A DNA stretch of 64,000 nt from Streptomyces sp. 11x1 (GTDB taxonomy: Bacteria > Actinomycetota > Actinomycetes > Streptomycetales > Streptomycetaceae): the NCBI RefSeq assembly GCF_032598905.1, contig NZ_CP122458.1, forward strand, positions 10,131,001-10,195,000, given 5' to 3'. This document shows, piece after piece, positions 1 to 64,000 of the stretch. Under the pieces are notes generated by a model. That model was not told the origin of the DNA. It worked only from the letters and a program-made list of their open reading frames with translations, and made no database searches. How positions within the stretch are numbered: position 1 is the first letter of the stretch; the number at the start of each line of letters is the position of its first letter. The position numbers were made by a program, and so were the translations under genes.

Positions 1-850
1 CCGCGAAGACCGTGGACGGCGGGCAGGTCTGGTCCTCCAGGGCCGCCGAGAACAGCGCGGCGGCCCGGCCGCGCGCGGCGAAGTGCACGGCGTCGAAGTA
101 GGCGAGGGTGCGCCCGACCTGCTCCGTGCGGCCGCGGTGGGTCTTGAGGTACTTGCCGATCTCGCGGTACGGATCCCGGTCGGTGATCGTCGTGGAGCGC
201 GGGAAGTCGCACAGGAACGGCACGTCGGGCGCGACCGCGACCAGGTCGGGGACGAGTCCGCCGACCGCGATGGCGATACCGCCGCCCTGGCTGGAACCGG
301 TCACGGCGGTGCGCGCGGCGTCGGTGCGCGGATGCGCGCGGGCGGCCTCCACCGCGCGTACGGCGTCGGTGTAGACCCGGCGGTAGTAGTAGTTCTCGGG
401 GGCGTCGATGCCCCGGGTCATGAAGCCGGGGAAGGCGGGCGCGCCCGCCACCGGGTCGGGGGTGTCGCCGCCCCCGCCCCAGGCGCTGCCCTGTCCCCGG
501 GTGTCCATGACGAAGTGCGCGTAGCCCGCCGAGGCCCACAGGAGGTGGGTGTGGGGCAGGTTGCGCCCGCCGCCGTAGCCGATGAACTCCACGACGGTGG
601 GCAGCGGTTCGGTCGCTCCGGCCGGAAGGACCAGCCAGCCCTTGACCGGGTGGCCGCCGAATCCCGAGTAGGTGACGTCGTGGACCTCGACCGTCTTCAG
701 ATGGGTCTCGACCGGCTCGAAACGGGCGTCCAGGTCGTGCGCGCGGGCCTCCTGGAGCGTCTTCGCCCAGAAGGCGTCGAAGTCCTCGGGCTCCGTCGAA
801 GCGCTTCGATAACCATGGAGCTCGTCCAACGGCAGGTCGAACAGGGCCAT
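1..850 (-). CDS. Acetylxylan esterase / cephalosporin-C deacetylase family protein (3' end outside window)
   Basis: The visible 283 residues form the N-terminal and central part of an alpha/beta hydrolase that removes acetyl groups from xylo-oligosaccharides or cephalosporin C. It begins MALFDLPLDELHGYRSS, typical of this family. The nucleophile elbow GSSQGG is clear and the later LEDQTCPPS segment carries the expected catalytic Asp. The catalytic His lies beyond the window edge. No signal peptide is seen, so a cytoplasmic enzyme is likely. The start ATG at 850 is preceded by AGAAGG ten bases upstream. It lies just downstream of the actP terminator, so it has its own promoter in the short gap. 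Confidence 0.85.
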   Translation of the reverse strand, partial: MALFDLPLDELHGYRSASTEPEDFDAFWAKTLQEARAHDLDARFEPVETHLKTVEVHDVTYSGFGGHPVKGWLVLPAGATEPLPTVVEFIGYGGGRNLPHTHLLWASAGYAHFVMDTRGQGSAWGGGGDTPDPVAGAPAFPGFMTRGIDAPENYYYRRVYTDAVRAVEAARAHPRTDAARTAVTGSSQGGGIAIAVGGLVPDLVAVAPDVPFLCDFPRSTTITDRDPYREIGKYLKTHRGRTEQVGRTLAYFDAVHFAARGRAAALFSAALEDQTCPPSTVFA

Positions 851-895
851 GAAGGACCACCTTCTGGGTTCTGGGGTGCGGATGATCACACCGTA

Positions 896-948
896 CGTGG
901 GGCGTCGCGGCCCGCCAAGGGGCTTTTTCCCGGGTGCGACGCCCCACG
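896..948 (-). terminator. Strong hairpin terminator after actP
   Basis: Perfect 13-bp inverted arms, CGTGGGGCGTCGC at 896-908 and its complement at 936-948, enclose a 27-nt loop three bases beyond the actP stop codon. There is no long T-run on the minus strand, which is usual for Streptomyces terminators. Confidence 0.7.
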
Positions 949-950
949 GT

Positions 951-2576
951 TCACCCGTGGCCGGTACCGGCGCCGGTGCTCACCTCTGGTCGGCCGACCA
1001 GGGCTTGGACCTCGAAGTCCGCGTAGACGTTCTCCCGCTCCCGGGGACCGAGGCGGGAGCCGAGCCATCCCAGCAGGAAGCCCGCGGGGATCGACACGAT
1101 GCCGGGGTTCTGCAGCGGGAACCACGCGAAGTCGGCCTGCGGATAGACCGACCCGGGGGTGGAGGAGACCACCGGCGAGAACAGCACCAGCAGTACCGAG
1201 GTGGCCAGACCGCCGTACAGGCTGAGCAGGGCGCCGCGCGCCGTGAACCCCCGCCAGAACAGGCTGTAGACGAGGGTCGGCAGGATGGCGGACGCGGCGA
1301 TCGCGAAGGCCAGGAACGCGAGCGTGGCGGTGTTGGTGCCCCAGGCGAGGAGGGCGAACAGCATGCTCAGGGCCCCCAGGATCACCGCGGCGATCCGGGC
1401 CACGGTCAGTTCCTGCGTCTCCTTGGCCCTGCCCTTGCGGATCACCTCGCCGTACAGGTCGTGGGCGACGGACGAGGCCGCGGCGAGCATGAGACCGGCG
1501 GCGACCGCGAGCAGGGTGACGAAGGCCAGGGCCGAGACGATCGCCGTGAGCACCTCACCGCCCAGTTCGTGGGCGAGGAGCAGGACGGCCGCGTCGCCCT
1601 TGTGGTCGATGTCGGCGATGGCCTCACGGCCGACGACGGCCGTGGCGCCGAGGCCCAGCACGCCGGCCATCAGGCACACGAACCCGACCAGCCCCACCGC
1701 CCACACCACCGAGGCGCGCAGCACCCTGGTCCGGCGCGGTGCGAACAGTCGCATCATGACGTGGGGGAGCGCGGCGAGCCCGAGCACGATGGCCAGTTGG
1801 AGACTGAAGAAGTCGATCTTGCTGATCGGTCCCGCCCCGTAGCGCAGACCGGGCTGCAGGTACTGGTCGCCCAGTCCGCTGCCCGCGGTGGCGGACGCCA
1901 GGAGGCCGTCGATGTTCCAGTCGAAGCGGTTCAACACCAGGAACGCGACCACCGTGACCCCGGCGACCAACATCACGGCCTTGATCACCTGGATGAACGT
2001 CGCGCCGGGCATCCCGCCGATGGCCGCGTAGATGGTGACGATGGAGCCGATGATGATCACGATCATCGTGCGGGTGGTCGGGCCGGGTTCGCCGACGAAC
2101 TGTGTCATCAACGCGATGCTGCCGACCAGTTGGGCCACGAGGTACAGGGTGCACACGGAGAGCGTGCAGACGGCGAGCGCCAGCCGGACCTGCCGCTGAC
2201 GCAGCGGGAGCCGCCGGGCCAGGGCGTCGCCGAGGGTGAACTTCCCGGCGTTGCGCAGGGGTTCGGCGATGAGCAGCAGCACCATCATCCAGGCGACGAC
2301 CGTGCCGCCGAGGTAGAGCAGACCGTCGTACCCGGTGAGGGCGACTAGGCCGGTGCTGCCGAGCAAGGTCGCGGCCGAGAGGTAGTCACCGCACATGGCG
2401 AGGCCGTTGCGCAGGGGCGACATGTCACGGTTGCCGAGGTAGAACTCGCCGATCTCGTCCCGCTGCGGCGCCGTCAGCAGGGCGGTGAACAGGGTGATCA
2501 CGACGACGGTCAGGAACAGCACGAACGTCAGCCGCAGGCTGAACGCGTCGGCCACGCTCGCGGAGAAGGTCACCAT
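951..2576 (-). CDS. actP: Sodium:solute symporter, cation/acetate symporter ActP-like
   Basis: A 541-residue polytopic membrane protein of the solute:sodium symporter (SSS) family, close to the usual length of the acetate/glycolate permease ActP. Hydrophobic segments run throughout, and the family-typical stretch EFYLGNRDMSPLRNGLAMCG follows the first helix. The gene overlaps the upstream DUF485 gene by seven bases, the standard yjcH-actP arrangement, so the two are translationally coupled. Expected role: uptake of acetate or other short carboxylates across the cytoplasmic membrane. Exact substrate is inferred from family and neighbour. Confidence 0.9.
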   Translation of the reverse strand: MVTFSASVADAFSLRLTFVLFLTVVVITLFTALLTAPQRDEIGEFYLGNRDMSPLRNGLAMCGDYLSAATLLGSTGLVALTGYDGLLYLGGTVVAWMMVLLLIAEPLRNAGKFTLGDALARRLPLRQRQVRLALAVCTLSVCTLYLVAQLVGSIALMTQFVGEPGPTTRTMIVIIIGSIVTIYAAIGGMPGATFIQVIKAVMLVAGVTVVAFLVLNRFDWNIDGLLASATAGSGLGDQYLQPGLRYGAGPISKIDFFSLQLAIVLGLAALPHVMMRLFAPRRTRVLRASVVWAVGLVGFVCLMAGVLGLGATAVVGREAIADIDHKGDAAVLLLAHELGGEVLTAIVSALAFVTLLAVAAGLMLAAASSVAHDLYGEVIRKGRAKETQELTVARIAAVILGALSMLFALLAWGTNTATLAFLAFAIAASAILPTLVYSLFWRGFTARGALLSLYGGLATSVLLVLFSPVVSSTPGSVYPQADFAWFPLQNPGIVSIPAGFLLGWLGSRLGPRERENVYADFEVQALVGRPEVSTGAGTGHG

Positions 2577-2971
2577 GCGCCGAACCGCCGTTCGGCCCGA
2601 ACCTGGCGCTGCTCGGCCTCGTGCTCCTCCATCTGGGCGCGGAGCCGCCGGACGACCGGGTCGATGTTCTCGCGCATGTGCCGGACGTACAGGAACGCGG
2701 TCAGGCCCATGACGGCGAACTGCGCGAGGCCCAGGGTCAGCCCGAGCGTCAGATGTCCGATCAATCGCTCATTCATGACTCCTGGCGCGAAACTCGACAG
2801 GAGGACGTACGACAGGAATGCGCCGACGGACAATGCGGTCGCCGTTATCCCGAATCTGCGAAATGACGAGCTTATTGAACGAAATTCAGAATGGGCGTGG
2901 ATGGGCTGTCGGCTTGTCCGTGCAGGGGGAGGTGGGGCCGAACTGCCGTACCGTGCCTCATGGTTGGACAC
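2570..2971 (-). CDS. DUF485 (YjcH-like) inner-membrane protein
   Basis: A 133-residue protein with two predicted transmembrane helices (about residues 50-70 and 85-107) and a charged C-terminal tail rich in Glu/Arg (RRLRAQMEEHEAEQRQVRAE). This layout is typical of DUF485 proteins, which precede acetate symporters. The start is a GTG at 2971, preceded by GAAGAGGG. A much longer reading frame continues upstream, but it is low-quality sequence and lacks a ribosome site. Coupled to actP by a 7-bp overlap. Molecular function of DUF485 is not established. Confidence 0.85.
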   Translation of the reverse strand: MSNHEARYGSSAPPPPARTSRQPIHAHSEFRSISSSFRRFGITATALSVGAFLSYVLLSSFAPGVMNERLIGHLTLGLTLGLAQFAVMGLTAFLYVRHMRENIDPVVRRLRAQMEEHEAEQRQVRAERRFGAW

Positions 2972-3131
2972 AATGCACCCTCTTCGCTGCCTTATGCCTG
3001 TGGGGGGAAGCGGAGTATGGCAGCAAGGCAATTGAAGTATCAACTGCGCTGAAGAAGTGGATTTTGTGGATATTCCGAGGGGGTCGACATGCGCTGCGCA
3101 GCTATTAGCTGAGAATTGATCGGGTTCTGGG
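2972..3131. promoter_or_regulatory. Promoter region of the DUF485-actP operon
   Basis: This 160-bp gap is noticeably A+T-richer than its surroundings. It contains a 13-bp hyphenated palindrome (CAGCTA-T-TAGCTG, 3099-3111) that could be an operator for the actP operon. No clear -10/-35 pair could be assigned. Confidence 0.35.
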
Positions 3132-3716
3132 TCAGGCCCAACGGTGTCCCCAGTCGGGCCCCGTCCGTGCCCACTCCCGCTCCCATTCGGCGAGCCGGTG
3201 CCGAATGGCGACCCGGCGGACCACGACGTGGCCGAGCAGCACCACGGCGACGGCGCCGCCCGTGGCGCAGGTCCCCATGGCCAGCGCGTGCTGCCAGACG
3301 GCGGTGTCGGTCGGCGGCGGGTGGACGCTGCGCCCGGCCTCGTCCAGCCACACGTCGGCGCGGTCGCCCCGCTCGGTGCCCGCGGGCACCCGGGCCTCAC
3401 CGGTGCGGGAGCCGCCGTCGGGTTCGGTCCAGCGTGCCCCCACCCAGTACTTGGGCTGCCTGTCGCCGTGCGCCGACGGCACGGAGGCCGGCGCCCTCTC
3501 GACGACCACGGCGCTGACCCGGTCCAGCGTGGCGCGCTCGGCGGCGGCGTGCGCCCGCGCGTCCCCGTGGGCCCACCGGCCCACCGCGACCCCGAGGGCC
3601 GGGGCGCCGAGGACGAGCAGCAGCACGACGCACAGCACCGTCCACGCCTCGACGACGTCCGAACGTCGCCGCAGCGGGTTGGCGCGCCAACGCCACCCGA
3701 AGACCTGGCCTCGCAT
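3132..3716 (-). CDS. Rv1733c-family two-helix membrane protein
   Basis: A 194-residue protein with an N-terminal arginine-rich cytoplasmic segment, a first transmembrane helix around residues 20-45, a central extracytoplasmic domain and a second helix around residues 145-170 followed by a charged tail. This matches the actinobacterial Rv1733c-like family, many copies of which occur in Streptomyces. The start at 3716 was chosen because GGAGGGCGAG directly precedes it. The open frame extends to 3830 without a ribosome site. Function unknown; the family is associated with dormancy or stress regulons in mycobacteria. Confidence 0.75.
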   Translation of the reverse strand: MRGQVFGWRWRANPLRRRSDVVEAWTVLCVVLLLVLGAPALGVAVGRWAHGDARAHAAAERATLDRVSAVVVERAPASVPSAHGDRQPKYWVGARWTEPDGGSRTGEARVPAGTERGDRADVWLDEAGRSVHPPPTDTAVWQHALAMGTCATGGAVAVVLLGHVVVRRVAIRHRLAEWEREWARTGPDWGHRWA

Positions 3717-3920
3717 CTCGCCCTCCCTCACCGGCACGGTCCTCAGATACGAGAACCCCGGTTTGGACTGGTCCGCACTTCCGGTGTACCCGAAAGGGGG
3801 CGGGATAGCATGGTTTGCGCCATGAATCATGGTGGAAAGGCCGGATCCCCGGGGTGTGCGGTACCCGCGTCGGACTGCCCGGCCGGACTGCCCAGCCCGG
3901 CCGTCCGGGATGCGTGAGGG

Positions 3921-4758
3921 TCAGCCGAACCGCTCGATGCGGATGCGGTCCACCGGCTGTCCCGCCGCCACCAGCAGCCGCGAGGCGTGCTCGGCGAACG
4001 CGTTGGAGCCGCACACGTATGCCTCCCACCCGCCCGGTGGTCGCTCGGCCAGCACCGGCGCCACCTGCGCCGCCGACAGCCGCCCCACCGGCACGCCCTT
4101 GGGCGCCCGCCGGGTGAACACGGCCGTGGTCTCCGTGCCGTACTCCGCCGCGTAGATCAGCTCCTCCGGTCCGCGCGCGGACACCAGCAGCCGCAGGGGC
4201 ACGTCGAGCCCCCGCCCGCGGTGGTGGCGGAGCATCGACATCAGCGGTACGACACCGGAACCGGCGCCGATCAGCAGCGCGGGCCGGTCCCCGGGCCAGG
4301 CGAAGAAACCGCTGAGCGGGCCGCGCACCTCCACCACGTCGCCCGGCCGGGCCTCGGTGTGGAACCAGCCGGAGACCTCACCGCCCTCGACGTGGTCCAG
4401 GGTCAGCTCGATGTGCCCCGTGTCGTCCGGCGGGGACGCCAGCGAGTAGTGGCGCTGCGCCGTGTAACCGTCACCTGCGGTCAGCCGCAGCATCAGGTGC
4501 TGCCCCGGCAGATGTCCCGCCCACCCGGGCACCGCGAACCGGAACGTGGACACGGCGGGCGTCTCCCGCCGGATCTCCGTCAGGGTGGCCGTCTGCCACC
4601 GGGCAGCCTCCCGGTTGCTCACGGCGATGCGGCCGGGCACGGCGAACCGGGTGGGCGGCGAGAAGGGCGGGCGCGCCGCTGTCGTCCCGGTCGGTGCGGT
4701 CGGCTCGTACACCGCCGCTGTGTCCGTCACCGCTGCCGTCTCGGTCGCCGCCGTCGTC

Positions 4759-4766
<8 letters not shown>
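3921..4766 (-). CDS. Ferredoxin-reductase-like FAD/NAD-binding oxidoreductase
   Basis: A 281-residue flavoprotein of the ferredoxin-NADP reductase superfamily. The FAD-binding motif RHYSLAS, the nucleotide-binding LLIGAGSGVVPLMSML and the C-terminal YVCGSN segment are visible. No 2Fe-2S domain is attached. The first 40 residues are a Thr/Ala-rich, probably flexible lead. The GTG start at 4766 overlaps the stop of the molybdoenzyme gene by eight bases, so the two are one operon. The pair probably forms an electron-transfer couple: this protein draws electrons from NAD(P)H for, or accepts them from, the sulfite-oxidase-like partner. Confidence 0.85.
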
Positions 4767-5400
<634 letters not shown>

Positions 5401-5662
5401 ACAACCGTACGTGCCGCCGAGGCATGCCCCGGCCCGGGGGCGGGCGACGATCAATGCGGCCGCGTGAACTCTCCGGAGTGCCGGGAACAGGGCCGCGACG
5501 ATCTTCCTTGCCGCCAGTGGCAGGACGGGCGAGCGGGTCCGCCCCGACGGCGGGCGGTCGTACGGGCCGGCGAGCGTACTGGCCGTACTGGCCGGCCAGG
5601 CGCGCGCTCGGGCGGTCGGGCCCGACGGCAGCGGAGTTGAACAGAGTGGAGTGGGAGAGCAC

Positions 5663-6447
5663 ATGACCGAGTACGCGACGGGCGGCCGCAAGGGCACGCA
5701 CACCGTGCCGCACGTCCTCGACAACCCCGCCCGCGCCTCCCTCGCCGGGCCGCACGCCCTCCCCCACAGCCTGAAGGGCGTGGGAGGTGCCCCCATCGCC
5801 GAGCGGCGCGGCCGGGTGCTGCGCTATCCGCTGGACGTCTCGCCGTGGCTGGGTCTTCCCGACGAGCCGGACGCCGACGACTGGGCCGACCTCGCGGCGC
5901 TGGCCGACCCCGGCGCGGAGGTCCCGGTCCCGGCCTACAGCGGGGGCTTCCCGGCCGGCTGGGAGGTGACCTTCGACCTGGCGGGGTGCAGTTCGTGGAC
6001 GACGGCGTCGCGGCCGCCTCGGACGAGGAGGCCGTACGGCTCGGCCCGGCCGACGTACCCGAGATGCTGGACCTCGTCGAACACACCCAGCCCGGCCCCC
6101 TCCTGCCCCGCACCATCGAACTCGGCACCTACCTCGGCATCCGCCGGGGCGGCGCGCTGGTCGCCATGGCCGGTGAGCGGCTGCACCCGCCGGGCCGGAC
6201 CGAGATCAGCGCGGTCTGCACCGATCCGGACTTCCGGGGAGCGGGCCTCGCCACCCGCCTCGTCCTCGCCGTGGCCCACGGCATCCGCGAACGCGGCGAG
6301 ACCCCCTTCCTCCACACCGCCGCGACCAACACGACAGCCATCCGCCTCTACGAATCCCTCGGTTTCCGCCTCCGCCGCACCACCCGCTTCATGGCGGCCC
6401 GGGTACCCGCCGTGGCCGGGGCGGGGGAGGAACCGGTGGGGGTGTAG
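5663..6447 (+). pseudogene. GNAT acetyltransferase gene interrupted by a -1 frameshift
   Basis: The reading frame from ATG 5663 (after GGGAGAGC) runs in frame to about 5982. Coherent GNAT sequence then continues one frame lower to the stop at 6447. The second half holds the acetyl-CoA motif TDPDFRGAGLATRLV and the C-terminal NTTAIRLYESLGFRL, which define a GNAT N-acetyltransferase. One missing base in the G-run 5983-5986 explains the break; restoring it joins VTFDLAG to GVQFVDDGV. The first half also carries 13 extra residues encoded by a short palindromic repeat. Either a genuine pseudogene or a single-base sequencing error. Confidence 0.8.
5758..5794. repeat. Short Streptomyces-type palindromic repeat inside the GNAT gene
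   Basis: CCTCCCCCAC and GTGGGAGGTGCCCCC arms flank a short loop. This resembles the dispersed CTCCC...GGGAGGTACCCCC palindromes common in Streptomyces; a second example lies at 14071-14112. Its length keeps the reading frame open and adds about 13 residues to the protein. Confidence 0.5.
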
Positions 6448-6802
6448 CGCGGGAGAGGTGCGGGGGGCGTCGCCCGCCGAAGGGGCCGGGCAGGTCCATC
6501 GAGGTCGTACGGCGTCCCACGCTGCCGTGGGTGCGGCGGTGGCCGGGCTCTCGGCCGTGCGCGGGGCGGGCGTTCGGCGTCGGGGGTCGTGCCTCCGGAG
6601 GGTTCCGGCGGAGCCGTTCGGACCCCGCCGGTCGGTCGTGACCATGGGGTAGGGTTGCCGGGCCAGTCAGCACGTGGACCCGGGAGGTGAGACCCATTAC
6701 CGCTGTAGCAGGTCGGGTGCTCTCCCCTCGACGCGGCGCGGTGCGTCGCCGATAGGTCACCGCGGAGCGCCCTTCGGCCCACCGGAAGGCTCCTCGGCTG
6801 TC
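6448..6802. other. Non-coding gap before the PrmC-like gene; possible structured leader
   Basis: No gene is recognisable in these 355 bp. A TAGGGT hexamer at 6650-6655 could serve as a -10 element. The following 150 bases contain a purine-rich AGGTGAGACCC segment and a hairpin at about 6764-6795, in which GGAG...CCTTC pairs with GAAGG...CTCC just before the start codon. A regulatory leader is possible, but I cannot match it to a known family. Confidence 0.25.
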
Positions 6803-7579
6803 ATGCCACTTCTCTCCCTCACCTCCGTCGTCACGGCACTGCGCGCCGCCGGTTGCGTCTTCGCTGAGGACGAGGCGGAGTTGATCCTCTCGTCCGCCCG
6901 CACCCCGGACGAGGTCACCGCCATGGTCGACCGGCGCGTCGCGGGCCTGCCCCTCGAACTCGTTCTCGGCTGGGCGGAGTTCGCCGGACTGCGCATCACC
7001 GTGGAAGCCGGCGTCTTCGTCCCGCGCCGCCGCACCGAGTTCCTCGTCGAGCAGGCCCTCGCCACCGCCCCCCGCGCCCGTGTCGTCGTCGACCTCTGCT
7101 GCGGCTCCGGCGCGGTGGGCGCCGCCCTGGCCGCGTCGCTCGACGGCGCCGAACTGCACGCTGCCGACATCGACCCGGCGGCGGTCCGCTGCGCCCGGCG
7201 CAACCTCGCGCGCTACGACGGCCACGCCCACGTGGGCGACCTCTACGCCGCGCTCCCCGACGAACTGCGGGGCCGGATCGACATCCTCGCGGCGAACGTC
7301 CCGTACGTCCCTACCGGCGAGGTCCCGCTCCTGCCGAGCGAGGCCCGCGACCACGAGCCCCTGGTCGCCCTCGACGGCGGCACGGACGGCCTCGACGTCC
7401 TGCGCAGGGTCGCCGCCGAGGCCTCCGACTGGCTCGCCCCGGGCGGCTGCCTCGTCGTCGAGACCAGCCGCCGCCAGGCCCCGCTCGCCCTCGACGCCTT
7501 CCGCAGCTCCGGCCTCACCGCCCGCACGGCCGTCGCGGAGGAGGCACACGCCCACGTGGTGATCGGCACCAGAGCCTGA
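6803..7579 (+). CDS. PrmC/HemK-like protein-(glutamine-N5) methyltransferase
   Basis: A 258-residue class I methyltransferase. The S-adenosylmethionine motif I reads VVDLCCGSGAVG, and the catalytic NPPY motif is present as NVPY (ILAANVPYVPTGEV), a variation from the usual tetrapeptide. The N-terminal half-domain is short compared with PrmC, which methylates the GGQ glutamine of release factors. This is the divergent actinobacterial putative N5-glutamine methyltransferase type, so a non-release-factor substrate is possible. The start ATG at 6803 is used because the conserved region begins there; the frame is open further upstream to 6674. Confidence 0.7.
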   Translation: MPLLSLTSVVTALRAAGCVFAEDEAELILSSARTPDEVTAMVDRRVAGLPLELVLGWAEFAGLRITVEAGVFVPRRRTEFLVEQALATAPRARVVVDLCCGSGAVGAALAASLDGAELHAADIDPAAVRCARRNLARYDGHAHVGDLYAALPDELRGRIDILAANVPYVPTGEVPLLPSEARDHEPLVALDGGTDGLDVLRRVAAEASDWLAPGGCLVVETSRRQAPLALDAFRSSGLTARTAVAEEAHAHVVIGTRA

Positions 7580-7621
7580 GAATCCGCCGTTTCCCCGCGC
7601 GCCCACCTCACCCGCCGGTTC

Positions 7622-7675
7622 CCACGCGCCGACGCCGGCCGACGGGTTCCACGTTCCACGCGCCGACGCCGGCCG
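7622..7675. repeat. 20-bp direct repeat upstream of fadH
   Basis: CCACGCGCCGACGCCGGCCG occurs at 7622-7641 and again at 7656-7675, 34 bp apart, between the methyltransferase stop and the fadH promoter. No function is evident. Confidence 0.6.
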
Positions 7676-7701
7676 GCCCCTCCGGGCCTCCCGCAACCTG
7701 A

Positions 7702-9816
<2,115 letters not shown>

Positions 9817-9890
9817 GAGGCGGTCGCGGGCGTTCGGCCGCGGCGGTGCGAGCGGCCGTGGCGGGCCTCCGGCCTTCCTAGGATGAGCCC

Positions 9891-10586
9891 ATGTCACTCC
9901 CGCACGCGATCCTCACCGCCCTGCTCGAGAAGCCTTCGTCGGGCCTGGAGCTGACCCGGCGGTTCGACCGGTCGATCGGCTACTTCTGGTCGGCCACGCA
10001 CCAGCAGATCTATCGCGAGCTCGGGAAACTGGAGAGCGAGGGCTACATCCGGGCCCTGCCCTCCGAGCGGCCTGCCCGGGGCCAGAAGAAGAGCTACGAG
10101 GTGCTGCCGGCCGGCCGGGCGGAACTGGCCCGTTGGACCTCCGCGCCCCAGGACCCCAAGCCGTGGCGCGACGCGCTCTTCGTCCGTCTGCGCGCCGCCG
10201 CCGTGGTCGGCACCGACGGCCTGGAGGACGATCTGCGGCGCCATCTCACCTTGCACCGGCGGAAGTTGGCGGAGTACGAGCAGATCGAGAAGCGGGACTT
10301 CGGGCCCGGCCGGGACACCGCCCAGGACCGGCTGCAGTATCTGATCCTGCGGGCCGGGATCGATCTGCAGACCTTCTGGACGCAGTGGCTGACGAAAGCC
10401 CTCGCGGAGTTCTCGACGCTGCCGGGGGACACCGGCGGCGGCGAGGACAGCAGTGGGGCGGGCGCCCCGAAAGAGGTCGGTGCGGGAGACACAAGCGGGA
10501 AAGACGTGAGCGTGGAGGACGTGAGCGCGGGCGGCAGCAAGGTGGGGGGCGGCCGCGCCGAGGAGGAGCGCGCGAGGGAGGAGTGA
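9891..10586 (+). CDS. PadR-family transcriptional regulator
   Basis: A 231-residue regulator with the N-terminal PadR winged helix (LPHAILTALLEKPSSGLELTRRF), a second conserved helix (HQQIYRELGKLESEGYI) and a C-terminal AphA-like helical dimerisation domain. The last 50 residues are a Gly/Ser/Glu-rich low-complexity tail not found in typical PadR proteins. A TAGGAT hexamer at 9879-9884 lies only seven bases before the ATG, so a leaderless transcript is likely. By position it is the best candidate to bind the palindrome upstream of fadH. Confidence 0.85.
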   Translation: MSLPHAILTALLEKPSSGLELTRRFDRSIGYFWSATHQQIYRELGKLESEGYIRALPSERPARGQKKSYEVLPAGRAELARWTSAPQDPKPWRDALFVRLRAAAVVGTDGLEDDLRRHLTLHRRKLAEYEQIEKRDFGPGRDTAQDRLQYLILRAGIDLQTFWTQWLTKALAEFSTLPGDTGGGEDSSGAGAPKEVGAGDTSGKDVSVEDVSAGGSKVGGGRAEEERAREE

Positions 10587-10598
10587 CGGGCCCGGTGG

Positions 10599-11135
10599 TC
10601 ACAGACGGTGCGGCTTGGCCCGGCGGCGCAGGTACCAGACGGCCGCTCCGGTGCCCACGGCCACCAGCGCCCCGCCGCCCACGAGGGTGACGGTGCCGTA
10701 CTCCCGGGTGGCGCCGCCGACGCCGCCCATGACGCCGCGCGCGGGCGAGGCAGTCGTGGAGATGGTGGGGGTCGCCGCCGTGACGATGACGGACTGGGTG
10801 CCCGCCGTGGTCCCGTCCTTGCACACCACGATCACGGTGTACGTGCCCGGGCCCACGTTCGCCCACGACGCGGACTGGGCGGTGCTGGTGCCGGTCAGGG
10901 TCACCTGACGCCCCTGGGAGAAGTTCGCCTGCCCGCCGGAGAGCAGCGAGGCGGTGCCGAACGTGCCGTTGGTGCTGTCGGGGCAATCGCTCGTGGTCAC
11001 GCTGACCGAGGAACCCGTGGTGCTCACCGAGATGCCCGTCGGCACCGCCGAGGCCGACTGCGCGGTCAGGGCGATCGGCAGCGCGGCGGCGGCCACCGTC
11101 AGGCCGGAGCGGAGGAGTAGCTGAGACGTACGCAT
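10599..11135 (-). CDS. Secreted, C-terminally anchored Ser/Thr-rich protein
   Basis: A 178-residue exported protein. It starts with a Sec signal peptide ending near AQSASA, followed by a Ser/Thr/Val-rich beta-type domain with two cysteines and the segment YTVIVVCKDG. Near the C-terminus a hydrophobic helix (GTVTLVGGGALVAVGTGAAVWYL) is followed by RRRAKPHRL, giving a type I membrane anchor facing the outside. ATG 11135 follows GGAGGG. It converges with the PadR gene across a 12-bp gap. No enzymatic motif is seen, so a cell-surface role is inferred only from topology. Confidence 0.7.
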   Translation of the reverse strand: MRTSQLLLRSGLTVAAAALPIALTAQSASAVPTGISVSTTGSSVSVTTSDCPDSTNGTFGTASLLSGGQANFSQGRQVTLTGTSTAQSASWANVGPGTYTVIVVCKDGTTAGTQSVIVTAATPTISTTASPARGVMGGVGGATREYGTVTLVGGGALVAVGTGAAVWYLRRRAKPHRL

Positions 11136-11297
11136 GGTCTGCCCTCCAGCGGCACGGTCGCGGCACATCCCTTGCGCCGCCGAGGTTCGGGGGACCCGTG
11201 CTGCCTCAGGGTGAGCCAACGTGCCCCGCGCCCCGCCCGCATGCGGACGACACCCGGGCAGGTGACGGATACCGCCGTGCGGGGGACCCCACGGCCC

Positions 11298-12278
11298 TCA
11301 CCCGCCGGTGGTGACCGTCCGCTCCACCGAGAACCCGCCCCAGGTCCCGTCCGGCAGCTTGGCCCGGATCCGCACGCGGTACGTCACCCCCGCCTTCTCG
11401 CCCACGTAGAAGCCGTAGGAGGCCCTGCCCCGAGGCGGAGCCCCGCCCCACACGAGGGTGGTCGCCGGCCGCCCGTCGAGCTGGATCTCGTACTCCATGA
11501 CGATCCCGTCGACGGGCGGAGGAAGCCAGGACAGTTCGACGGAGTACGCCCCGTCGTGCCGGCGTGCTTCCGCACGGAACCCGGTGGGCGCGGTGCCCCG
11601 CCCGTCGTCCGCTCCCGGACGGGTGCTGAGCCGTACCTCCGCGCTCACGGGCGAGACATTGTCCGCGGCGTCCCGGGCCCGCACGGTGAAGGAGTACCGG
11701 GTGCCGGGCCGCAACCCCGTGACCACGGCCGACGTCCGATCCCCGCCCACACCGTGGATCTTCGAGCCGCCTTGCAGGATGTCGTACGACTCCACGACCC
11801 GGTCGTCCGTCGACGGCTCCCACGACAAGCGCACCGTGCTGCTCCCGAGCACCTTTCCGTCGAGGCGCTCCGGCCGACTCGGGGGCCGCCGGTCCGCCGG
11901 GCCGGCGGGGGGTGTCGTGGCGCGGACCCCCGCACTCGGCGGCCCGAGGTCCCCGGAGGTGCTGCGGGCCCGCACGGTGAACACGTACGTGGTGGAGGGC
12001 GTGAGCCGGGTGATGTCCACCATGCGCTCGTCGCCCGGCACATCCTTGACCTTGGTCCCGCCCCGGTACACCTCGTACGCGGCGATCTCCGTGTCCCCGG
12101 GTGCCCGGTTCCACATGACGTGCACGCTGGTGGCGCTGCCCGCGTCGGCGGTGACGCCGGGCGGGGCGGGCGGCGGGCGGCCGCCGGGGCGCTCCTTGAC
12201 CGCGCAGCCGGCCGTGAGGAGCAGCGAGCCACAGAGCGTGGGCACCAGGACGAGTGCCGCCACGGAGGCGCGTCGCAC
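11298..12278 (-). CDS. Lipoprotein with three fibronectin type III domains
   Basis: A 326-residue surface lipoprotein. The lipobox LLTAGC gives a mature N-terminal cysteine at residue 25. Three fibronectin type III repeats follow (about residues 38-122, 130-220 and 229-326), each with the conserved pattern of Trp/Tyr pairs such as VRLSWEPS...YDIL and YSFTVRARD. FnIII domains in actinomycetes usually accompany polysaccharide-degrading enzymes, but no catalytic domain is present here. It may be a carbohydrate- or surface-binding adhesin. The neighbouring chitosanase gene is on the opposite strand and points away. Confidence 0.85.
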   Translation of the reverse strand: MRRASVAALVLVPTLCGSLLLTAGCAVKERPGGRPPPAPPGVTADAGSATSVHVMWNRAPGDTEIAAYEVYRGGTKVKDVPGDERMVDITRLTPSTTYVFTVRARSTSGDLGPPSAGVRATTPPAGPADRRPPSRPERLDGKVLGSSTVRLSWEPSTDDRVVESYDILQGGSKIHGVGGDRTSAVVTGLRPGTRYSFTVRARDAADNVSPVSAEVRLSTRPGADDGRGTAPTGFRAEARRHDGAYSVELSWLPPPVDGIVMEYEIQLDGRPATTLVWGGAPPRGRASYGFYVGEKAGVTYRVRIRAKLPDGTWGGFSVERTVTTGG

Positions 12279-12647
12279 GATCTGACCCCTCGATCGATGC
12301 GGGATTGGTCTGTACCTATCTCCATGTATGCCATGACTGACGCGGTCACATCAAGAGGCGGTCCGAGGTGGGTGCGGTTCACGGCTCCGCGGGCGGCTAC
12401 GTATGCTGGTGCTCCGACACGGCGTGAACTCGCCTCTGTGCCAGGCCTGTTCATGCCGTACGGCGCGGGCCGCTGTCGTCGCCGAACCCGCGCCGACGAG
12501 AGCGGCCGAGCGGCCGGGGCCGAGGCGGGCCCGGGCCCTCGGCCGCGCCCGTGGTCCGTCCGGCCCCCTCCCGGTGGCCGTCCTCTCCGACCCGCACCAC
12601 TTTTGGGTGAGTGTCCGTCATGTCCCCCCAGGAGAGGGTTCCTCATC
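12279..12647. other. Divergent promoter region between FnIII lipoprotein and chitosanase
   Basis: These 369 bp hold the back-to-back promoters of the two exported proteins. No additional gene was recognised; open frames crossing it have no family resemblance. A GGAGAGGG ribosome site lies at its right end, ahead of the chitosanase GTG. Confidence 0.5.
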
Positions 12648-13376
12648 GTGCGAGTCCGCTCGTTGACGCTGGCCGCGGTCGGCGCCGCCCTGCTTGCCCC
12701 CGTCGCGCTGCCCGCCCTGGCCCATCCGCAGCGCCCCGCGCAGCACGAGGGCGGTGTGACCGCCGCCGAGCTGCTGGCCGGGGCGCGCGGCTGTGTCCGG
12801 GTCTCCGAGGGGCTGTACAGCAGTGACGCCGGGAAGCCCGCCGTGATCCCCGTCTGCGGTGTCGACGGCGCGGTGTACTGGAAGGCGGACATGGACATCG
12901 ACTGCGACGGCCGGCCGAGCCCGCGCTGCAACCGCGAGACCGACCCGTGGTTCCAGCCCGCCACGTCCTTCCTGCAGTCCGACGGACGCTACCTCCGCTC
13001 CGAGAGCCTGCCGTTCGTCGTCGTCCCCGCCCCGAGCCGCGTCTGGGACTTCCGGGTGCACGGCATCAAGGGCAGCTCCGTCGCGGCTGTGGTCCACGGG
13101 GACCGGGTCCAGTACGCCGTCGTGGGCGACACCGGCCCGCAGAACATCATCGGCGAGGCCTCCTACGCCACGGCCAAGAGGCTCGGCATCCGCCCCGACC
13201 CGCGCACCGGCGGCACCGCCTCCGGGGTCACCTACATCGTCTTCGAGGACTCGGAGGTGACCCCGATCGAGGACCACGGAGCGGCGGTCGAACTCGGCGA
13301 GGCACTCGCACGAAAGTGGGTGGAGGGCGCGGGGCTGCGCCGAGGGGCGGCGATGAGGGGCGGGGCGACGAACTGA
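12648..13376 (+). CDS. Glycoside hydrolase family 75 chitosanase
   Basis: A 242-residue secreted enzyme that hydrolyses chitosan. A Sec signal peptide ends around LPALA, and the mature domain carries GH75-type features: DMDIDCDGRPSPRCN near the start, the DPWFQPATSF segment, and AVVGDTGPQNIIGEAS with the conserved acidic residues. Length fits a single-domain GH75. The start is GTG at 12648, 11 bases after GGAGAGGG; the much longer upstream open frame is not coding by character. It is followed by an unusual tandem-repeat region rather than by another gene. Confidence 0.85.
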   Translation: MRVRSLTLAAVGAALLAPVALPALAHPQRPAQHEGGVTAAELLAGARGCVRVSEGLYSSDAGKPAVIPVCGVDGAVYWKADMDIDCDGRPSPRCNRETDPWFQPATSFLQSDGRYLRSESLPFVVVPAPSRVWDFRVHGIKGSSVAAVVHGDRVQYAVVGDTGPQNIIGEASYATAKRLGIRPDPRTGGTASGVTYIVFEDSEVTPIEDHGAAVELGEALARKWVEGAGLRRGAAMRGGATN

Positions 13377-13440
13377 TTCCGCCGCCCGAAGGCGCCCAAC
13401 GGCCCCTCGCTCGCCGCCCGCCGCTGTCGCCTGTCGCCGG

Positions 13441-13810
13441 TCGCCTGTCGGCACCGTGCCGGTCGCCTGGCGGCACCGTGCCGACGGCCCGCCGCCATCG
13501 CGTCGATCGCCTGACGGCGCCGCGCCGATCACACGATGGCACCGCGTCGGCCGCCTGTCGGCACCGCGCCGATCACCTGGTGCCGTCAGGCGATCGCGCG
13601 TTGGCGCTACGTCGGCCGCCTGGTGCCCTCGTGTCGATCCCCCAACGCCACCGCGTCGATCGCCTGACGGCGCCGCGCCGGTCGTCCGAGGGCGCTGCGT
13701 CGGCGGCCGGCCACCGCGCCGGTCGTCCCAGGGCGCCGCGTCAGCCGCCTGGCGCCCTCGCGTCGATCCTCCAACGCCACCGCATCGTCCGCCCGCACCA
13801 CCGTGCCGGG
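13441..13810. repeat. 22-bp tandem repeat array, 17 degenerate units
   Basis: Seventeen head-to-tail units, nearly all exactly 22 bp (one 21 bp, one 19 bp), resemble TCGCCTGRCGGCACCGCGYC plus two further bases. Units 4 and 11 are identical except for the last base. Units 8-10 and 14-16 resemble each other as a block, showing higher-order duplication. The array fills the gap after the chitosanase gene. No coding signal fits it. Confidence 0.85.
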
Positions 13811-13953
13811 CGGACGAACGGCTCCCACCTCCCCGGCTCGGCCGTCGGTCGCCTGCGGCTCGGGCGCCGTGTGTGCCGATCGTCGGTGGGATCAGGCGCC
13901 GTGACGTGCGGTCGCTGGTGGGCTCGGCCACGTGAGCTTCGGTCGCTGGTGGG

Positions 13954-14167
13954 CTAGGCCCTGTCGTCACATTCCCGCCTGCCCCGCGACGCCATGCACG
14001 TGCTCTCGACGCACCGGGCACCGACCCGAGTACGTCCGGTACGCGTCAGTGCCCGGCACGCCGAGAGCACGCTCCCCCGGTCTCGGCTGCGCTCGACCGG
14101 GAGGTACCCCCACGACGCCGCCAGGCCGCCCTTCGGGCGACGACGGGAATGTGACGACAGGGCCTAG
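13954..14167. mobile_element. MITE-like element with perfect 24-bp terminal inverted repeats
   Basis: The 24 bases at 13954-13977, beginning CTAGGCCCTGTCGTCACA, are exactly mirrored at 14144-14167. The 214-bp element has no transposase. Its interior contains further nested inverted repeats (GTGCTCTCG...CGAGAGCAC and ACCGGGCAC...GTGCCCGG) and a Streptomyces-type CTCCCCC...GGGAGGTACCCCC palindrome at 14071-14112. The CTAG ends may include the target-site duplication, as expected for an IS5-like parent element. Parent family is inferred. Confidence 0.75.
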
Positions 14168-14174
14168 AAGCGTC

Positions 14175-14273
14175 CTGAAGATCTTGAAAATGTGCCCGGC
14201 TTGCCCTACTTGATGGCAATTGACATTTACCGGCAATTCAGGGTGAGTCGGGCGGCCAGAGCAAGATCTTCAG
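14175..14273. repeat. Inverted-repeat-bounded 99-bp segment, possible IS relic
   Basis: CTGAAGATCTTG at 14175-14186 and its perfect complement at 14262-14273 flank an unusually A+T-rich interior (TGGCAATTGACATTTACCGG). It sits eight bases after the MITE. The base composition differs sharply from the surroundings, suggesting a remnant of a mobile element. Confidence 0.45.
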
Positions 14274-14351
14274 CGGTCTCCTAGGGCCCGTGGATCTCGG
14301 TCAACGGTGGGCCCGGGCCCCGTGGGTGTCGCCCGTCCGTCGACCGGAGGG

Positions 14352-14762
14352 TCACTCCTTCCGATACGTGTACGCCTCCGCGGCCGCGGCCGCCACCGTC
14401 GCGAGGTCCGCGCCCGTCGACGCCGTGACGACCGCCGCGACCGCGCCCTCGACGAACGGGGCGTCCACCAGACGCGTGTCCGCCGGGAGTTCGTCGCCCT
14501 CGGCGAGCAGCGCCTTCACGGTGAGGACCGCGCTGCCGAGGTCGGTCAGGACCGCGACCCCGGCACCCCGGTCCACGGAGGCGGCCGCCGCCGAGATCAG
14601 TTCCGCGCTGGTGCCCAGCCCTCCGCCCTCGGTGCCCCCGGCCGGCGCGACGGGAACGGAGGCCCCCGCACCGGCGAGCCCCTGTGCCAGCTCGGCCACC
14701 GAGGTGGCGACGGCGGCACTGTGCGACACCAGCACGATGCCGACCCGCCTCTCCTCAGACAT
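14352..14762 (-). CDS. dhaM: Dihydroxyacetone kinase phosphoryl-donor subunit DhaM
   Basis: A 136-residue EIIA-mannose-like protein that carries phosphate from the PTS (HPr) to the ADP bound in DhaL. The active-site histidine lies in GIVLVSHSAAVA near the N-terminus; the following GLGTSAELI and VLTDLGSA segments are conserved. It has only the EIIA domain, not the HPr/EI fusion found in E. coli DhaM, so the general PTS must supply phosphate. It overlaps dhaL by eight bases and closes the dhaKLM operon. Confidence 0.9.
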   Translation of the reverse strand: MSEERRVGIVLVSHSAAVATSVAELAQGLAGAGASVPVAPAGGTEGGGLGTSAELISAAAASVDRGAGVAVLTDLGSAVLTVKALLAEGDELPADTRLVDAPFVEGAVAAVVTASTGADLATVAAAAAEAYTYRKE

Positions 14763-15369
14763 CGGCGGCCTCCGGGGCGGCGGTGGTGGCGAGGGCCGCG
14801 ATCAGCAGCGCGGCGGAGGTGGCACCAGGATCCTGGTGGCCGATGCTCCGCTCACCCAGATAGCTGGCCCTGCCCTTGCGGGCCTGCAACGGCGTGGTCG
14901 CGAGGGCACCCTCCTCGGCCGCTGCCCGCGCGGCGGCGAACGATCCCGCGAGCGCGTCGACCGCCGGGACCAGCGCGTCGATCATGGTCTTGTCCCCGGG
15001 TGCCGCACCGCCCAGCGCCATGACGGCGTCGACCCCGACGCGCAGGGCGTCCGTGAGCTGGGCCTCGCTCACCTCGGCGGCGTCGCCGAGCGCTTTGCCG
15101 GTCCGGCGCAACAGGGTGCCGTACAGCGGGCCGGACGCGCCGCCGACGGTCGAGATGAGCTGCCGCCCGGCGAGCACGAGGACGGCGCCGGGGGTGTCCG
15201 GGGCCTCCTTCTCCAGCACGGCCGCCACGGCGGTGAACCCGCGGTGCAGATTGCTGCCGTGGTCGGCGTCCCCGATCGGCGAGTCGAGCGCCGTGAGCCG
15301 CTCGGCCTCGCGTTCGACCGAGGCTGCGGTGGCCGTCATCCAGCGACGGAAGAAATCGGCGTCGAGCAC
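14755..15369 (-). CDS. dhaL: Dihydroxyacetone kinase ADP-binding subunit DhaL
   Basis: A 204-residue subunit that holds ADP as a cofactor and transfers phosphate to dihydroxyacetone on DhaK. The nucleotide/Mg motif LDSPIGDADHGSNLHRGF and the GGASGPLYGTLLRR loop are clear; GAAPGDKTMIDAL and DPGATSAALL complete the family pattern. The GTG start at 15369 is preceded by AAGGAG with good spacing; an open frame continues upstream but is not conserved. It overlaps dhaM by eight bases. Confidence 0.92.
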   Translation of the reverse strand: MLDADFFRRWMTATAASVEREAERLTALDSPIGDADHGSNLHRGFTAVAAVLEKEAPDTPGAVLVLAGRQLISTVGGASGPLYGTLLRRTGKALGDAAEVSEAQLTDALRVGVDAVMALGGAAPGDKTMIDALVPAVDALAGSFAAARAAAEEGALATTPLQARKGRASYLGERSIGHQDPGATSAALLIAALATTAAPEAADV

Positions 15370-15458
15370 GGAATCTCCTTGCGTGATGAGTGAACTGACG
15401 GGTAGTGAGAGACGCTGGCCGCGGGGGCGGTGCGAGCGCGGCCGTCCGGTGCGCCCGC

Positions 15459-16451
15459 TCACACGCCCCAGCGCAGGCCCGGTGTCCGCACCGGCGCGTC
15501 GTACAGCCGCAGCAGTTCCTCGTCGACCTGGCACAGCGTCACCGACGCGCCGGCCATGTCGAGCGAGGTGACGTAGTTGCCGACGAGGGTGCGGGCCACG
15601 GCCACGCCGCGCTCGGTGAGCACCCGCTGCACCTCCGCGTTGAAGCCGTACAGCTCCAGCAGGGGCGTGGCACCCATGCCGTTGACGAGCAGGAGCACCG
15701 GGTTGCGGGGGCTCATGTCGTCCAGAACGGCGTTCACCGAGAAGTCGGCGATCTCCCGAGAGGTCATCACGGCGCGTCGTTCACGCCCCGGCTCACCGTG
15801 GATGCCGACGCCCAACTCCAACTCTCCGGCGGGGAGTTCGAAGGTGGGGCTGCCCTTGGCCGGAGTGGTGCAGGCGCTCAGGGCGACCCCGAAACTGCGG
15901 GAGTTCTCGTTGACCTGCCGGGCCAGCGCCTCTACGCGCTCCAGCGGCTGCCCCTCCTCGGCGGCGGCCCCGGCGATCTTCTCCACGAACAGTGTCGCGC
16001 CCGTGCCGCGCCGCCCGGCGGTGTAGAGGCTGTCGGTGACGGCCACGTCGTCGTCGACGAGGACCTTGGCGATCTGGATGCCCTCGTCCTCGGCGAGCTC
16101 GGCCGCCATGTCGAAGTTCAGCACGTCCCCGGTGTAGTTCTTCACGATGAACAGCACCCCGGCGCCGCTGTCGACGGCCGCCGCGGCCCGCACCATCTGG
16201 TCCGGCACCGGGGACGTGAACACCTCCCCGGGACAGGCCGCCGACAGCATCCCGGGTCCCACGAACCCACCGTGCAACGGCTCGTGGCCCGAGCCACCCC
16301 CGGAGACCAGCCCCACCTTCCCGGCCACCGGCGCGTCCCGCCGCACCACCACCCGGTTCTCCACGTCCACGGTCAGCTCGGGATGCGCGGCCGCCATGCC
16401 TCGCAACGCATCAGCGACAACGCTCTCGGCCACGTTGATCAGCATCTTCAC
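15459..16451 (-). CDS. dhaK: Dihydroxyacetone kinase substrate-binding subunit DhaK
   Basis: A 330-residue subunit that binds dihydroxyacetone covalently as a hemiaminal on the histidine of LGVGIHGEPG. The substrate-site motif GGGSGHEPLHGGFVG is also intact. The chosen start is GTG 16451 (MKMLINVAES), directly after GGAGGTAGCA; an ATG lies six bases further in. An upstream extension to 16523 lacks conservation. With dhaL and dhaM it forms a PTS-dependent kinase producing dihydroxyacetone phosphate for glycolysis. An 89-bp gap separates it from dhaL. Confidence 0.93.
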   Translation of the reverse strand: MKMLINVAESVVADALRGMAAAHPELTVDVENRVVVRRDAPVAGKVGLVSGGGSGHEPLHGGFVGPGMLSAACPGEVFTSPVPDQMVRAAAAVDSGAGVLFIVKNYTGDVLNFDMAAELAEDEGIQIAKVLVDDDVAVTDSLYTAGRRGTGATLFVEKIAGAAAEEGQPLERVEALARQVNENSRSFGVALSACTTPAKGSPTFELPAGELELGVGIHGEPGRERRAVMTSREIADFSVNAVLDDMSPRNPVLLLVNGMGATPLLELYGFNAEVQRVLTERGVAVARTLVGNYVTSLDMAGASVTLCQVDEELLRLYDAPVRTPGLRWGV

Positions 16452-17134
16452 TGCTACCTCCTGCAGACGTTTTCGGGCAAGCCGCTGACCTGCGTTTTCG
16501 CAGGCCTGTGCAGCCTTGTTCAATTATTGATCGTGACGGTCGACGGCGGCCGTCGGCGGGCTCCCGGCGGTACTGACGCTGACTCAATACTGTTGTCGAT
16601 GACGGGACGTCAGGTGCCAGTGGGGGTTGTCGGACAGGTATCGGCGCATTCGCATCTGCTGGAAGTATCGACCGAGCGGCGACGAAGGTCACGTGCCTGA
16701 GCGCGCACGAGCGTGCCGGGGCGGATCACGGCCGCGCCAGGGAGCCCGGGCGCATGCTCGCCTCACCCTGAACCGCCCACGCTGCGACTGACGATCGGCG
16801 GGGGAGCGTGCCTGCTCGCGGTCTGCGCCCTGATCCGCTACCTCGCCGGCATGCCGAGGCGCGCCCGGGAAGCGGCGATCCCGGCGCACCTGGCCCTGAC
16901 GACGATCGAGAACCGGGAGGCCGTCGGGGGTGGTACCACCCGGCGATGAGCCGTTGTTCCGCCCGTACTTCACCGAGGCGGCTGCGCTCGCCGATCGGAG
17001 GGTGGTCTGAGACGGAAGCGGCGGAGCCGACGCCTGTGGCACCTGCCGGGCAGCGGCGGGTGTCATCGACGGCCGCTGACCGCAGGCGATGAGAGCCGAC
17101 TCCGATCCGGCGCGGTACACAGCGCCCGAAAGCA
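16452..17134. other. 683-bp stretch without a recognisable intact gene
   Basis: The right part upstream of dhaK is comparatively A+T-rich and should hold its promoter. Between 16700 and 17100, frames on both strands are open but match nothing I know. Short plus-strand pieces (for example CALIRYLAGMPRRAREAA near 16825) look like possible gene debris. No repeats or RNA signals were identified. Confidence 0.4.
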
Positions 17135-17557
17135 TCAGACCTGGTCAAAGCCGCGGAAGGTTCCTGATCCATCAGCGGCGTCGGCGAACTCCGCAAAGTC
17201 CATGTTGGCGATGCTGAGGTTGGCCGAGATGTCAGGAAACCACCGAGCGGGGACCCTGAACGTCCGCCCGGGCTCGTCCGAGAGGTCCACGGCCAGGAGC
17301 GGGTGGCCCGAATCCTTCATCGTGGCTGCGTCAGCCAGAAACAGGTAGAAGATCTGCTCGTCTTCGCCCGCGGCAGCCTCCTCGGCCATCACGGCCTGGA
17401 CGCCCAAGCCGGCAAAGCGAAGCTCGCTGACATAGGTGGCATGGGGGTACTCGCCAGCCGCGTCGAGTGCGGCTCGCACCGCGTCCCACGCTTCCTCGTC
17501 ACCGAAGTCGGTACGCAGGACCAGCGAGGTCAGATCATCGGGCTGAGGCAGAGGCAC
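17135..17557 (-). CDS. DUF6924-type hypothetical protein
   Basis: A 140-residue soluble acidic protein starting MPLPQPDDLTSLVLRTDFGD, with the pattern of the actinobacterial DUF6924 family (LVVRTDFSDDAAW-like opening and a conserved C-terminal NLSIANMDFAEFAD). The start is GTG 17557 behind AGAGGA. No catalytic residues are evident. Proteins of this type often occur near toxin-immunity or stress genes, but nothing nearby supports a specific role. Confidence 0.65.
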   Translation of the reverse strand: MPLPQPDDLTSLVLRTDFGDEEAWDAVRAALDAAGEYPHATYVSELRFAGLGVQAVMAEEAAAGEDEQIFYLFLADAATMKDSGHPLLAVDLSDEPGRTFRVPARWFPDISANLSIANMDFAEFADAADGSGTFRGFDQV

Positions 17558-17805
17558 CTCGTGATCCTCTCACCTGACGTCGTACGGGGCGTTGCGAATC
17601 CGCCTGCCCCGGCAAGCAGCGGCGCAACCGCTCCAACCAGGACCGCTCCCGAGCAGGCGGCGGGCCGACATGATCGCGATCTACGGCTGGAGTACGAGGT
17701 CGGACCGGCGTGGTGAAGGCGCCGTGCTGCACCCGAGCGGAACGGTGCGGAGGTGAGGTGTCCCCGGCCGGGACGGGGGTTACCGTCCGGGCCGGGGGTG
17801 GGTGG

Positions 17806-19176
17806 TCAGTCGCTCAGGCTGGGGAGGAAGGAGACCAACCTGCTGCCGCTCCGGGCGATCAGCACGTCCTCGTAGAGCAGGGCCTGGGGCATGGCACCGT
17901 ACTTGCCGGCGTCGACGTGACCGCGCCAGATCCGCTCGCCCGTGTCCGCGTCGAGGCCGGACAGATCTCCGTTCGGGCCGAAGAAGTACACGACGTTCCG
18001 GTGCGGCGACACCACCGGTTGCGCCAGGTCGGACCAGTTCGCCTCGCTGTCGGGCACCTTGATGCCGACCGGGGCGGTCCACAGGGTCCTTCCTGTGGTG
18101 AGCGAGTAGGAGGACGCCTGGCCCGCAAGGGACACGGAGATCAGACGGTCCCCGACGAGGGCCTTGGCGGCCGGCGTCCCCTGGACCGGGTAGGAGAGCG
18201 GGGTCTGCCTGCCGGAGCTGTCGACGACCGTCAGCCTCTCGGTCCTCGCCTTCTGCTCCTCCTCGAAGACCACGCTCGTCCGCTCCGGCATCCTGGTCAG
18301 GACGATGCGGTCCCCCCAGGTCCCGACGATCTGCTGCCTGCCGGGGAGGGACGTGACCTTGGTGGTCCGTCCGGTGGTCGGGTCGAGACGGAGGACCTCG
18401 GTCGGGCCGGGCTTCTTGGTCTCCGGTGAGCACAGCAGGTAGGGGACACCGCTCAGCGCCACCCGATCGCACCAGATGCCCTTGCCCCAGCTGTGGCGCC
18501 ACTTCACCTTGCCGGTCCGCGGATCGACGGCCGACAGTGTCCGGTCGCTCGGGGTGTTGGCCAGGACCGCGCCGTCGATGAGCAGGACGGCCTGGTCGTC
18601 CCGGTTGTCGCTCGCCAGCTCCACCGACCACAGCACCTTGCCACTGCCGGTGTCCACCGCCATCAGGTCGGTGCCGGGGGCGTAGTTCCCGTCCGATCCC
18701 TTCTCGGCGGTGTGGGCGCGGTAGGCGTAGAGCACGCCGTCGCGCACGGCGACCGGTCGGCTGGACACGGACACGGACCCGGAGCCGTCGCCGATCGCCT
18801 TGAGTGTCCACAGCCGTTCGCCGGTGTTCGCGTCGAACTTCACGGCGTCGTACTTGTACCCGGCGCAGTACAGCGCGGAGCCGTCCACCAGGCAGCCCCG
18901 GTCGACGGCGCCCCGGGCGTCGGTCCGCCACGGCTGCCAGCCCTCCGACGACCGCGCCGCCGGCCGCGCCTGGTCGCCGCCCCCGCCGCCGAAACCGAAC
19001 ACCGCTCCTACGGTGATCGCGGCCACGGCCGCCGCCGTCCCCGCCACCTGCGAGAAGCGGCGCCGGGCGCGCCGCCGCAGCACCTTCTCGACCAGGTCGC
19101 CGGGCGCCCGTACGCGGTCCAGGTCGACGGCGTGCAGCGTCTCCCGGACCTTCTGCTCCACCAGTTCCGTCGTCAT
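17806..19176 (-). CDS. Membrane-anchored PQQ-like beta-propeller protein, partner of the sigma factor
   Basis: A 456-residue protein. An N-terminal cytoplasmic stretch of about 45 residues (MTTELVEQKVRETLHAVDLD) is followed by one transmembrane helix (AGTAAAVAAITVGAVFGF) and an external beta-propeller with at least five recognisable blade motifs (GERLWTL, GKVLWSVEL, GKVKWRHSW, GRTLWTAPV, GERIWRG). Its ATG overlaps the sigma-factor stop as ATGA, so the two are strictly co-translated. Topology and linkage suggest a sensor or anti-sigma-like partner, though the short N-terminus lacks a zinc anti-sigma motif. Confidence 0.8.
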   Translation of the reverse strand: MTTELVEQKVRETLHAVDLDRVRAPGDLVEKVLRRRARRRFSQVAGTAAAVAAITVGAVFGFGGGGGDQARPAARSSEGWQPWRTDARGAVDRGCLVDGSALYCAGYKYDAVKFDANTGERLWTLKAIGDGSGSVSVSSRPVAVRDGVLYAYRAHTAEKGSDGNYAPGTDLMAVDTGSGKVLWSVELASDNRDDQAVLLIDGAVLANTPSDRTLSAVDPRTGKVKWRHSWGKGIWCDRVALSGVPYLLCSPETKKPGPTEVLRLDPTTGRTTKVTSLPGRQQIVGTWGDRIVLTRMPERTSVVFEEEQKARTERLTVVDSSGRQTPLSYPVQGTPAAKALVGDRLISVSLAGQASSYSLTTGRTLWTAPVGIKVPDSEANWSDLAQPVVSPHRNVVYFFGPNGDLSGLDADTGERIWRGHVDAGKYGAMPQALLYEDVLIARSGSRLVSFLPSLSD

Positions 19177-19727
19177 CCCTGAACCCCCTTCGGCGTGAAG
19201 CTGAGCCGCTGTGCATGTTCGTCCGCGAGTCCGGCGGGCCCCAGTTCCGGTACGAGGGCCCGGAGTTTGGCGAGCGATCTGTGTGCCGTGCTGCGCACGG
19301 TGCCGACCGGGCACCTCAGCAGCGCCGCGACCTCGGCCTCCGGCAGGTCCTCGAAGTAGCGCAGGACGACCACGGCCCGCTGGCGCTTCGTCAGTCGCGC
19401 GAGCGCCGCCCACAGCGCGATCCGCAGCTCGGACTCCGCCCCGGCGTCGGCGTCGGTGCCCGATTCGGGCAGTACGGGCACCGTCGTCTCCGCGCGGTGT
19501 CCGCGCAGCCGCCAGCGGTTGACCTGCTGGCGGTACATGACCTGGCGCACATACGCCTCGGGCTGCTCGATGCTCGACCAGCGTCCGTAGACCTTCATCA
19601 GCGCGATCTGCAGCAGATCCTCGGCTCCATGCCGGTCCCCGCCCGTGAGCAGCACCGCGAGTCTCAGCAGCGCGGTGGAGCGCATCGCTACGAACTCCCG
19701 GAACTCGTCGTGACTCGACGCTTTCAT
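19173..19727 (-). CDS. SigE-family ECF RNA polymerase sigma factor
   Basis: A 184-residue group IV sigma factor of the actinobacterial SigE family. Region 2 (DLLQIALMKVYGRWSSIEQP, AYVRQVMYRQQVNRWR) and region 4 (LTKRQRAVVVLRYFEDL, VGTVRSTAHRSLAKLR) are complete. ATG 19727 is selected for its strong GGGGGAGGG ribosome site; the upstream extension is Arg-rich non-coding sequence. It is coupled by ATGA to a membrane-anchored beta-propeller protein, its probable regulator. Binding of its own promoter is plausible but not shown. Confidence 0.9.
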   Translation of the reverse strand: MKASSHDEFREFVAMRSTALLRLAVLLTGGDRHGAEDLLQIALMKVYGRWSSIEQPEAYVRQVMYRQQVNRWRLRGHRAETTVPVLPESGTDADAGAESELRIALWAALARLTKRQRAVVVLRYFEDLPEAEVAALLRCPVGTVRSTAHRSLAKLRALVPELGPAGLADEHAQRLSFTPKGVQG

Positions 19728-19741
19728 CAACCCTCCCCCTT

Positions 19742-19767
19742 CTCGGCACGCCTTACGACGTGCCGAG
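19742..19767. promoter_or_regulatory. 26-bp palindrome just upstream of the sigma factor
   Basis: CTCGGCACG (19742-19750) and CGTGCCGAG (19759-19767) form perfect 9-bp arms with an 8-bp spacer, ending about 15 bases before the sigma-factor start. Likely an operator or a leader hairpin that could block translation. Confidence 0.5.
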
Positions 19768-19842
19768 CCGCGCACCGCTATCCCTCGTCGAGGAAGATTG
19801 TGCGTCGGCCTCCGGGGAGAGAAGTAAGCGGCCGCCGAACGC

Positions 19843-19883
19843 ACAGGTCCCCGCACCCTTTATGAGGGGGTGCGGGGACCTGT
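19843..19883 (-). terminator. 16-bp-stem terminator after the PIG-L gene
   Basis: ACAGGTCCCCGCACCC (19843-19858) pairs perfectly with GGGTGCGGGGACCTGT (19868-19883) around a 9-nt loop, starting six bases beyond the PIG-L stop. It isolates that gene from the sigma-factor operon. Confidence 0.85.
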
Positions 19884-19889
19884 CTCCGG

Positions 19890-20723
19890 TCAGCGCAGTC
19901 CGGCGAAGAGGTCGTCCTCGGGTGTGGCCGTGCCGGTGGTGTCCCGGACGCGTACGAAGGTCTCCATGCCCATGAACTCGCCGAACCTCTCCTTGCCCAT
20001 CTTGAGGAAGAAGATGTTCTCGCCCTGACTGGCGTGCGCGGCAAGCGCGTCGAACTTCTGACCACTGAACGCGGTGGTGTCCACCCACGTGGTGATCTCA
20101 TCGTCGGGGAGCCCGATCTCGGCCGTGGCGGCGGCCTCGGCAGAATCCGGTTCGGGCATGTCCGGATGGAACTCGCGCATGATCTCGCCGAACCGCCGCA
20201 TCATCGAGCGGGGCGCCGTGGTCCAGTACACCTTCGGCCTCAGCGCGGTCATGTCCAGCGCCGCCATCGTGATGCGGTGGGCCTGAATGTGGTCGGGGTG
20301 GCCGTAGAACCCGTTCTCGTCGTAGGTGACGACCACATCGGGCCGGTAGTGCTCCATGAGTTCCGCGAGCCGGGCCGCGCCCTCCTCCACAGGGGTCTGC
20401 CAGAAGGATCCGGGGGCGTCGTTGCTCGGCCAGCCGATCATCCCGGAGTCGGCGTAGTCCAGCATCTCCAGATCGCTGATCTTCAGAACGTCACAGCTCG
20501 CCTCGAGTTCTCGGCGGCGCAGCACGGCGACCGCCGCCGGGTCATGCCCCGGCTCACCCGGTTTGACGCCTCCTGGCCCGTCACCGCAACCGCCGTCGGT
20601 ACACGTCACGAGAACCGTGCGGATGCCTTCCGCCGCGTACCGCGCGAGGACTCCTCCGGTTCCGGTGGCCTCGTCGTCGGGGTGAGCGTGAACGGCCATG
20701 AGCGTCAAGGGGTGGTCAGTCAT
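19890..20723 (-). CDS. PIG-L family deacetylase (MshB/Mca-like)
   Basis: A 277-residue zinc-dependent deacetylase. The metal-binding AHPDDE motif is at residues 13-18 and the second conserved histidine pair is in FYGHPDHIQAHR. The family includes MshB, which deacetylates GlcNAc-inositol in mycothiol synthesis, and Mca, a mycothiol conjugate amidase. The insertion GDGPGGVKPGEPGHDP and the overall length fit this group, but I cannot tell which substrate applies. It stands alone between a terminator and the kinase gene. Confidence 0.85.
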   Translation of the reverse strand: MTDHPLTLMAVHAHPDDEATGTGGVLARYAAEGIRTVLVTCTDGGCGDGPGGVKPGEPGHDPAAVAVLRRRELEASCDVLKISDLEMLDYADSGMIGWPSNDAPGSFWQTPVEEGAARLAELMEHYRPDVVVTYDENGFYGHPDHIQAHRITMAALDMTALRPKVYWTTAPRSMMRRFGEIMREFHPDMPEPDSAEAAATAEIGLPDDEITTWVDTTAFSGQKFDALAAHASQGENIFFLKMGKERFGEFMGMETFVRVRDTTGTATPEDDLFAGLR

Positions 20724-20905
20724 GCAATAGCCCTTCTGCGGAAGTACGTGTCGGTCTCAGCGCGCGGTGAGGACTTCGCGCGCACGGAACTCGGATCGCG
20801 AGGGAGCGGACAAACGGACCGGTGATCCCCGCGCTCCCCGCCCTTCTGCCGGTGCAACCGGCTCGCCGGACGCGCTGTTCCCGGCGAGACCACTTGATTC
20901 TCCGG

Positions 20906-23011
20906 TCAGGGCCGGCTTTCCGCGGGCAGGCAGTCCCCGGAGGTGAAGAGCTGGGGCCAGGCGCTGTTCCCCTGGTACGCGGCGACGGTCCAGTGGGTGT
21001 AGTTCCAGCGCTTGTCGCGCTTGTACTCGGCGAGCAGCCTGGGGCAGGCGATTCTGGTGACGACGTCCTGGAAGTGGGACTGCTGGGCGCGGCCGGAGAG
21101 CACCCCGGAGCCGTCCAGGGCCCACACGTACACCATCTTGTCGACGGGATCGAAACCGAGGGTGATCGCGTCGTCGTGGTCGAAGGGCTCCAGGCCGTGG
21201 CCCTCGGCGACGCGCGTGTCCCAGGCGGCGGTGATCGCTTCGACCGTGTCACCGGCGACACGGATCTCGTCCTTGTCGGCGCTGGGCAGCTCGGCGGTGA
21301 CGATGCCCTCGTCCGTGCCCTGGCGCTGTCCGGCCTCCTCGCTGTGGCAGCCGGTGGTGGCTCTGCCGAAACCTAGGATCGTGGCCTCGTCCTGGCCGTC
21401 GTGGTCCTTCCAGTAGACGGAGAACCTGCCGTACGGCCAGCTGCTCGGCGCGTCCTTGAGCCGGTGGGCCAGGGTGGTGCAGGCGGCCATCTCGCTCGCC
21501 CGCCGGAAGACCTCCTTGTAGTCGTCGGTGAGGGTGGAGATCGGGCCTCCGGTGACCATCACCGTCTGCGCCCGGCGGTTGAAGGTGACCGTGGGTTTCA
21601 TGAACGACATGTCCTTCGTGGTGAGCATGGCGGTCACCTCGTCGACGATGTCGGCCGCGGCCTCCCGCTCCTCCGCGCCGGTGGCGTACCGGCTCGCGCC
21701 CCACTCACCGGGGACGGGCTGGGCCTCGTCGTCCGCGCGGGTGAAGGCGGGATCGGCCACCCCGGCGAGCGGGTCGGCCGGGACGGGCACGGCCCGTGGG
21801 TCGGTGACCGCCGGGCCGGTCGCCTCCGCGTCGGACACGGCGGAGGGTGACCGGCCGGCGCCCGCACCTGAGCCGCCAGTGCCTCTGGATGTCGTCGAGG
21901 CCGTCGCTCCGGCACCGTCCGCCGAATCCGTGCCGCTCCCGTCCTGGCGGAAGGCCAGTACGCCGCCGACGGTCGCGCCGACGACGGCCGCCGCGACCAG
22001 GACAGCGACAACGACCCGGCGTCGGGAGGGCCTTGCCGGAGGGCCGGGTGCCGGTACGGGCCAGGACGGGTCGTCGGTGGCCGGTACGGACCACAGCGCG
22101 GTGACCAACTCGCCGACCGACAGGAGAGCGTCACCCTCCGCCGCCGCCCTGTCGCCGGCGAGCAGCTGAGTGGACTCCGCGGCCAGCAGCCGCGCGCAGG
22201 CGTCGGCGGCCCCGGCGGCGTCCGGCCGCTCGGCGGGTTCCTTGGCGAGGGCCTTCTCCAGGATCTCCCTGAGCGCGTCGGGGACACCGTCGAGATCCGG
22301 CTCGCCGGACAGGACACGGTAGGCCACCGCCTCGGGAGCGCCGCTGCCGAACGGGAGCCGTCCGGTCGCCGCGTGGGCCACCAGCGCGCCCCAGGTGAAC
22401 AGGTCGCCCTCGGCCGCGGTGACGCCGCCGCGGTAGTGCTCGGGGCTGATCCAGCCAGGGGTGCCGGTCAGGATGCCGGTCCGCGTGACGCTGGTGCCGT
22501 CGGCGGCGTGCGCGATGCCGAAGTCCAGGACGCGGGGGCCGGCCGGGGTCAGCAGCACGTTCTGCGGTTTGACGTCCCGGTGCACGACACCGGCGGCATG
22601 GATCGCCGCGAGGGCCTGTGCGGTGCCGGTGGCGAAGGCGTACAACGTGCCCTCGCTCAGCGGCCCGTGGGCGGCCAGATGCTGGGCCAGGGTGGGGCCC
22701 GGGGCGTAGGCGGTCGCCAGCCAGGGGGCGTCGGCATCGGGATCGGCCGCGAGGAGCGGCAGCAGGAACGGGCCCTGGACCAGGGCGGAGAGCCGCACCT
22801 CACGGCGGAACCGAGCCCGGAACTCCGGATCCCCCGCCTGCACGGGGTGGATCACCTTCACCGCCACCCGGGCGCCGTCGTCCGTGAGCGCGGCGTACAC
22901 GGTTCCCATGCCGCCCGCACCGAGCCGGCCGACCACGCGGTACGGGCCGACACGGGAGGGATCACCCGGGCGAGCGGGCTGTATCCGCCCGACCGATCCA
23001 GCAGCGCTCAC
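20906..23011 (-). CDS. Transmembrane serine/threonine protein kinase
   Basis: A 701-residue Hanks-type kinase. The catalytic domain (residues about 15-280) has the glycine loop GRLGAGGMG, the VAVKVI lysine, HRDVKPQN and DFG. A single transmembrane helix follows near residue 335 (VVVAVLVAAAVVGATVGGVL). A roughly 340-residue extracellular region comes next, with a Ser/Gly/Pro-rich linker and a C-terminal globular part that lacks PASTA or other known sensor repeats. The GTG at 23011 is the only plausible start close to the kinase fold; it has no strong ribosome site. Confidence 0.88.
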   Translation of the reverse strand: MSAAGSVGRIQPARPGDPSRVGPYRVVGRLGAGGMGTVYAALTDDGARVAVKVIHPVQAGDPEFRARFRREVRLSALVQGPFLLPLLAADPDADAPWLATAYAPGPTLAQHLAAHGPLSEGTLYAFATGTAQALAAIHAAGVVHRDVKPQNVLLTPAGPRVLDFGIAHAADGTSVTRTGILTGTPGWISPEHYRGGVTAAEGDLFTWGALVAHAATGRLPFGSGAPEAVAYRVLSGEPDLDGVPDALREILEKALAKEPAERPDAAGAADACARLLAAESTQLLAGDRAAAEGDALLSVGELVTALWSVPATDDPSWPVPAPGPPARPSRRRVVVAVLVAAAVVGATVGGVLAFRQDGSGTDSADGAGATASTTSRGTGGSGAGAGRSPSAVSDAEATGPAVTDPRAVPVPADPLAGVADPAFTRADDEAQPVPGEWGASRYATGAEEREAAADIVDEVTAMLTTKDMSFMKPTVTFNRRAQTVMVTGGPISTLTDDYKEVFRRASEMAACTTLAHRLKDAPSSWPYGRFSVYWKDHDGQDEATILGFGRATTGCHSEEAGQRQGTDEGIVTAELPSADKDEIRVAGDTVEAITAAWDTRVAEGHGLEPFDHDDAITLGFDPVDKMVYVWALDGSGVLSGRAQQSHFQDVVTRIACPRLLAEYKRDKRWNYTHWTVAAYQGNSAWPQLFTSGDCLPAESRP

Positions 23012-23418
23012 AGACAGTCCGATCGGTCGTGCGGGAGACGTTCGAGGCTGGATGATATCCGGCCGTGCACATCGGCCAGCTGTCGTTCTCCGGCGTGATG
23101 GCGGCGCTCCCCATGGACCTCGCCCCTGGGACGTCTGCACCGCCGACCGCCCCCGGCTCATCCGGTGCACTCGCGAAACCCGCTCCGACCCACTCCGCTC
23201 CAGGGATCGTGGAGAAGAGCCCACAGGGGTCGTGAAGCTGAACTCAGACGCGGTGCAGAGCTGTTGCACCCGTGCTGAAGATTGCCCCCCGAGGCCCGGA
23301 GCCTGGCCACAGCACGGCGCCCCGGCCAACGGCCAACGGCCAACGGCCAACGGCCAACGGCCAAGCGTACGCGGCGGGAAAGTCGGGTCCTGCGGACGCC
23401 TGCCGGGCTACGGCACGG
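23012..23418. other. Kinase promoter region with heptanucleotide repeats
   Basis: No gene is recognised in these 407 bp. The right half contains the 7-bp tandem array described separately. The left part lies upstream of the kinase and should hold its promoter. Confidence 0.4.
23324..23365. repeat. Six tandem copies of a 7-bp repeat
   Basis: GGCCAAC is repeated five times without change, followed by one GGCCAAG copy (42 bp). It lies between the thioesterase stop and the kinase promoter. Such short identical units are prone to slippage. Confidence 0.9.
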
Positions 23419-23916
23419 CTACGACCTGGGCGGGACGGGGAACACCATGCAGCTGCTGGTGGCGTGGGCCAGCAGCCGGTCCTCGGAGTCGCGGAGCTCG
23501 GCCTGGGCCAGGGCGGTGCGGCGGCCGCTGTTGAGGACGGTGCCGATCGCACGGACCTTGCCGGTGCCTACGGTGACCGGACGCAGGAACTTCAGGGTCA
23601 GGTCGAGCGAGGTGTAGCCCATGCCCCGCGGCAGCACGGACTGCACCGCGCAGCCGGCCGCCGAGTCCAGGAGGGTGGCGTACACCCCGCCGTGGACGCT
23701 CCCGATCGGGTTGTAGTGCTCCTCGCCCGGCACCAGGACGAAGACCACCCGGCCGTGCTCGGCCTCCTCCAGGGTGAAGCCCAGGGTGGCGGCCACCGGA
23801 GGGGCTGGCAGCCGCCCGGCGAGCATCTCCCGGAGGAAGTCGAGTCCGCTGTGGTCACCGACGGCTCGTGCGGAGACGGTGGGGTCCTCCCACGCGAACG
23901 TACGTGACCTGCGCAT
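23419..23916 (-). CDS. PaaI-family hotdog-fold thioesterase
   Basis: A 165-residue acyl-CoA thioesterase of the hotdog fold. The motif YNPIGSVHGGVYATLLDSAAG contains the HGG signature and the catalytic Asp/Glu position, and LTLKFLRPVT is the following strand. It probably hydrolyses aromatic or short acyl-CoA. ATG 23916 follows GGGAG with ideal spacing; a TTG-started extension of ten residues is less likely. It is transcribed divergently from an HxlR-type regulator across a shared operator region, the standard layout for a locally controlled gene. Confidence 0.85.
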   Translation of the reverse strand: MRRSRTFAWEDPTVSARAVGDHSGLDFLREMLAGRLPAPPVAATLGFTLEEAEHGRVVFVLVPGEEHYNPIGSVHGGVYATLLDSAAGCAVQSVLPRGMGYTSLDLTLKFLRPVTVGTGKVRAIGTVLNSGRRTALAQAELRDSEDRLLAHATSSCMVFPVPPRS

Positions 23917-23932
23917 TTCGACTCCCGGAGTA

Positions 23933-23992
23933 GCTGACTTCGCCAAATGAAGCTAGCTGGGTACACATCTGGCTGTCAATCGCGAAGTCAGC
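23933..23992. promoter_or_regulatory. Divergent promoters and 11-bp inverted operator arms, thioesterase/hxlR
   Basis: GCTGACTTCGC (23933-23943) is mirrored perfectly at 23982-23992, 38 bp apart. On the minus strand TTGACA (23979-23974), an 18-bp spacer and TAGCTT (23955-23950) form a near-consensus promoter for the thioesterase. TAGGAT at 23994-23999 is the likely -10 of the regulator. One arm therefore sits beside each start region, as expected for an HxlR dimer repressing both. Confidence 0.65.
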
Positions 23993-24005
23993 CTAGGATG
24001 AGCAC

Positions 24006-24521
24006 ATGAGGTGGCTGGAGACGAGCGCGGAGAACTGCACGGTCCACCGGACGCTGGATCTGGTCGGCGAGAAGTGGTCGTTGCTGCTGCTGCGGGACGC
24101 CATGAACGGCGTACGGCGTTTCGACGACTTCCGGCGCCACGTCGGGCTGTCCGAGGCCGTCCTCGCGGACCGGCTGCGCAAGCTGGTCGCGGCCGGGATC
24201 CTGGAGACCGTCGCCTACCGCGAACCCGGCAGCCGCACCCGGCGCGAGTACCGGCTCACGTGCAAGGGCTGGGACCTGTGGCCCGCGATGATCGCCCTCA
24301 AGCAGTGGGGCGACCGGTACACGGCCGACCCCGAGGGGCCGCCTCTGGAGGTGAGTCACGCGGACTGCGGCGACACCGTGCGGACGGTGGTCGTCTGCGA
24401 GGAGGGCCACGGACCACTGACCCCGCGGGAGGCCCGTACCTGCCCCGGACCCTCGGCGCGGTTCCTCGCCCGGACGGACGTCCGCGGTGACGAGAACCGG
24501 CCCGCCACGGAACGGTCTTGA
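24006..24521 (+). CDS. HxlR-family transcriptional regulator
   Basis: A 171-residue winged-helix regulator. The N-terminal cysteine segment ENCTVHRTLDLVGEKWSLLLL and the helix RFDDFRRHVGLSEAVLADRLRKL are diagnostic of HxlR/MarR-like redox- or ligand-responsive repressors. The C-terminal third carries CxxG-type cysteines (ADCGDTV, CEEGHG), a zinc-ribbon-like feature of the longer HxlR proteins. TAGGAT lies seven bases before the ATG, implying a leaderless message. It probably controls the divergent thioesterase and itself. Confidence 0.88.
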   Translation: MRWLETSAENCTVHRTLDLVGEKWSLLLLRDAMNGVRRFDDFRRHVGLSEAVLADRLRKLVAAGILETVAYREPGSRTRREYRLTCKGWDLWPAMIALKQWGDRYTADPEGPPLEVSHADCGDTVRTVVVCEEGHGPLTPREARTCPGPSARFLARTDVRGDENRPATERS

Positions 24522-24660
24522 CCCTCTTCATCGTGAAGTGCGAGGTGACGTTCGTGACCCGGGGGACGGTCATCACCCGCCCGCTGAGGAACGCCTCGTG
24601 CGCGCCGAGATCGGCGACGGCCACCCGCACGAAGTAGTCCGCCGTACCGATCAGCAGCCC
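24522..24660 (-). pseudogene. C-terminal remnant of an Lrp/AsnC-family regulator
   Basis: The minus strand encodes TADYFVRVAVADLGAHEAFL and then TNVTSHFTMKRVKTV, the characteristic C-terminal RAM-domain sequence of Lrp/AsnC regulators. The DNA-binding half is missing and the original stop codon is lost. It lies back to back with an azlD-like remnant on the plus strand. This matches the usual divergent asnC/azlCD gene order with the middle removed. Confidence 0.6.
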
Positions 24661-24727
24661 GAGCGCCACGCCTAGGGCAAGATGCCCAGGCCCGCCGAGA
24701 AGGAGTCGCGGACGCCCTGGGCGACTT

Positions 24728-24844
<117 letters not shown>

Positions 24845-24848
24845 CGCG

Positions 24849-25637
24849 TCAGGGCTTGACGTAGGTGCAGATGGCGAGCGGCGAGTCCGGGCCGTACGGG
24901 GCCGCGTCGGACCAGTCGCCCAGGCGGCGCTCCGGTTCGAGGCCGACGGCGCGGGCGTAGGCGTCGAACTCCTCCGGGGCGGTCAGCCGGGAGACCTCGG
25001 TGCCGACCCGGGTGGTGCCGTCGGACTCGTACCAGACGTGGGAGAGGTGCCACAGGGATCCCTCCGGCAGGAGGACGGAGTGGCTCTGCAGTCCGGTGCC
25101 CGGCTCCGGGTAGGGCGAGAAGTACGTGGCGCGGGCGCTGCCCTCGTGCAGGGCGATGACGGCCGGCTTGTTGTGGGTCTCCACGACCAACCGGCCGCCG
25201 GGAGCGAGCAGATCGGCGGCGCGCCCCACGGCCTGCCGTTGCTCCTCGGGAGTCAGCAGCATGGAGAGGGTGGCGCAGATCGCGTACACGAGCCCCGCGG
25301 TGCCGTCGGCGGTGTAGGTGCGGATGTCGGCGTGCACGGGCTCCACGGGGGTGTCCTCGGTGAGGTCGCGGCGCAGCAGGGCGAGCATCTCGGGTGAGGA
25401 GTCGACGCCGGTGATCCTGCCGACCCGGCGGGAGAGCGGGAGGGCGATGCGCCCGTTCCCGACGCCGAACTCGACCGTCCCCGAGGCCGGATCGGGGTGC
25501 AGCGAGGCCAGGAGGTCCACCTCGGCGACGACGGACGCGTCGTCGGGGAAGAGACGGTGGTACCAGCCGTCGAACTGCCGGCCGTAGCCGATGTCGTCGA
25601 CGATGTCGGAAGTGGTGGACGTGGTGGATGTGCTCAT
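24849..25637 (-). CDS. Class I SAM methyltransferase, CypM/LinM-like, of the linaridin-type cluster
   Basis: A 262-residue S-adenosylmethionine-dependent methyltransferase with motif I TVEFGVGNGRIALPL, motif II VDSSPEMLALL and a post-motif LLAPGGRLVVETHNK. Placement as the last gene of a RiPP operon next to an ABC exporter parallels CypM, which N,N-dimethylates the amino terminus of cypemycin. It overlaps the preceding small membrane peptide gene by four bases (ATGA). Methylation of the mature peptide's N-terminus is inferred; a small-molecule substrate cannot be excluded. Confidence 0.8.
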   Translation of the reverse strand: MSTSTTSTTSDIVDDIGYGRQFDGWYHRLFPDDASVVAEVDLLASLHPDPASGTVEFGVGNGRIALPLSRRVGRITGVDSSPEMLALLRRDLTEDTPVEPVHADIRTYTADGTAGLVYAICATLSMLLTPEEQRQAVGRAADLLAPGGRLVVETHNKPAVIALHEGSARATYFSPYPEPGTGLQSHSVLLPEGSLWHLSHVWYESDGTTRVGTEVSRLTAPEEFDAYARAVGLEPERRLGDWSDAAPYGPDSPLAICTYVKP

Positions 25638-25825
25638 GGGTGGTGCCTCCGTTTCTTGGGTGTCGTGGTCCTCGGATGGGCGTTCCGTCTGGCCTGGGAG
25701 CAGGCACCGAGCAGCACCACGAGGGCGACGCCGAGAACGGCGGGGGTGCTGACGGCCCGGGTGGCGAGGAGGAAGCCGACGATGCCGAGGGCTACCACGG
25801 ACGGGATGAGCAGAAAATCGTTCAT
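25634..25825 (-). CDS. 63-aa membrane peptide of the linaridin-type cluster
   Basis: Two hydrophobic helices span residues 5-22 (LLIPSVVALGIVGFLLA) and 27-44 (TPAVLGVALVVLLGAC), followed by a basic tail ending KKRRHHP. It is coupled to the methyltransferase by ATGA and lies 38 bp after the ABC exporter. The topology would place the basic tail in the cytoplasm. It has no family I recognise. Immunity, exporter accessory or modification-complex scaffold are all possible roles. Confidence 0.65.
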   Translation of the reverse strand: MNDFLLIPSVVALGIVGFLLATRAVSTPAVLGVALVVLLGACSQARRNAHPRTTTPKKRRHHP

Positions 25826-25863
25826 GAACTTCTCCTGTCGGGATGTCTGCTCCTGTCGGGGTG

Positions 25864-27756
25864 TCAGGACGCCAGGTCGCTGAGTTCCTGGAGCCGGGCG
25901 AGCCTGCGGTACAGCTCGCTGTGCCGGTGGAGTTCGTCGTGCGTGCCCACGGCGTGCACCCGCCCCCGGTCGAGCACGACGATCTGCTGGGCCTCGGTGA
26001 CCGTGGACAGCCGGTGGGCGATGGCGATGACCGAGCAGAAGCCGGAGATCATCGCGATGCTGTCGCGCAGCGCGTTCTCCGACTCGGTGTCGAGGTTCGC
26101 GGTGGCCTCGTCCAGCAGCAGGAACCGGGGGGCCTGCAGCAACGTACGGGCGATGGCGAGGCGTTGGCGCTGACCGCCCGACAGTCCGGCGCCGCGGTCG
26201 CCGAGCGGGGTGTCCAGGCCCTGTGGCAGCGCGGCGATCACCTCGGTCAGGTTGGCCATGCGCAGTGCCTCGGCGATGTCCTTGTCGTCGGTGTCCGGCG
26301 CGCTGTAGGTGAGGTTCTCCCGGACGGTGCCGCGCAGCAGGGTGTGGTCCTGGTCGACGTAGCCCACGATGGACCGCAGCCGGTTGAGCGGCAGGTCGGT
26401 GATGTCCGTGCCGTCGATGCGGATCACGCCGGACACCGGGTCGAAGAGCCGCTCGATCAGCTGGAAGACCGTGGACTTGCCGCCGCCGGAGGGACCGACG
26501 ACGGCGGTCAGCCCCTCGGCCGGGACGGTGAAGGAGACCCCGTCGAGGACGATCTTGTCGCTGCCCGGATAGGAGAACCGGACACCGTCGAAGGTGAGTC
26601 CGGGCTCGTACCCGCGCGCGAACGAGCGGGCGGCGCGCGGCCGTTCCGCCGGCCGGCCGTTCTCCGGTTCCGTCTCGACCTCGATCTTGCCCAGTTCCGC
26701 GAGCCGTTCCACCGAAGCCCTGCCGATCTGGAACTGCGCGATCGACTCGAACAGCGTCAGCAGCGGCGCCACCAGATAGAACAGATAGAGGATGAACGCC
26801 GTCAGATCGGCGGTCGGCATGGCCCCGGTCGCGGTGCGGGCCGCGCCCAGACCGATGACGACCGTCAGGGCGAGCTGTGTGCCGATGCTCATGGTCGGGT
26901 CGAGCAGCGACGACATCACCGTCACCTTGATCCCTGACTTCCGGGCCCGCCGCGCGATGGCCGCGATCCCCTCGGTCTCCCTGGCCTCGGCCCGCGACGC
27001 CTTCACGGTGGGCATCGCCCCCAGCACCCGCAGCAGGGCGGTGCCGAAGGTACCCAGGTCGGTCTGGTTGCGCACCGACACCCTGCGCACCCCGCGCGCC
27101 AGGAAGATCGAGACGACACTGGTCGCGCCGAGGCAGACCAGGGTGGCGGTCAGCAGCACGGTGTCGATCCAGGCCATCAGCACGATCCCGCCGACGACCA
27201 GGAAGCTGTTGTTGAGGATGCTGTCGATCGCGTGGGTCATCGTGGAGCGGGCCAGCATCGTGTCGCTGACCATCCGGGAGAACACATCACCCTGCTGCAG
27301 ACCGCTGTAGGCCTTGAACCGGGAGCGCAGCAGCCGTGCGGCCAGGGTCCGGCGGATGTCGTAGACGATGTTCTCCCCGGCCAGCCCGATGACATACGAG
27401 TGGGCCGCGCCGAGGAGCGCGTCGGCGATGAACAGCGCCGCACCCACCATGATCGGGCCGGTCAGCGAGCGGCCCTCACCGACGGCGGCGACCAGGCCAC
27501 CGATGACGGCGGGCTGGGCCAGGGACGTGGCGGCGCCGACCAGACCGAGGAAGATGCCGAGCAGGACCAAGCGGCGGTGCCGCCCCATGGCCCGCCATGG
27601 TTTGGCTCCCTCGCCCCACAGCAGATGCAGATTGAGCTGGGGAACCGCCCGGTGGGCGGCGCGCCGCCCGGCACCGGCGCCGGTCTCCTTCTCCAGGTTC
27701 ACCGGCGGGTCCTGCGGGCGAGTGCGCCGTCCCCGGCCGGCCGGACGGTCACTCAT
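25864..27756 (-). CDS. ABC exporter (fused permease-ATPase), LinT-like
   Basis: A 630-residue half-transporter. About 40 polar residues precede six transmembrane helices (residues about 60-345). The ATPase domain has Walker A GPSGGGKST, signature LSGGQRQR and Walker B FLLLDEAT. There is no N-terminal C39 peptidase domain, so it does not cleave the leader; a separate protease must. Position between two small membrane peptides in the RiPP operon indicates export of the modified peptide, as for CypT in cypemycin biosynthesis. Confidence 0.88.
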   Translation of the reverse strand: MSDRPAGRGRRTRPQDPPVNLEKETGAGAGRRAAHRAVPQLNLHLLWGEGAKPWRAMGRHRRLVLLGIFLGLVGAATSLAQPAVIGGLVAAVGEGRSLTGPIMVGAALFIADALLGAAHSYVIGLAGENIVYDIRRTLAARLLRSRFKAYSGLQQGDVFSRMVSDTMLARSTMTHAIDSILNNSFLVVGGIVLMAWIDTVLLTATLVCLGATSVVSIFLARGVRRVSVRNQTDLGTFGTALLRVLGAMPTVKASRAEARETEGIAAIARRARKSGIKVTVMSSLLDPTMSIGTQLALTVVIGLGAARTATGAMPTADLTAFILYLFYLVAPLLTLFESIAQFQIGRASVERLAELGKIEVETEPENGRPAERPRAARSFARGYEPGLTFDGVRFSYPGSDKIVLDGVSFTVPAEGLTAVVGPSGGGKSTVFQLIERLFDPVSGVIRIDGTDITDLPLNRLRSIVGYVDQDHTLLRGTVRENLTYSAPDTDDKDIAEALRMANLTEVIAALPQGLDTPLGDRGAGLSGGQRQRLAIARTLLQAPRFLLLDEATANLDTESENALRDSIAMISGFCSVIAIAHRLSTVTEAQQIVVLDRGRVHAVGTHDELHRHSELYRRLARLQELSDLAS

Positions 27757-27795
27757 CGCGTGCCCCCGGTCCCGCGGTGGCCGCCCGCTCCCGGT

Positions 27796-27921
27796 TCACT
27801 CGTGCTCCCTGCCGTCCTCGTCCGGTTCGGCGCGGTCCTTGGCGAGCCGCAGGCCGGCCTTGAGCAGGCCCACGGCGAGTATCAGGAGGCCGAGGAGGAT
27901 GAAGGGGGTTGCGTTGTCCAT
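27796..27921 (-). CDS. 41-aa single-helix membrane peptide of the linaridin-type cluster
   Basis: The peptide has one helix (ATPFILLGLLILAVGLLKAG) followed by a charged tail (RLAKDRAEPDEDGREHE). Its ATG lies two bases after the stop of the DUF5819/SdpA-like gene, so translation is coupled. Too short for standard gene callers, but the spacing, membrane character and stop just before the exporter gene support it. Function unknown. Confidence 0.6.
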   Translation of the reverse strand: MDNATPFILLGLLILAVGLLKAGLRLAKDRAEPDEDGREHE

Positions 27922-27923
27922 GG

Positions 27924-28544
27924 TCACACCTTCGCGGGGGACTTGGCCGGGGTCCGCGTCAGCGGGGTGCCCGGGGCCTGCGGATCGAGGGGGACGAACG
28001 GGGAGACGAACATCAGCTCGGGGCGGTGGCGCGTGTCGAAGCCGGTGGCTCGGGCCAGGGCGAACTGGAAGCCCCGGATCTCCTCGGTCACCGGACCCTC
28101 CGACCTGATGAGGACGCGCAGGTGCTCGGTGACCATCCGGTATCCGGGCGTGCGTGCCGCGGCCTCGAAGCCGCCGAACTCCAGGGTCGGCATGATGTCG
28201 GCGCACGCGTCGAACACCCCCTTGTCCGCACGGCGCGTGGGGAACCACACGATGTGCTGGGGCTTGCGCGTCTCGGTCGAGAACGCATCCCGCCAGGGGG
28301 AGGCGCTGCCCTCGACGTCCACCGTGCGGTACAGGAAGTGACTGTCGTGCATGCACGGATTGGGAGCGAAGAACCTCCAGTTGGGCACCAGCGAGAGGAT
28401 GTCCTTCGAACGGAACCGGGAGAACTGCTCGAAGGGGTGCTGGCCCGCGACGGTGACGAGCAGCATGGCGGCTCCGGCGATCCTCCAGGCCGCGCCTTCG
28501 CCGGTGAACGGGTTCCGCAGTGAGGGGCGGCGTGGCGTGCTCAT
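27924..28544 (-). CDS. DUF5819/SdpA-like protein, candidate LinL/CypL equivalent
   Basis: A 206-residue protein with one N-terminal transmembrane helix (AGAAMLLVTVAGQH) and a soluble domain opening with the hallmark LVPNWRFFAPNPCMHD, typical of SdpA/DUF5819 proteins. These occur next to HTTM-domain proteins in peptide-antibiotic operons. In linaridin clusters CypL works with CypH, and this gene sits in the matching position. ATG 28544 overlaps the hydrolase stop (ATGA). Probably membrane-bound, with the domain outside or at the membrane surface. The equivalence to CypL is inferred from context. Confidence 0.7.
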   Translation of the reverse strand: MSTPRRPSLRNPFTGEGAAWRIAGAAMLLVTVAGQHPFEQFSRFRSKDILSLVPNWRFFAPNPCMHDSHFLYRTVDVEGSASPWRDAFSTETRKPQHIVWFPTRRADKGVFDACADIMPTLEFGGFEAAARTPGYRMVTEHLRVLIRSEGPVTEEIRGFQFALARATGFDTRHRPELMFVSPFVPLDPQAPGTPLTRTPAKSPAKV

Positions 28545-30460
28545 CGTGCGGCCTCCTTGCCGAGCGTGACGGATCGGCTGCGCCGGGGTGCCCGGGTGCC
28601 CTCGTCGAGGCGCTGGAAGAACGCGAGGACGCGGTCCGTGACCTGGTTGGCGAGACGGCTGTTGAGCAGCAGCGTGTCGTGCCCCGCCCCCTCGACGACC
28701 ACCGTCTCGCTGGGCGCCCCGCGGTGGGCCTCGGCCAGTTCCCGGTGCATCAGCAGCTGGTCGGGGTCGCGGTCCACGGTCCGCTGCGCGGAGATCACCA
28801 GACCGGGTACGCCCTCGATCGTGGGGAGTCGGCCGGGGTACGCCGCGAAGTCCTCCTGCAGCGCCTTCCATTCGCGGCGGGCCGCGTACCACATCCGCGC
28901 GTCGGCGTACTGGGCGAAGACCTTCTCCTGGTAGGCGGCGGGCAGTTCACGGATCCACCACGGGTGGGTGAGCAGGGCTCCGGTGCCCAGGCGCAGGGCC
29001 CGGCTCATGGACGCGAAGGTACCGCCCAGGCCGGCGCCGGTCACTCGCTGCTGGGCGGAGCGGTTGAACTGGTCCGGGTGCGAGGAGTCGAGGTACACGA
29101 CACCGTGCACCCGGTCGCCGAGGTGCCGGGTGGCCCGGCGGACGAGCTCCCCGCCGATCGAGTGGCCGACCAGGATCACCTTGCGGTGCGGTGCCACGGC
29201 GCCGTTCACCAGGTCGACGAGGTCGTCGACCGACTCCGACAGCCGGTAGACGGTGGTCGCCCTGCGCCGACTGCCCGCGTATCCGGCGCGGGCATAGGCG
29301 ATGACGCCGTACGGGGTCTCGTGGGACAGGCGCTCGCTGATCCAGGCGTAGTGCTCGCTGGTGGACAGCAGGCCCGCGGCGAGCACGAACACCGGGCGCT
29401 CGCCGTCACCCACCGACATCTCCTCGTACTGGAGCCGGTTGCCGTGCCGGGTCGTCAGTACGCGGGAGGTCCGCCAGCCCTCGGTGGCGCGGATGCGCCG
29501 CTGGACGGCGGTGCCGGCCGCCACCGCCGTCGCCCCGGCGAGCAGGGTGAGAGCGGCCGGCAGGGCGCGGTCGTCGCGTCCCGCGACGGCCGGGTGGCTG
29601 CGGGGGGCCGCCGTGTAGGCGACCAGGGGGTGCATCGCGGGGAACGCGGTGGCGAACCTGCCGAGCCCCATGAAGTAGCCGTTGGCAAGGTGGAAAGCGG
29701 CGGCGCTCGCGAGGACGGGACGGGTCAGCCGGCCCTCCTTGAGATAGGCCAGCGGGAAGAGGCACTCCAGCGCCAGCACACTGTGGGCGAGCAGCCTGGC
29801 GGCCCGGGGGTTGCTCCGGATCCATGAGTGCATGCCCTCGTGGCCGTAGGTGTGGGTGCGCATCACGCCGGACAGGGCGGAGCCGTCCCGCCAGTCCGGG
29901 CCGAGCAGCTTGACCCAGCCGGAGACCAGGTAGGAGAGGTTGGACTGCAGGGCGACGTACCAGAGCAGCGCGTCCTTGGCGGCCGGGGAGGGCACCAGCC
30001 GGGCGCCGCCGGTCGCGAGCTGGACAAGGGTCGCCACCTGGTCGGCGCCGTCGCTGCCGTAGTGCTGACGGGGGCCGAGCAGAGCGGAGGTCGCTCCCAG
30101 GAAGAGGCTGCCCGCCCCGCGCCAGTTCGCCCTGCCCGGCAGCAGCATCGCGGTGGCGACCCCGGCCCGCGTGAGATGCAGGGCCGTCGTGGTCCGTGGC
30201 CCACTGACGACGTCGACCAGCCGACGCAGCAGGGGATTCGCGTGCGCGATGCTGTCCTTGGCGATCTCCCAGTCGTTCATGCCCCCCTTGCCCATCTCGT
30301 GGCGCTGGGTGAGGTATTCGAGGGACGAGGTGAGGCTCGTCGCGGCGGCCAGCCGCTCCGACAGCCCCAGCGCACGGTCACGGCCGACCGGCAGCGGGCT
30401 GAACACCGCGGAGGCGACCTTGCTCGGCACCGCGGAAGTGATCCTTCGGACGCGTTTCAT
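28541..30460 (-). CDS. HTTM-domain / alpha-beta hydrolase fusion, LinH/CypH-like
   Basis: A 639-residue fusion. The N-terminal half (residues about 75-345) is a multi-helix HTTM (vitamin-K-carboxylase-like) domain with LSYLVSGWVKLLGPDWRDGS. The C-terminal half is an alpha/beta hydrolase with nucleophile elbow VGHSIGGELV (Ser about 432) and catalytic His in VEGAGHDTLL (about 591). This architecture is that of CypH, the core linaridin enzyme implicated in Thr dehydration and related chemistry. ATG 30460 follows AGAGG; the open upstream extension is non-coding. It lies 116 bp after the precursor gene. Confidence 0.8.
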   Translation of the reverse strand: MKRVRRITSAVPSKVASAVFSPLPVGRDRALGLSERLAAATSLTSSLEYLTQRHEMGKGGMNDWEIAKDSIAHANPLLRRLVDVVSGPRTTTALHLTRAGVATAMLLPGRANWRGAGSLFLGATSALLGPRQHYGSDGADQVATLVQLATGGARLVPSPAAKDALLWYVALQSNLSYLVSGWVKLLGPDWRDGSALSGVMRTHTYGHEGMHSWIRSNPRAARLLAHSVLALECLFPLAYLKEGRLTRPVLASAAAFHLANGYFMGLGRFATAFPAMHPLVAYTAAPRSHPAVAGRDDRALPAALTLLAGATAVAAGTAVQRRIRATEGWRTSRVLTTRHGNRLQYEEMSVGDGERPVFVLAAGLLSTSEHYAWISERLSHETPYGVIAYARAGYAGSRRRATTVYRLSESVDDLVDLVNGAVAPHRKVILVGHSIGGELVRRATRHLGDRVHGVVYLDSSHPDQFNRSAQQRVTGAGLGGTFASMSRALRLGTGALLTHPWWIRELPAAYQEKVFAQYADARMWYAARREWKALQEDFAAYPGRLPTIEGVPGLVISAQRTVDRDPDQLLMHRELAEAHRGAPSETVVVEGAGHDTLLLNSRLANQVTDRVLAFFQRLDEGTRAPRRSRSVTLGKEAAR

Positions 30461-30576
30461 GGAACCTCTTTTCCTGATACTTTTGAGCACGTTTTTTCGC
30501 GTGCGACGGAACCCGCTGCCGGACCAGAACAGCCCTCTGGTCCGACAGCGGGTTCCTATGAGTTCACCGCCGGTCG

Positions 30577-30846
30577 TCAGACCGCGGGCGGCGGGCCACC
30601 GGCGGCGGCGAGAGCGGCCGCGTTCTGGGCGTTGGCCTCCGCCGCCAGGTTGTTCGCCTCCGCGGCCTGGGCGACACCGACCACGGCGCCGATGCCGGCC
30701 GCGGCGGCGCCGAGCCCCTCGGCCGCCTGGGCGATCCGGCCGATCCGCGCGATGCGCGGGGTTCCCAGGGTCGGGCGAGCGGCGACGTAGACGACACCCT
30801 CGACGGGGATTTCCACGCTGTTCAGCGCGTTCTCGGTGCTGCTCAT
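30577..30846 (-). CDS. RiPP precursor peptide, linaridin-like
   Basis: An 89-residue peptide with a strong ribosome site (AAAGGA). The N-terminal part MSSTENALNSVEIPVEGVVY is acidic and leader-like. Residues 25-30 (PTLGTP) fit the PxxxTP motif known from linaridin precursors. In CypA this motif spans the cleavage site, which would place the core start at Gly28. The remainder (RIARIGRIAQAAEG, then Ala/Gly/Val-rich sequence, then GGPPPAV) has no Ser, Thr or Cys apart from Thr29. It lies directly upstream of the CypH-like gene. No similarity to non-RiPP families is seen. Confidence 0.7.
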   Translation of the reverse strand: MSSTENALNSVEIPVEGVVYVAARPTLGTPRIARIGRIAQAAEGLGAAAAGIGAVVGVAQAAEANNLAAEANAQNAAALAAAGGPPPAV

Positions 30847-31066
30847 TTCTTTTTCCTTTCACGTTCGGGGCTTCGGAATTTCTTTTCTCCCGGTGCCCTT
30901 CTGGAGAAAACATTAGGCTCTCGCCGACCGCCTCCGCATCGATAAAAATGCCTATTCTCGGCGCCGTCCTTCGGGTGGCCTGAATTCCATGGGAACGGTC
31001 AACGGAGAACGGAGAACGGAAAAGGCCTGGACCGATTCGGCCCAGGCCTTTCAGGAACGGGTGCGC
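30847..31066 (-). promoter_or_regulatory. Precursor-gene promoter region
   Basis: This 220-bp gap is A+T-richer than average. On the minus strand it carries AATAGGCATTTTTATCG (30959-30943) and GCCTAATGTTTTC (30918-30906), likely promoter or operator elements. An intrinsic terminator at 31021-31051 separates it from the oxidoreductase, so the precursor is transcribed from its own promoter. The long untranslated leader ends in AAAGGAAAAAGAA before the ATG. Confidence 0.5.
31021..31051 (-). terminator. Intrinsic terminator after the oxidoreductase gene
   Basis: AAAGGCCTGGACCG and CGGCCCAGGCCTTT pair as a 14-bp stem with one mismatch around ATT. On the minus strand it is followed by TTTTCC, making a canonical terminator 15 bases after the oxidoreductase stop. 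Confidence 0.8.
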
Positions 31067-32497
31067 TCAGGTCTTGCCGTGTCGCCGCCCGAGGTGACGC
31101 AGGGCGGACGCGGCGGCGTTCGCGCCGCACATGCCGTGGGCGCCGGCGCCCGGCGGCGTGGCCGCCGAACAGATGAACATGCCCGGCACGCCGGTGCTGT
31201 AGGGGTCGAGCGCGGCGCGAGGGCGCATGACCAGCTGGAAGGCGGTGTTCGCCCCGGCGACGATGTCACCGCCGACGTAGTTCGGGTTGTACTCCTCGAA
31301 CGCGGCCGGCGGGCGGACGGCCATGTCCAGGACCCGCTCGCGGAAGCCGGGCGCGAAGCGCTCGATCTGCGCGACGATCGCCTCCGTGGCGTCGCCGTCG
31401 TAGCCGTGCGGCACGTGCGCGTACGTCCACACGGGATGGAGGTCGCCCTTCGAGCGCCGGGGGTCGGCCAGATACTGCTGCCCGACCAGCACGAACGGCC
31501 TCCGAGGCATACGGCCGGCGTGCACGGCCCGCTCGGTGGCGGCGACCTCCGCGTAGGGCCCGCCGAGGTGGACGGTGCCCGCCCGGCGGGCCGCCTGGTT
31601 GGTCCAGGGCACTCCGCCCTGGACGGCGAAGTCCACCTTGAAGGCGCCGGGGCCCTGGCGGTAGCGCCGGTAGGCACGGGCCACCCGGACCGGCAGCAGA
31701 TCCCCCAGGATGTCGGCCACCGTCCCGGGGGCCACGTCGAAGAGGGTCAGGTCGGCCGGGGGCAGGTCGGCCCGGGAAAGCACGCGCGTCCCGGTCTCGA
31801 CGCGACCGCCGAACTCCGTGAGCTGGGCGGCCAGCGCGTCGCTGATCGCCCGGGAGCCGCCGGCGGCCACCGGCCAGCCGTGCCGATGGCCGGCGGCGAT
31901 GATCGTCAGGCCGATCGCGGCGCTCGCGGGCCGGTCGAACGGGCGGAAGGCGTGTGCGGCCACGCCGGCGAAGAGGGCACGGGCGCTCTCGGACCGCCAT
32001 CGCCGGGCCACCGCCGCGGTCGGCAGCAGGGCCTGCGGTCCGAAGGCCGCGAGGCGCACGGGATGGCGCGGCACGTGCGCGAGGGGGCGCATGAGGTCCT
32101 CGGCCAGCGCGTCGTAGCCGTCCACGAGCGGCCCGAAGGTCCGCCGCCACCTGCGGCCGTCGCCCTCGGGGAGACCCTCCGCCGTCTCCTCGACCGACCG
32201 GTGCAGGACCCCTGCCTCGCCGGAGTCCAGCGGATGCACGCAGTCGATCTCCGGCAGGCACCAGGTCAGCCCGTGGCGGCCGAGGTCGAGGCTCCGCAGG
32301 AAGGGCGAGCCGACGGCCATGGGGTGGGTGGCGGAGCAGTGGTCGTGCAGGAGACCCGGTGTCAGTTCGCTGGTGCGGGTGCCCCCGCCGATGGTGTCGG
32401 CGGCTTCGAGGACGGTGACCTCGACGCCCTCCCGGGCGAGGAACACGGCCGCGGCGAGACCGTTCGGACCGCTGCCCACCACGACGGCCGTAGTCAT
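31067..32497 (-). CDS. Phytoene-desaturase-like FAD/NAD(P) oxidoreductase of the RiPP locus
   Basis: A 476-residue flavoprotein of the CrtI/amine-oxidase superfamily. The dinucleotide fold VVVGSGPNGLAAAVFLAREG and acidic VTVLEAADTIGGGTR are at the N-terminus. FICSAATPPGAGAHGMCG near the C-terminus is the second FAD-contact motif. ATG 32497 follows GGAGACGT. It precedes the RiPP precursor in the same direction but is separated by a terminator. It probably oxidises the peptide or an unrelated lipid-like substrate. Membership of the cluster is supported by position and a shared upstream motif, not proven. Confidence 0.75.
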   Translation of the reverse strand: MTTAVVVGSGPNGLAAAVFLAREGVEVTVLEAADTIGGGTRTSELTPGLLHDHCSATHPMAVGSPFLRSLDLGRHGLTWCLPEIDCVHPLDSGEAGVLHRSVEETAEGLPEGDGRRWRRTFGPLVDGYDALAEDLMRPLAHVPRHPVRLAAFGPQALLPTAAVARRWRSESARALFAGVAAHAFRPFDRPASAAIGLTIIAAGHRHGWPVAAGGSRAISDALAAQLTEFGGRVETGTRVLSRADLPPADLTLFDVAPGTVADILGDLLPVRVARAYRRYRQGPGAFKVDFAVQGGVPWTNQAARRAGTVHLGGPYAEVAATERAVHAGRMPRRPFVLVGQQYLADPRRSKGDLHPVWTYAHVPHGYDGDATEAIVAQIERFAPGFRERVLDMAVRPPAAFEEYNPNYVGGDIVAGANTAFQLVMRPRAALDPYSTGVPGMFICSAATPPGAGAHGMCGANAAASALRHLGRRHGKT

Positions 32498-32540
32498 ACG
32501 TCTCCTGCGTCCGCTCGACGATCGCGCCGGTCTGCCCGGC

Positions 32541-32573
32541 GCGCGGTGGTGCACGGTGCGCGGTGGTGCACGG
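32541..32573. repeat. 17-bp tandem duplication in the oxidoreductase leader
   Basis: GCGCGGTGGTGCACGGT occurs twice head to tail (the second copy lacks the last base), about 45 bp upstream of the oxidoreductase start. Confidence 0.7.
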
Positions 32574-32583
32574 AAAAGAATTG

Positions 32584-32608
32584 AACGGGCCCGCGAAGGG
32601 CCCGTTCG
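32584..32608 (-). terminator. Perfect hairpin with T-rich tail between the histidine kinase and oxidoreductase genes
   Basis: GAACGGGCCC and GGGCCCGTTC form perfect 10-bp arms around GCGAA. On the minus strand AATTCTTTTCC follows, so it can terminate transcription from the two-component operon. It lies between the A+T-rich promoter-like motif (32694-32716) and the oxidoreductase, so it may also act as an attenuator. Confidence 0.7.
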
Positions 32609-32693
32609 GGCCGATTCACCACTCTGCGGGACGAAGGAAGGCCGTCCCGGCGCCTTTGGCTCTCCCACGATAGAGCGATCGGCCGTCCCGGCG

Positions 32694-32716
32694 CGATTCG
32701 CAGAATTGCCTAATTC
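32694..32716 (-). promoter_or_regulatory. A+T-rich motif shared with the precursor promoter
   Basis: On the minus strand AATTAGGCAATTCTGCG resembles AATAGGCATTTTTATCG in the precursor promoter region (30959-30943). Both include TAGGCA followed by a T-rich run. A 14-bp direct repeat GGCCGTCCCGGCGC (32640-32653 and 32681-32694) lies alongside. A shared regulator site is inferred. Confidence 0.4.
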
Positions 32717-32732
32717 ACGGCCCCCGGATCGC

Positions 32733-34091
32733 CTAACTGGCGTCCCAGTTCATGTCCGGTTCGGGCTCGGAGGGTGCGTGCGGCTTCGCATGGCGTCCGG
32801 AGGATCGACGGGAGACCGGACCCGATGCGGAACCCGGCGCGGCGCCCTCCTCGGATTCCTGGAGCTCGGCTTTCGGGAGCACCGGGAAATGCGCGATGAG
32901 CCACCAGCCACCCTCGTCGTCCGGCCCAGCCGTCAGGGAGCCGCCAACCGCCTCCGCCCGCTCCCGCAGCCCGATCAGCCCGTAGCCGCCACGACCGCCC
33001 GTGGGACGGGAGACCCGCCCCGTGGGCCCCTCGTTGTAGACGTCGACCCGCAGCAGGTCGTCGCGGGTGCGGTGGACGCGCACCGTGGCCTGGGTGCCCG
33101 GAGCGTGCCGCCGTACGTTGGTCAGCGCCTCCTGCACCACCCGGTGGACCGCCGAACCCACCTCGGGCAGCAGACCGCTTCTGCGGGCGGCTCCGGTGAT
33201 CTCCAGCTGGGCGGTCGAACCGTCGCCCTGGCTGCTGAACTCCGAGACGAGCTTTGCGAGTTCGCCGTACGGCTCCTCGGGGCGTTCGAGGGAGACCTGT
33301 TCGCCGTCCTCGCGCAGCACCCGGATCAGACGGCGCATGGAGTCCATGGTCCGCTGCCCGGCCTCGGCGATGTTGCCCAGGATGGGGCCGACCTGGTGGG
33401 GCTCGCTCTCGTGGACGACAGTGGCGGCGTGCGCCTGCGCGATGATGCCCGTCACGTGGTGGGCGACGAAGTCGTGCAGTTCCCGGGCGAGTTGGATCCG
33501 CTCGGCGAGCCTGACGGCGGCGATCGTGCGCCGGCGCCGGGCGTCCAGGGTGCGCAGGTAGCACCCCGCGCCGACGGCGCCACCGACCGCGAACGTCAGC
33601 AGGAACGGGTACGTGAGGGTGATCCCCATACCTCCTGTGCGCAGGGGCTCGTCGATGACGCTGGCCCCCATCGCGGCGGCCAGCGCGAAGGCGACCCGGG
33701 GTCGGGCCACCTGGCGGCAGGTGCGGGCGATCAGGACCAGCATGCACGCCGTCTCCAGGAGCCCCCACTGGGGCATGGCCCAGCCCGTCAGGGAGATGCT
33801 CAGGGTCACCGTCGACGAGACGGCCGCGGCGGCCCCGGTACGCCAAGTGATGCTCAGCCGTGATTCGGGCACGAGCACCAGGGCCAGGGCGGCGGGGCCC
33901 GTCACCAGCGGCAACCAGTCGAGAGGGCCACGATGGTGCGACACGATGATGCCGACGTCGAGCAGCCACAGCACACCCAGCGCCGGGTACAGGGCGTGGC
34001 GGTCCAGCCGTCGCGCGGGTAGCCGGGGGCGGCCGTGGTGGTGCGGCTGGGTTGCTCGTGCCGAGAGTGCCCCGAGTGACGAAGTTGTCAT
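32733..34091 (-). CDS. NarL-type sensor histidine kinase
   Basis: A 452-residue membrane kinase of the HisKA_3 class. Five or six transmembrane helices fill residues 30-180, followed by the H-box LARELHDFVAHHVTGI (His about 208) and the HATPase domain with VVQEALTNVRRHA and GYGLIGLRERAE. A Ser/Pro-rich tail of 45 residues follows. It lies 99 bp downstream of its cognate response regulator on the same strand. It is immediately upstream of the RiPP-locus oxidoreductase, so it may control that locus. The signal sensed is unknown. Confidence 0.88.
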   Translation of the reverse strand: MTTSSLGALSARATQPHHHGRPRLPARRLDRHALYPALGVLWLLDVGIIVSHHRGPLDWLPLVTGPAALALVLVPESRLSITWRTGAAAAVSSTVTLSISLTGWAMPQWGLLETACMLVLIARTCRQVARPRVAFALAAAMGASVIDEPLRTGGMGITLTYPFLLTFAVGGAVGAGCYLRTLDARRRRTIAAVRLAERIQLARELHDFVAHHVTGIIAQAHAATVVHESEPHQVGPILGNIAEAGQRTMDSMRRLIRVLREDGEQVSLERPEEPYGELAKLVSEFSSQGDGSTAQLEITGAARRSGLLPEVGSAVHRVVQEALTNVRRHAPGTQATVRVHRTRDDLLRVDVYNEGPTGRVSRPTGGRGGYGLIGLRERAEAVGGSLTAGPDDEGGWWLIAHFPVLPKAELQESEEGAAPGSASGPVSRRSSGRHAKPHAPSEPEPDMNWDAS

Positions 34092-34190
34092 AGAACCGGA
34101 GGCTAGGCATGTGCATGCCTCCCCGGCAGAAGGTGGATCAATGTGTGGGAAGCGTCATAGATCCATTACAGGGCGTTCGGGGAATCCCCG

Positions 34191-34868
34191 TCAGTGCCCG
34201 GTCCGTACCATCCCGTTGGCCCAGGCCCAGGCGGCCACCTCGACGCGGTTGCGTACGCCGAGCTTGTGGTGGATGTGCCCCAGATGTGTCTTCACGGTGG
34301 ACAGCGACAGACACAGCTCGTCGCTGATCTCCTGATTGGTCCGGCCCACCGCGACCAGACGGGCCACCTCCAACTCCCGTGCGCTGAGCGAGGATTCGGT
34401 CACCCCGGTGCCCTCCGCCGGGGTCGCCGACCGCTCCTCCAGATGCTTCAGCAGCCGGACCGTCACCGCGGGCGAGACCAGTGCGTCACCGCGGGCCGCC
34501 GCCCGCACCGCCTCGATCAGCAGCGCGGGCGCCGCGTCCTTGAGGAGGAAGCCGCACGCTCCGTTGCGCAGAGCGATGTTGAGGTAGTCGTCCTGGTCGA
34601 AGCTGGTGACCACCACCACCTGGGTCGGGTGTGTGGCCCCCGGTCCGGCCAGCAGCCGGGTCACCTCCAGCCCGTCCAGCTTCGGCATCCGGATGTCCAC
34701 CAGACACACATCCGGCCGCAAGGCGCGCGCCGCCTCCACGCACGCGAGTCCGTCGGCTGCCTCTCCGATCACCTCGATTCCCTCCTGGGCGTCGAGGATG
34801 AGACGGAAACCGGCCCGGATCAGATCCTGGTCGTCGGCGATCATCACACGTGTGGGGGTGCTGCTCAC
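34191..34868 (-). CDS. NarL/LuxR-type response regulator
   Basis: A 225-residue regulator. The receiver domain has DDQDL, the phospho-acceptor Asp in VCLVDIRMPKLDG and the conserved Lys in FLLKDAAP. The C-terminal helix-turn-helix is LSARELEVARLVAVGRTNQE followed by LSLSTVKTHLGHI. GTG 34868 is chosen as start because the receiver fold begins two residues later; in-frame ATGs upstream at 34880 and 34892 are alternatives. It pairs with the downstream histidine kinase. Confidence 0.88.
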   Translation of the reverse strand: MSSTPTRVMIADDQDLIRAGFRLILDAQEGIEVIGEAADGLACVEAARALRPDVCLVDIRMPKLDGLEVTRLLAGPGATHPTQVVVVTSFDQDDYLNIALRNGACGFLLKDAAPALLIEAVRAAARGDALVSPAVTVRLLKHLEERSATPAEGTGVTESSLSARELEVARLVAVGRTNQEISDELCLSLSTVKTHLGHIHHKLGVRNRVEVAAWAWANGMVRTGH

Positions 34869-35133
34869 GCGGCCGAGCATGCCATGGATCATCCGCCCGG
34901 TCCGGCGGTCCCGGGAAGCGGACGGGCGAACTCCCATGCCGAATCGGGCGGTTGGCGCTTACCCGGCGAAAGTTCCGCCCCGGAGCGAGGGACCGAGGCC
35001 GATCGGCCGATGACTACCGCCAGGTATCGGTCGAATGGTCGATGGCCGTTGCCCGGGTGTCACGGAAGAGTCACAGCGCAGCCAACGAACGACAGCGGGT
35101 CCTCGACCCCTACTTTGAACAAGGCAGGCACCC

Positions 35134-35508
35134 ATGACAGTGGACAGCTCCGGCCGACTCAGCGCCCGGGAAATGGAGATCCTCCTTCTGGCAGCCCACG
35201 GCATGTCGGATGCGGACATGTCCCGTGAGCTGTCGATCTCACCCCGCACGGTAGCCTCCCATATGCGCAGCATCCGGGAGAAGTTGTGCGCGAAGAACCG
35301 TACGCATCTGGTGGTCACCGCGTTGCGCGCGGGAATCCTGGCGCTGCGCACGGACCGCACGGACAGGACGGCCTGGACGGACGGCATGGGTGAAACGTTC
35401 CGCTTGACTGGCCGGAGCGGAGTCCGGGCCCGGCCCGCCGGCATCGCGTGGCAGGTGGCTGAGCGTCGCATCTCCGAGTACCGGACACATCGAGTGCCCC
35501 GGCCCTAG
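35134..35508 (+). CDS. Stand-alone LuxR-type HTH regulator
   Basis: A 124-residue protein consisting of a LuxR helix-turn-helix at residues 8-65 (LSAREMEILLLAAHGMSDAD, TVASHMRSIREKL) and a basic, disordered tail. No receiver or ligand-binding domain is attached. Such free DNA-binding proteins often serve as pathway-specific regulators in Streptomyces secondary metabolite loci. It lies between the two two-component systems, in opposite orientation. Confidence 0.75.
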   Translation: MTVDSSGRLSAREMEILLLAAHGMSDADMSRELSISPRTVASHMRSIREKLCAKNRTHLVVTALRAGILALRTDRTDRTAWTDGMGETFRLTGRSGVRARPAGIAWQVAERRISEYRTHRVPRP

Positions 35509-35629
35509 CGCGGCCCGGGGTGCGTGTGCGTCAGTTGCCGAACCAGGGCGGCGGCTTCGATCGCTGCCGTGACGGTGATCGTGCTTCTCTGATGGACAGC
35601 AGAAAACAATCAGGGCGGACCGTGCGGGC

Positions 35630-36829
35630 TCAGGGCGCGCCGTCGACCGGCAGTTCCAGGCGCAGCTCGTAGCCACCGTCGCCCAGATGCCTGGAGGTGA
35701 CCGTGCCGCCGAGGAGTTCGGCCCGCTGGCGCAGACCGATCAGGCCGTGGTGGGCGCCTGGCAGCGAGAGGGCCGGGCGGCTGGGCGCGGTGTTCGTGAC
35801 GGTCACCCGCAGCGTGCCGTCCTCCTGGCGCATCCGGATGGTGGCGGTGGCACCGGGGGCGTGCTTGCGGATGTTGGTGAGGGCTTCCTGCACGGTGCGG
35901 TAGACGGCGCGCTGGACGGGCGGCGGCAGATCGCCCGGCAGGTCCGTCCGCAGGTCGGTGTCGATGCCGCTGCCGGCGACCAGCCGGTCGAGATCCGCGA
36001 GCGAGGGCTGCGGGGTCAGTTCGGTGGGGCGGCTGCCGGAGGCCCGCAGTATGCCGACCATGTGCCGCAGCTCGTCCAGGGTCTGCACGCTCAGCCGCCG
36101 TATCGTGGCGGCCGCCTCCTTCGCCTCCGTGTCCCGGCTGCCCACCTGGAGGGCTCCCGCGCGCACGGCGATCAGACTGACCTGGTGGGATACGGCGTCG
36201 TGCATCTCCCGGGCGAGCTGGGCGCGTTCCTTCGCCAGAACGCCCTGCGCGATCAGCAGCCGTTCGTGCTCACGTGCCTCGGAGACCTCGACCAGACGCA
36301 GCGACAGCTCCCGGCGGGCCTGGACGAGTCGGCCGAGGAAGAGGGGCGCGGTCGCCTGCGCCACGCTGTAGGAGAGCGGGATCAGGGCCTGGCGGTCGTC
36401 GATGTCGGTGAACTCCGGTGACGGCCACGACCACCAGGTCAGGTCGCAGACCGTGAACCCCAACGCGCACACGGCCAGCGGCACCCGGTGGTGGGTGCGC
36501 GAGGCGAGGGTGTACAGCGCCACCAGCGTGGCGAACACCGCGTCCGTGAACAGGGCGGTCGGCAGGGCGAGCAGGAAGGTCGGCAGCGGCAGCCGGCGGC
36601 GCACGACGAGCGCGAAGGCCGCGAGCAGGGCGGCGGCCAGCTCCTGGGGGTGATGGGGGCCCACGTCGTGGATCCACACGTCCGCCAAGGAGACCGTGAC
36701 GAGCACGGCATCCGTGATCCAGGGACTCAGGGCGCCGGAGACGGCCCTCATCCGGCGCCACGGACGCGGGGCGCCGACGAGAGCCGTCATCCGGTGCCAC
36801 GGACGCGGGGCGTCGGAGAGGGGCCTCAT
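35630..36829 (-). CDS. NarL-type sensor histidine kinase with duplicated N-terminus
   Basis: A 399-residue HisKA_3 kinase. Transmembrane helices occupy about residues 37-170. The H-box is LAREMHDAVSHQVSLI (His about 217), and the ATPase motif is VYRTVQEALTNIRKHAPG. The first 40 residues contain three related 13-residue blocks (APRPWHRMTALVG, APRPWRRMRAVSG, ALSPW...) encoded by a 39-bp tandem repeat. Each block has an in-frame ATG. Overlap with the upstream response-regulator stop favours the first ATG at 36829. Confidence 0.85.
   Translation of the reverse strand: MRPLSDAPRPWHRMTALVGAPRPWRRMRAVSGALSPWITDAVLVTVSLADVWIHDVGPHHPQELAAALLAAFALVVRRRLPLPTFLLALPTALFTDAVFATLVALYTLASRTHHRVPLAVCALGFTVCDLTWWSWPSPEFTDIDDRQALIPLSYSVAQATAPLFLGRLVQARRELSLRLVEVSEAREHERLLIAQGVLAKERAQLAREMHDAVSHQVSLIAVRAGALQVGSRDTEAKEAAATIRRLSVQTLDELRHMVGILRASGSRPTELTPQPSLADLDRLVAGSGIDTDLRTDLPGDLPPPVQRAVYRTVQEALTNIRKHAPGATATIRMRQEDGTLRVTVTNTAPSRPALSLPGAHHGLIGLRQRAELLGGTVTSRHLGDGGYELRLELPVDGAP
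36749..36826. repeat. 39-bp tandem repeat spanning alternative start codons
   Basis: Two adjacent 39-bp units (36749-36787 and 36788-36826) share CATCCGG, the 17-bp core GCCACGGACGCGGGGCG and similar ends. A third partial copy begins at 36827. Each contains a CAT (ATG on the minus strand) in the kinase frame. Confidence 0.8.
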
Positions 36830-37509
36830 CCGGACTCCCGTCCGGGTCCGCCGCCGGCGGAGCGCGACCGCCTGAGCAGACCCGCGCGTTCGGCCAGCAG
36901 TGCCGCCTGCACCCGGCTGCCCACCTCCAACTTGGTGAGCAGCGCGCTCACATGGTCCTTGACCGTGCCCGTGCTCAGATGCATCCGGTCAGCGATGTCG
37001 GTGTTGGACAGCCCCTCCGTGATGAGGACCAGGACGTCCCGCTCACGTTCGGTCAGCCGGTCCACGAGCCGGACGGCGGCCTCCCGGAGCCCGTTGTCCA
37101 GATAGCCGTCGACGACGGTCCGGGTCACCCGGGACGACAGCGCCACCCCACCGGCCGCCAAGGTGCGTACGAGATACGGAAGTTGCTCCGGATCGGTGTC
37201 CTTGAGGAGGAAGCCCGCTGCTCCCGAGCGGAGGGCGGCCGCCACGTACTCGTCCATGTCGAAGGTGGTGAGCATGGCCACCACGGGAGGGCGGGGGAGT
37301 CTCCTGAGTTCGGCGAGGACGGTCAGCCCGTCCACGTCCGGCATACGGATGTCCAGCAGGACGACCTCGGGGCGCAGCTCCCGTACGGCGTGCACGGCCC
37401 GGCCGCCGGGGACCGCCGCGACCACGTCGATGTCGTCCGCGGAGTTGAGGATGTGCTCGAAGCCCGTACGGATCAGGGCTTCGTCGTCGACCACCAGTAC
37501 CCGGATCAC
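36826..37509 (-). CDS. NarL/LuxR-type response regulator
   Basis: A 227-residue response regulator beginning MIRVLVVDDEALIRTGFEHI (GTG start). The phospho-acceptor is in VVLLDIRMPDVDG and the Lys in FLLKDTDP. The C-terminal HTH reads LTERERDVLVLITEGLSNTD and STGTVKDHVSALLTKL. Its stop overlaps the kinase ATG, so they form a two-gene operon. Targets unknown. Its position about 5 kb upstream of the RiPP genes makes a regulatory link possible but weak. Confidence 0.88.
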   Translation of the reverse strand: MIRVLVVDDEALIRTGFEHILNSADDIDVVAAVPGGRAVHAVRELRPEVVLLDIRMPDVDGLTVLAELRRLPRPPVVAMLTTFDMDEYVAAALRSGAAGFLLKDTDPEQLPYLVRTLAAGGVALSSRVTRTVVDGYLDNGLREAAVRLVDRLTERERDVLVLITEGLSNTDIADRMHLSTGTVKDHVSALLTKLEVGSRVQAALLAERAGLLRRSRSAGGGPGRESG

Positions 37510-37700
37510 CCGTGCCCCGCTCGTCGTCGGACCACCAATGGACTTCTGCTGGAACCGCTACGACGCCCGAAGTCGCCGCCAGGTTCCCATTCCTCCCCAT
37601 TTCTGGTCACCTGGCGGGGAGGACTCCGGCTGTTCGGCGGGGACGTTCCAGCCACCCGCCGGATGGGAACGCGCCCCTCGCGCCCCCGACGCTGAAGGCC

Positions 37701-38975
37701 ATGACACCAGACACGTCACCGGACCTGTCGTCCCCACCGGCCGCCGCGCCGGCACTCGCTTCCGCCGCGGCCCCGGCTCCCGCCCCGGCCTCCGCAACCG
37801 CAGAAGCCCCCCAAGGGCCGTCCACCGGGCGGCTGGTCGGCATCGATCTGGCCCGGGGGCTCGCGGTCTTCGGCATGTACGCCGCGCACGTCGGTCCGGA
37901 GCCGGCGAACGGCGGGCCGCTGGGCTTCGTGATGGAACTGGCGCGGGGCCGTTCCTCGGCGCTGTTCGCGCTGCTCGCCGGGTTCACCCTGGTCCTGATC
38001 ACCGGGCGCCCACACCCCCGCACCGGGCGCGCCGGACGGCAGGCGGTCGCCCGGATGGTCATCCGTTCCCTCGTCCTGATCGTGCTCGGGTTCGCCCTGA
38101 CCGCCCTCGACACCGACGTCGACGTGATCCTCGCCTTCTACGGGCTGACCTTCCTCGCCGTCCTGCCCTTCCATCGCCTGCGCGTCCGGACTCTCGCGCT
38201 CCTTGCCGCCGCGGGCGCGCTCGTCATGCCCCAAGTCATGTACGGGGTACGGCTGTCGATCGAGGACGGCGACTGGGCGGACGCGATCGTCGCCACCGAC
38301 CCGCTGGCCCGGGTCAGCGACACGGACGGCCTCATGGAGTTGCTGTTCACGGGCGAGTACCCGGTGCTCACCTGGATGTCGTTCATGCTGGCCGGCATGG
38401 CGGTGGCCCGGCTCGACCTCACCTGCGCCGCTGTCCGCACCCGACTCACCGCGGCCGGGGGCGCGTTGACCGTCCTCGGCTACGGAGGCTCCTGGCTGGC
38501 CCTGCGCCTCGTCCCGCACGCCCGAGCCACCGTCGCCGCCGCAGCGGACGGCGACGGGGCCGCCTCGGCCTGGTGGTCCGACACCGTCGGCTACCTCGTC
38601 GACGACACCCCGGCGGCCTGGCTCCTGGTGGGCGCGCCGCACAGCCAGACGACCTTCTCCATCCTCGGCAACACCGGTGTCGCGCTGCTCGTCGTGGTGC
38701 TGTGCGTGACGGCCGTGGACCGACTGCCCCGCTGCGCGCGCCTCGCCCGGCCCGTGTGCGCCGTCGGCATGACGGCCCTGACGGCGTACGTCCTGCACAT
38801 CCTCGCCATCCGGGAGTTCGGCATGGAGGAGGAGACCGGCCCGGCCCTCCTCGACCTCTTCCTCTACAGTGCGGTCGCCCTGCTGCTCGCCACCGCTTGG
38901 ACCCGGTGGTTCCGCCGTGGACCGCTGGAACACCTGCTGCACGTCAGCACGCTCCCGGCGCGCCATGTGAAGTGA
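37701..38975 (+). CDS. DUF418-domain polytopic membrane protein
   Basis: A 424-residue protein with an Ala/Pro-rich N-terminal 40 residues and about ten transmembrane helices. The opening GIDLARGLAVFGMYAAHVGP and the C-terminal PVCAVGMTALTAYVLHILAI are typical of DUF418/heparan-alpha-glucosaminide acyltransferase-like proteins. The family is predicted to transfer acyl groups across membranes but is not biochemically defined here. ATG 37701 follows GAAGG. It is transcribed divergently from the second two-component system. Confidence 0.8.
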   Translation: MTPDTSPDLSSPPAAAPALASAAAPAPAPASATAEAPQGPSTGRLVGIDLARGLAVFGMYAAHVGPEPANGGPLGFVMELARGRSSALFALLAGFTLVLITGRPHPRTGRAGRQAVARMVIRSLVLIVLGFALTALDTDVDVILAFYGLTFLAVLPFHRLRVRTLALLAAAGALVMPQVMYGVRLSIEDGDWADAIVATDPLARVSDTDGLMELLFTGEYPVLTWMSFMLAGMAVARLDLTCAAVRTRLTAAGGALTVLGYGGSWLALRLVPHARATVAAAADGDGAASAWWSDTVGYLVDDTPAAWLLVGAPHSQTTFSILGNTGVALLVVVLCVTAVDRLPRCARLARPVCAVGMTALTAYVLHILAIREFGMEEETGPALLDLFLYSAVALLLATAWTRWFRRGPLEHLLHVSTLPARHVK

Positions 38976-38990
38976 CCGCATCGGGCGACA

Positions 38991-39012
38991 TCCGGGCGAA
39001 CTTCGGCCGAAC
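38991..39012 (-). promoter_or_regulatory. Possible PHO box upstream of the phytase
   Basis: On the minus strand two adjacent 11-bp units, GTTCGGCCGAA and GTTCGCCCGGA, resemble the GTTCACC direct repeat units bound by PhoP in Streptomyces. A phosphate-scavenging phytase downstream makes PhoP control plausible. The orientation and two-unit length make this tentative. Confidence 0.3.
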
Positions 39013-39113
39013 CACGGCCGTTTCACCGCGTCCGCATGGACAGCTCACGTCCGTCTGCGCGCAAGCTTCTCTCCGCACCATCGACTTGGCCCGATCACCG
39101 ACCCGGCCCCGCC

Positions 39114-39189
39114 CCTCGACGGCAGTCAGAACCCTCGACGGCAGTCAGGACCACCGACGGCAGTCAGGACCACCGACGGCAGTCACGAC
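39114..39189. repeat. Four 19-bp tandem repeats immediately upstream of the phytase
   Basis: Four consecutive units of CACCGACGGCAGTCAGGAC (the first two start CCTC) end about 20 bp before the phytase GTG. The units are nearly identical, so the array is recent. Confidence 0.85.
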
Positions 39190-39208
39190 GGTAAGGAAGC
39201 GAACGCCT

Positions 39209-40525
39209 GTGAGAACGCCCCGCACTGCTCGGAGAGCCGCCCTTCTCGCCTCGGTCACCGCGCTCACCACCTTCCTCGCGGCGACCCCCGCCGGAGCGGG
39301 GACGGTAGCGCTCCCGACGGTGACCGCGAGGAGCGAGTCCGCCGCGCTGTACGACGACGAGGCCGGCGGCAACTCCGACGCCGACGACCCGGCGATCTGG
39401 CGCGACCCCGCCGACCCGGACCGCAGCCTCGTCGTCGCCACCGCGAAGGAGGGCGGTCTGCGTGTCTACGACCTGGACGCCCGCCTCGTGCAGTCCCTCG
39501 CCGCACCCAAGCCGCCGACACCGGACGACGCCCCGGGCCGCTACAACAACGTCGACCTCGTCACCGGCCTGCGCACCTCCGCGGGCCGGGCCGACGTGGC
39601 CGTGGTCAGCGACCGTGGCAGCGACCGGCTGCGGATCTACCGCATCGACCCCACCCGCCCGGACGGTCCGCTGACCGATGTCACCGACCCGGCCGCCACC
39701 CCCGTCTTCTCCGCCGACCAGGCCGAGATCAACGACCAGCGCACCGCGTACGGCCTCGCCACCTGGACGGACAGGGCCACCGGCCGGTCCTACGCCCTGG
39801 TCAGCCAGCGCGAACGCACCCGCCTCGCCCTGCTGGAACTCCTCCCGGCGGCGAACGGCAGGGTCGGCTACCGCAAGGTCCGCACCCTCGACCTGCCCGC
39901 CTCCTTCCGGCTGCCCAACGGCACCCGATGGAGCCCCTGCGCCGAACCCGGTGAACTCCCGCAGGTCGAGGGCATGGTCGTCGACCCCGCCACCGGCACC
40001 CTCTACGCAGGCCAGGAGGACATCGGCATCTGGCGGCTGCGCGCCGACCTCACCGGCAAGCCCGTCCTGATCGACAGGACCCGGGAGTACGGCGTCCGCG
40101 GCACGTACGACGAGGAGGCCGAGGAGTGCGTGCCCGGCGCCGACCCCGGCTACGGCGGGAAGCGGTTGTCGGCCGACATCGAGGGTCTGACGCTCTATCA
40201 GGACCGCGACGGGGACGGCTACTTGCTCGCCTCCAGCCAGGGCGACGACACCTTCGCCCTGTACGACCGTGAGGTGAGCGAGGGCAACGAGTACGAGGGC
40301 GGCTTCCGTGTCGGGGCCGCGTCGGACACCCTCGACGGGGTGCAGGAGTGCGACGGCGCGGCCGTCCTCAACGCCCCGTTGGGCAGCCGCTACCCGCGCG
40401 GCCTGCTCGTCGTCCAGGACGGCCAGGAGACGCCCGGGGTCCCCGACGGCGAGGGCGGCACGCGCACCGCGACCGGCTTCAAGTTCGTCGACCTCGGTGA
40501 GCTGGAGGACGCCGCGGACCTGTAG
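39209..40525 (+). CDS. Secreted beta-propeller 3-phytase
   Basis: A 438-residue secreted enzyme releasing phosphate from myo-inositol hexakisphosphate. After a signal peptide ending near TPAGAG comes the beta-propeller phytase signature ADDPAIWRDPADPDRSLVV and TAKEGGLRVYDLD. Later calcium/phosphate-site segments include RYNNVDLV, VEGMVVD and SADIEGLTLY. The GTG start at 39209 follows AAGGAAG; the far longer upstream frame is an artefact of open high-GC sequence. Calcium dependence is a property of the family. A tandem repeat array and a possible PHO box lie upstream. Confidence 0.9.
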   Translation: MRTPRTARRAALLASVTALTTFLAATPAGAGTVALPTVTARSESAALYDDEAGGNSDADDPAIWRDPADPDRSLVVATAKEGGLRVYDLDARLVQSLAAPKPPTPDDAPGRYNNVDLVTGLRTSAGRADVAVVSDRGSDRLRIYRIDPTRPDGPLTDVTDPAATPVFSADQAEINDQRTAYGLATWTDRATGRSYALVSQRERTRLALLELLPAANGRVGYRKVRTLDLPASFRLPNGTRWSPCAEPGELPQVEGMVVDPATGTLYAGQEDIGIWRLRADLTGKPVLIDRTREYGVRGTYDEEAEECVPGADPGYGGKRLSADIEGLTLYQDRDGDGYLLASSQGDDTFALYDREVSEGNEYEGGFRVGAASDTLDGVQECDGAAVLNAPLGSRYPRGLLVVQDGQETPGVPDGEGGTRTATGFKFVDLGELEDAADL

Positions 40526-40530
40526 CGCGG

Positions 40531-40614
40531 TCAGCCCTCTGCCGCGCCGAGGGGATCCTCCCGGGTGAGCCCGTCGACCTTGTCCATCGCCTCGTCCGTG
40601 AGTGCCACGAGGTG
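40531..40614 (-). pseudogene. Short C-terminal gene remnant
   Basis: The minus strand encodes HLVALTDEAMDKVDGLTRED then PLGAAEG and a stop. It looks like the end of a protein, with no upstream part left. It adjoins the permease remnant and converges on the phytase. The parent family is not identified. Confidence 0.25.
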
Positions 40615-40630
40615 CCGCCCTGTACCGGGA

Positions 40631-40948
40631 CTACTCCTGCTTCTCGCCGGAGGCGAAGCGCGAGATGATCAGTGCGACGATGATGATCGCGTCATTGAGG
40701 AACTGGTTCCACAGCGGCGGCACCCCGGCCAACGTCATGACGTTGACGACGAGTTGCAGGGTCAGCAGACCGGTGAGCGCGCCGAAGACCGATCCCTTGC
40801 CGCCGTTGAGGCTGACCCCGCCGATGACGGTGGCGGCGAAGACCTGGAAGATCCAGCCGCTGCCCTGTTCGAGCCCGCGGCGAGTGTCTCCGGCGGTGTC
40901 CCACGTCATGCTCGTGGCGGGGTCGGTGACATCAGTGGTGGCGGACAT
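40631..40948 (-). pseudogene. Truncated sugar ABC transporter permease (RbsC-type)
   Basis: The 105-residue frame begins MSATTDVTDPATS, like an original N-terminus. It then jumps directly to the C-terminal part of a ribose/rhamnose/fucose-type permease: FQVFAATVIGGVSLNGGKGS and VFGALTGLLTLQLVVNVMTL. Normal permeases have about 330 residues, so roughly 200 internal residues are missing. The frame remains open, but a working channel is impossible. Confidence 0.8.
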
Positions 40949-41390
40949 GGCTCCCTTCCGTGCTCTTCAGTGGCGTCGGCGGGGACGACGGGCGGATCGC
41001 CGGCGGAGCCGTGCGCGCCGGTGCCGGAGGTCTCGGCCCGGTCGGCCACCCCCTCCATGGCGGCGACCACCTGCTCGTCCCTCCAGCCACGGTCGAACTC
41101 GGCGACCGCCCGCTCGTGGAACATCACCACGAGCCGGTCGCACACCTTCAGGTGGTCCAGTTCGTCGGAGACGATCAGCGCGGCCTTCCCGCCGTCGGAG
41201 ACCTGCTGGATCCGGCGCAGCAGGAACTCCTTGGACTTGACGTCCACGCCGTTGGTGGGGCGGATGGCCACCAGGATCTGGGGGTCGGTGGCCAGGGCAC
41301 GGGCGACGACGACCTTCTGCTGGTTGCCGCCGGACAGCGCCGAGAGGGGGGTGGATCCGCGGTGACGGTGAGCGTCGCGTTTTCGGCCAC
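40906..41390 (-). pseudogene. Truncated sugar ABC transporter ATPase (RbsA-type)
   Basis: The C-terminal ATPase half is readable: LSGGNQQKVVVARALATDP near 41340-41280, PTNGVDVKSKEFLLRRIQQV, then ALIVSDELDHLKVCDRLVVM. Just upstream in another frame is RSVAENATLTVT, also typical of this family. The region between is deleted and the frame shifted, and the whole N-terminal ATPase domain is gone. With the permease remnant it marks a decayed importer beside the fucose genes. Confidence 0.75.
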
Positions 41391-41698
41391 GCTGCGGTTG
41401 TTCGGCTCTTGCGATTCCTCCGATGTATCTAGGGCATCGAGGATGCTACGACGGCATTGCTGACCTGACAAAAGGTTGTCCAGCAGGAATTCGACCGTCT
41501 GTCCGGGCGACGCGGTCCGCACTCCGGCGGGCTCCGGTGGCGGCTAAGTCAGACATGTCGGATCTATGAGCGGTGGAAGCTCGGCTGTGGCCACATGCAT
41601 CCGAGGGATGCGTTGTCAGGATGTCGAACTGCACCTAAAGTCGCGGTGCACCATTCCTCCGATGAATGAATGAACCCCATGGCAAGGGAGCTGTCCCA
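41391..41698. promoter_or_regulatory. Promoter/operator region of the L-fucose operon
   Basis: The stretch is A+T-richer than its surroundings. ATTCCTCCGATG occurs at 41414-41425 and again at 41653-41664. The first copy forms an imperfect palindrome with CATCGAGGA. A separate perfect palindrome GCATCC-GAG-GGATGC lies at 41597-41611. These are candidate sites for a sugar-responsive repressor, which is not encoded in this window. Confidence 0.45.
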
Positions 41699-42550
41699 AT
41701 GAAACTGCTACGCGTCGGCGCCCCGGGAGAGGAGCGGCCTGTTGTGCGCACCGATGATGGCGGGTTGCTGGATCTGTCGTCCGTGGCCGGTGATATCGAC
41801 GGTGCTTTTCTCGCGTCCGGGGGTCTCGACCGGGTTCGGGCGGCGGTTGAGGCGGGAGGGCTGCCTGTGCTTGATGCCGGGGGGTTGCGGGTGGGTGTCC
41901 CGTTCGCCCGTCCCGGCAAGGTGATCTGTGTGGGGCTCAATTACCGCGATCATGCTGCGGAGACGGGTGCTGCTGTCCCGTTGCGTCCGGTGGTGTTCAT
42001 GAAGGATCCGGGCACGGTGGTGGGTCCGTACGACGAGGTGCTGATTCCGCGTGGCTCGGTCAAGACCGACTGGGAGGTCGAGCTGGGGGTTGTCATCGGG
42101 CGGCGGGCCCGCTATCTGGAGGGTCCCGGGGAGGCGGCCGGGGTGATTGCCGGGTACGTGGTCAGTCATGACGTCTCCGAGCGTGAGTTCCAGCTGGAGT
42201 ACTCCTCGCAGTGGGATCTGGGCAAGTCCTGCGAGACTTTCAACCCGATGGGGCCGTGGCTGGTCAGTGCGGATGAGGTGGGTGATCCGCAGGGCCTGGG
42301 GCTGCGGCTGAGCGTCAATGGTGTCGAGCGTCAGCGCGGGCACACCCGCGACATGATCTTCCCGGTCCACGAGATCGTCGCCTACCTCAGCCGGTACATG
42401 GTGCTGCAGCCCGGTGATGTGATCAACACCGGTACGCCCGCCGGGGTTGCCCTCGGCCTGCCCGGCACTCCTTATCTCCGCCCGGGTGACACCGTCGAGT
42501 TGGAGATCGACGGGCTCGGGAGCCAGCGCCAGATCTTCGGCCGAGCGTGA
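41699..42550 (+). CDS. FAH-family 2,4-diketo-3-deoxy-L-fuconate hydrolase
   Basis: A 283-residue fumarylacetoacetate-hydrolase-fold enzyme. The motif [14 protein letters not shown] and metal-binding residues in [11 protein letters not shown] and [14 protein letters not shown] are intact. In the non-phosphorylative L-fucose route this enzyme cleaves 2,4-diketo-3-deoxy-L-fuconate to pyruvate and L-lactate, and its five partner enzymes lie directly downstream. ATG 41699 follows AAGGGAG; a start 33 bases upstream is less likely. First gene of the operon. Confidence 0.85.
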
Positions 42551-42573
42551 AAGGCACCCCCTTGAGGACCCCT

Positions 42574-43911
42574 GTGACTGCAACTTCCGCCCGGATCACC
42601 GCGGTCGACACCTACGACGTCCGGTTTCCCACCTCACGGGAGCTGGACGGGTCGGACGCCATGAACCCCGACCCCGACTACTCCGCCGCCTACGTCGTGC
42701 TGCGCACGGATGCCGGCGACGGTCTCGAAGGCCACGGCTTCACCTTCACCATCGGCCGCGGCAACGATGTGCAGGTCGCCGCCATCGGCGTGCTGCGGCC
42801 CCATCTCCTCGGCCGCTCGGCCGATGAGGTGTGCGCGGATCCCGGCTCGGTCAGCCGTGACCTGATCGGCGACAGCCAGCTTCGCTGGCTCGGCCCCGAG
42901 AAGGGCGTGATGCACATGGCGATCGGCGCCGTCGTCAACGCCGTCTGGGACCTGGCGGCCAAGCGCGCCGGCCTGCCGTTGTGGCGGCTGCTGGCCCACG
43001 CGGAGCCGGAGTGGCTGGTCTCCCAGGTCGACTTCCGCTACATCGCCGACGCCCTCAGCCCCGAGGACGCCCTGCGGCTGCTGCGCGAGGGCCGCGCCGG
43101 GCTCGCGGAGCGCGAGGCGGTGCTGCTTCAGCGCGGCTACCCCGCCTACACCACCTCACCGGGCTGGCTGGGCTACTGCGACGAGAAGCTCACCCGGCTG
43201 GCCAAGCAGGCGGTCGCCGACGGCTTCACCCAGATCAAGCTGAAGGTCGGCGCCGACCTCGCCGACGACGTGCGCCGGATGCGCACCGCCCGCGCCGCCG
43301 TCGGCGACGGCATCCGCATCGCCATCGACGCCAACCAGCGCTGGAACGTCGGCGAGGCGGTCGAGTGGACCCGGGCCCTCGCCGGCTTCGACCCGTACTG
43401 GATCGAGGAGCCCACCAGTCCCGATGACATCCTCGGCCACGCCGCCGTGCGCCGCGGGGTCGCCCCGGTGAAGGTCGCCACCGGCGAACACGTGCACAAC
43501 CGCATCGTCTTCAAACAGCTCCTGCAGGCCGGCGCCATCGACGTCCTCCAGATCGACGCCGCCCGCGTCGGCGGCGTCAACGAGAACCTGGCGATCCTGC
43601 TGCTCGCCGCCAGGTTCGGCATCCCGGTCTGCCCGCACGCCGGGGGTGTGGGTCTGTGTGAACTTGTCCAGCACCTGTCCATGTTCGACTACCTCGCTCT
43701 GTCCGGCACCACCGAGAACCGGGTCATCGAGTACGTCGACCACCTCCACGAGCACTTCACCGCCCCCGTGGTGATCCGCGAGGGCCACTACACCGCCCCC
43801 CTGACCCCGGGATACTCCGCAACCATGCGGGCCGGGTCGCTCGCCGAATACCGTTACCCGGACGGCACGTTCTGGGCCGCCGACCTCGCTGGACGGGAGG
43901 AAGTCGCATGA
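42574..43911 (+). CDS. L-fuconate dehydratase (enolase superfamily)
   Basis: A 445-residue enolase-superfamily dehydratase converting L-fuconate to 2-keto-3-deoxy-L-fuconate. The catalytic Lys motif [11 protein letters not shown], metal ligands in [15 protein letters not shown] and GEH, and the catalytic His in CPHAGGVG are all present. Length matches the Xanthomonas enzyme. GTG 42574 after GAGG is preferred. A GTG at 42547 overlapping the preceding stop would add nine residues. Confidence 0.9.
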
Positions 43912-44675
43912 CCGGGCAGACAGGTGAGCTGACGGGGCTCCGCGCGATCGTCACCGGTGGCGCGTCCGGGATAGGGCTCGCCACCGCCAGACTGCTGACC
44001 GCACGGGGCGCCCGGGTCGCGGTGCTCGACCTCGACCCCTCCGGGGCCTCGGCCCCGCTGATCGCCCTCAAGGCCGATGTCACCGACGACGCCTCCGTAC
44101 GGGCCGCCGTCACGGAGGCCGCCGAGCGGCTCGGCGGACTCGACATCGTCGTCAACAACGCAGGCATCGGCGCGCAGGGCACCGTCGAGGACAACTCCGA
44201 CGAACAGTGGCAGCGCGTCCTGGACGTCAATGTCCTCGGCATGGTCCGCACCAGCCGCGCGGCCCTGCCCCACCTGCGCGCCTCCTCCCACGCGAGCATC
44301 GTCAACACCTGCTCCATCGCCGCCACCGCCGGCCTGCCCCAGCGCGCCCTGTACTCCGCCAGCAAGGGCGCCGTCCTCTCCCTGACCCTGGCCATGGCCG
44401 CCGACCACGTCCGCGAGGGCATCCGCGTCAACTGCGTCAACCCCGGCACCGCCGACACCCCCTGGGTCGGCCGCCTCCTCGGCGCCGCCGACGACCCCGA
44501 AGCGGAGCGCGCCGCGCTCAACGCCCGCCAGCCCATGGGCCGTCTGGTCACCGCCGACGAGGTCGCCGCCGCCATCGTCTATCTGGCGAGCCCCGCCGCC
44601 GCGTCCGTCACCGGCACCGCCCTCGCCGTCGACGGCGGCATGCAGGGCCTCAGGCTCCGCCCGGCGGGCTCATGA
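43908..44675 (+). CDS. SDR oxidoreductase, 2-keto-3-deoxy-L-fuconate dehydrogenase
   Basis: A 255-residue short-chain dehydrogenase. The cofactor motif [12 protein letters not shown] ([10 protein letters not shown]), catalytic Ser in NTCSIAA and YSASK are complete. An aspartate after the second strand (VAVLDLD) predicts NAD(H). In the pathway it oxidises 2-keto-3-deoxy-L-fuconate at C4. The alternative, L-fucose dehydrogenase, is better served by the aldo/keto reductase next door. ATGA overlap with fuconate dehydratase. Confidence 0.85.
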
Positions 44676-45670
44676 GGACCACGACCCTCGGCCGCACCGA
44701 AGTCCGCGTCACCGAGCTGGCCTACGGTGCCGCGGGCATCGGCAACCTCTTCCGCCCGGTGACCGACCAGGAGGCCGCCGCCGCGATCGACGCGGCCTGG
44801 GACGCCGGCATCCGCACCTTCGACACCGCCCCCCACTACGGGCTCGGCCTGTCCGAACGCCGCCTCGGCGCCGCGCTCCGCGGCCGCCCCCGGGAGTCGT
44901 ACACGATCTCCACCAAGGTCGGCCGGCTGCTGGTGGAGAACGAGACCGCCGAGGGCGACGACCTGGCAAACGGCTTCGCGGTCCCCGCGACCCACCGCCG
45001 CGTCTGGGACTTCACCGCCGACGGCGTCCTGGGCTCCCTGGAGGCCAGCCTGCGACGGCTCGGTCTGGACCGGGTGGACGTGGTCCTCCTCCACGACCCC
45101 GACGACCACGTCGAACAGGCCCTGCGGGAGGCCTACCCGGCGCTGGAGCGGCTGCGCGACGAGGGAGTCGTCGGCGCCATCGGCGTCGGCATGAACCAGT
45201 GCGCCGTGCCCACCCGCTTCCTGCGCGAGACCGACATCGACGTGGTGCTGCTGGCCGGCCGCTACACCCTCCTCGAACAGGAGGGCCTCGACGAACTGCT
45301 TCCCGAGGCCGCCGCCCGGGGCCGCAGCGTGATCATCGGCGGCGTCTTCAACTCCGGCCTGCTGACCGACCCGAAGCCGCAGGCCACGTACGACTACGCT
45401 CCCGTGCCGAAGCCCGTGCTCGACCGCGCCCTGCGGCTGAGGGCGGTCACCGAGCGCCACGGCGTGCCGCTGCGCGGCGCGGCCCTGGCGTTCCCCTCCG
45501 CGCACCCGGCGGTCGCGGCCGTGCTCACGGGCGCGCGCTCCGCCGAGGAGGTGCGCGACACGGTCGACCTGAACGGCCGCACCGTCCCGGCCGCCCTCTG
45601 GGACGAGTTGCGCGCCGAGGGTCTGCTGAGCCCGCACACCCCCGTCCCGCAGCCGAAGGACCCGTCGTGA
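44672..45670 (+). CDS. Aldo/keto reductase, L-fucose dehydrogenase type
   Basis: A 332-residue aldo/keto reductase resembling D-threo-aldose/L-fucose 1-dehydrogenase. Catalytic Asp/Tyr lie in RTFDTAPHYGLGLSE, Lys in ISTKVGRL and His in VVLLHDPDDH. It would oxidise L-fucose to L-fuconolactone. The ATG overlaps the SDR stop, and its own stop overlaps the mutarotase GTG, so translation is coupled along the operon. Confidence 0.85.
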   Translation: MRTTTLGRTEVRVTELAYGAAGIGNLFRPVTDQEAAAAIDAAWDAGIRTFDTAPHYGLGLSERRLGAALRGRPRESYTISTKVGRLLVENETAEGDDLANGFAVPATHRRVWDFTADGVLGSLEASLRRLGLDRVDVVLLHDPDDHVEQALREAYPALERLRDEGVVGAIGVGMNQCAVPTRFLRETDIDVVLLAGRYTLLEQEGLDELLPEAAARGRSVIIGGVFNSGLLTDPKPQATYDYAPVPKPVLDRALRLRAVTERHGVPLRGAALAFPSAHPAVAAVLTGARSAEEVRDTVDLNGRTVPAALWDELRAEGLLSPHTPVPQPKDPS

Positions 45671-45978
45671 GGGTCGCCCTGCACACCAAGGTCCGCGCCG
45701 ACCGCGTCGAGGAGTACGAGGCGGCCCACCGCGAGGTCCCCGGGGAACTCACCACCGCCATCCGCGCCGCAGGGGTGAGCGAGTGGACGATCTGGCGCAG
45801 CGGCACCGACCTCTTCCACCTGCTGGAGGTCGAGGACTACCCGGCGATGATCGCCGAACTGGAGAAGCTGCCGGTCAACATCGCTTGGCAGGCCCGGATG
45901 GCCGAACTCCTCGACGTCGTCCACGACTACTCGGCCGAGGGCTCCGACGCCGGACTGCCGGTGGTGTGGCACCTGTGA
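45667..45978 (+). CDS. L-fucose/L-rhamnose mutarotase
   Basis: A 103-residue RhaM/FucM-like ferredoxin-fold protein that interconverts sugar anomers. Conserved features include MRVALHTKVRADRVEEYEAA, EWTIWRSGTDLFHLLEVED and the C-terminal GLPVVWHL. GTG 45667 overlaps the reductase stop. It supplies the correct anomer to the dehydrogenase upstream. L-rhamnose specificity is possible from sequence alone; the operon argues for fucose. Confidence 0.88.
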   Translation: MRVALHTKVRADRVEEYEAAHREVPGELTTAIRAAGVSEWTIWRSGTDLFHLLEVEDYPAMIAELEKLPVNIAWQARMAELLDVVHDYSAEGSDAGLPVVWHL

Positions 45979-46847
45979 TGGGAACGGACGACACCGACGC
46001 CTGGACCGTCGACGCCCACCACCACGTCTGGGATCTCTCCGGCCGCGACCAGGACTGGATCACCGGACCCGAACTGGCGTCGCTGCGCCGCGACTTCACC
46101 CTCCGTGAGCTGGAGTCCGCTGCGAGCGTCGCTGCCGTCACCGCCACGGTCCTGGTCCAGACGATCACCGTGCCCGAGGAGACCCCCGAGTTCCTGGCCC
46201 TCGCCGCCGGCAGCGACGTGGTCGCCGGGGTCGTCGGCTGGGCCGACCTCACCTCTCCCGCCGTCGCCGACGCCCTGGCCGAACTGCGCGAGGCCCCCGG
46301 CGGGGAGTACCTGGTGGGCATCCGCCACCAGGTGCAGGGTGAGCCCGACCCCCGCTGGCTGACCCGCCCGGACGTGCTGCGGGGCCTCGCTGCGGTCGCC
46401 GACGCGGGACTCGTCTACGACCTCCTGGTCCGGCCCCACCAGCTCCTGGCCGCCGTGGAGGCGGCGGCCCGCCTTCCCGGACTCACCTTCGTCCTGGACC
46501 ATTTGGGCAAGCCAGCCGTCGCCTCCGGTGAACTGGAGCCGTGGGCGGGGGAGATCCGCGGGCTGGCGGCCCTGCCGAACACCGTGTGCAAGCTCTCCGG
46601 CCTGGTCACGGAGGCCGACTGGCACTCCTGGCGGGTCGCGGACCTCGTCCCGTACGCCGACACCGCGCTGGACGCCTTCGGCCCCGAGCGGCTGATGTAC
46701 GGCTCCGACTGGCCGGTCTGCCGACTCGCCTCCGACTACGCCGAAGTCCTGGACGTCGCCGACACGTTGATGTCCCGACTCGGTGAGGCCGAACACCGGG
46801 AGGTCTTCGCGGGCACCGCCGTGCGCGTCTACGGCCTGCGGATCTGA
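45978..46847 (+). CDS. Amidohydrolase-family L-fuconolactone hydrolase
   Basis: A 289-residue TIM-barrel hydrolase. The metal-site HxH is VDAHHHVWD near the N-terminus, with GIRHQVQGE, VLDHLGKP and the C-terminal YGSDWPVC typical of lactone-hydrolysing amidohydrolases. It opens L-fuconolactone to L-fuconate. ATG shares one base with the mutarotase stop (TGATG). The 3' end overlaps the convergent cbiO gene by 19 bp. Confidence 0.88.
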   Translation: MGTDDTDAWTVDAHHHVWDLSGRDQDWITGPELASLRRDFTLRELESAASVAAVTATVLVQTITVPEETPEFLALAAGSDVVAGVVGWADLTSPAVADALAELREAPGGEYLVGIRHQVQGEPDPRWLTRPDVLRGLAAVADAGLVYDLLVRPHQLLAAVEAAARLPGLTFVLDHLGKPAVASGELEPWAGEIRGLAALPNTVCKLSGLVTEADWHSWRVADLVPYADTALDAFGPERLMYGSDWPVCRLASDYAEVLDVADTLMSRLGEAEHREVFAGTAVRVYGLRI

Positions 46848-47710
46848 GGCTGAGGCAGCCGCGCCCCCGGACCGGCGTCCGCCTCCGCGAGGGCCGCCAA
46901 CTCGTCCGGTGTGCGCGGGCCCGCCTCCTCCCGCGCCAACAGCCCCTGCTCGCGCAGGAATCGGGCGACCGCGACACCCCAGGGGAGCCGCAGCCCCGCC
47001 TGGTGCAGGAGATCCGTGCGGGCGAGCATCTCCGCCACCGGGCCCGTGCGCGCGCCGGACGGGGTGAGCAGCGCCGCGTCGTCGGCCCAGCGCAGCGCGA
47101 GGTCGACGTCATGGGTGGCCATCACGACGGTGGTGCCGGAGCGCCGCAGCTCGTCCAGGGTGGCGAGGAGCCGCTCCTGTCCGTCCGGGTCGAGTCCGGC
47201 GGTCGGCTCGTCGAGGATCAGGACCCGGGGCCGCATCGCGACCGCCCCGGCGATGGCGGTCCGCTTGCGCTGGCCGTAGGAGAGCAGATGGGTCGGCCGG
47301 TCGGAGAGGGCGGCGATACCGAGCGCGCCGAGCGCCTCGTCCACCCGGTCCCGCACCTGCGCGTCGGGCAGTCCGAGGTTCAGCGGTCCGAACGACACAT
47401 CCTGTGCGACGGACGCCGCGAAGAGCTGGTCGTCCGGGTCCTGGACGACCAGCTGGACCGTCGTCCTGAGCCGGGTGAGCCCCTTGCGGTCGTACGACAC
47501 CGGCCGCCCTTCGACGGTCAACTCGCCCGCGCGGGGCCGCAGTCCGCCGCTGAGCAGCCGCATCAGCGTGGTCTTGCCGCTGCCGTTGCGGCCCAGCAGG
47601 GCGAGCGCGCGCCCCGCGCGCACCTCGAAGTCCAGTTCGCTGAGCACGGGCGGTCCGTCCTCGTATGCGAACGACGCGCCCCGCAGGGCGACGAGCACGG
47701 GCTCGCTCAT
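46829..47710 (-). CDS. cbiO: Cobalt ECF/ABC transporter ATPase CbiO
   Basis: A 293-residue ATP-binding protein. Walker A is LLGRNGSGKTT, the Q-loop VVQDPDDQLF, the family-typical signature LLSYGQRKRTAIAGA and Walker B VLILDEPTAGLDP. It energises the CbiMNQO cobalt importer. The tail of about 50 residues rich in Ala/Arg is longer than usual. It lies one base after the cbiQ stop region and overlaps the convergent fuconolactonase gene by 19 bp. Confidence 0.9.
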   Translation of the reverse strand: MSEPVLVALRGASFAYEDGPPVLSELDFEVRAGRALALLGRNGSGKTTLMRLLSGGLRPRAGELTVEGRPVSYDRKGLTRLRTTVQLVVQDPDDQLFAASVAQDVSFGPLNLGLPDAQVRDRVDEALGALGIAALSDRPTHLLSYGQRKRTAIAGAVAMRPRVLILDEPTAGLDPDGQERLLATLDELRRSGTTVVMATHDVDLALRWADDAALLTPSGARTGPVAEMLARTDLLHQAGLRLPWGVAVARFLREQGLLAREEAGPRTPDELAALAEADAGPGARLPQPQIRRP

Positions 47711-47711
47711 G

Positions 47712-48467
47712 TCAGCGGCCTTTCCAGGACGAATCCAGTACGAGGGTGAGGGCGGCCACGGCCGCCAGAAGAGCGACACTGGCCGTGGTGAACCGCACGG
47801 AGACCCGGGCCTCGGGCACCAGGACACGCAGGGTGCCGTCGTACCCGCGTCCGGCGAGCCCGGTCTGCAGCCGTGCCGCCCGGTCGAAGGCCCGGACGAA
47901 CGCGGTGGCGCCGAGCCCGGCGAGGGAACGCCAGGTGGCGGCCCGGGTGGTGTGCCCCAGTCGCGCAGCCTGCGCCTCCCGGATCCGGCGCACCGAGTCC
48001 AGGAGCAGAAAGCTCATCCGGTACGTCACCAGCGCCACGTCCACGACCGGCGCGGGCACCCCGGCCCGGACCAGCCGGGGCAGCAGGTCCGACATCGGGG
48101 TCGTGAAGGCGAACAGGAGCACGCCCAGGGAGGCGGCCGAGGTGCGCAGCAACAGCTCCCCGGCGCGGACCGCTCCGCCGGCGGCCGGGGTGACGAACCC
48201 GTCCGGCCCGCCCACCTGCACGAGCAGCGGCAGCGCGCCGGTCACGCAGAAGCCCAACGGCACCCGGTAGGCCCGCCACAGCCGACGGCCGGGCACGCCC
48301 GCGGGGCCCAGCAGGACCACGAGCGAGGTCAGCAGGACCAGGGCCGCGCCCGGCCAGGGCGGCAGGGAGATCGCGAGCGCGGTGAGACCGAGCCCGAGCA
48401 CGGCCTTGTCCACGGGATGACGGCGGCGCCAGCGACTGCTGTGCGCCGCCGCGTCGATCGGCAGCAC
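47712..48467 (-). CDS. cbiQ: Cobalt ECF transporter transmembrane protein CbiQ
   Basis: A 251-residue membrane protein with about five helices. The coupling motifs are LGHTTRAATWRSLAGLGATA and AARLQTGLAGRGYDG, the latter the conserved Ala-Arg-Gly loop contacting the ATPase. GTG start at 48467, five bases after the cbiN stop. Forms the T-component of the cobalt importer. Confidence 0.9.
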   Translation of the reverse strand: MLPIDAAAHSSRWRRRHPVDKAVLGLGLTALAISLPPWPGAALVLLTSLVVLLGPAGVPGRRLWRAYRVPLGFCVTGALPLLVQVGGPDGFVTPAAGGAVRAGELLLRTSAASLGVLLFAFTTPMSDLLPRLVRAGVPAPVVDVALVTYRMSFLLLDSVRRIREAQAARLGHTTRAATWRSLAGLGATAFVRAFDRAARLQTGLAGRGYDGTLRVLVPEARVSVRFTTASVALLAAVAALTLVLDSSWKGR

Positions 48468-48472
48468 CCGGA

Positions 48473-48994
48473 TCAGCCCCGCCCGGCCGGGCTGGCCCCG
48501 GAGCGACCGGACGAGCCTGCGTCGCCGGTCGGGTCCGAGGCGCCGGACGCCCCCGACGCGCCCTTCGAGGCCGCGGCGGCCGGAACGCTCGCCGCCGGGC
48601 CGGACGCGCTCGCGGTCGAGGCCGCGACGGTCGCGTCCACCGGCTCCTCCGGAGCCTTGTCGGTCTGCCCGGCAGCGTCCAGCAGCGCCCGCGCCCGGGC
48701 CTCGCCCTGGCGCCGGCCCCGGCGGATGCCGAAGTAGTAGGCGAGGACGCCCGCGCCGAGGGCGGCCTGGAGGGAGAAGAGCGCCGACTCGATCTCACCG
48801 GACGGCGGCTCGTAGAGAGGGGAGAACCACGGCTCGTAGTCCGGTTCGATCTCGGTGATCGCCGTCTCCGCCTCGCCGTCGGCGCCCGTGAACGGCTGCT
48901 CCTTGTGGTCGCCGAGGCCGAGGGCCAGCGGCAGGACGGCGAGCGCGGCCACGACGAGCAGCAGCAGTACGTTGATCTTCGTGTTCCGGCTCAT
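48473..48994 (-). CDS. cbiN: Cobalt transporter auxiliary protein CbiN with long tail
   Basis: A 173-residue protein. The first 100 residues match CbiN: an N-terminal helix ([20 protein letters not shown]), the [20 protein letters not shown] loop and a second helix. The remaining 70 residues form an Ala/Ser/Gly-rich cytoplasmic tail absent from typical CbiN. ATG 48994 overlaps the cbiM stop as ATGA. CbiN is needed with CbiM for cobalt recognition. Confidence 0.88.
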
Positions 48995-49710
48995 CGGGCC
49001 ACCGCCTCGCTCTCGTTCTCCGCCCCGGCACCGGTACGGCTCCGCCGGTCGGTCAGGAGCACGCCGAGCCGGGTGAGTTCGCCCTTGCTCGACTGCACCA
49101 GCAGGCGCATCACCAGCACGGTGAGCAGACCCTCGCTGACCGCGAGCGGGACCTGGGTGACGGCGAAGATGGAGCCGAACTTGCCGAGCGCGCCCAGGAA
49201 GCCGCTGCTCGGGTCGGGGAAGGCGAGCGCCAACTGCACGCTGGTGGCGCAGTAGGTGACCAGGTCGGCGACGAACGCGCCGAAGAAGACCGTCACCATC
49301 AGCGGCACGCCGAAGCGCCGCAGCAGCCGGTAGACGCCGTACCCCGCCCAGGGGCCGGCGATCGCCATGGAGAAGACGTTGGCGCCGAGCGTGGTCAGAC
49401 CCCCGTGGGCGAGCAACAGGGCCTGGAAGAGCAGGGTGATGGTGCCGAGGACCGCCATGATCGGCGGCCGGAACAGGATGGCGCCGAGACCGGTGCCGGT
49501 GGGGTGGGAACAACTCCCGGTGACCGACGGCAGCTTCAGCGCGGACAGGACGAAGGTGAAGGCACCCGAGGCACCGAGCAGCAGTGTGCTCTCGGGGTGC
49601 TCCCTGACCTCACGGGTGAGTGCCCGTACTCCGTGGACGACGAACGGCGCGGACGCGACGCCCCAGGCGATCGCGTGCGCCGGAGGAAGGAAACCCTCGG
49701 CTATGTGCAT
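48991..49710 (-). CDS. cbiM: Cobalt ECF transporter substrate-binding protein CbiM
   Basis: A 239-residue membrane S-component. The N-terminal metal site [17 protein letters not shown] (free N-terminus and His2) and [14 protein letters not shown] (metal-binding histidine loop) are intact. Seven helices are expected. First gene of cbiMNQO, directly downstream of a cobalamin riboswitch, so expression falls when B12 is plentiful. Confidence 0.93.
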
Positions 49711-49744
49711 GGCTTAGCAGACCCTCTCCAGCACCTCGTGGATG

Positions 49745-49915
49745 GTTGACGCGCCTTGGCCGGTCTCCTGGCTTACGGGTGACACCGCCCGTGCTCCGCC
49801 TTCCCGGGTCCGAAGACCCAGTGGCTGTCCGTGAGGACCGGAGCCGGACTTCCCGATCACAGTGGCGAGGGCCGCACCGGCATCACACCGGATTTCCCGT
49901 TCACCAAGGCGTGGT
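49745..49915 (-). ncRNA. Cobalamin riboswitch upstream of cbiM
   Basis: Read on the minus strand, GGTGAACGGGAAATCCGGTG and GATGCCGGTGCGGCCCTCGC begin the conserved core, followed by GCCACTGGGTCTTCGG, and the B12 box GCCAGGAGACCGGCC lies at 49758-49772. The element ends 35 bases before the cbiM start. Binding of adenosylcobalamin would shut off cobalt import. Confidence 0.92.
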
Positions 49916-50064
49916 GACAGTAGTGCCCAGATAAGGACGCTGACAAGCGGAGGCGAGGGGTGCGCGGGCGTCGTGCGACAGCTCACACCCGGGCGCACGC
50001 TCCGGCGCACGCCCCGCACGTCGGCGGGAGTCCACGGCCTGACCGAAAGCAGACGCGAGCTTTA

Positions 50065-50081
50065 CTGCGAGCCAGTTGCAG
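50065..50081. promoter_or_regulatory. Possible Nur (nickel) box upstream of the NiCoT gene
   Basis: CTGCGA-GCCAG-TTGCAG matches the TTGCAA-N5-TTGCAA pattern described for Nur in Streptomyces at 9 of 12 positions. It is 70 bp upstream of a nickel/cobalt permease start. Confidence 0.4.
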
Positions 50082-50151
50082 CTACCAATATGGCGCACAA
50101 GGCTGAGGGGGTGCGACCGCACATACCCACGAAAGAAGAGGCGCACGCTCC

Positions 50152-51276
50152 ATGGCTCCTGGCACCGACACCGCCCCCTCGGCCACCGCCGGGACGGGCG
50201 GACTCTCCTGGCGGCGGATCAGCGGCTTCCTGACGCGCGGGGAGTGGGCGAGCCTGGCCGGAATGGCCGGGTTCATCCTCGCGCTGCACCTCATCGGCTG
50301 GTTCACACTCGTGGTGATCGTCGCTCCCGAGCACTACAGCGTCGGCAGCAAGACCTTCGGTATCGGTATCGGCGTCACCGCCTACACCCTGGGCATGCGG
50401 CACGCCTTCGACGCCGACCACATCGCCGCCATCGACAACACCACCCGCAAACTGATGGGGGAGGGGCGGCGGCCGCTGTCGGTCGGTTTCTGGTTCTCCC
50501 TCGGCCACTCGTCGATCGTGCTCGCCCTGACGTTCCTGCTCACCCTCGGCGTCAAGTCGCTCGCCGGGCCGGTCCGCGACGACGGCTCCGTGCTGCACGA
50601 GACGACCGGCTGGATCGGCACCACCGTCTCGGGGACGTTCCTGTACGTCATCGCCGTCGTCAACCTGGTGATCATGGTGGGGATCTGGAAGGTCTTCCGC
50701 GAGATGCGCTCGGGCGCCTACGACGAGGCCGCGCTGGAGGAGAAGCTGCACAGCCGGGGCCTGATGAACCGGCTCCTCGGGCGGTTGATGAGGTCCCTCA
50801 CCAGCTCCTGGCAGATGTACCCGATCGGCCTGCTCTTCGGCCTCGGCTTCGACACGGCGACGGAGGTCGCGCTGCTGGTCCTGGCCGGTTCGGGCGCCGC
50901 CTCCGGGCTGCCCTGGTACGCGATCCTGTGCCTGCCCGTCCTGTTCGCGGCCGGGATGTCGCTCCTCGACACCGTGGATGGCTCGTTCATGAACTTCGCC
51001 TACGGCTGGGCGTTCTCCCAACCGGTCCGCAAGGTCTACTACAACCTCACCGTCACGGGCCTGTCCGTGGCCGTGGCTCTGGTCATCGGCACGGTCGAAC
51101 TCCTCGGCCTCGTCGCGGAGAAGGCCCATCTGCACGGCATTTTCTGGGACCGGGTCGCCGGCGTCGATCTCAACACCGTCGGCTATGTCGTCGTGGGCCT
51201 CTTCTTCGTCACCTGGGCGGTCGCCCTGCTGGTCTGGCGGTGCGCGCGGATCGAGCAGAAGTGGACGACCGGCTGA
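50152..51276 (+). CDS. HoxN/NixA-type nickel/cobalt transporter (NiCoT)
   Basis: A 374-residue permease with eight helices. The signature HX4DH appears as MRHAFDADHIAAIDNTTRKL, followed by the second motif FSLGHSSIVLAL and the third LGFDTATEVALL. Secondary import of Ni2+ and/or Co2+. Specificity between the two metals is not readable here; lack of B12 riboswitch control and a possible Nur box favour nickel. ATG 50152 follows GAAGAGG at distance. Confidence 0.9.
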   Translation: MAPGTDTAPSATAGTGGLSWRRISGFLTRGEWASLAGMAGFILALHLIGWFTLVVIVAPEHYSVGSKTFGIGIGVTAYTLGMRHAFDADHIAAIDNTTRKLMGEGRRPLSVGFWFSLGHSSIVLALTFLLTLGVKSLAGPVRDDGSVLHETTGWIGTTVSGTFLYVIAVVNLVIMVGIWKVFREMRSGAYDEAALEEKLHSRGLMNRLLGRLMRSLTSSWQMYPIGLLFGLGFDTATEVALLVLAGSGAASGLPWYAILCLPVLFAAGMSLLDTVDGSFMNFAYGWAFSQPVRKVYYNLTVTGLSVAVALVIGTVELLGLVAEKAHLHGIFWDRVAGVDLNTVGYVVVGLFFVTWAVALLVWRCARIEQKWTTG

Positions 51277-51303
51277 CGCCGCACCTAGGGCACGTGCAGC
51301 CCG

Positions 51304-52632
51304 TCAGTGCGCGTGCAGCCCGTCCGTGAGATGGCCGTGGCTGTGCCGCCACCCGGCACGGACGCGTCGGGCGCCCACCAGATGGGGGTGACCGGAGGGG
51401 AGCCCGGCGTGCACGTGGGACGTCGACGACGCCGGCCACAGCCGTACGGCCGTCAGCGCCGCGCCCAGCGCGAGCGAACCCAGGGCGAGCACCGCCCAGT
51501 TCAGCCCGGCCGTCGCCCCCAGCCATCCGGCCAGCGGATACGTCAGCAGCCAGCAACCGTGCGAGAGGGAGAACTGGGCGGCGAACGCGGCCGTACGCTC
51601 CTCGGGCGACACCGAGCGGCGGACGAGACGCCCCGCCGGAGTGAGCACCGCCGAGCACGCGGCACCGAACGCGGCCCAGAGCGCCAGCAGCGCGGACAGT
51701 CGCCAACTCCCGCCCTGAGCAGCGGTGACGGCCCCGAGCCCGGCGAAGACCACGGCCAGCGACAGCGCGCCCGGCAGCATCACGGCTCGGTCCTGCACCT
51801 TCTCCAGCACCCGGGGCAGTACCAGCGCCACGGCCATCGACCCCGCCCCGTACGCCCCGAGCGTCAGCGGCAGGGCGCCCGCGGACAGGTCGAGCACATC
51901 ACGGACGTAGACGACGGAGTTCACCGTCACCATCGCCCCGGCCGCCGCGACCGCGAGGTTCAGGACGAGCAGGGCCCGCAGCTCGGGCACGCCGAGGAAG
52001 AGACGCGTCCCGGCGGTGGCCCTGGCGTACACGCCGCCCGCGCGCGGGGCGGTGACCGCGGCCCGCTCGGGCAGGGCGGTGGAGACGACCAGCGCGGCCG
52101 AGGCGAGGAACCCGAGGACCGTGCCGGTGAACAGCCCGTCGTAGGTCGTCACGGACAGCAGCGCGGCTGCGAGCGCGGGGGAGAAGAGGCTCTCCAGGTC
52201 ATAGGCGAGCCGGGACATCGACAGGGCCCGGGTGTAGTCGCGTTCCTCGGGCAGCACATCGGGGATGACGGCCTGGAAGGTGGGCGTGAACACGGCCGAC
52301 GCGGACTGCAGGAGGAACACCAGGACGTACACCTGCCAGACCTCGCCGACGAACGGCAGTGACAGGGCGATCCCCGCGCGCACCAGGTCCGCCGTCACCA
52401 TCAGGGCCCGGCGCGGCAGCCGGTCGGCGACCGCGCCCGCGATGGGGGCGATGACCACGTACGCCACCATCTTGATCGCGAGTGCCGTACCGAGGACGGA
52501 ACCGGCGCGGGCGCCCGCGAGGTCGTACGCCAACAGCCCGAGCGCCACGGTCGCGAGCCCGGTCCCCACCAGGGCCACGATCTGGGCGGCGAAGAGCCGC
52601 CGATAGACACGATGACGCAGTACGGCAAGCAT
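51304..52632 (-). CDS. MFS exporter with His-rich C-terminus, probable nickel/cobalt efflux
   Basis: A 442-residue 12-helix major facilitator (opening MLAVLRHRVYRRLFAAQIVA). The C-terminal 40 residues contain seven or eight histidines (SSTSHVHAGLPSGHPHLV, WRHSHGHLTDGLHAH), a metal-binding tail seen in nickel/cobalt-resistance exporters. ATG 52632 is used. It is transcribed divergently from an ArsR/SmtB repressor across a perfect inverted repeat, supporting metal-inducible efflux. Drug export is the alternative. Confidence 0.85.
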   Translation of the reverse strand: MLAVLRHRVYRRLFAAQIVALVGTGLATVALGLLAYDLAGARAGSVLGTALAIKMVAYVVIAPIAGAVADRLPRRALMVTADLVRAGIALSLPFVGEVWQVYVLVFLLQSASAVFTPTFQAVIPDVLPEERDYTRALSMSRLAYDLESLFSPALAAALLSVTTYDGLFTGTVLGFLASAALVVSTALPERAAVTAPRAGGVYARATAGTRLFLGVPELRALLVLNLAVAAAGAMVTVNSVVYVRDVLDLSAGALPLTLGAYGAGSMAVALVLPRVLEKVQDRAVMLPGALSLAVVFAGLGAVTAAQGGSWRLSALLALWAAFGAACSAVLTPAGRLVRRSVSPEERTAAFAAQFSLSHGCWLLTYPLAGWLGATAGLNWAVLALGSLALGAALTAVRLWPASSTSHVHAGLPSGHPHLVGARRVRAGWRHSHGHLTDGLHAH

Positions 52633-52645
52633 GACCAGATGATAA

Positions 52646-52675
52646 CCATCATGTGCGCACCTATGCACATGATGG
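52646..52675. promoter_or_regulatory. Perfect 11-bp inverted repeat, ArsR-type operator
   Basis: CCATCATGTGC (52646-52656) and GCACATGATGG (52665-52675) are exact complements with an 8-bp spacer, beginning 14 bases upstream of the exporter start codon. Probable binding site of the adjacent ArsR/SmtB protein. Confidence 0.75.
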
Positions 52676-52789
52676 CGGGAGGGGAGCGCCCCGCAGCGGC
52701 GCGGGGAACCGCGCGACCAGCCCCCACGAACCCGCACCCAATGGCCGACCCCCCCCCCGCACCCCGAGCGGAGCGCCTAGGCTGGGCGC
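52676..52789. repeat. Dispersed GCGCGGGGAA-type repeat and a C10 run
   Basis: GCGCGGGGAACCGCGCGACC and the following AGCCCCCACGAACCCGCACC belong to the same dispersed repeat family as the arm at 59748-59806. A run of ten C lies at 52749-52758, about 20 bp before TAGGCT (52778-52783), the presumed -10 of the ArsR gene. Confidence 0.6.
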
Positions 52790-53149
52790 ATGCCTGAACG
52801 CCATGCCGTGTCACCTGCGTCCGGTGCGCATCTGCGCGCCCCCGACAGCGCACGGCTCACCGAGGCGACCGGAGTGTTCGCGATGCTCTCCGACGTCACC
52901 CGGCTGCATCTGCTGTGGCTGCTCGCGCAGGGCGAGTCGGACGTCGGCTCACTGGCCGACCGCTGCGAGGCGTCCCGCACGGCCGTCAGCCAGCATCTGG
53001 CGAAGCTGCGGCTGGCCGGGCTCGTGGACACCCGCCGCGAAGGCCGTCACATCTACTACAGCCTCGCCGACGGGCACCTCAAGCGCCTGGTCGTGGAGGC
53101 GCTCAGCCACGCCGACCACCGGGTCAGCGGCCAGGCCCCGCACGACTGA
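52790..53149 (+). CDS. ArsR/SmtB-family metal-responsive repressor
   Basis: A 119-residue winged-helix repressor. The recognition helix is ASRTAVSQHLAKLRLAGLVD and the wing REGRHIYYSLADGHLKRLV. Histidines near both ends (PERHAVSPASGAH; SHADHRVSGQAPHD) match the NmtR/KmtR-type alpha5 and N-terminal metal sites that sense nickel or cobalt. TAGGCT six bases before ATG suggests a leaderless transcript. Likely releases the divergent exporter promoter on metal binding. Confidence 0.88.
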   Translation: MPERHAVSPASGAHLRAPDSARLTEATGVFAMLSDVTRLHLLWLLAQGESDVGSLADRCEASRTAVSQHLAKLRLAGLVDTRREGRHIYYSLADGHLKRLVVEALSHADHRVSGQAPHD

Positions 53150-53158
53150 GGACGGCCC

Positions 53159-54151
53159 ATGACCGCCGGACATCCACCGTCCCCTCCGCCGACCCCTCCG
53201 CCGTCTCCTGTCCGTGTGCGGCCGGACCGCCCCGGTGCCGGACGGGTGAGCGCCGTGGTGGCCGGGCTGGCGGCCGGGCTCGTGCTGTTCCCCGGCCTGG
53301 CCCCCAACTCCGTGGGCCGGCTGGGCAGTCTGCTGGAGGCGTTCCTGCCCTGGCTCGGCCTGGTGGTCGTGGTCCTGCTCGGCGTGGGGCTGCTGCGCCG
53401 CTCGGCCGTCACGCTGCTGGCGCTTCTGCTTCCGGCGGCGGCCTGGACGTACACATTCGGCGGTCTGCTGCTGCCCGGCGCGCCGCCCGGGGCGCGGGAT
53501 CTCGTCGTGGTGCAGCACAACGTGAGCGACGAGAACACCGACCCTGCGGGTACGGCCCGCGCCCTGGCCGCGGCCGGGCCCGACCTCATCGCGCTGGAGG
53601 AACTGGTGCCCTCGGCACTTCCGGTCTACGAGAGGGCGCTCGCCCGGGAGTACCCGCACCACGCGGTCCGCGGCACCGTCGGACTCTGGTCGCGGCATCC
53701 GCTCACCGGGACCCGCCCGCTGGACATCAAGCCCGAGGGGATCGGGGAGGACTGGCGCCGCGGGCTCAGGACCTCGGCCCGTACGCCGCACGGCGACATC
53801 GCGGTGTACGTCGCCCACCTGCCGTCCGTACGCCTCGGGGCGGGCGGACTCGTGTCGCACCGGCGTGACGAGAGTGCCGGCCTGCTGGGCCGGGCCGTCG
53901 CCGCCGAGACACGCGACCCGGTGGTCCTCCTAGGCGACCTCAACGGCACGGTCGACGACCGCGGTCTGGCACCGCTCACCACACGGATGAACGTGGCGGA
54001 GCGCGGCTTCGCGTTCAGCTACCCTGCCGGTCTCCCGCTCACCCGGATCGACCAGGTCATGGCCCGCTCGGCGACCGTCGCCGACATCCGCGCCCTGCCC
54101 GCCACCGGCAGTGACCACCTGCCCGTCGCCGCCCGGATCACTCTGGACTGA
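53159..54151 (+). CDS. Membrane-anchored endonuclease/exonuclease/phosphatase-family protein
   Basis: A 330-residue protein. A Pro-rich cytoplasmic start is followed by three hydrophobic helices (residues about 30-105), then an EEP domain: VVVQHNVSDENTDP, LIALEELVPS, YVAHLPS, VVLLGDLNGT and the catalytic TGSDHLPVAA. The catalytic domain probably faces outside. Substrate may be nucleic acid, phosphoinositide or sphingolipid. It starts nine bases after the ArsR stop and converges with GH43, overlapping by 14 bp. Confidence 0.85.
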   Translation: MTAGHPPSPPPTPPPSPVRVRPDRPGAGRVSAVVAGLAAGLVLFPGLAPNSVGRLGSLLEAFLPWLGLVVVVLLGVGLLRRSAVTLLALLLPAAAWTYTFGGLLLPGAPPGARDLVVVQHNVSDENTDPAGTARALAAAGPDLIALEELVPSALPVYERALAREYPHHAVRGTVGLWSRHPLTGTRPLDIKPEGIGEDWRRGLRTSARTPHGDIAVYVAHLPSVRLGAGGLVSHRRDESAGLLGRAVAAETRDPVVLLGDLNGTVDDRGLAPLTTRMNVAERGFAFSYPAGLPLTRIDQVMARSATVADIRALPATGSDHLPVAARITLD

Positions 54152-56243
54152 CCACCGGCCCGATGGACTCCAGCGTCGGCACGACCTCCTCGATCGAGCC
54201 GTCCGCCGCGAACACCAGCCGGTCCAGGGTGGATTCACGGCGGACGCCGTCACCGCGCGGGGTGCCGGGGCCCGGGATCGCGAACCGGTGGTAGCAGATG
54301 AACCAGTCGTCCGTGCCGGGGACGTTCACGACCGTGTGATGGCCGGTCGCGAGGATCCCGTGCTCCGGGCGCTTGCGCAGGATCACGCCCTTCTCGGTCC
54401 ACGGGCCGAGCGGGGTGGGGCCGGTGGCGTAGGCGACGCGATAGTCGTCGCTGCGGGTGTCGTCCTCCGACCACATGTAGTAGTACACGCCTCGCCGTTT
54501 GAGGACGAAGGCGCCCTCGCGGAAGTCCTTGGGCGTGAACCGCCTTACCCGCGCCGGGTCGAAGGAGACCATGTCCTCGTCGAGCGGGACGCCGTACGCC
54601 TCGCTGTTGCCCCAGTAGAGATACGCGGTGCCGTCGTCGTCCGTGAAGACGGCCGGGTCGATCATCTGCCCCGCGTAGTCGTCGCGCCCGATGAGCGGCC
54701 GGCCCAGGGCGTCCCGGAAGGGGCCGGTGGGACTGTCGGCGACGGCGACACCGATCTGCTGGTCGGCGCAGAAGTAGAAGTAGTAGGACCCGTTGCGTTC
54801 CCCGGCGGCCGGGGCCCAGGCGTGGCGCTCCGCCCAGCTCACGTCCGACTCCAGGTCGAGGACCACGCCGTGGTTCTCCCAGGTGACCAGGTCGTCGGAG
54901 GAGAACACCTCGAACCGGGTGCCACCCCAGCCCTCGAAGCCGTCCGTCGTCGGATAGATGAAGTAACGGCCGTGGAACTCCTGGATGTTGGGGTCGGCGT
55001 ACAGCCCCGGCAGCAGGGGGCTGCGCATGGGCACCGCCTCGACCGTCCAGGTGCGCGCGGTGCCGTCGGCCGCTTTGACGGTGTAGCTCTGCGGGGTGCG
55101 GAAATCGCGCTCGGTGCCCGATGGCGGGTCGATCCGGCAATCCGCCGCCAGGTTGAACTCCGGTGCGAGACGGGCGAGTTCGGTGCCCGGGTGCAGAGGC
55201 AGGACGACCTTCGACGCGGTGTCGTCGACGAGCGCGTACGCCTTCAGGCCGTCCGGCACGGTGGCGTCGACCACGGACGCCGGCGGCGCGTACCCGGCGA
55301 GGAGCCGCTCGTACTCGGCCCGCGTCACGGGCAGCACGGAGCCGTGCCGCGCGCCGGGCGGCAGCGCGAACTCCTCGCAGGGCGTCCACTCCCCGGAGTC
55401 CAGGTCGGTGGTCTCGAAGGGTACGTAGCCGCGTCCGCTGAACTCGTCGACGAACAGGTACCACGTGCGGTCGTCCGTGTTCGACCTGAAGACGATCGGT
55501 CCCTCGCCCTGCTCCACGGCCCTGTGACCGATGCGGTCGGCCACGAAGTCGTACGCGGTGTCGCGCAGCCCCGTCGACTTCTCCGCGGTGATGAACTTGC
55601 CGCCGGGCGCGGCGGGGGAGTGGGCTCGCTCGTCCTTGGTGAAGCGGTAGTAGGTGCCGTCGTGCCGGACGACGGTCGAGTCGATGACCGAGTGGCCGGG
55701 GTCGTTCCACAGGCGGGGCTCGCTGAAGACACGGAAGTCACGGGTGGTCGCGTACAGCATCCTGTTGTGGGTGTCGGCGGTGTGGTCCGGGTCGTCCTGC
55801 GCGTACAGCTTCGACGCCCAGAAGACGACGAACGCGCCGAGCTCCGGGGCGTGGACGGCCTCGGGCGCCCAGACGTTGCCGGCCGTGTCGGGGGCGACGC
55901 GCACCAGTCGGCGGTCGGTCCAGCTCACCAGATCCGTGCTCTCCCAGATCATGAGCGCGGTGCTTCCGGTGCGCTGCACCCGGTCCCAGTCGCCGTGCGG
56001 CTCCCCGTGCATCCTGAGGTCGGTGGCGATCAGGTAGAACCGGTCGCCCTCCGGGGCGCGCACCAGGAACGGGTCGCGCAGCCCGCCCGTCCCGAGGTCC
56101 GAGGTCAGCACCGGCGCCCCGCCGTTCAACTCACGCCAGCGCAGCGGGTCGTCGCCCCGGCTGAGCGCGAACCTGATCCGCTCGCCGTCCGGGCTGCCCT
56201 CGCCGGTGAAGTAGACGAAGACGTAACCGGCGTACTCCTGCAA
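54138..56243 (-). CDS. Two-domain glycoside hydrolase family 43 protein
   Basis: A 701-residue cytoplasmic enzyme with two five-bladed GH43 propellers. The first (residues 1-290) has LRDPFLVRAPEGDRFYLIAT, NVWAPEAVHAPE and STVVRHDGTYYRF. The second (about 415-701) has YADPNIQEFHGRYFIYPTTD, MIDPAVFTDDDGTAYLYWG and EGAFVLKRRGVYYYMWSE, covering the general base and acid. A roughly 120-residue beta linker joins them. Likely an arabinofuranosidase or xylosidase-type activity. The TTG start at 56243 is supported by GGAGG five bases upstream. Confidence 0.82.
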   Translation of the reverse strand: MQEYAGYVFVYFTGEGSPDGERIRFALSRGDDPLRWRELNGGAPVLTSDLGTGGLRDPFLVRAPEGDRFYLIATDLRMHGEPHGDWDRVQRTGSTALMIWESTDLVSWTDRRLVRVAPDTAGNVWAPEAVHAPELGAFVVFWASKLYAQDDPDHTADTHNRMLYATTRDFRVFSEPRLWNDPGHSVIDSTVVRHDGTYYRFTKDERAHSPAAPGGKFITAEKSTGLRDTAYDFVADRIGHRAVEQGEGPIVFRSNTDDRTWYLFVDEFSGRGYVPFETTDLDSGEWTPCEEFALPPGARHGSVLPVTRAEYERLLAGYAPPASVVDATVPDGLKAYALVDDTASKVVLPLHPGTELARLAPEFNLAADCRIDPPSGTERDFRTPQSYTVKAADGTARTWTVEAVPMRSPLLPGLYADPNIQEFHGRYFIYPTTDGFEGWGGTRFEVFSSDDLVTWENHGVVLDLESDVSWAERHAWAPAAGERNGSYYFYFCADQQIGVAVADSPTGPFRDALGRPLIGRDDYAGQMIDPAVFTDDDGTAYLYWGNSEAYGVPLDEDMVSFDPARVRRFTPKDFREGAFVLKRRGVYYYMWSEDDTRSDDYRVAYATGPTPLGPWTEKGVILRKRPEHGILATGHHTVVNVPGTDDWFICYHRFAIPGPGTPRGDGVRRESTLDRLVFAADGSIEEVVPTLESIGPVVSPE

Positions 56244-56386
56244 ACCGACCTCCAGCGCTGCGACCTTTTGGCATGTCCTGTGGGAAAGCCCGTCGAAGAG
56301 TGTTGCTATCTGCGCCGAGCGGCGTCAATCGGCTCAGGGGCCCGGGGAGGCAGCGAAAGTTTCGACTTGAGGGCCTTCCCGTGCGG

Positions 56387-57232
56387 TCAGCCTTCCAGTC
56401 GGCGCAGCCGTTCCGCGTCACAGGTGCGCGGGCAGGTGGAGCAGGCCTCGGCCGGGCGGATCGTGTAGTAGAGGCAGCAGCCCAGACGGGTACGGGTCGG
56501 GTGCTCGCGACCGTCGCTCGTGCGCAGGGAACGGAAGTCCGCGCCGCCGGGGAAGGGCGCCTGGGCGCCGGGCAGGACGGCGGAGGCGGCCCGGACGCCG
56601 GCGGCCTCGTCGCCGCGCGTCCGCCCGAGGTACCAGAGGCCGGAGACCAGGTCGTCGGAGACCAGCCCCCACAGCGCGCGCGAGCCCCGCCGGACGTACG
56701 GGCCGAGCGCCTCCAGCACCGGACCCATGTGGTCCGCCACAGCGGTCCTCAACTCGGCGCGCAGCGCCTCCTGATGGGCGGCGACCCGGGCGCCGGGGAG
56801 GAGTGCGGCCGGGTCGCCCGGGAGGCAGCCGAGCTCGGTTCCCGGGGTGACTTCGAAGGCGCCCGCGGCGAGGTCGACGCGTATGTCGCCGGGGGCGACC
56901 CGGGGCACACGCCGCTCCAGGAACCACACTCCGCTCATTAACAGGCCCACCGACCAGGCGTATTCGTGCAGAGCGCGGGAGGCGGCGACGTGCCGGGGCG
57001 CGGTGTGGTCGTGGCGCTCCCGGATACGGGCGGCCTCCGCCTCCACGAAGGCCTCGACGCCCTCCTGACCGTCCATCAGGCCGACGGTGCGGGCGGGTGA
57101 CGGACCCGGTTCGGCGATCCGTACGGACAGCGCCTCGCACATCGCGTCCAGGTGGCGGTAGGCGGCGGTGAGGAATACCGGGACGGGCGTGGCGGTGTCG
57201 GCCTGGGTGGTTTCCAGGTGTGCCACGGTCAT
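56387..57232 (-). CDS. FhuF-like 2Fe-2S ferric-siderophore reductase
   Basis: A 281-residue protein whose C-terminus contains the cysteine set GCCLYYTIRPAEACSTCPRT, spaced C-C-x10-C-x2-C as in FhuF. It reduces imported ferric siderophores to release Fe2+ in the cytoplasm. An iron box lies about 40 bp upstream of its start, and the siderophore permease operon is divergent. Confidence 0.88.
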   Translation of the reverse strand: MTVAHLETTQADTATPVPVFLTAAYRHLDAMCEALSVRIAEPGPSPARTVGLMDGQEGVEAFVEAEAARIRERHDHTAPRHVAASRALHEYAWSVGLLMSGVWFLERRVPRVAPGDIRVDLAAGAFEVTPGTELGCLPGDPAALLPGARVAAHQEALRAELRTAVADHMGPVLEALGPYVRRGSRALWGLVSDDLVSGLWYLGRTRGDEAAGVRAASAVLPGAQAPFPGGADFRSLRTSDGREHPTRTRLGCCLYYTIRPAEACSTCPRTCDAERLRRLEG

Positions 57233-57269
57233 CGGTAACTCCAGAGCGTGAAGGGTTTGGCAGGAGAGG

Positions 57270-57288
57270 TAGGTAAGGCTTACCTTAG
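57270..57288. promoter_or_regulatory. IdeR/DmdR iron box upstream of the FhuF-like gene
   Basis: TAGGTAAGGCTTACCTTAG is close to the 19-bp consensus TTAGGTTAGGCTCACCTAA. Aligned one base to the left (57269-57287), 15 of 19 positions match. It overlaps the expected promoter 38-56 bp upstream of the start codon. Confidence 0.85.
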
Positions 57289-57414
57289 CCGCAAGATCGC
57301 GTGGTGCCGACCCGATGGGGTGTGGAGGAGTCGTGTGCGTCGTTGACCAGCGAAGTCGCCGGCCGGTTGATCAAGGGCGTTATGGATCACAGTGAACCCA
57401 CAGCCGTTGAAAAC

Positions 57415-57433
57415 TAAAGCATGCCTAACCTAA
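57415..57433. promoter_or_regulatory. IdeR/DmdR iron box overlapping the FecCD operon promoter
   Basis: On the minus strand TTAGGTTAGGCATGCTTTA matches the first 11 consensus positions exactly (14 of 19 overall). It lies between TTGAAA (57407-57412) and TAAGCT (57431-57436), an apparent -35/-10 pair with 18-bp spacing, so repressor binding would block the promoter. Confidence 0.75.
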
Positions 57434-57444
57434 GCTCACGTTTC

Positions 57445-58470
57445 GTGACTGCGACCGAACGGGCCGCGCCGACCGGCGTGCCCCCGCGTGCCCTGAGGCA
57501 CCTGACCCTGCTCCTCGGTGGAATCGGCGCGCTGACGCTGTGCGCCGCGCTGAGCCTCGCCCTCGGAACCCGCTCCGTCCCCCTGCCCACGGTGCTCGAC
57601 GCGCTGTCGGGGCACGCGGAGGGCCGGGACGCCCTGGTGGTGACGGGACTTCGGCTGCCGCGCACGATCATCGGCCTGGCGGTCGGCGCCGCCCTCGGAG
57701 TCGCGGGCGCCGTGGCCCAGGGCATCACCCGCAACCCGCTCGCCTCCCCGACCACTTTGGGCATCAACGCGGGCGCGGGCTTCGCGGTCGTCGTCGCCAT
57801 CTTCGCGCTGAAACTCACCGACCCCGTCGAGTACGTGTGGTTCGCGTTCGCCGGAGCCGCCGCGGCCGCCGTCCTCGCCCAAGCGCTGGCCCGCCGCGCC
57901 GGGAACATCGACCCGGTACGGCTCGCCCTCGGTGGCACGGTGCTCCAACTGGTGCTGCTGTCCTGGACGTCGGCCGTCATGCTGGCCAGTCAGCGCACCC
58001 TCGACGAGGCCCGCTTCTGGCTGGCGGGCTCCCTCGCGGGACGCCAACTCGACACGCTCTGGCCGGTGTTGCCGTTGCTCCTTCTCGGCCTCCTGCTCGC
58101 CGGGGCCGTCGCGCCCGCCCTCAACGCCCTCGCCCTGGGCGACGACTCGGCACAGGCGCTCGGCGTACCCGTCACCCGTGTCCGACTCGCCGGCGGCCTA
58201 GCGGTCGTCCTGCTCGCCGGATCCGCCGTCGCCGTGGCCGGCCCGGTCGCGTTCATCGGACTTGCCGCGCCCCACCTCGTCCGCCCGCTCCTCGGCGGCG
58301 ACCACTGCCTGCTCGTCCCCGGCTGCCTCCTCGTCGGCCCGCTGCTCCTCCTCACCGCCGACATTCTCGGCCGCCTGGTCATCCGCCCCGCCGAACTGGA
58401 GGTCGGGATTGTCACCGCGTTCCTCGGTGCGCCCCTGCTGGCCCTGCTCGCCCGGAAGGCCGCCCGATGA
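57445..58470 (+). CDS. FecCD-family iron-siderophore ABC permease
   Basis: A 341-residue permease with about nine helices; LRLPRTIIGLAVGAALGVAG, GITRNPLASPTTLGINAGAG and GPVAFIGLAAPHLVR are the family motifs. GTG 57445 is chosen because the TAAGCT -10 lies nine bases upstream, implying a leaderless message. An ATG at 57421 lies inside the promoter and iron box. Forms a heterodimer with the next permease. Stop overlaps the next ATG. Confidence 0.88.
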   Translation: MTATERAAPTGVPPRALRHLTLLLGGIGALTLCAALSLALGTRSVPLPTVLDALSGHAEGRDALVVTGLRLPRTIIGLAVGAALGVAGAVAQGITRNPLASPTTLGINAGAGFAVVVAIFALKLTDPVEYVWFAFAGAAAAAVLAQALARRAGNIDPVRLALGGTVLQLVLLSWTSAVMLASQRTLDEARFWLAGSLAGRQLDTLWPVLPLLLLGLLLAGAVAPALNALALGDDSAQALGVPVTRVRLAGGLAVVLLAGSAVAVAGPVAFIGLAAPHLVRPLLGGDHCLLVPGCLLVGPLLLLTADILGRLVIRPAELEVGIVTAFLGAPLLALLARKAAR

Positions 58471-59507
58471 CACTGACGTACAAGGCGGCCGTGCGACGCG
58501 GCACGCACCGCCCGCCCGGCCGGGCCCGCCTCCTCGCCTACGGCGCGACCGGCCTCCTCGCCCTGCTCGCGCTGGTCACGATCGCCGTCTCCACGGGGGA
58601 GATGGACATGCCCGCCTCCGTGGCGCTCCGCGCGCTGGCCGGGTTCGGCGATCCGGGCGATGTGCTGGTGGTGCGGGAGTTCCGGGCGCCGCGTGCCGTC
58701 GCCGCCGTGGTGGCCGGTGCCGGACTGGGAGCGGCGGGCTGCGTCCTGCAACGGCTGTTCCGCAACCCCCTCGCCTCCCCGGACGTGATGGGGGTGACCG
58801 GCGGGGCCTCGCTCGGCGCGGTCGCCCTGCTTGCCGCCGGTGCCTCCCAACTGCTCATCCCCGTCGGCGCGTTGGCCGGTGGACTGCTGGCCGCGCTGCT
58901 GCTCGGGGTGTTCGCCTGGGGCTCCGGGTTCGCCGTTACCCGGCTCGTCCTCACCGGCCTCGCCGTCCAGGCGGGCCTGGCCGCCGCGGTCAACCTCCTG
59001 ATCGTCCGCTTCCCCGCCGAACTCGCGGGCTCGGCGCTCCAGTGGACGACCGGATCGGTGTACGGCCGCACCTGGACGGAGGTCTGGGGCGCGGGCGCCG
59101 CCGTGCTGCTCGCCCTGGCCGTCGCGCTGGTCACCCACCGCCGTCTCGCCGTGCTCGACCTGGGGGACGACTCGGCGGGGGCGCTCGGCCTCGACACGTC
59201 CGCCGCGCGCCTCCAACTGCTGCTCGTGGCCGTCACGTTGGCTTCGCTGGCGGCGGCCCTGGCCGGGCCGGTCACCTTCGTCGCCCTCGCCGTCCCGCAC
59301 ATCGTCCGTCTCCTCACCGGCCCACCCATGGCGGCGACGCTCGCCCTGGCGGCCCTCACCGGGGCGGTTCTGCTGCTCGCCGCCGACCTCGTGGTCCAGC
59401 ATCTGCTCCCGGTGGAGGGCCTGCCGGTCGGGGCCGCGACGGCGACGTTGGGGGCACCGTGGTTGCTGGTGCTGATGTTCCGTCAGAGTGCGGCGGTGCG
59501 GGGGTGA
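58467..59507 (+). CDS. FecCD-family iron-siderophore ABC permease (second subunit)
   Basis: A 346-residue partner permease. FRAPRAVAAVVAGAGLGAAG, LFRNPLASPDVMGVTGGASL and GPVTFVALAVPHIVRLL match the first subunit. ATGA overlap with it. A 374-bp repeat-filled gap separates it from the ATPase gene, unusual for this normally tight operon. Confidence 0.9.
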   Translation: MTLTYKAAVRRGTHRPPGRARLLAYGATGLLALLALVTIAVSTGEMDMPASVALRALAGFGDPGDVLVVREFRAPRAVAAVVAGAGLGAAGCVLQRLFRNPLASPDVMGVTGGASLGAVALLAAGASQLLIPVGALAGGLLAALLLGVFAWGSGFAVTRLVLTGLAVQAGLAAAVNLLIVRFPAELAGSALQWTTGSVYGRTWTEVWGAGAAVLLALAVALVTHRRLAVLDLGDDSAGALGLDTSAARLQLLLVAVTLASLAAALAGPVTFVALAVPHIVRLLTGPPMAATLALAALTGAVLLLAADLVVQHLLPVEGLPVGAATATLGAPWLLVLMFRQSAAVRG

Positions 59508-59521
59508 GGGGGCGGCCACGG

Positions 59522-59806
59522 GGTGCGTTGTCGGGTGCGGGCCCGGTGGGGGCCGACCGCGCAGTTCCCCGCGCCCCTGAAAAGCAGGGGCTACGCCCCG
59601 TGCTTTTCACCCCGCGCTACGGCTGTCTTTCGGGTCGGCACGGGGGCTGCCTTTCGGGCTGGCCCGACCGCCGTCTTTGGGGCCGGCGCGACCTTCGCCT
59701 GTCGGGCCCGCGTGACCGTGGTCTTTCAGGCCGGCAAGGGCCTGGCCTTTTAGGGGCGCGGGGAACTGCGCGAGAAGCCCCACCGGACCCGCACCCGACA
59801 ACGCAC
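59522..59806. repeat. Long imperfect inverted repeat split by a 24-bp tandem array
   Basis: Arms at 59522-59583 and 59748-59806 are imperfect reverse complements over about 60 bp, including CAGTTCCCCGCGCCCCT and its mirror. The left arm leads into a hairpin GAAAAGCAGGGGC...GCCCCGTGCTTTTC (59579-59610). Between the hairpin and the right arm, a 24-bp unit is repeated about 5.4 times (59618-59747). The arms belong to a dispersed Streptomyces palindrome also seen at 52690. Confidence 0.8.
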
Positions 59807-59881
59807 CGACCATCACCCGTACCCGCACCCGCACTCGTACTCCGCGTACTGCACAACGACCCGCTCGCCCCAGGAGCCCAC

Positions 59882-60703
59882 ATGCCCCCCACCAACGAAC
59901 TCCGCATCCGGCGCCTCGACCTGCGCTACGGCGACCGGCTCGTGGTCGGCGGGCTCGACCTGACACTGCCCGGCGGCGCCGTGACTGCGATCGTGGGCCC
60001 CAACGCCTGTGGTAAATCAACCCTGTTGCGAGGCATCAGCCGACTGCTCGCCCCCGCCGCCGGCACAGTCACCCTAGACGGCTCCGACATCCACCGCATG
60101 TCCGCCCGCGACCTGGCCCTACGGATGGGCCTGCTGCCGCAACAGCCTGTCACCCCCGAGGCGATCACCGTCGAGGCACTCGTACGGCTCGGCCGCTACC
60201 CGCACCAGCGCCTGCTCAGCCCCTGGTCGACCGCAGACCAGCGCGCCGTCGACGAGGCACTGGACCGCACCGGCACGACGGTGCTGCGCGACCACCCCGT
60301 CGACAGACTCTCCGGCGGCCAACGCCAACGAGCCTGGATCGCACTGGCGTTGGCGCAGGACACCGACCTGCTCCTGCTCGACGAACCGACCACCTTCCTC
60401 GATCTCCGGCACCAGCTCGACGTCCTCGACCTGGTCGCCGCCCTGCACGCCGAGGCCGGCCGCACCGTGGTGATGGTGCTGCACGACCTCGGACAGGCCG
60501 CCCGTTACGCCGACCACATGGTCGTGCTCAAGGACGGGCGCCTCGCCGCCGCCGGCCCACCGGCCGACGTGCTCGACGCGGACCTGGTCAAGTCCGTGTT
60601 CGACGTGGACTGCCGGGTCATTCCCGACCCGGAGACCGGAACCCCGCTGGTCGTCCCGAAGAGCGGCGCGACACGCCGCAGCACCGCGCCCGTCACCACC
60701 TGA
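59882..60703 (+). CDS. Iron-siderophore ABC transporter ATPase (FecE/FepC type)
   Basis: A 273-residue ATPase. Walker A GPNACGKSTLL, the LLPQQPVTPEAITVEALVRL segment typical of siderophore systems, signature LSGGQRQRAWIALALA and Walker B LLLLDEPTTFLDL are complete. AGGAG precedes ATG 59882. Energises the two FecCD permeases. The C-terminal 25 residues are a Thr/Arg-rich extension. Confidence 0.92.
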   Translation: MPPTNELRIRRLDLRYGDRLVVGGLDLTLPGGAVTAIVGPNACGKSTLLRGISRLLAPAAGTVTLDGSDIHRMSARDLALRMGLLPQQPVTPEAITVEALVRLGRYPHQRLLSPWSTADQRAVDEALDRTGTTVLRDHPVDRLSGGQRQRAWIALALAQDTDLLLLDEPTTFLDLRHQLDVLDLVAALHAEAGRTVVMVLHDLGQAARYADHMVVLKDGRLAAAGPPADVLDADLVKSVFDVDCRVIPDPETGTPLVVPKSGATRRSTAPVTT

Positions 60704-60797
60704 CCGCTCATCAACTCACCCACCCAACCCGTTCACCCTCACCCCTTCACCCGTTGACCTGTTCATCCATCTGCTGATCAAGAAAGACAACGCCCTC

Positions 60798-61814
60798 ATG
60801 CTCAAGCGATCACCCCTGCGCGGATTCGGCGGCCCCACCGCCGCACTGCTCACCGTCGTCTTCGGCACGGGCCTCCTCGCCGCCTGCGGCGACTCCGACA
60901 CGACGAAGGCGGACGACGCCGCCCAGGCCGGTGCGGACAGCGCCGCCTTCCCCCGCACCCTCAAGACCGTGATGGGCGACGTCAAGATCCCGGCGCAGCC
61001 GAAGAAGGTCGTCGTCCTCGACACCGGTGAGCTCGACGACGTCACCCTGCTCGGCGTCGACCCGGTCGGCGCCGTCGCCCCGCACTTCAAGACGGAGGGC
61101 GGCTTCCCCACGTACCTGGAGGGCGACCTCAAGAACACCACGGACGTCGGACCGCTCCTGGAGCCGAACCTGGAGAAGATCGCCTCCCTGCGGCCCGACC
61201 TGATCCTGTCCTCCAAGGTCCGGCACGAGAAGGTCTACGACAAGCTCAGCGCCATCGCCCCGACGGTCTTCACCGAGACCACCGGCGGTGTCTGGAAGGA
61301 GAACCTCAAGGTCCACGCCGAGGCGCTGGGCCTGGAGGACGAGGCCGCCGCCAAGCTCAAGGAGTACGAGACGCGGGCCGAGGCGCTCGGCGAGGCGATC
61401 AAGAAGAAGGACGGCGCCCTGCCGACCGTCTCCGTGGTCCGCTTCGTCGCCGGCCCGACTCGGCTCTACGCCTCCAACTCCTACAGCGGTGTCGTCCTGA
61501 ACGACGTCGGCTTCCGGCGCCCGAAGTCGCAGATCTCCGACGACCCGGCAGTCACCATGAAGGACGTCGGCCCGGAGGAGATCGACCAGGCCGACGCCGA
61601 CCTGATCTTCGTCACCACCGCCGACAGCCCGGACAGGACCCAGCAGAAGCAGGTCACCTCCAACCCCGTCTGGAAGGACCTGCCCGCCGTCGAGGACGGC
61701 AAGGTCTTCGAGGTCCCGGACGAGACCTGGATGTCCGGCATCGGCGTCCAGGCCGCCGAGGAGATGCTCGCCGACATCGCGAAGGCAACCGGCGTCGAAC
61801 TGCCGAAGCAGTAA
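60798..61814 (+). CDS. Iron-siderophore-binding lipoprotein
   Basis: A 338-residue class III solute-binding protein. Lipobox LLAAC places the lipidated Cys at residue 30. The FepB-like domain contains PKKVVVLDTGELDDVTLLGV, LEPNLEKIASLRPDLILSS and the C-terminal EMLADIAKATG. It captures ferric siderophore outside the membrane and hands it to the FecCD permeases. Gap of 94 bp after the ATPase gene. Confidence 0.92.
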   Translation: MLKRSPLRGFGGPTAALLTVVFGTGLLAACGDSDTTKADDAAQAGADSAAFPRTLKTVMGDVKIPAQPKKVVVLDTGELDDVTLLGVDPVGAVAPHFKTEGGFPTYLEGDLKNTTDVGPLLEPNLEKIASLRPDLILSSKVRHEKVYDKLSAIAPTVFTETTGGVWKENLKVHAEALGLEDEAAAKLKEYETRAEALGEAIKKKDGALPTVSVVRFVAGPTRLYASNSYSGVVLNDVGFRRPKSQISDDPAVTMKDVGPEEIDQADADLIFVTTADSPDRTQQKQVTSNPVWKDLPAVEDGKVFEVPDETWMSGIGVQAAEEMLADIAKATGVELPKQ

Positions 61815-61902
61815 GTCCCGCGGTACCCGGGGCGGGCCCCACCACGAGACGGGCCTGCCCCGCCCCACCCCCCACCTGCTAGCGGAAGCCGTGCACCACC
61901 CC

Positions 61903-63102
61903 ATGCGCCTGTACCTGCTCGCCCTCAACCCCACCGACTCCGTCACCGAGGGCTTCCTGCCCGCCGCCGTACGGCTGGGCCTGGACGTCACCCTCCTCAC
62001 CGACCAGCCCGACGCGCACCGCGCGGCCTACCCGGAGTATCAAGGGATCGAGATCCTCGACTGCGACGTACGGCACCACCGCTCCGTCATCTCCCGGATC
62101 TCCACCGGTCACCGCCCCGACGCGGTCTTCACCAACAGCGACCACCTCCAGACCCAGGCCGCCCTCGCCGCCCACTACTTCGACCTCCCCGGCAAGGACT
62201 GGCGGGCCGCGCTGCGCACCAAGGACAAGGGTGAGATGCGACGCCACCTCGCCGTGGCCGGTGTGGACAACGTGTGGTCCGCCGAGATCACCGCCCCGGC
62301 CGACCTCACCGCCCCCCTCGTCGCCGACGCCCCGTACCCGTGCGTCGTCAAGCCCCGCGAGGGCGTCGCCAGCGAGGACGTCGTGCTCGTCGACACCGCC
62401 GAGGACCTCGTGGCGCGCGGCAAGGAGATCCTGGCCCGCCGACCGGGCGGCACCCTGGTCGTCGAGGAGTACCTGCCCGGGGAGCTGTACACCCTGGAGA
62501 CCCTCGGCGACGGTCGCGTCCGACACGTGCTCGGCGGCTTCCACACCGAGCTGTCCCCGCCGCCGTACTTCATCGAGGAGCGGCTCACCTTCGTCCCGGC
62601 TCATCCCGAACCGGTCGTCGCGCAGGTGCTCGCCCAACTCGACGCGCTGGGCGTCGGGTTCGGCGCCTGTCACACCGAGTTCGTCGTCCACGAGGGCCGG
62701 GCCCGCGTGATCGAGGTCAACTACCGTGCCATCGGCGACCAGTGCGACCTGCTGCTCGCCCAGCTCCTCGACCTCCCGCTGTTCGAGCACATCCTCCGCA
62801 CCCACCTCGGCGAACCCCTCCCCGCCGACCTCGGCGGCGGGCGCGACGGCGCGGCGCGCCTGGAGTACCCCTGCGCCGACCGGGCCGGCACCCTCGTCGC
62901 CGCTCCCGCCGCGACCGACGTCACCGTCGACGGGGTGCGGCTGACGTACCGCCCGCTGCGCGCACTCGGCGAACACCACGCGCTCTACCGCACCAACCGC
63001 GACTACCTCGGCGTCCTCCGCGCCACCGGCACCGGTCAGCGGACCGTGGACCGGGTGGCGGCGGACTTCCTCGCCGCCCAGCGCTGGGAGATCCAGCCGT
63101 GA
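61903..63102 (+). CDS. ATP-grasp enzyme of the siderophore locus
   Basis: A 399-residue ATP-grasp ligase. The nucleotide-binding part includes AALRTKDKGEMRRHLAVAGV, PCVVKPREGVASEDVVLVD and LVVEEYLPGELYTLETLGDG; the Mg/ATP residues lie in ARVIEVNYRAIGDQCD. Such enzymes form amide or peptide bonds to carboxylates. It directly precedes and overlaps (GTGA) an IucA/IucC synthetase gene, so it probably prepares or extends a siderophore building block. ATG 61903 (MRLYLLALNPTD) is preferred over one 12 bases earlier. Confidence 0.82.
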   Translation: MRLYLLALNPTDSVTEGFLPAAVRLGLDVTLLTDQPDAHRAAYPEYQGIEILDCDVRHHRSVISRISTGHRPDAVFTNSDHLQTQAALAAHYFDLPGKDWRAALRTKDKGEMRRHLAVAGVDNVWSAEITAPADLTAPLVADAPYPCVVKPREGVASEDVVLVDTAEDLVARGKEILARRPGGTLVVEEYLPGELYTLETLGDGRVRHVLGGFHTELSPPPYFIEERLTFVPAHPEPVVAQVLAQLDALGVGFGACHTEFVVHEGRARVIEVNYRAIGDQCDLLLAQLLDLPLFEHILRTHLGEPLPADLGGGRDGAARLEYPCADRAGTLVAAPAATDVTVDGVRLTYRPLRALGEHHALYRTNRDYLGVLRATGTGQRTVDRVAADFLAAQRWEIQP

Positions 63103-63190
63103 CCGCGATCACTGCCATGACCGCATCGACCGCCATGACGGCCACTACCGCCCCGACCGGCATGACGGCTGCGACCGGCACGACGGCCGC
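63099..63190. repeat. 18-bp coding tandem repeat at the IucA/IucC N-terminus
   Basis: Units such as ATGACCGCATCGACCGCC and ATGACGGCCACTACCGCC recur at 63099, 63117, 63135 and 63162 (with one 9-bp half unit), encoding MTAxTA-type hexapeptides. Confidence 0.75.
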
Positions 63191-64000
63191 GCCCGCCGTG
63201 GACGCCGCCGAAGCCGAACTGCTCACCCGGGTGCTCGGCGCCCTGCTCCGCGAGGACGTGGTCGGCCTGCGCACCCGCAGCACCCCCGTCGACCTCCCGG
63301 ACGGGGCCTGGCTGCGCCTGCCCACCGCCGATGGCGACGACGCCCTCCTCCTCCCGGTCATCGAGGACGGCTTCCAGCACACCCACACCGCCCGACTGCC
63401 CCTCCTCGTCCGGGAGTCGGACGGCACACCCCTCCCCACCTGCGACACCGTCCTCGCCGCACTGCGCACCCTCGCCGACCCCCTCGACCGCGACGGCTTC
63501 GACGCCTTCGCCGAGGAGTGCCGCCAGACCCTCGTCACGATGCGGCTGCACGAGGCGACGGCGGACGAGATCGCCGAGGGGCTCACCGACCTCTACGGCG
63601 CCGACCTCGCCGACTGGACGGGGCTGCGCGGCGGCCTGGCCTACGAGACGCTCGCGGCCCGCCTCGACCACCCGGTCTACCCGACCGCACGCGGCCGCGC
63701 CGGACTCGACGAGGAGCAACTGCGCCACTACGCGCCCGAGTTCCACCCGACCTTCGCGCTCCAATGGCTCGCCGTGCCCAAGGAGGCCCTCACCGTCACC
63801 GGGGACCTCCCGGACGGCTGGCCCACCCCCTCCGGGCTCGGGCTCGCGGACCTCGACCACACCCATGTCACCCTGCCCGTCCACCCGCTGACCGTCGGCG
63901 CGCCCCTGGACGCGGCACTGCGCGAGGCGAGGCTCGCGGACCGGGCCGTACTCGCCGACCGGGCGTACCTGCCGGTCGTCCCCACCCTGTCGATGCGCAC
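63099..64000 (+). CDS. IucA/IucC-family NRPS-independent siderophore synthetase (5' part)
   Basis: The visible 300 residues show an IucA/IucC-type synthetase: VYPTARGRAGLDEEQLRHYA (variant of the HP...K.R.G motif), LPVHPLTVGAPL and PTLSMRT at the window edge. It condenses citrate or similar carboxylates with amines or hydroxamates. The first 30 residues are a Thr/Ala-rich run from an 18-bp tandem repeat with several in-frame ATGs. GTG 63099 overlaps the ATP-grasp stop. The gene continues beyond the window. Confidence 0.85.
   Translation, partial: MTAITAMTASTAMTATTAPTGMTAATGTTAAPAVDAAEAELLTRVLGALLREDVVGLRTRSTPVDLPDGAWLRLPTADGDDALLLPVIEDGFQHTHTARLPLLVRESDGTPLPTCDTVLAALRTLADPLDRDGFDAFAEECRQTLVTMRLHEATADEIAEGLTDLYGADLADWTGLRGGLAYETLAARLDHPVYPTARGRAGLDEEQLRHYAPEFHPTFALQWLAVPKEALTVTGDLPDGWPTPSGLGLADLDHTHVTLPVHPLTVGAPLDAALREARLADRAVLADRAYLPVVPTLSMR

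Follow-up and report, generated by a model that had tools for sequence, protein, structure and literature searches.

Gene content and organization of the locus

The window, i.e., the complete stretch of 64,000 nucleotides of Streptomyces sp. 11x1 that was analyzed, harbors eight genes in the order F-A-H-L-p41-T-p63-M on the minus strand between positions 24849 and 32497. The first-pass annotation, made from the sequence, had described a set of ORFs on one strand with ATGA overlaps or short gaps, and all eight ORFs were found intact, without internal stops and with gaps of 2 to 220 bases. H and L as well as p63 and M overlap by 4 bases each (ATGA), L and p41 are spaced by 2 bases, and the remaining gaps comprise 220 (F-A), 116 (A-H), 39 (p41-T) and 38 bases (T-p63).

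The gene H (28541..30460, minus strand) encodes a single protein of 639 amino acids, a homologue of LinH (CypH), in which an HTTM region (residues ~1-310) is fused to an α/β hydrolase (~340-620) and which is a predicted peptide epimerase/dehydratase. The adjacent gene L (27924..28544, minus strand) encodes a DUF5819-like homologue of LinL (CypL). Both assignments are based on profile homology. In the HMM comparison that had been proposed as a check, a profile of 66 window-type H proteins recovered CypH (E = 2.5e-45, positions 71-609), and a profile of 59 window-type L proteins recovered CypL (E = 3.3e-18) as well as the L protein of the legonaridin-type locus L087 (E = 1.8e-24). Profiles built from window-type proteins only also recover H of the legonaridin-type loci. 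Since H and L of cypemycin and legonaridin-type loci are recovered in this way, the locus firmly belongs to the linaridin machinery and is classified as a linaridin-family RiPP cluster. The earlier proposal of a linaridin-type cluster is thus borne out by this homology and by the PxxxTP hexapeptide of the precursor; in addition, the S. scabies orthologue has been called a linaridin cluster in the literature.

Among 25 aligned H proteins, the HTTM residues D137, D140, Y177, K184, T202, E232, H257 and R268 are identical in all, and position 205 is a tyrosine in 23 and a phenylalanine in 2. The hydrolase residues Ser434 and Asp458 are kept in 24 of the 25 and His594 in all of them, the triad being intact in the window protein. 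Fourteen residues are invariant among 17 aligned L proteins. The Pfam HTTM model does not recognize the window H itself, and it matches 8 of 22 H family members (best E = 8.1e-4), while SdpB matches 7 of 22 (best E = 3.1e-5; window 0.011), both counted at E up to 1. Of the fusion of HTTM and hydrolase named in the first-pass annotation, Pfam thus recognizes the hydrolase half in the window protein and the HTTM half in family members; the domains of the peptidase-free ABC exporter, the class I methyltransferase and the FAD oxidoreductase were found as described. L had been called DUF5819/SdpA-like. The DUF5819 part stands, with a weak match of the window protein (E = 4.9e-4, 21.2 bits, cut-off 27.1) and matches in 12 of 17 L family members (best 1.4e-6), but no support was found for the SdpA part, since none of the 17 had an NCBIfam match at E up to 1, a library which presumably includes an SdpA model. 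Searches against PDB sequences gave hydrolase-type enzymes among the best 60 of 142 matches of the H profile, two matches of the HTTM profile, both at chance level, and chance-level matches only for L. Recoding in relatives was considered due to TGA stops in some HTTM matches and was rejected for genome G006, whose three stops all fall within the final 12 codons, beyond the point where the open frame ends.

The gene T (25864..27756, minus strand) encodes an ABC exporter without a peptidase domain (ABC_tran and ABC_membrane), and M (24849..25637, minus strand) a CypM-like class I SAM methyltransferase (Pfam Methyltransf_25, E = 1.5e-14), for which N-terminal dimethylation is predicted. In the cypemycin locus L084, the iterated M profile matches a protein (222 bits) that is located where M would be expected. 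A daptide reading was rejected, since M reaches 65.2 bits against the daptide methyltransferase model NF041820 (cut-off 175) and no other daptide model is among the matches listed. Two small membrane peptides are encoded on the same strand, namely p41 (27796..27921, 41 amino acids), with profile matches in 12 loci including the window, all of the scabies-like subgroup, and p63 (25634..25825, 63 amino acids), with profile matches in 17 loci including the window. No protein family model matched p63 above its cut-off; a role in immunity is a guess. No evident protease is encoded among the eight genes.

The gene F (31067..32497, minus strand) encodes a CrtI/CrtO-like FAD oxidoreductase according to family models and profile search. 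Of the 82 loci of at least 9 kb, some of which repeat one genome or end at contig ends, 58 contain a homologue with at least 500 bits. F had been regarded as an additional gene, which is contradicted by its presence in all three legonaridin-type control loci; the three cypemycin-type loci, in contrast, lack it. As stated before, a CypD-like decarboxylase and a precursor cysteine are lacking: none of the eight cluster proteins has a flavoprotein decarboxylase among its listed matches (for T and F the best 25 NCBIfam matches), and A contains no Cys.

Between the precursor gene and H lies a hairpin with 21-nt arms and a 7-nt loop (30508..30556, minus strand; fold z-score -6.1), the stability of which was reached by none of 200 shuffles. 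An inverted repeat was found at this position in six of seven regions tested and is absent in S. noursei (L015). The hairpin is predicted to be an attenuator or an mRNA-processing element. Upstream of F, a sensor histidine kinase with a HisKA_3 domain (HK1, 32733..34091, minus strand) and a LuxR-type response regulator, its class read from sequence (RR1, 34191..34937, minus strand), form a two-component system, which is adjoined by a small LuxR gene (35134-35508). Of 18 related loci, 11 carry close homologues of both HK1 and RR1 next to the cluster (L003, whose sequence does not extend beyond F, is uninformative here), so this two-component system, with the small LuxR gene, probably belongs to the cluster and provides its regulators.

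The precursor peptide and its core

The precursor gene A (30577..30846, minus strand) starts with an ATG preceded by an RBS-like AAAGGA and encodes 89 amino acids; 13 further distinct PTLGTP homologues were found. The hexapeptide PTLGTP (residues 25-30; 30757..30774, minus strand) corresponds to the cleavage motif PxxxTP of linaridins (PMC9927463, in excerpt). Behind it follows an Ala-rich core of 59 residues (30580..30756, minus strand), which by composition count contains no Ser, Thr or Cys. A comprises a hydrophobic stretch of 19 residues (mean hydropathy 1.57), and neither of the two NCBIfam linaridin models matched it at E up to 1. The first-pass annotation had been silent on the hexapeptide, the Ser/Thr-free core and the prior recognition of the orthologous locus.

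The 14 distinct PTLGTP precursors were chosen by the exact hexapeptide, so their motif identity is given by construction; the independent count is that of the L clade of the window, in which 13 of 14 members have PTLGTP and the search for precursor ORFs found none in the remaining one. Over the 14 precursors, 26 of 926 core residues (2.8%) are Ser, Thr or Cys, compared to 12.8% in their leaders, 29.6% in three cypemycin-type cores and 18.1% in three legonaridin-type cores. No alignment column of core Ser/Thr/Cys is occupied in more than 7 of the 14, and three of the cores hold 3 to 5 such residues. The core length varies from 58 to 88 residues, with many replacements. Differences at codon positions 1/2/3 were 4/1/21 between the precursors L005 and L007, 5/7/13 between the window and L007 and 15/19/17 between the window and L008, i.e., a third-position bias is seen in the closer pairs only. 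The A-H-L order recurs across many genomes, and together with this bias and the strong hairpin after the precursor it places the locus beyond chance.

The precursor census required P-x-x-x-T/S-P, an RBS-like score of at least 3, less than 12% Arg and more than 45% A+G+V+I+T in the core, a filter that favors hydrophobic cores. The core Ser/Thr/Cys share of 8.0% in 73 other precursors is therefore a biased figure, these having been filtered further (PV/PI..TP, core below 45 residues, position window). Of 83 censused loci, some of which repeat one genome, 15 gave no precursor candidate, and the candidates of L036 and L100 were all implausible. When 13 loci were inspected again, a few, e.g., L024, L016 and L019, showed putative precursors whose motif is altered, and none was seen in S. 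anandii (L009), where H, L, T and F are present and neither precursor nor M was detected.

Relation to known linaridins and the proposed modification

The closest known system is BGC#31b of S. scabies/scabiei 87-22 (L005), which has the same genes in the same order, an H protein 88-90% identical and a PTLGTP precursor; LinL is single-copy in this genome and located at the orthologous locus. It is named a linaridin cluster in excerpts of PMC7369419 and PMC8914351, which contain no discussion of its core composition. Its core has one Ser and one Thr, whereas that of the window has neither. The linaridin type of the orthologue was thus published before and the locus itself is no new discovery; what is new is the undehydratable core, together with the clade that shares it and the cassette swap described below.

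The cypemycin locus (type A, L084) shares with the window the fused HTTM-hydrolase protein, L, an M-like protein and a PxxxTP precursor. However, its core contains 6 Ser/Thr/Cys in 19 residues, including two Cys, compared to none in 59, F was not seen there, and the T profile is matched only in part (156 bits), which indicates an exporter of another make. Of the type A features, a LinD decarboxylase is not among the matches listed for the eight cluster proteins, and a C-terminal Cys for AviCys is absent from A. All three legonaridin-type (type B) loci, L087, L088 and L089, contain L and F; T is full-length in two and partial in L089, and M is full-length in L087 only. Their HTTM and hydrolase are two genes instead of one fused gene, and their cores hold 4 to 7 Ser/Thr/Cys. 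The type B trait of an oxidoreductase in place of a decarboxylase is found in the window via F, a match which rests on the three control loci, since the type B enzyme is termed a short-chain oxidoreductase in part of PMC9927463 and F is a CrtI-like flavoenzyme. Next to the clade of the window (after L016) in the L tree are the two-precursor clusters of S. noursei (L015, L108) and S. scopuliridis (L026). They resemble the window in H (65-68% identical) and in the leader of the H-proximal precursor, but differ by two short precursors with cores of 23-34 residues, by F being located after T and not before A, and by the missing hairpin in the one tested (L015). Corynaridin has a PxxxTP precursor, LinL and no decarboxylase as well, but split HTTM/hydrolase genes, no methyltransferase and eight Ser/Thr, all of which are dehydrated (PMC9927463, in excerpt). 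By its machinery the window cluster counts as a linaridin variant, but by its product it is not a typical member, since only the Thr of the hexapeptide could serve for dehydration.

With no Ser, Thr or Cys in the core, H and L would be unable to form dehydro-residues there, which points to another main action. We consider it somewhat better than an even bet that in this linaridin cluster H and L mainly epimerize the core. Gene content, homology, motif and composition are observed directly, whereas all chemical steps on this peptide, and epimerization above all, are inferred. A would be the precursor, and H and L would jointly modify the stretch that follows PxxxTP while embedded in the membrane, mainly by Cα epimerization of Ala, Val, Ile and other residues, i.e., by proton abstraction as for Thr elimination, followed by reprotonation. 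The leader would be removed at the PxxxTP motif, M would dimethylate the new N-terminus and T would export the product. Provided that cleavage occurs at the cypemycin position (PTL|GTP), a peptide of 62 residues with a dimethyl-Gly1 and at most one dehydrobutyrine (Thr2) would result. The monoisotopic masses computed for this cut are 5608.99 without modification, 5637.03 with dimethylation and 5619.01 with dimethylation and loss of one water; a cut behind the hexapeptide would give 5353.87 and 5381.90. This proposal is supported by the homology of H and L to CypH/CypL and legonaridin-type proteins with candidate catalytic residues kept, and by the retention of PTLGTP in the L clade while the core columns of Ser/Thr/Cys are not conserved. 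Excerpts of the literature list LinH among the peptide epimerases of the α/β-hydrolase family (PMC12661438), describe grmL as indispensable for grisemycin and as possibly encoding an epimerase, with D-residues in type-A linaridins (PMC10373908), and report D-residues for salinipeptins (PMC7641383). Against it, D-residues are reported for cypemycin-type linaridins, to whose H the window protein is only about 27-29% identical, the three cores with 3 to 5 Ser/Thr/Cys make dehydration possible within the clade, and F might make a quite different modification. In addition, cypemycin dehydration is assigned to kinase/lyase-type enzymes in part of a review (PMC10880069), which conflicts with this picture of H and L.

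For the clade as a whole, we tentatively suggest essentially dehydration-free linaridins, i.e., long Ala-rich peptides whose chief modification would be multi-site L-to-D epimerization by LinH and LinL; this is possible, though we would not expect it. Among the papers listed by a search of open-licence full texts for linaridins free of dehydration, none contained the term linaridin. If true, dehydration and epimerization would be two outcomes of one membrane-embedded Cα deprotonation, with the conserved HTTM residues Lys184 and His257 (and Asp, Glu) as candidate bases. HTTM proteins would then represent a broader group of membrane enzymes that deprotonate carbon atoms of peptides, comparable to the vitamin-K-dependent carboxylase, which abstracts a proton at the γ carbon of Glu. 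Epimerization of the core by H and L would also offer a route to many D-residues in long ribosomal peptides. Published accounts of LinH/LinL conflict, with an epimerase (PMC10373908, PMC12661438) opposed to another dehydration route (PMC10880069). A natural substrate that offers almost no residue for dehydration allows the two activities to be told apart with no need for mutants.

An ordinary linaridin with a single dehydration, in which H and L would act only on the PTLGTP Thr (Dhb2) and epimerization would be absent or minor, appears unlikely. This Thr is the sole dehydratable residue common to the clade precursors, both in the 14 picked by hexapeptide and in 13 of 14 L clade members, and a cut of the cypemycin precursor before hexapeptide position 4 gives a computed mass of 2095.13, which we take to fit the reported one. 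Yet one dehydration in a 62-residue product is an odd reason to keep a full-length, conserved H and L, and in corynaridin all eight Ser/Thr are dehydrated (PMC9927463, in excerpt).

It is less probable still that H and L leave the core chemically unchanged, recognizing the leader and cleaving or inserting the peptide, so that the product would be an N-methylated but otherwise plain hydrophobic bacteriocin. The SdpAB-SdpC system is the model for such a bacteriocin, and the SdpB-like HTTM half in 7 of 22 H family members, the intact hydrolase triad, the lack of an evident protease among the eight genes, and the hydrophobic stretch of A would agree with this reading. The HTTM half of the window protein itself stays below the cut-off of the SdpB model TIGR04033 (15.4 versus 178.4 bits). 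However, none of the 17 L proteins matches an NCBIfam model, and LinH/LinL are credited with peptide modification in excerpts of PMC10373908 and PMC12661438.

Cassette swap in Streptomyces sp. MNU76

In Streptomyces sp. MNU76, the segment from A through M (24839..30960) is replaced by a divergent allele with 85.1% identity to the window, whereas the flanks are 94-100% identical, with 97-99% over the aligned flanking pieces. The exchange includes A, H, L, T and M but spares F, which retains the old allele; co-adaptation between F and the core is therefore not tight. This argues against F making the key core modification, e.g., a desaturation or oxidation of aliphatic residues, with H and L being auxiliary; despite the wide occurrence of F, including all legonaridin-type loci, its absence from the three cypemycin-type loci makes this explanation very improbable as well. 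Decay of the cluster, with a core composition due to drift, would fit the variable core length, the many replacements and the S. anandii locus, but is scarcely credible given intact ORFs, retained catalytic residues, a common hexapeptide, the third-position bias in closer pairs and a conserved hairpin.

The swap separates a travelling set (A, H, L, T, M and the small membrane peptides) from a staying set (F and the regulators). That an otherwise nearly identical strain carries a different version of the cassette suggests diversifying selection on the product, which would be expected for a bacteriocin.

Gene order and precursor of the cluster

The cluster comprises eight genes in head-to-tail order, all encoded by the minus strand. 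These are F (32497-31067), coding for a CrtI/CrtO-like FAD oxidoreductase, the precursor gene A (30846-30577), H (30460-28541), coding for a LinH/CypH homologue with an HTTM and an α/β-hydrolase half, L (28544-27924), coding for a DUF5819-like LinL/CypL homologue, p41 (27921-27796), T (27756-25864, an ABC exporter), p63 (25825-25634) and M (25637-24849, a methyltransferase), p41 and p63 encoding membrane peptides of 41 and 63 amino acids. All eight ORFs start with ATG, end with TGA and lack internal stops; H and L as well as p63 and M overlap by four bases. Full-length H is present once in the 10.7-Mb source genome (the window being 10131001-10195000 of contig 1), its only other match being weak and partial (E=3.1e-4). 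A Pfam HTTM search led to the place of this weak match, 5449446-5450306 of contig 1 (G000), where a distantly related second HTTM-domain gene is located.

The gene A has an RBS-like AAAGGA. In the encoded peptide the leader is succeeded by PTLGTP, a sequence that conforms to the PxxxTP hexapeptide of linaridins described in PMC9927463. Such a precursor lies just upstream of H in 13 of the 14 loci of the clade to which the window belongs in the L tree; in the fourteenth, S. anandii (L009), it was looked for and not found. This S. anandii contig, seen twice (L009 and L107), keeps H, L, T and F, and neither a precursor nor a methyltransferase was found at the locus, which is possibly being lost. 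In closer precursor pairs the third codon position takes most differences (positions 1/2/3: 4/1/21 for S. scabies L005 and L007, 7/5/21 for L003 and L005, 5/7/13 for the window and L007); the window and L008 (15/19/17) are less skewed, and so are the distant pairs. Directly behind A, the 116-nt gap folds into a hairpin at -57.2 kcal/mol (z=-6.1, none of 200 shuffles being as stable), and an inverted repeat was found at the corresponding place in six of seven regions tested. Such a hairpin would allow more of A to be produced than of the enzymes.

Relation to known linaridin loci

The control loci were collected with NCBIfam models. The model of the cypemycin precursor found the cypemycin locus itself in G299, the precursor there having the cypemycin sequence, and a second model found legonaridin-type loci in G194, G191 and G186, all above its cut-off. 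Profiles built from window-type relatives only (59 L and 66 H proteins) were searched against 23,836 segments from the six-frame translation of the collected loci and of 20 kb of the window. The comparison with CypH and CypL, which the first-pass annotation had proposed as a check of its linaridin assignment, gave matches to both, CypH with E=2.5e-45 (model positions 71-609) and CypL with E=3.3e-18. In the legonaridin-type locus L087, the profiles matched L (1.8e-24), the HTTM protein (3.8e-49) and the hydrolase protein (6.1e-20). Asp137, Asp140, Tyr177, Lys184, Thr202, Glu232, His257 and Arg268, among others, are kept in the HTTM half of 25/25 proteins; in the hydrolase half, CypH included, Ser434 and Asp458 are kept in 24/25 each and His594 in 25/25. 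The H homologue at 8886-10691 of L095 has Ala for the nucleophile Ser and Thr for Asp458, so the triad is not universal among members.

H homologues were found at 43 named loci (two being short fragments). At E<=1e-30, 48 of 392 Streptomyces genomes gave a match, the source genome counted; many of these matches are distant or half-length. In the tree of 86 L proteins, midpoint-rooted for drawing only, the window falls into a clade of seven (support 100/99) nested in the clade of 14 (100/97), which adjoins the long-branched L016 and is then followed by the group of the S. noursei and S. scopuliridis clusters. A separate group of seven (100/97) holds the cypemycin- and legonaridin-type proteins. 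Of the 82 loci of at least 9 kb, 58 carry F at >=500 bits. At this score F is present in each of the three legonaridin-type loci but absent from the three of cypemycin type. The window thus joins a type A feature, the fused H, to the flavoenzyme that the type B controls possess.

A pair of precursors, their cores short and hydrophobic, is encoded in many relatives outside the clade of the window. Many fused-H clusters (L015, L018, L020, L022, L027, L028, L030, L054, L055 and others) have two different PxxxTP precursors of this kind with Gly/Ala-rich cores, which suggests two-peptide linaridins. One locus of S. bicolor (L017, 9001-18431) contains two tandem H-L pairs, and upstream of each pair there is a PxxxTP precursor.

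The orthologous locus of S. scabies 87-22 is called a linaridin cluster, first noticed with cypemycin, in a passage of PMC7369419, and is listed in PMC8914351 as cryptic BGC#31b, with no significant change under cello-oligosaccharides for the one gene listed. It can be equated with the published cluster, since LinL was found once in G296 and the coordinates of H there equal those in NC_013929.1.

A core without dehydratable residues

The core behind the hexapeptide comprises 59 residues; 24 of these are alanines, whereas Ser, Thr and Cys are absent. The latter three make up 13.3% of the neighbouring proteins, and at this rate their absence by chance has a probability of 2.2e-4, a rough figure because the core is low in complexity. 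The cores of 14 distinct PTLGTP precursors contain 26 such residues in 926 (2.8%; 0, 1, 1, 2, 1, 2, 0, 5, 2, 4, 2, 3, 2 and 1 per core), and at most 7 of the 14 sequences have one in any core column. The leaders of the same precursors reach 12.8%, cypemycin-type cores 29.6% (n=3) and legonaridin-type cores 18.1% (n=3). The exception to this scarcity is the Thr of the hexapeptide. Cutting the cypemycin precursor before hexapeptide position 4 gives a computed mass of 2095.13, in agreement with the reported mass of cypemycin; in this register the window product would begin with Gly-Thr-Pro and retain one Thr.

The open-licence papers searched yielded no statement on an undehydratable core. Passages of such papers list LinH among the α/β-hydrolase-family peptide epimerases (PMC12661438), describe grmL as indispensable and a potential epimerase, and report D-residues in type-A linaridins (both PMC10373908) and, including D-Pro, in salinipeptins (PMC7641383). 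However, according to a review passage, cypemycin is dehydrated by enzymes of the kinase and lyase kinds (PMC10880069), which is at odds with the passages on LinH and grmL. As the core lacks dehydratable residues and H and L are well conserved, epimerization is the activity most likely to remain, and would be what H and L perform on this core.

Probable cassette exchange in Streptomyces sp. MNU76

The locus of Streptomyces sp. MNU76 (L006) is 97.1%, 97.4% and 99.2% identical to the window in the flanks (19840-24533, 31078-35509 and 35502-36094), but only 85.1% at 24839-30960, which comprises M, p63, T, p41, L, H and A. In 500-base bins, identity is 94-100% in the flanks and 80-91% inside the cassette. 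On the right the transition is abrupt (31.0-31.1 kb); on the left, the final 130 aligned bases (24.4-24.53 kb) already show a drop in identity, and about 300 bases are unaligned. The encoded proteins are 97.4% (F), 86.4% (H), 82.2% (L), 88.0% (T) and 81.9% (M) identical. Among nine others compared, the closest to H, L, T and M belong to other species, which differ between the proteins. On the simplest reading of these alignments, the whole cassette from A to M seems to have been exchanged by recombination for a divergent allele in MNU76. F and the two-component system beside it (HK1/RR1), the probable regulators, were not exchanged.

A second two-component pair (HK2/RR2, 35630-37509) adjoins the first; compared with HK1/RR1 from most relatives, its identity is about 36-42%. 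Further along the window, a cobalamin riboswitch (98.7 bits) is located on the minus strand at 49741-49923, upstream of apparent cobalt-transport genes named from their sequence.
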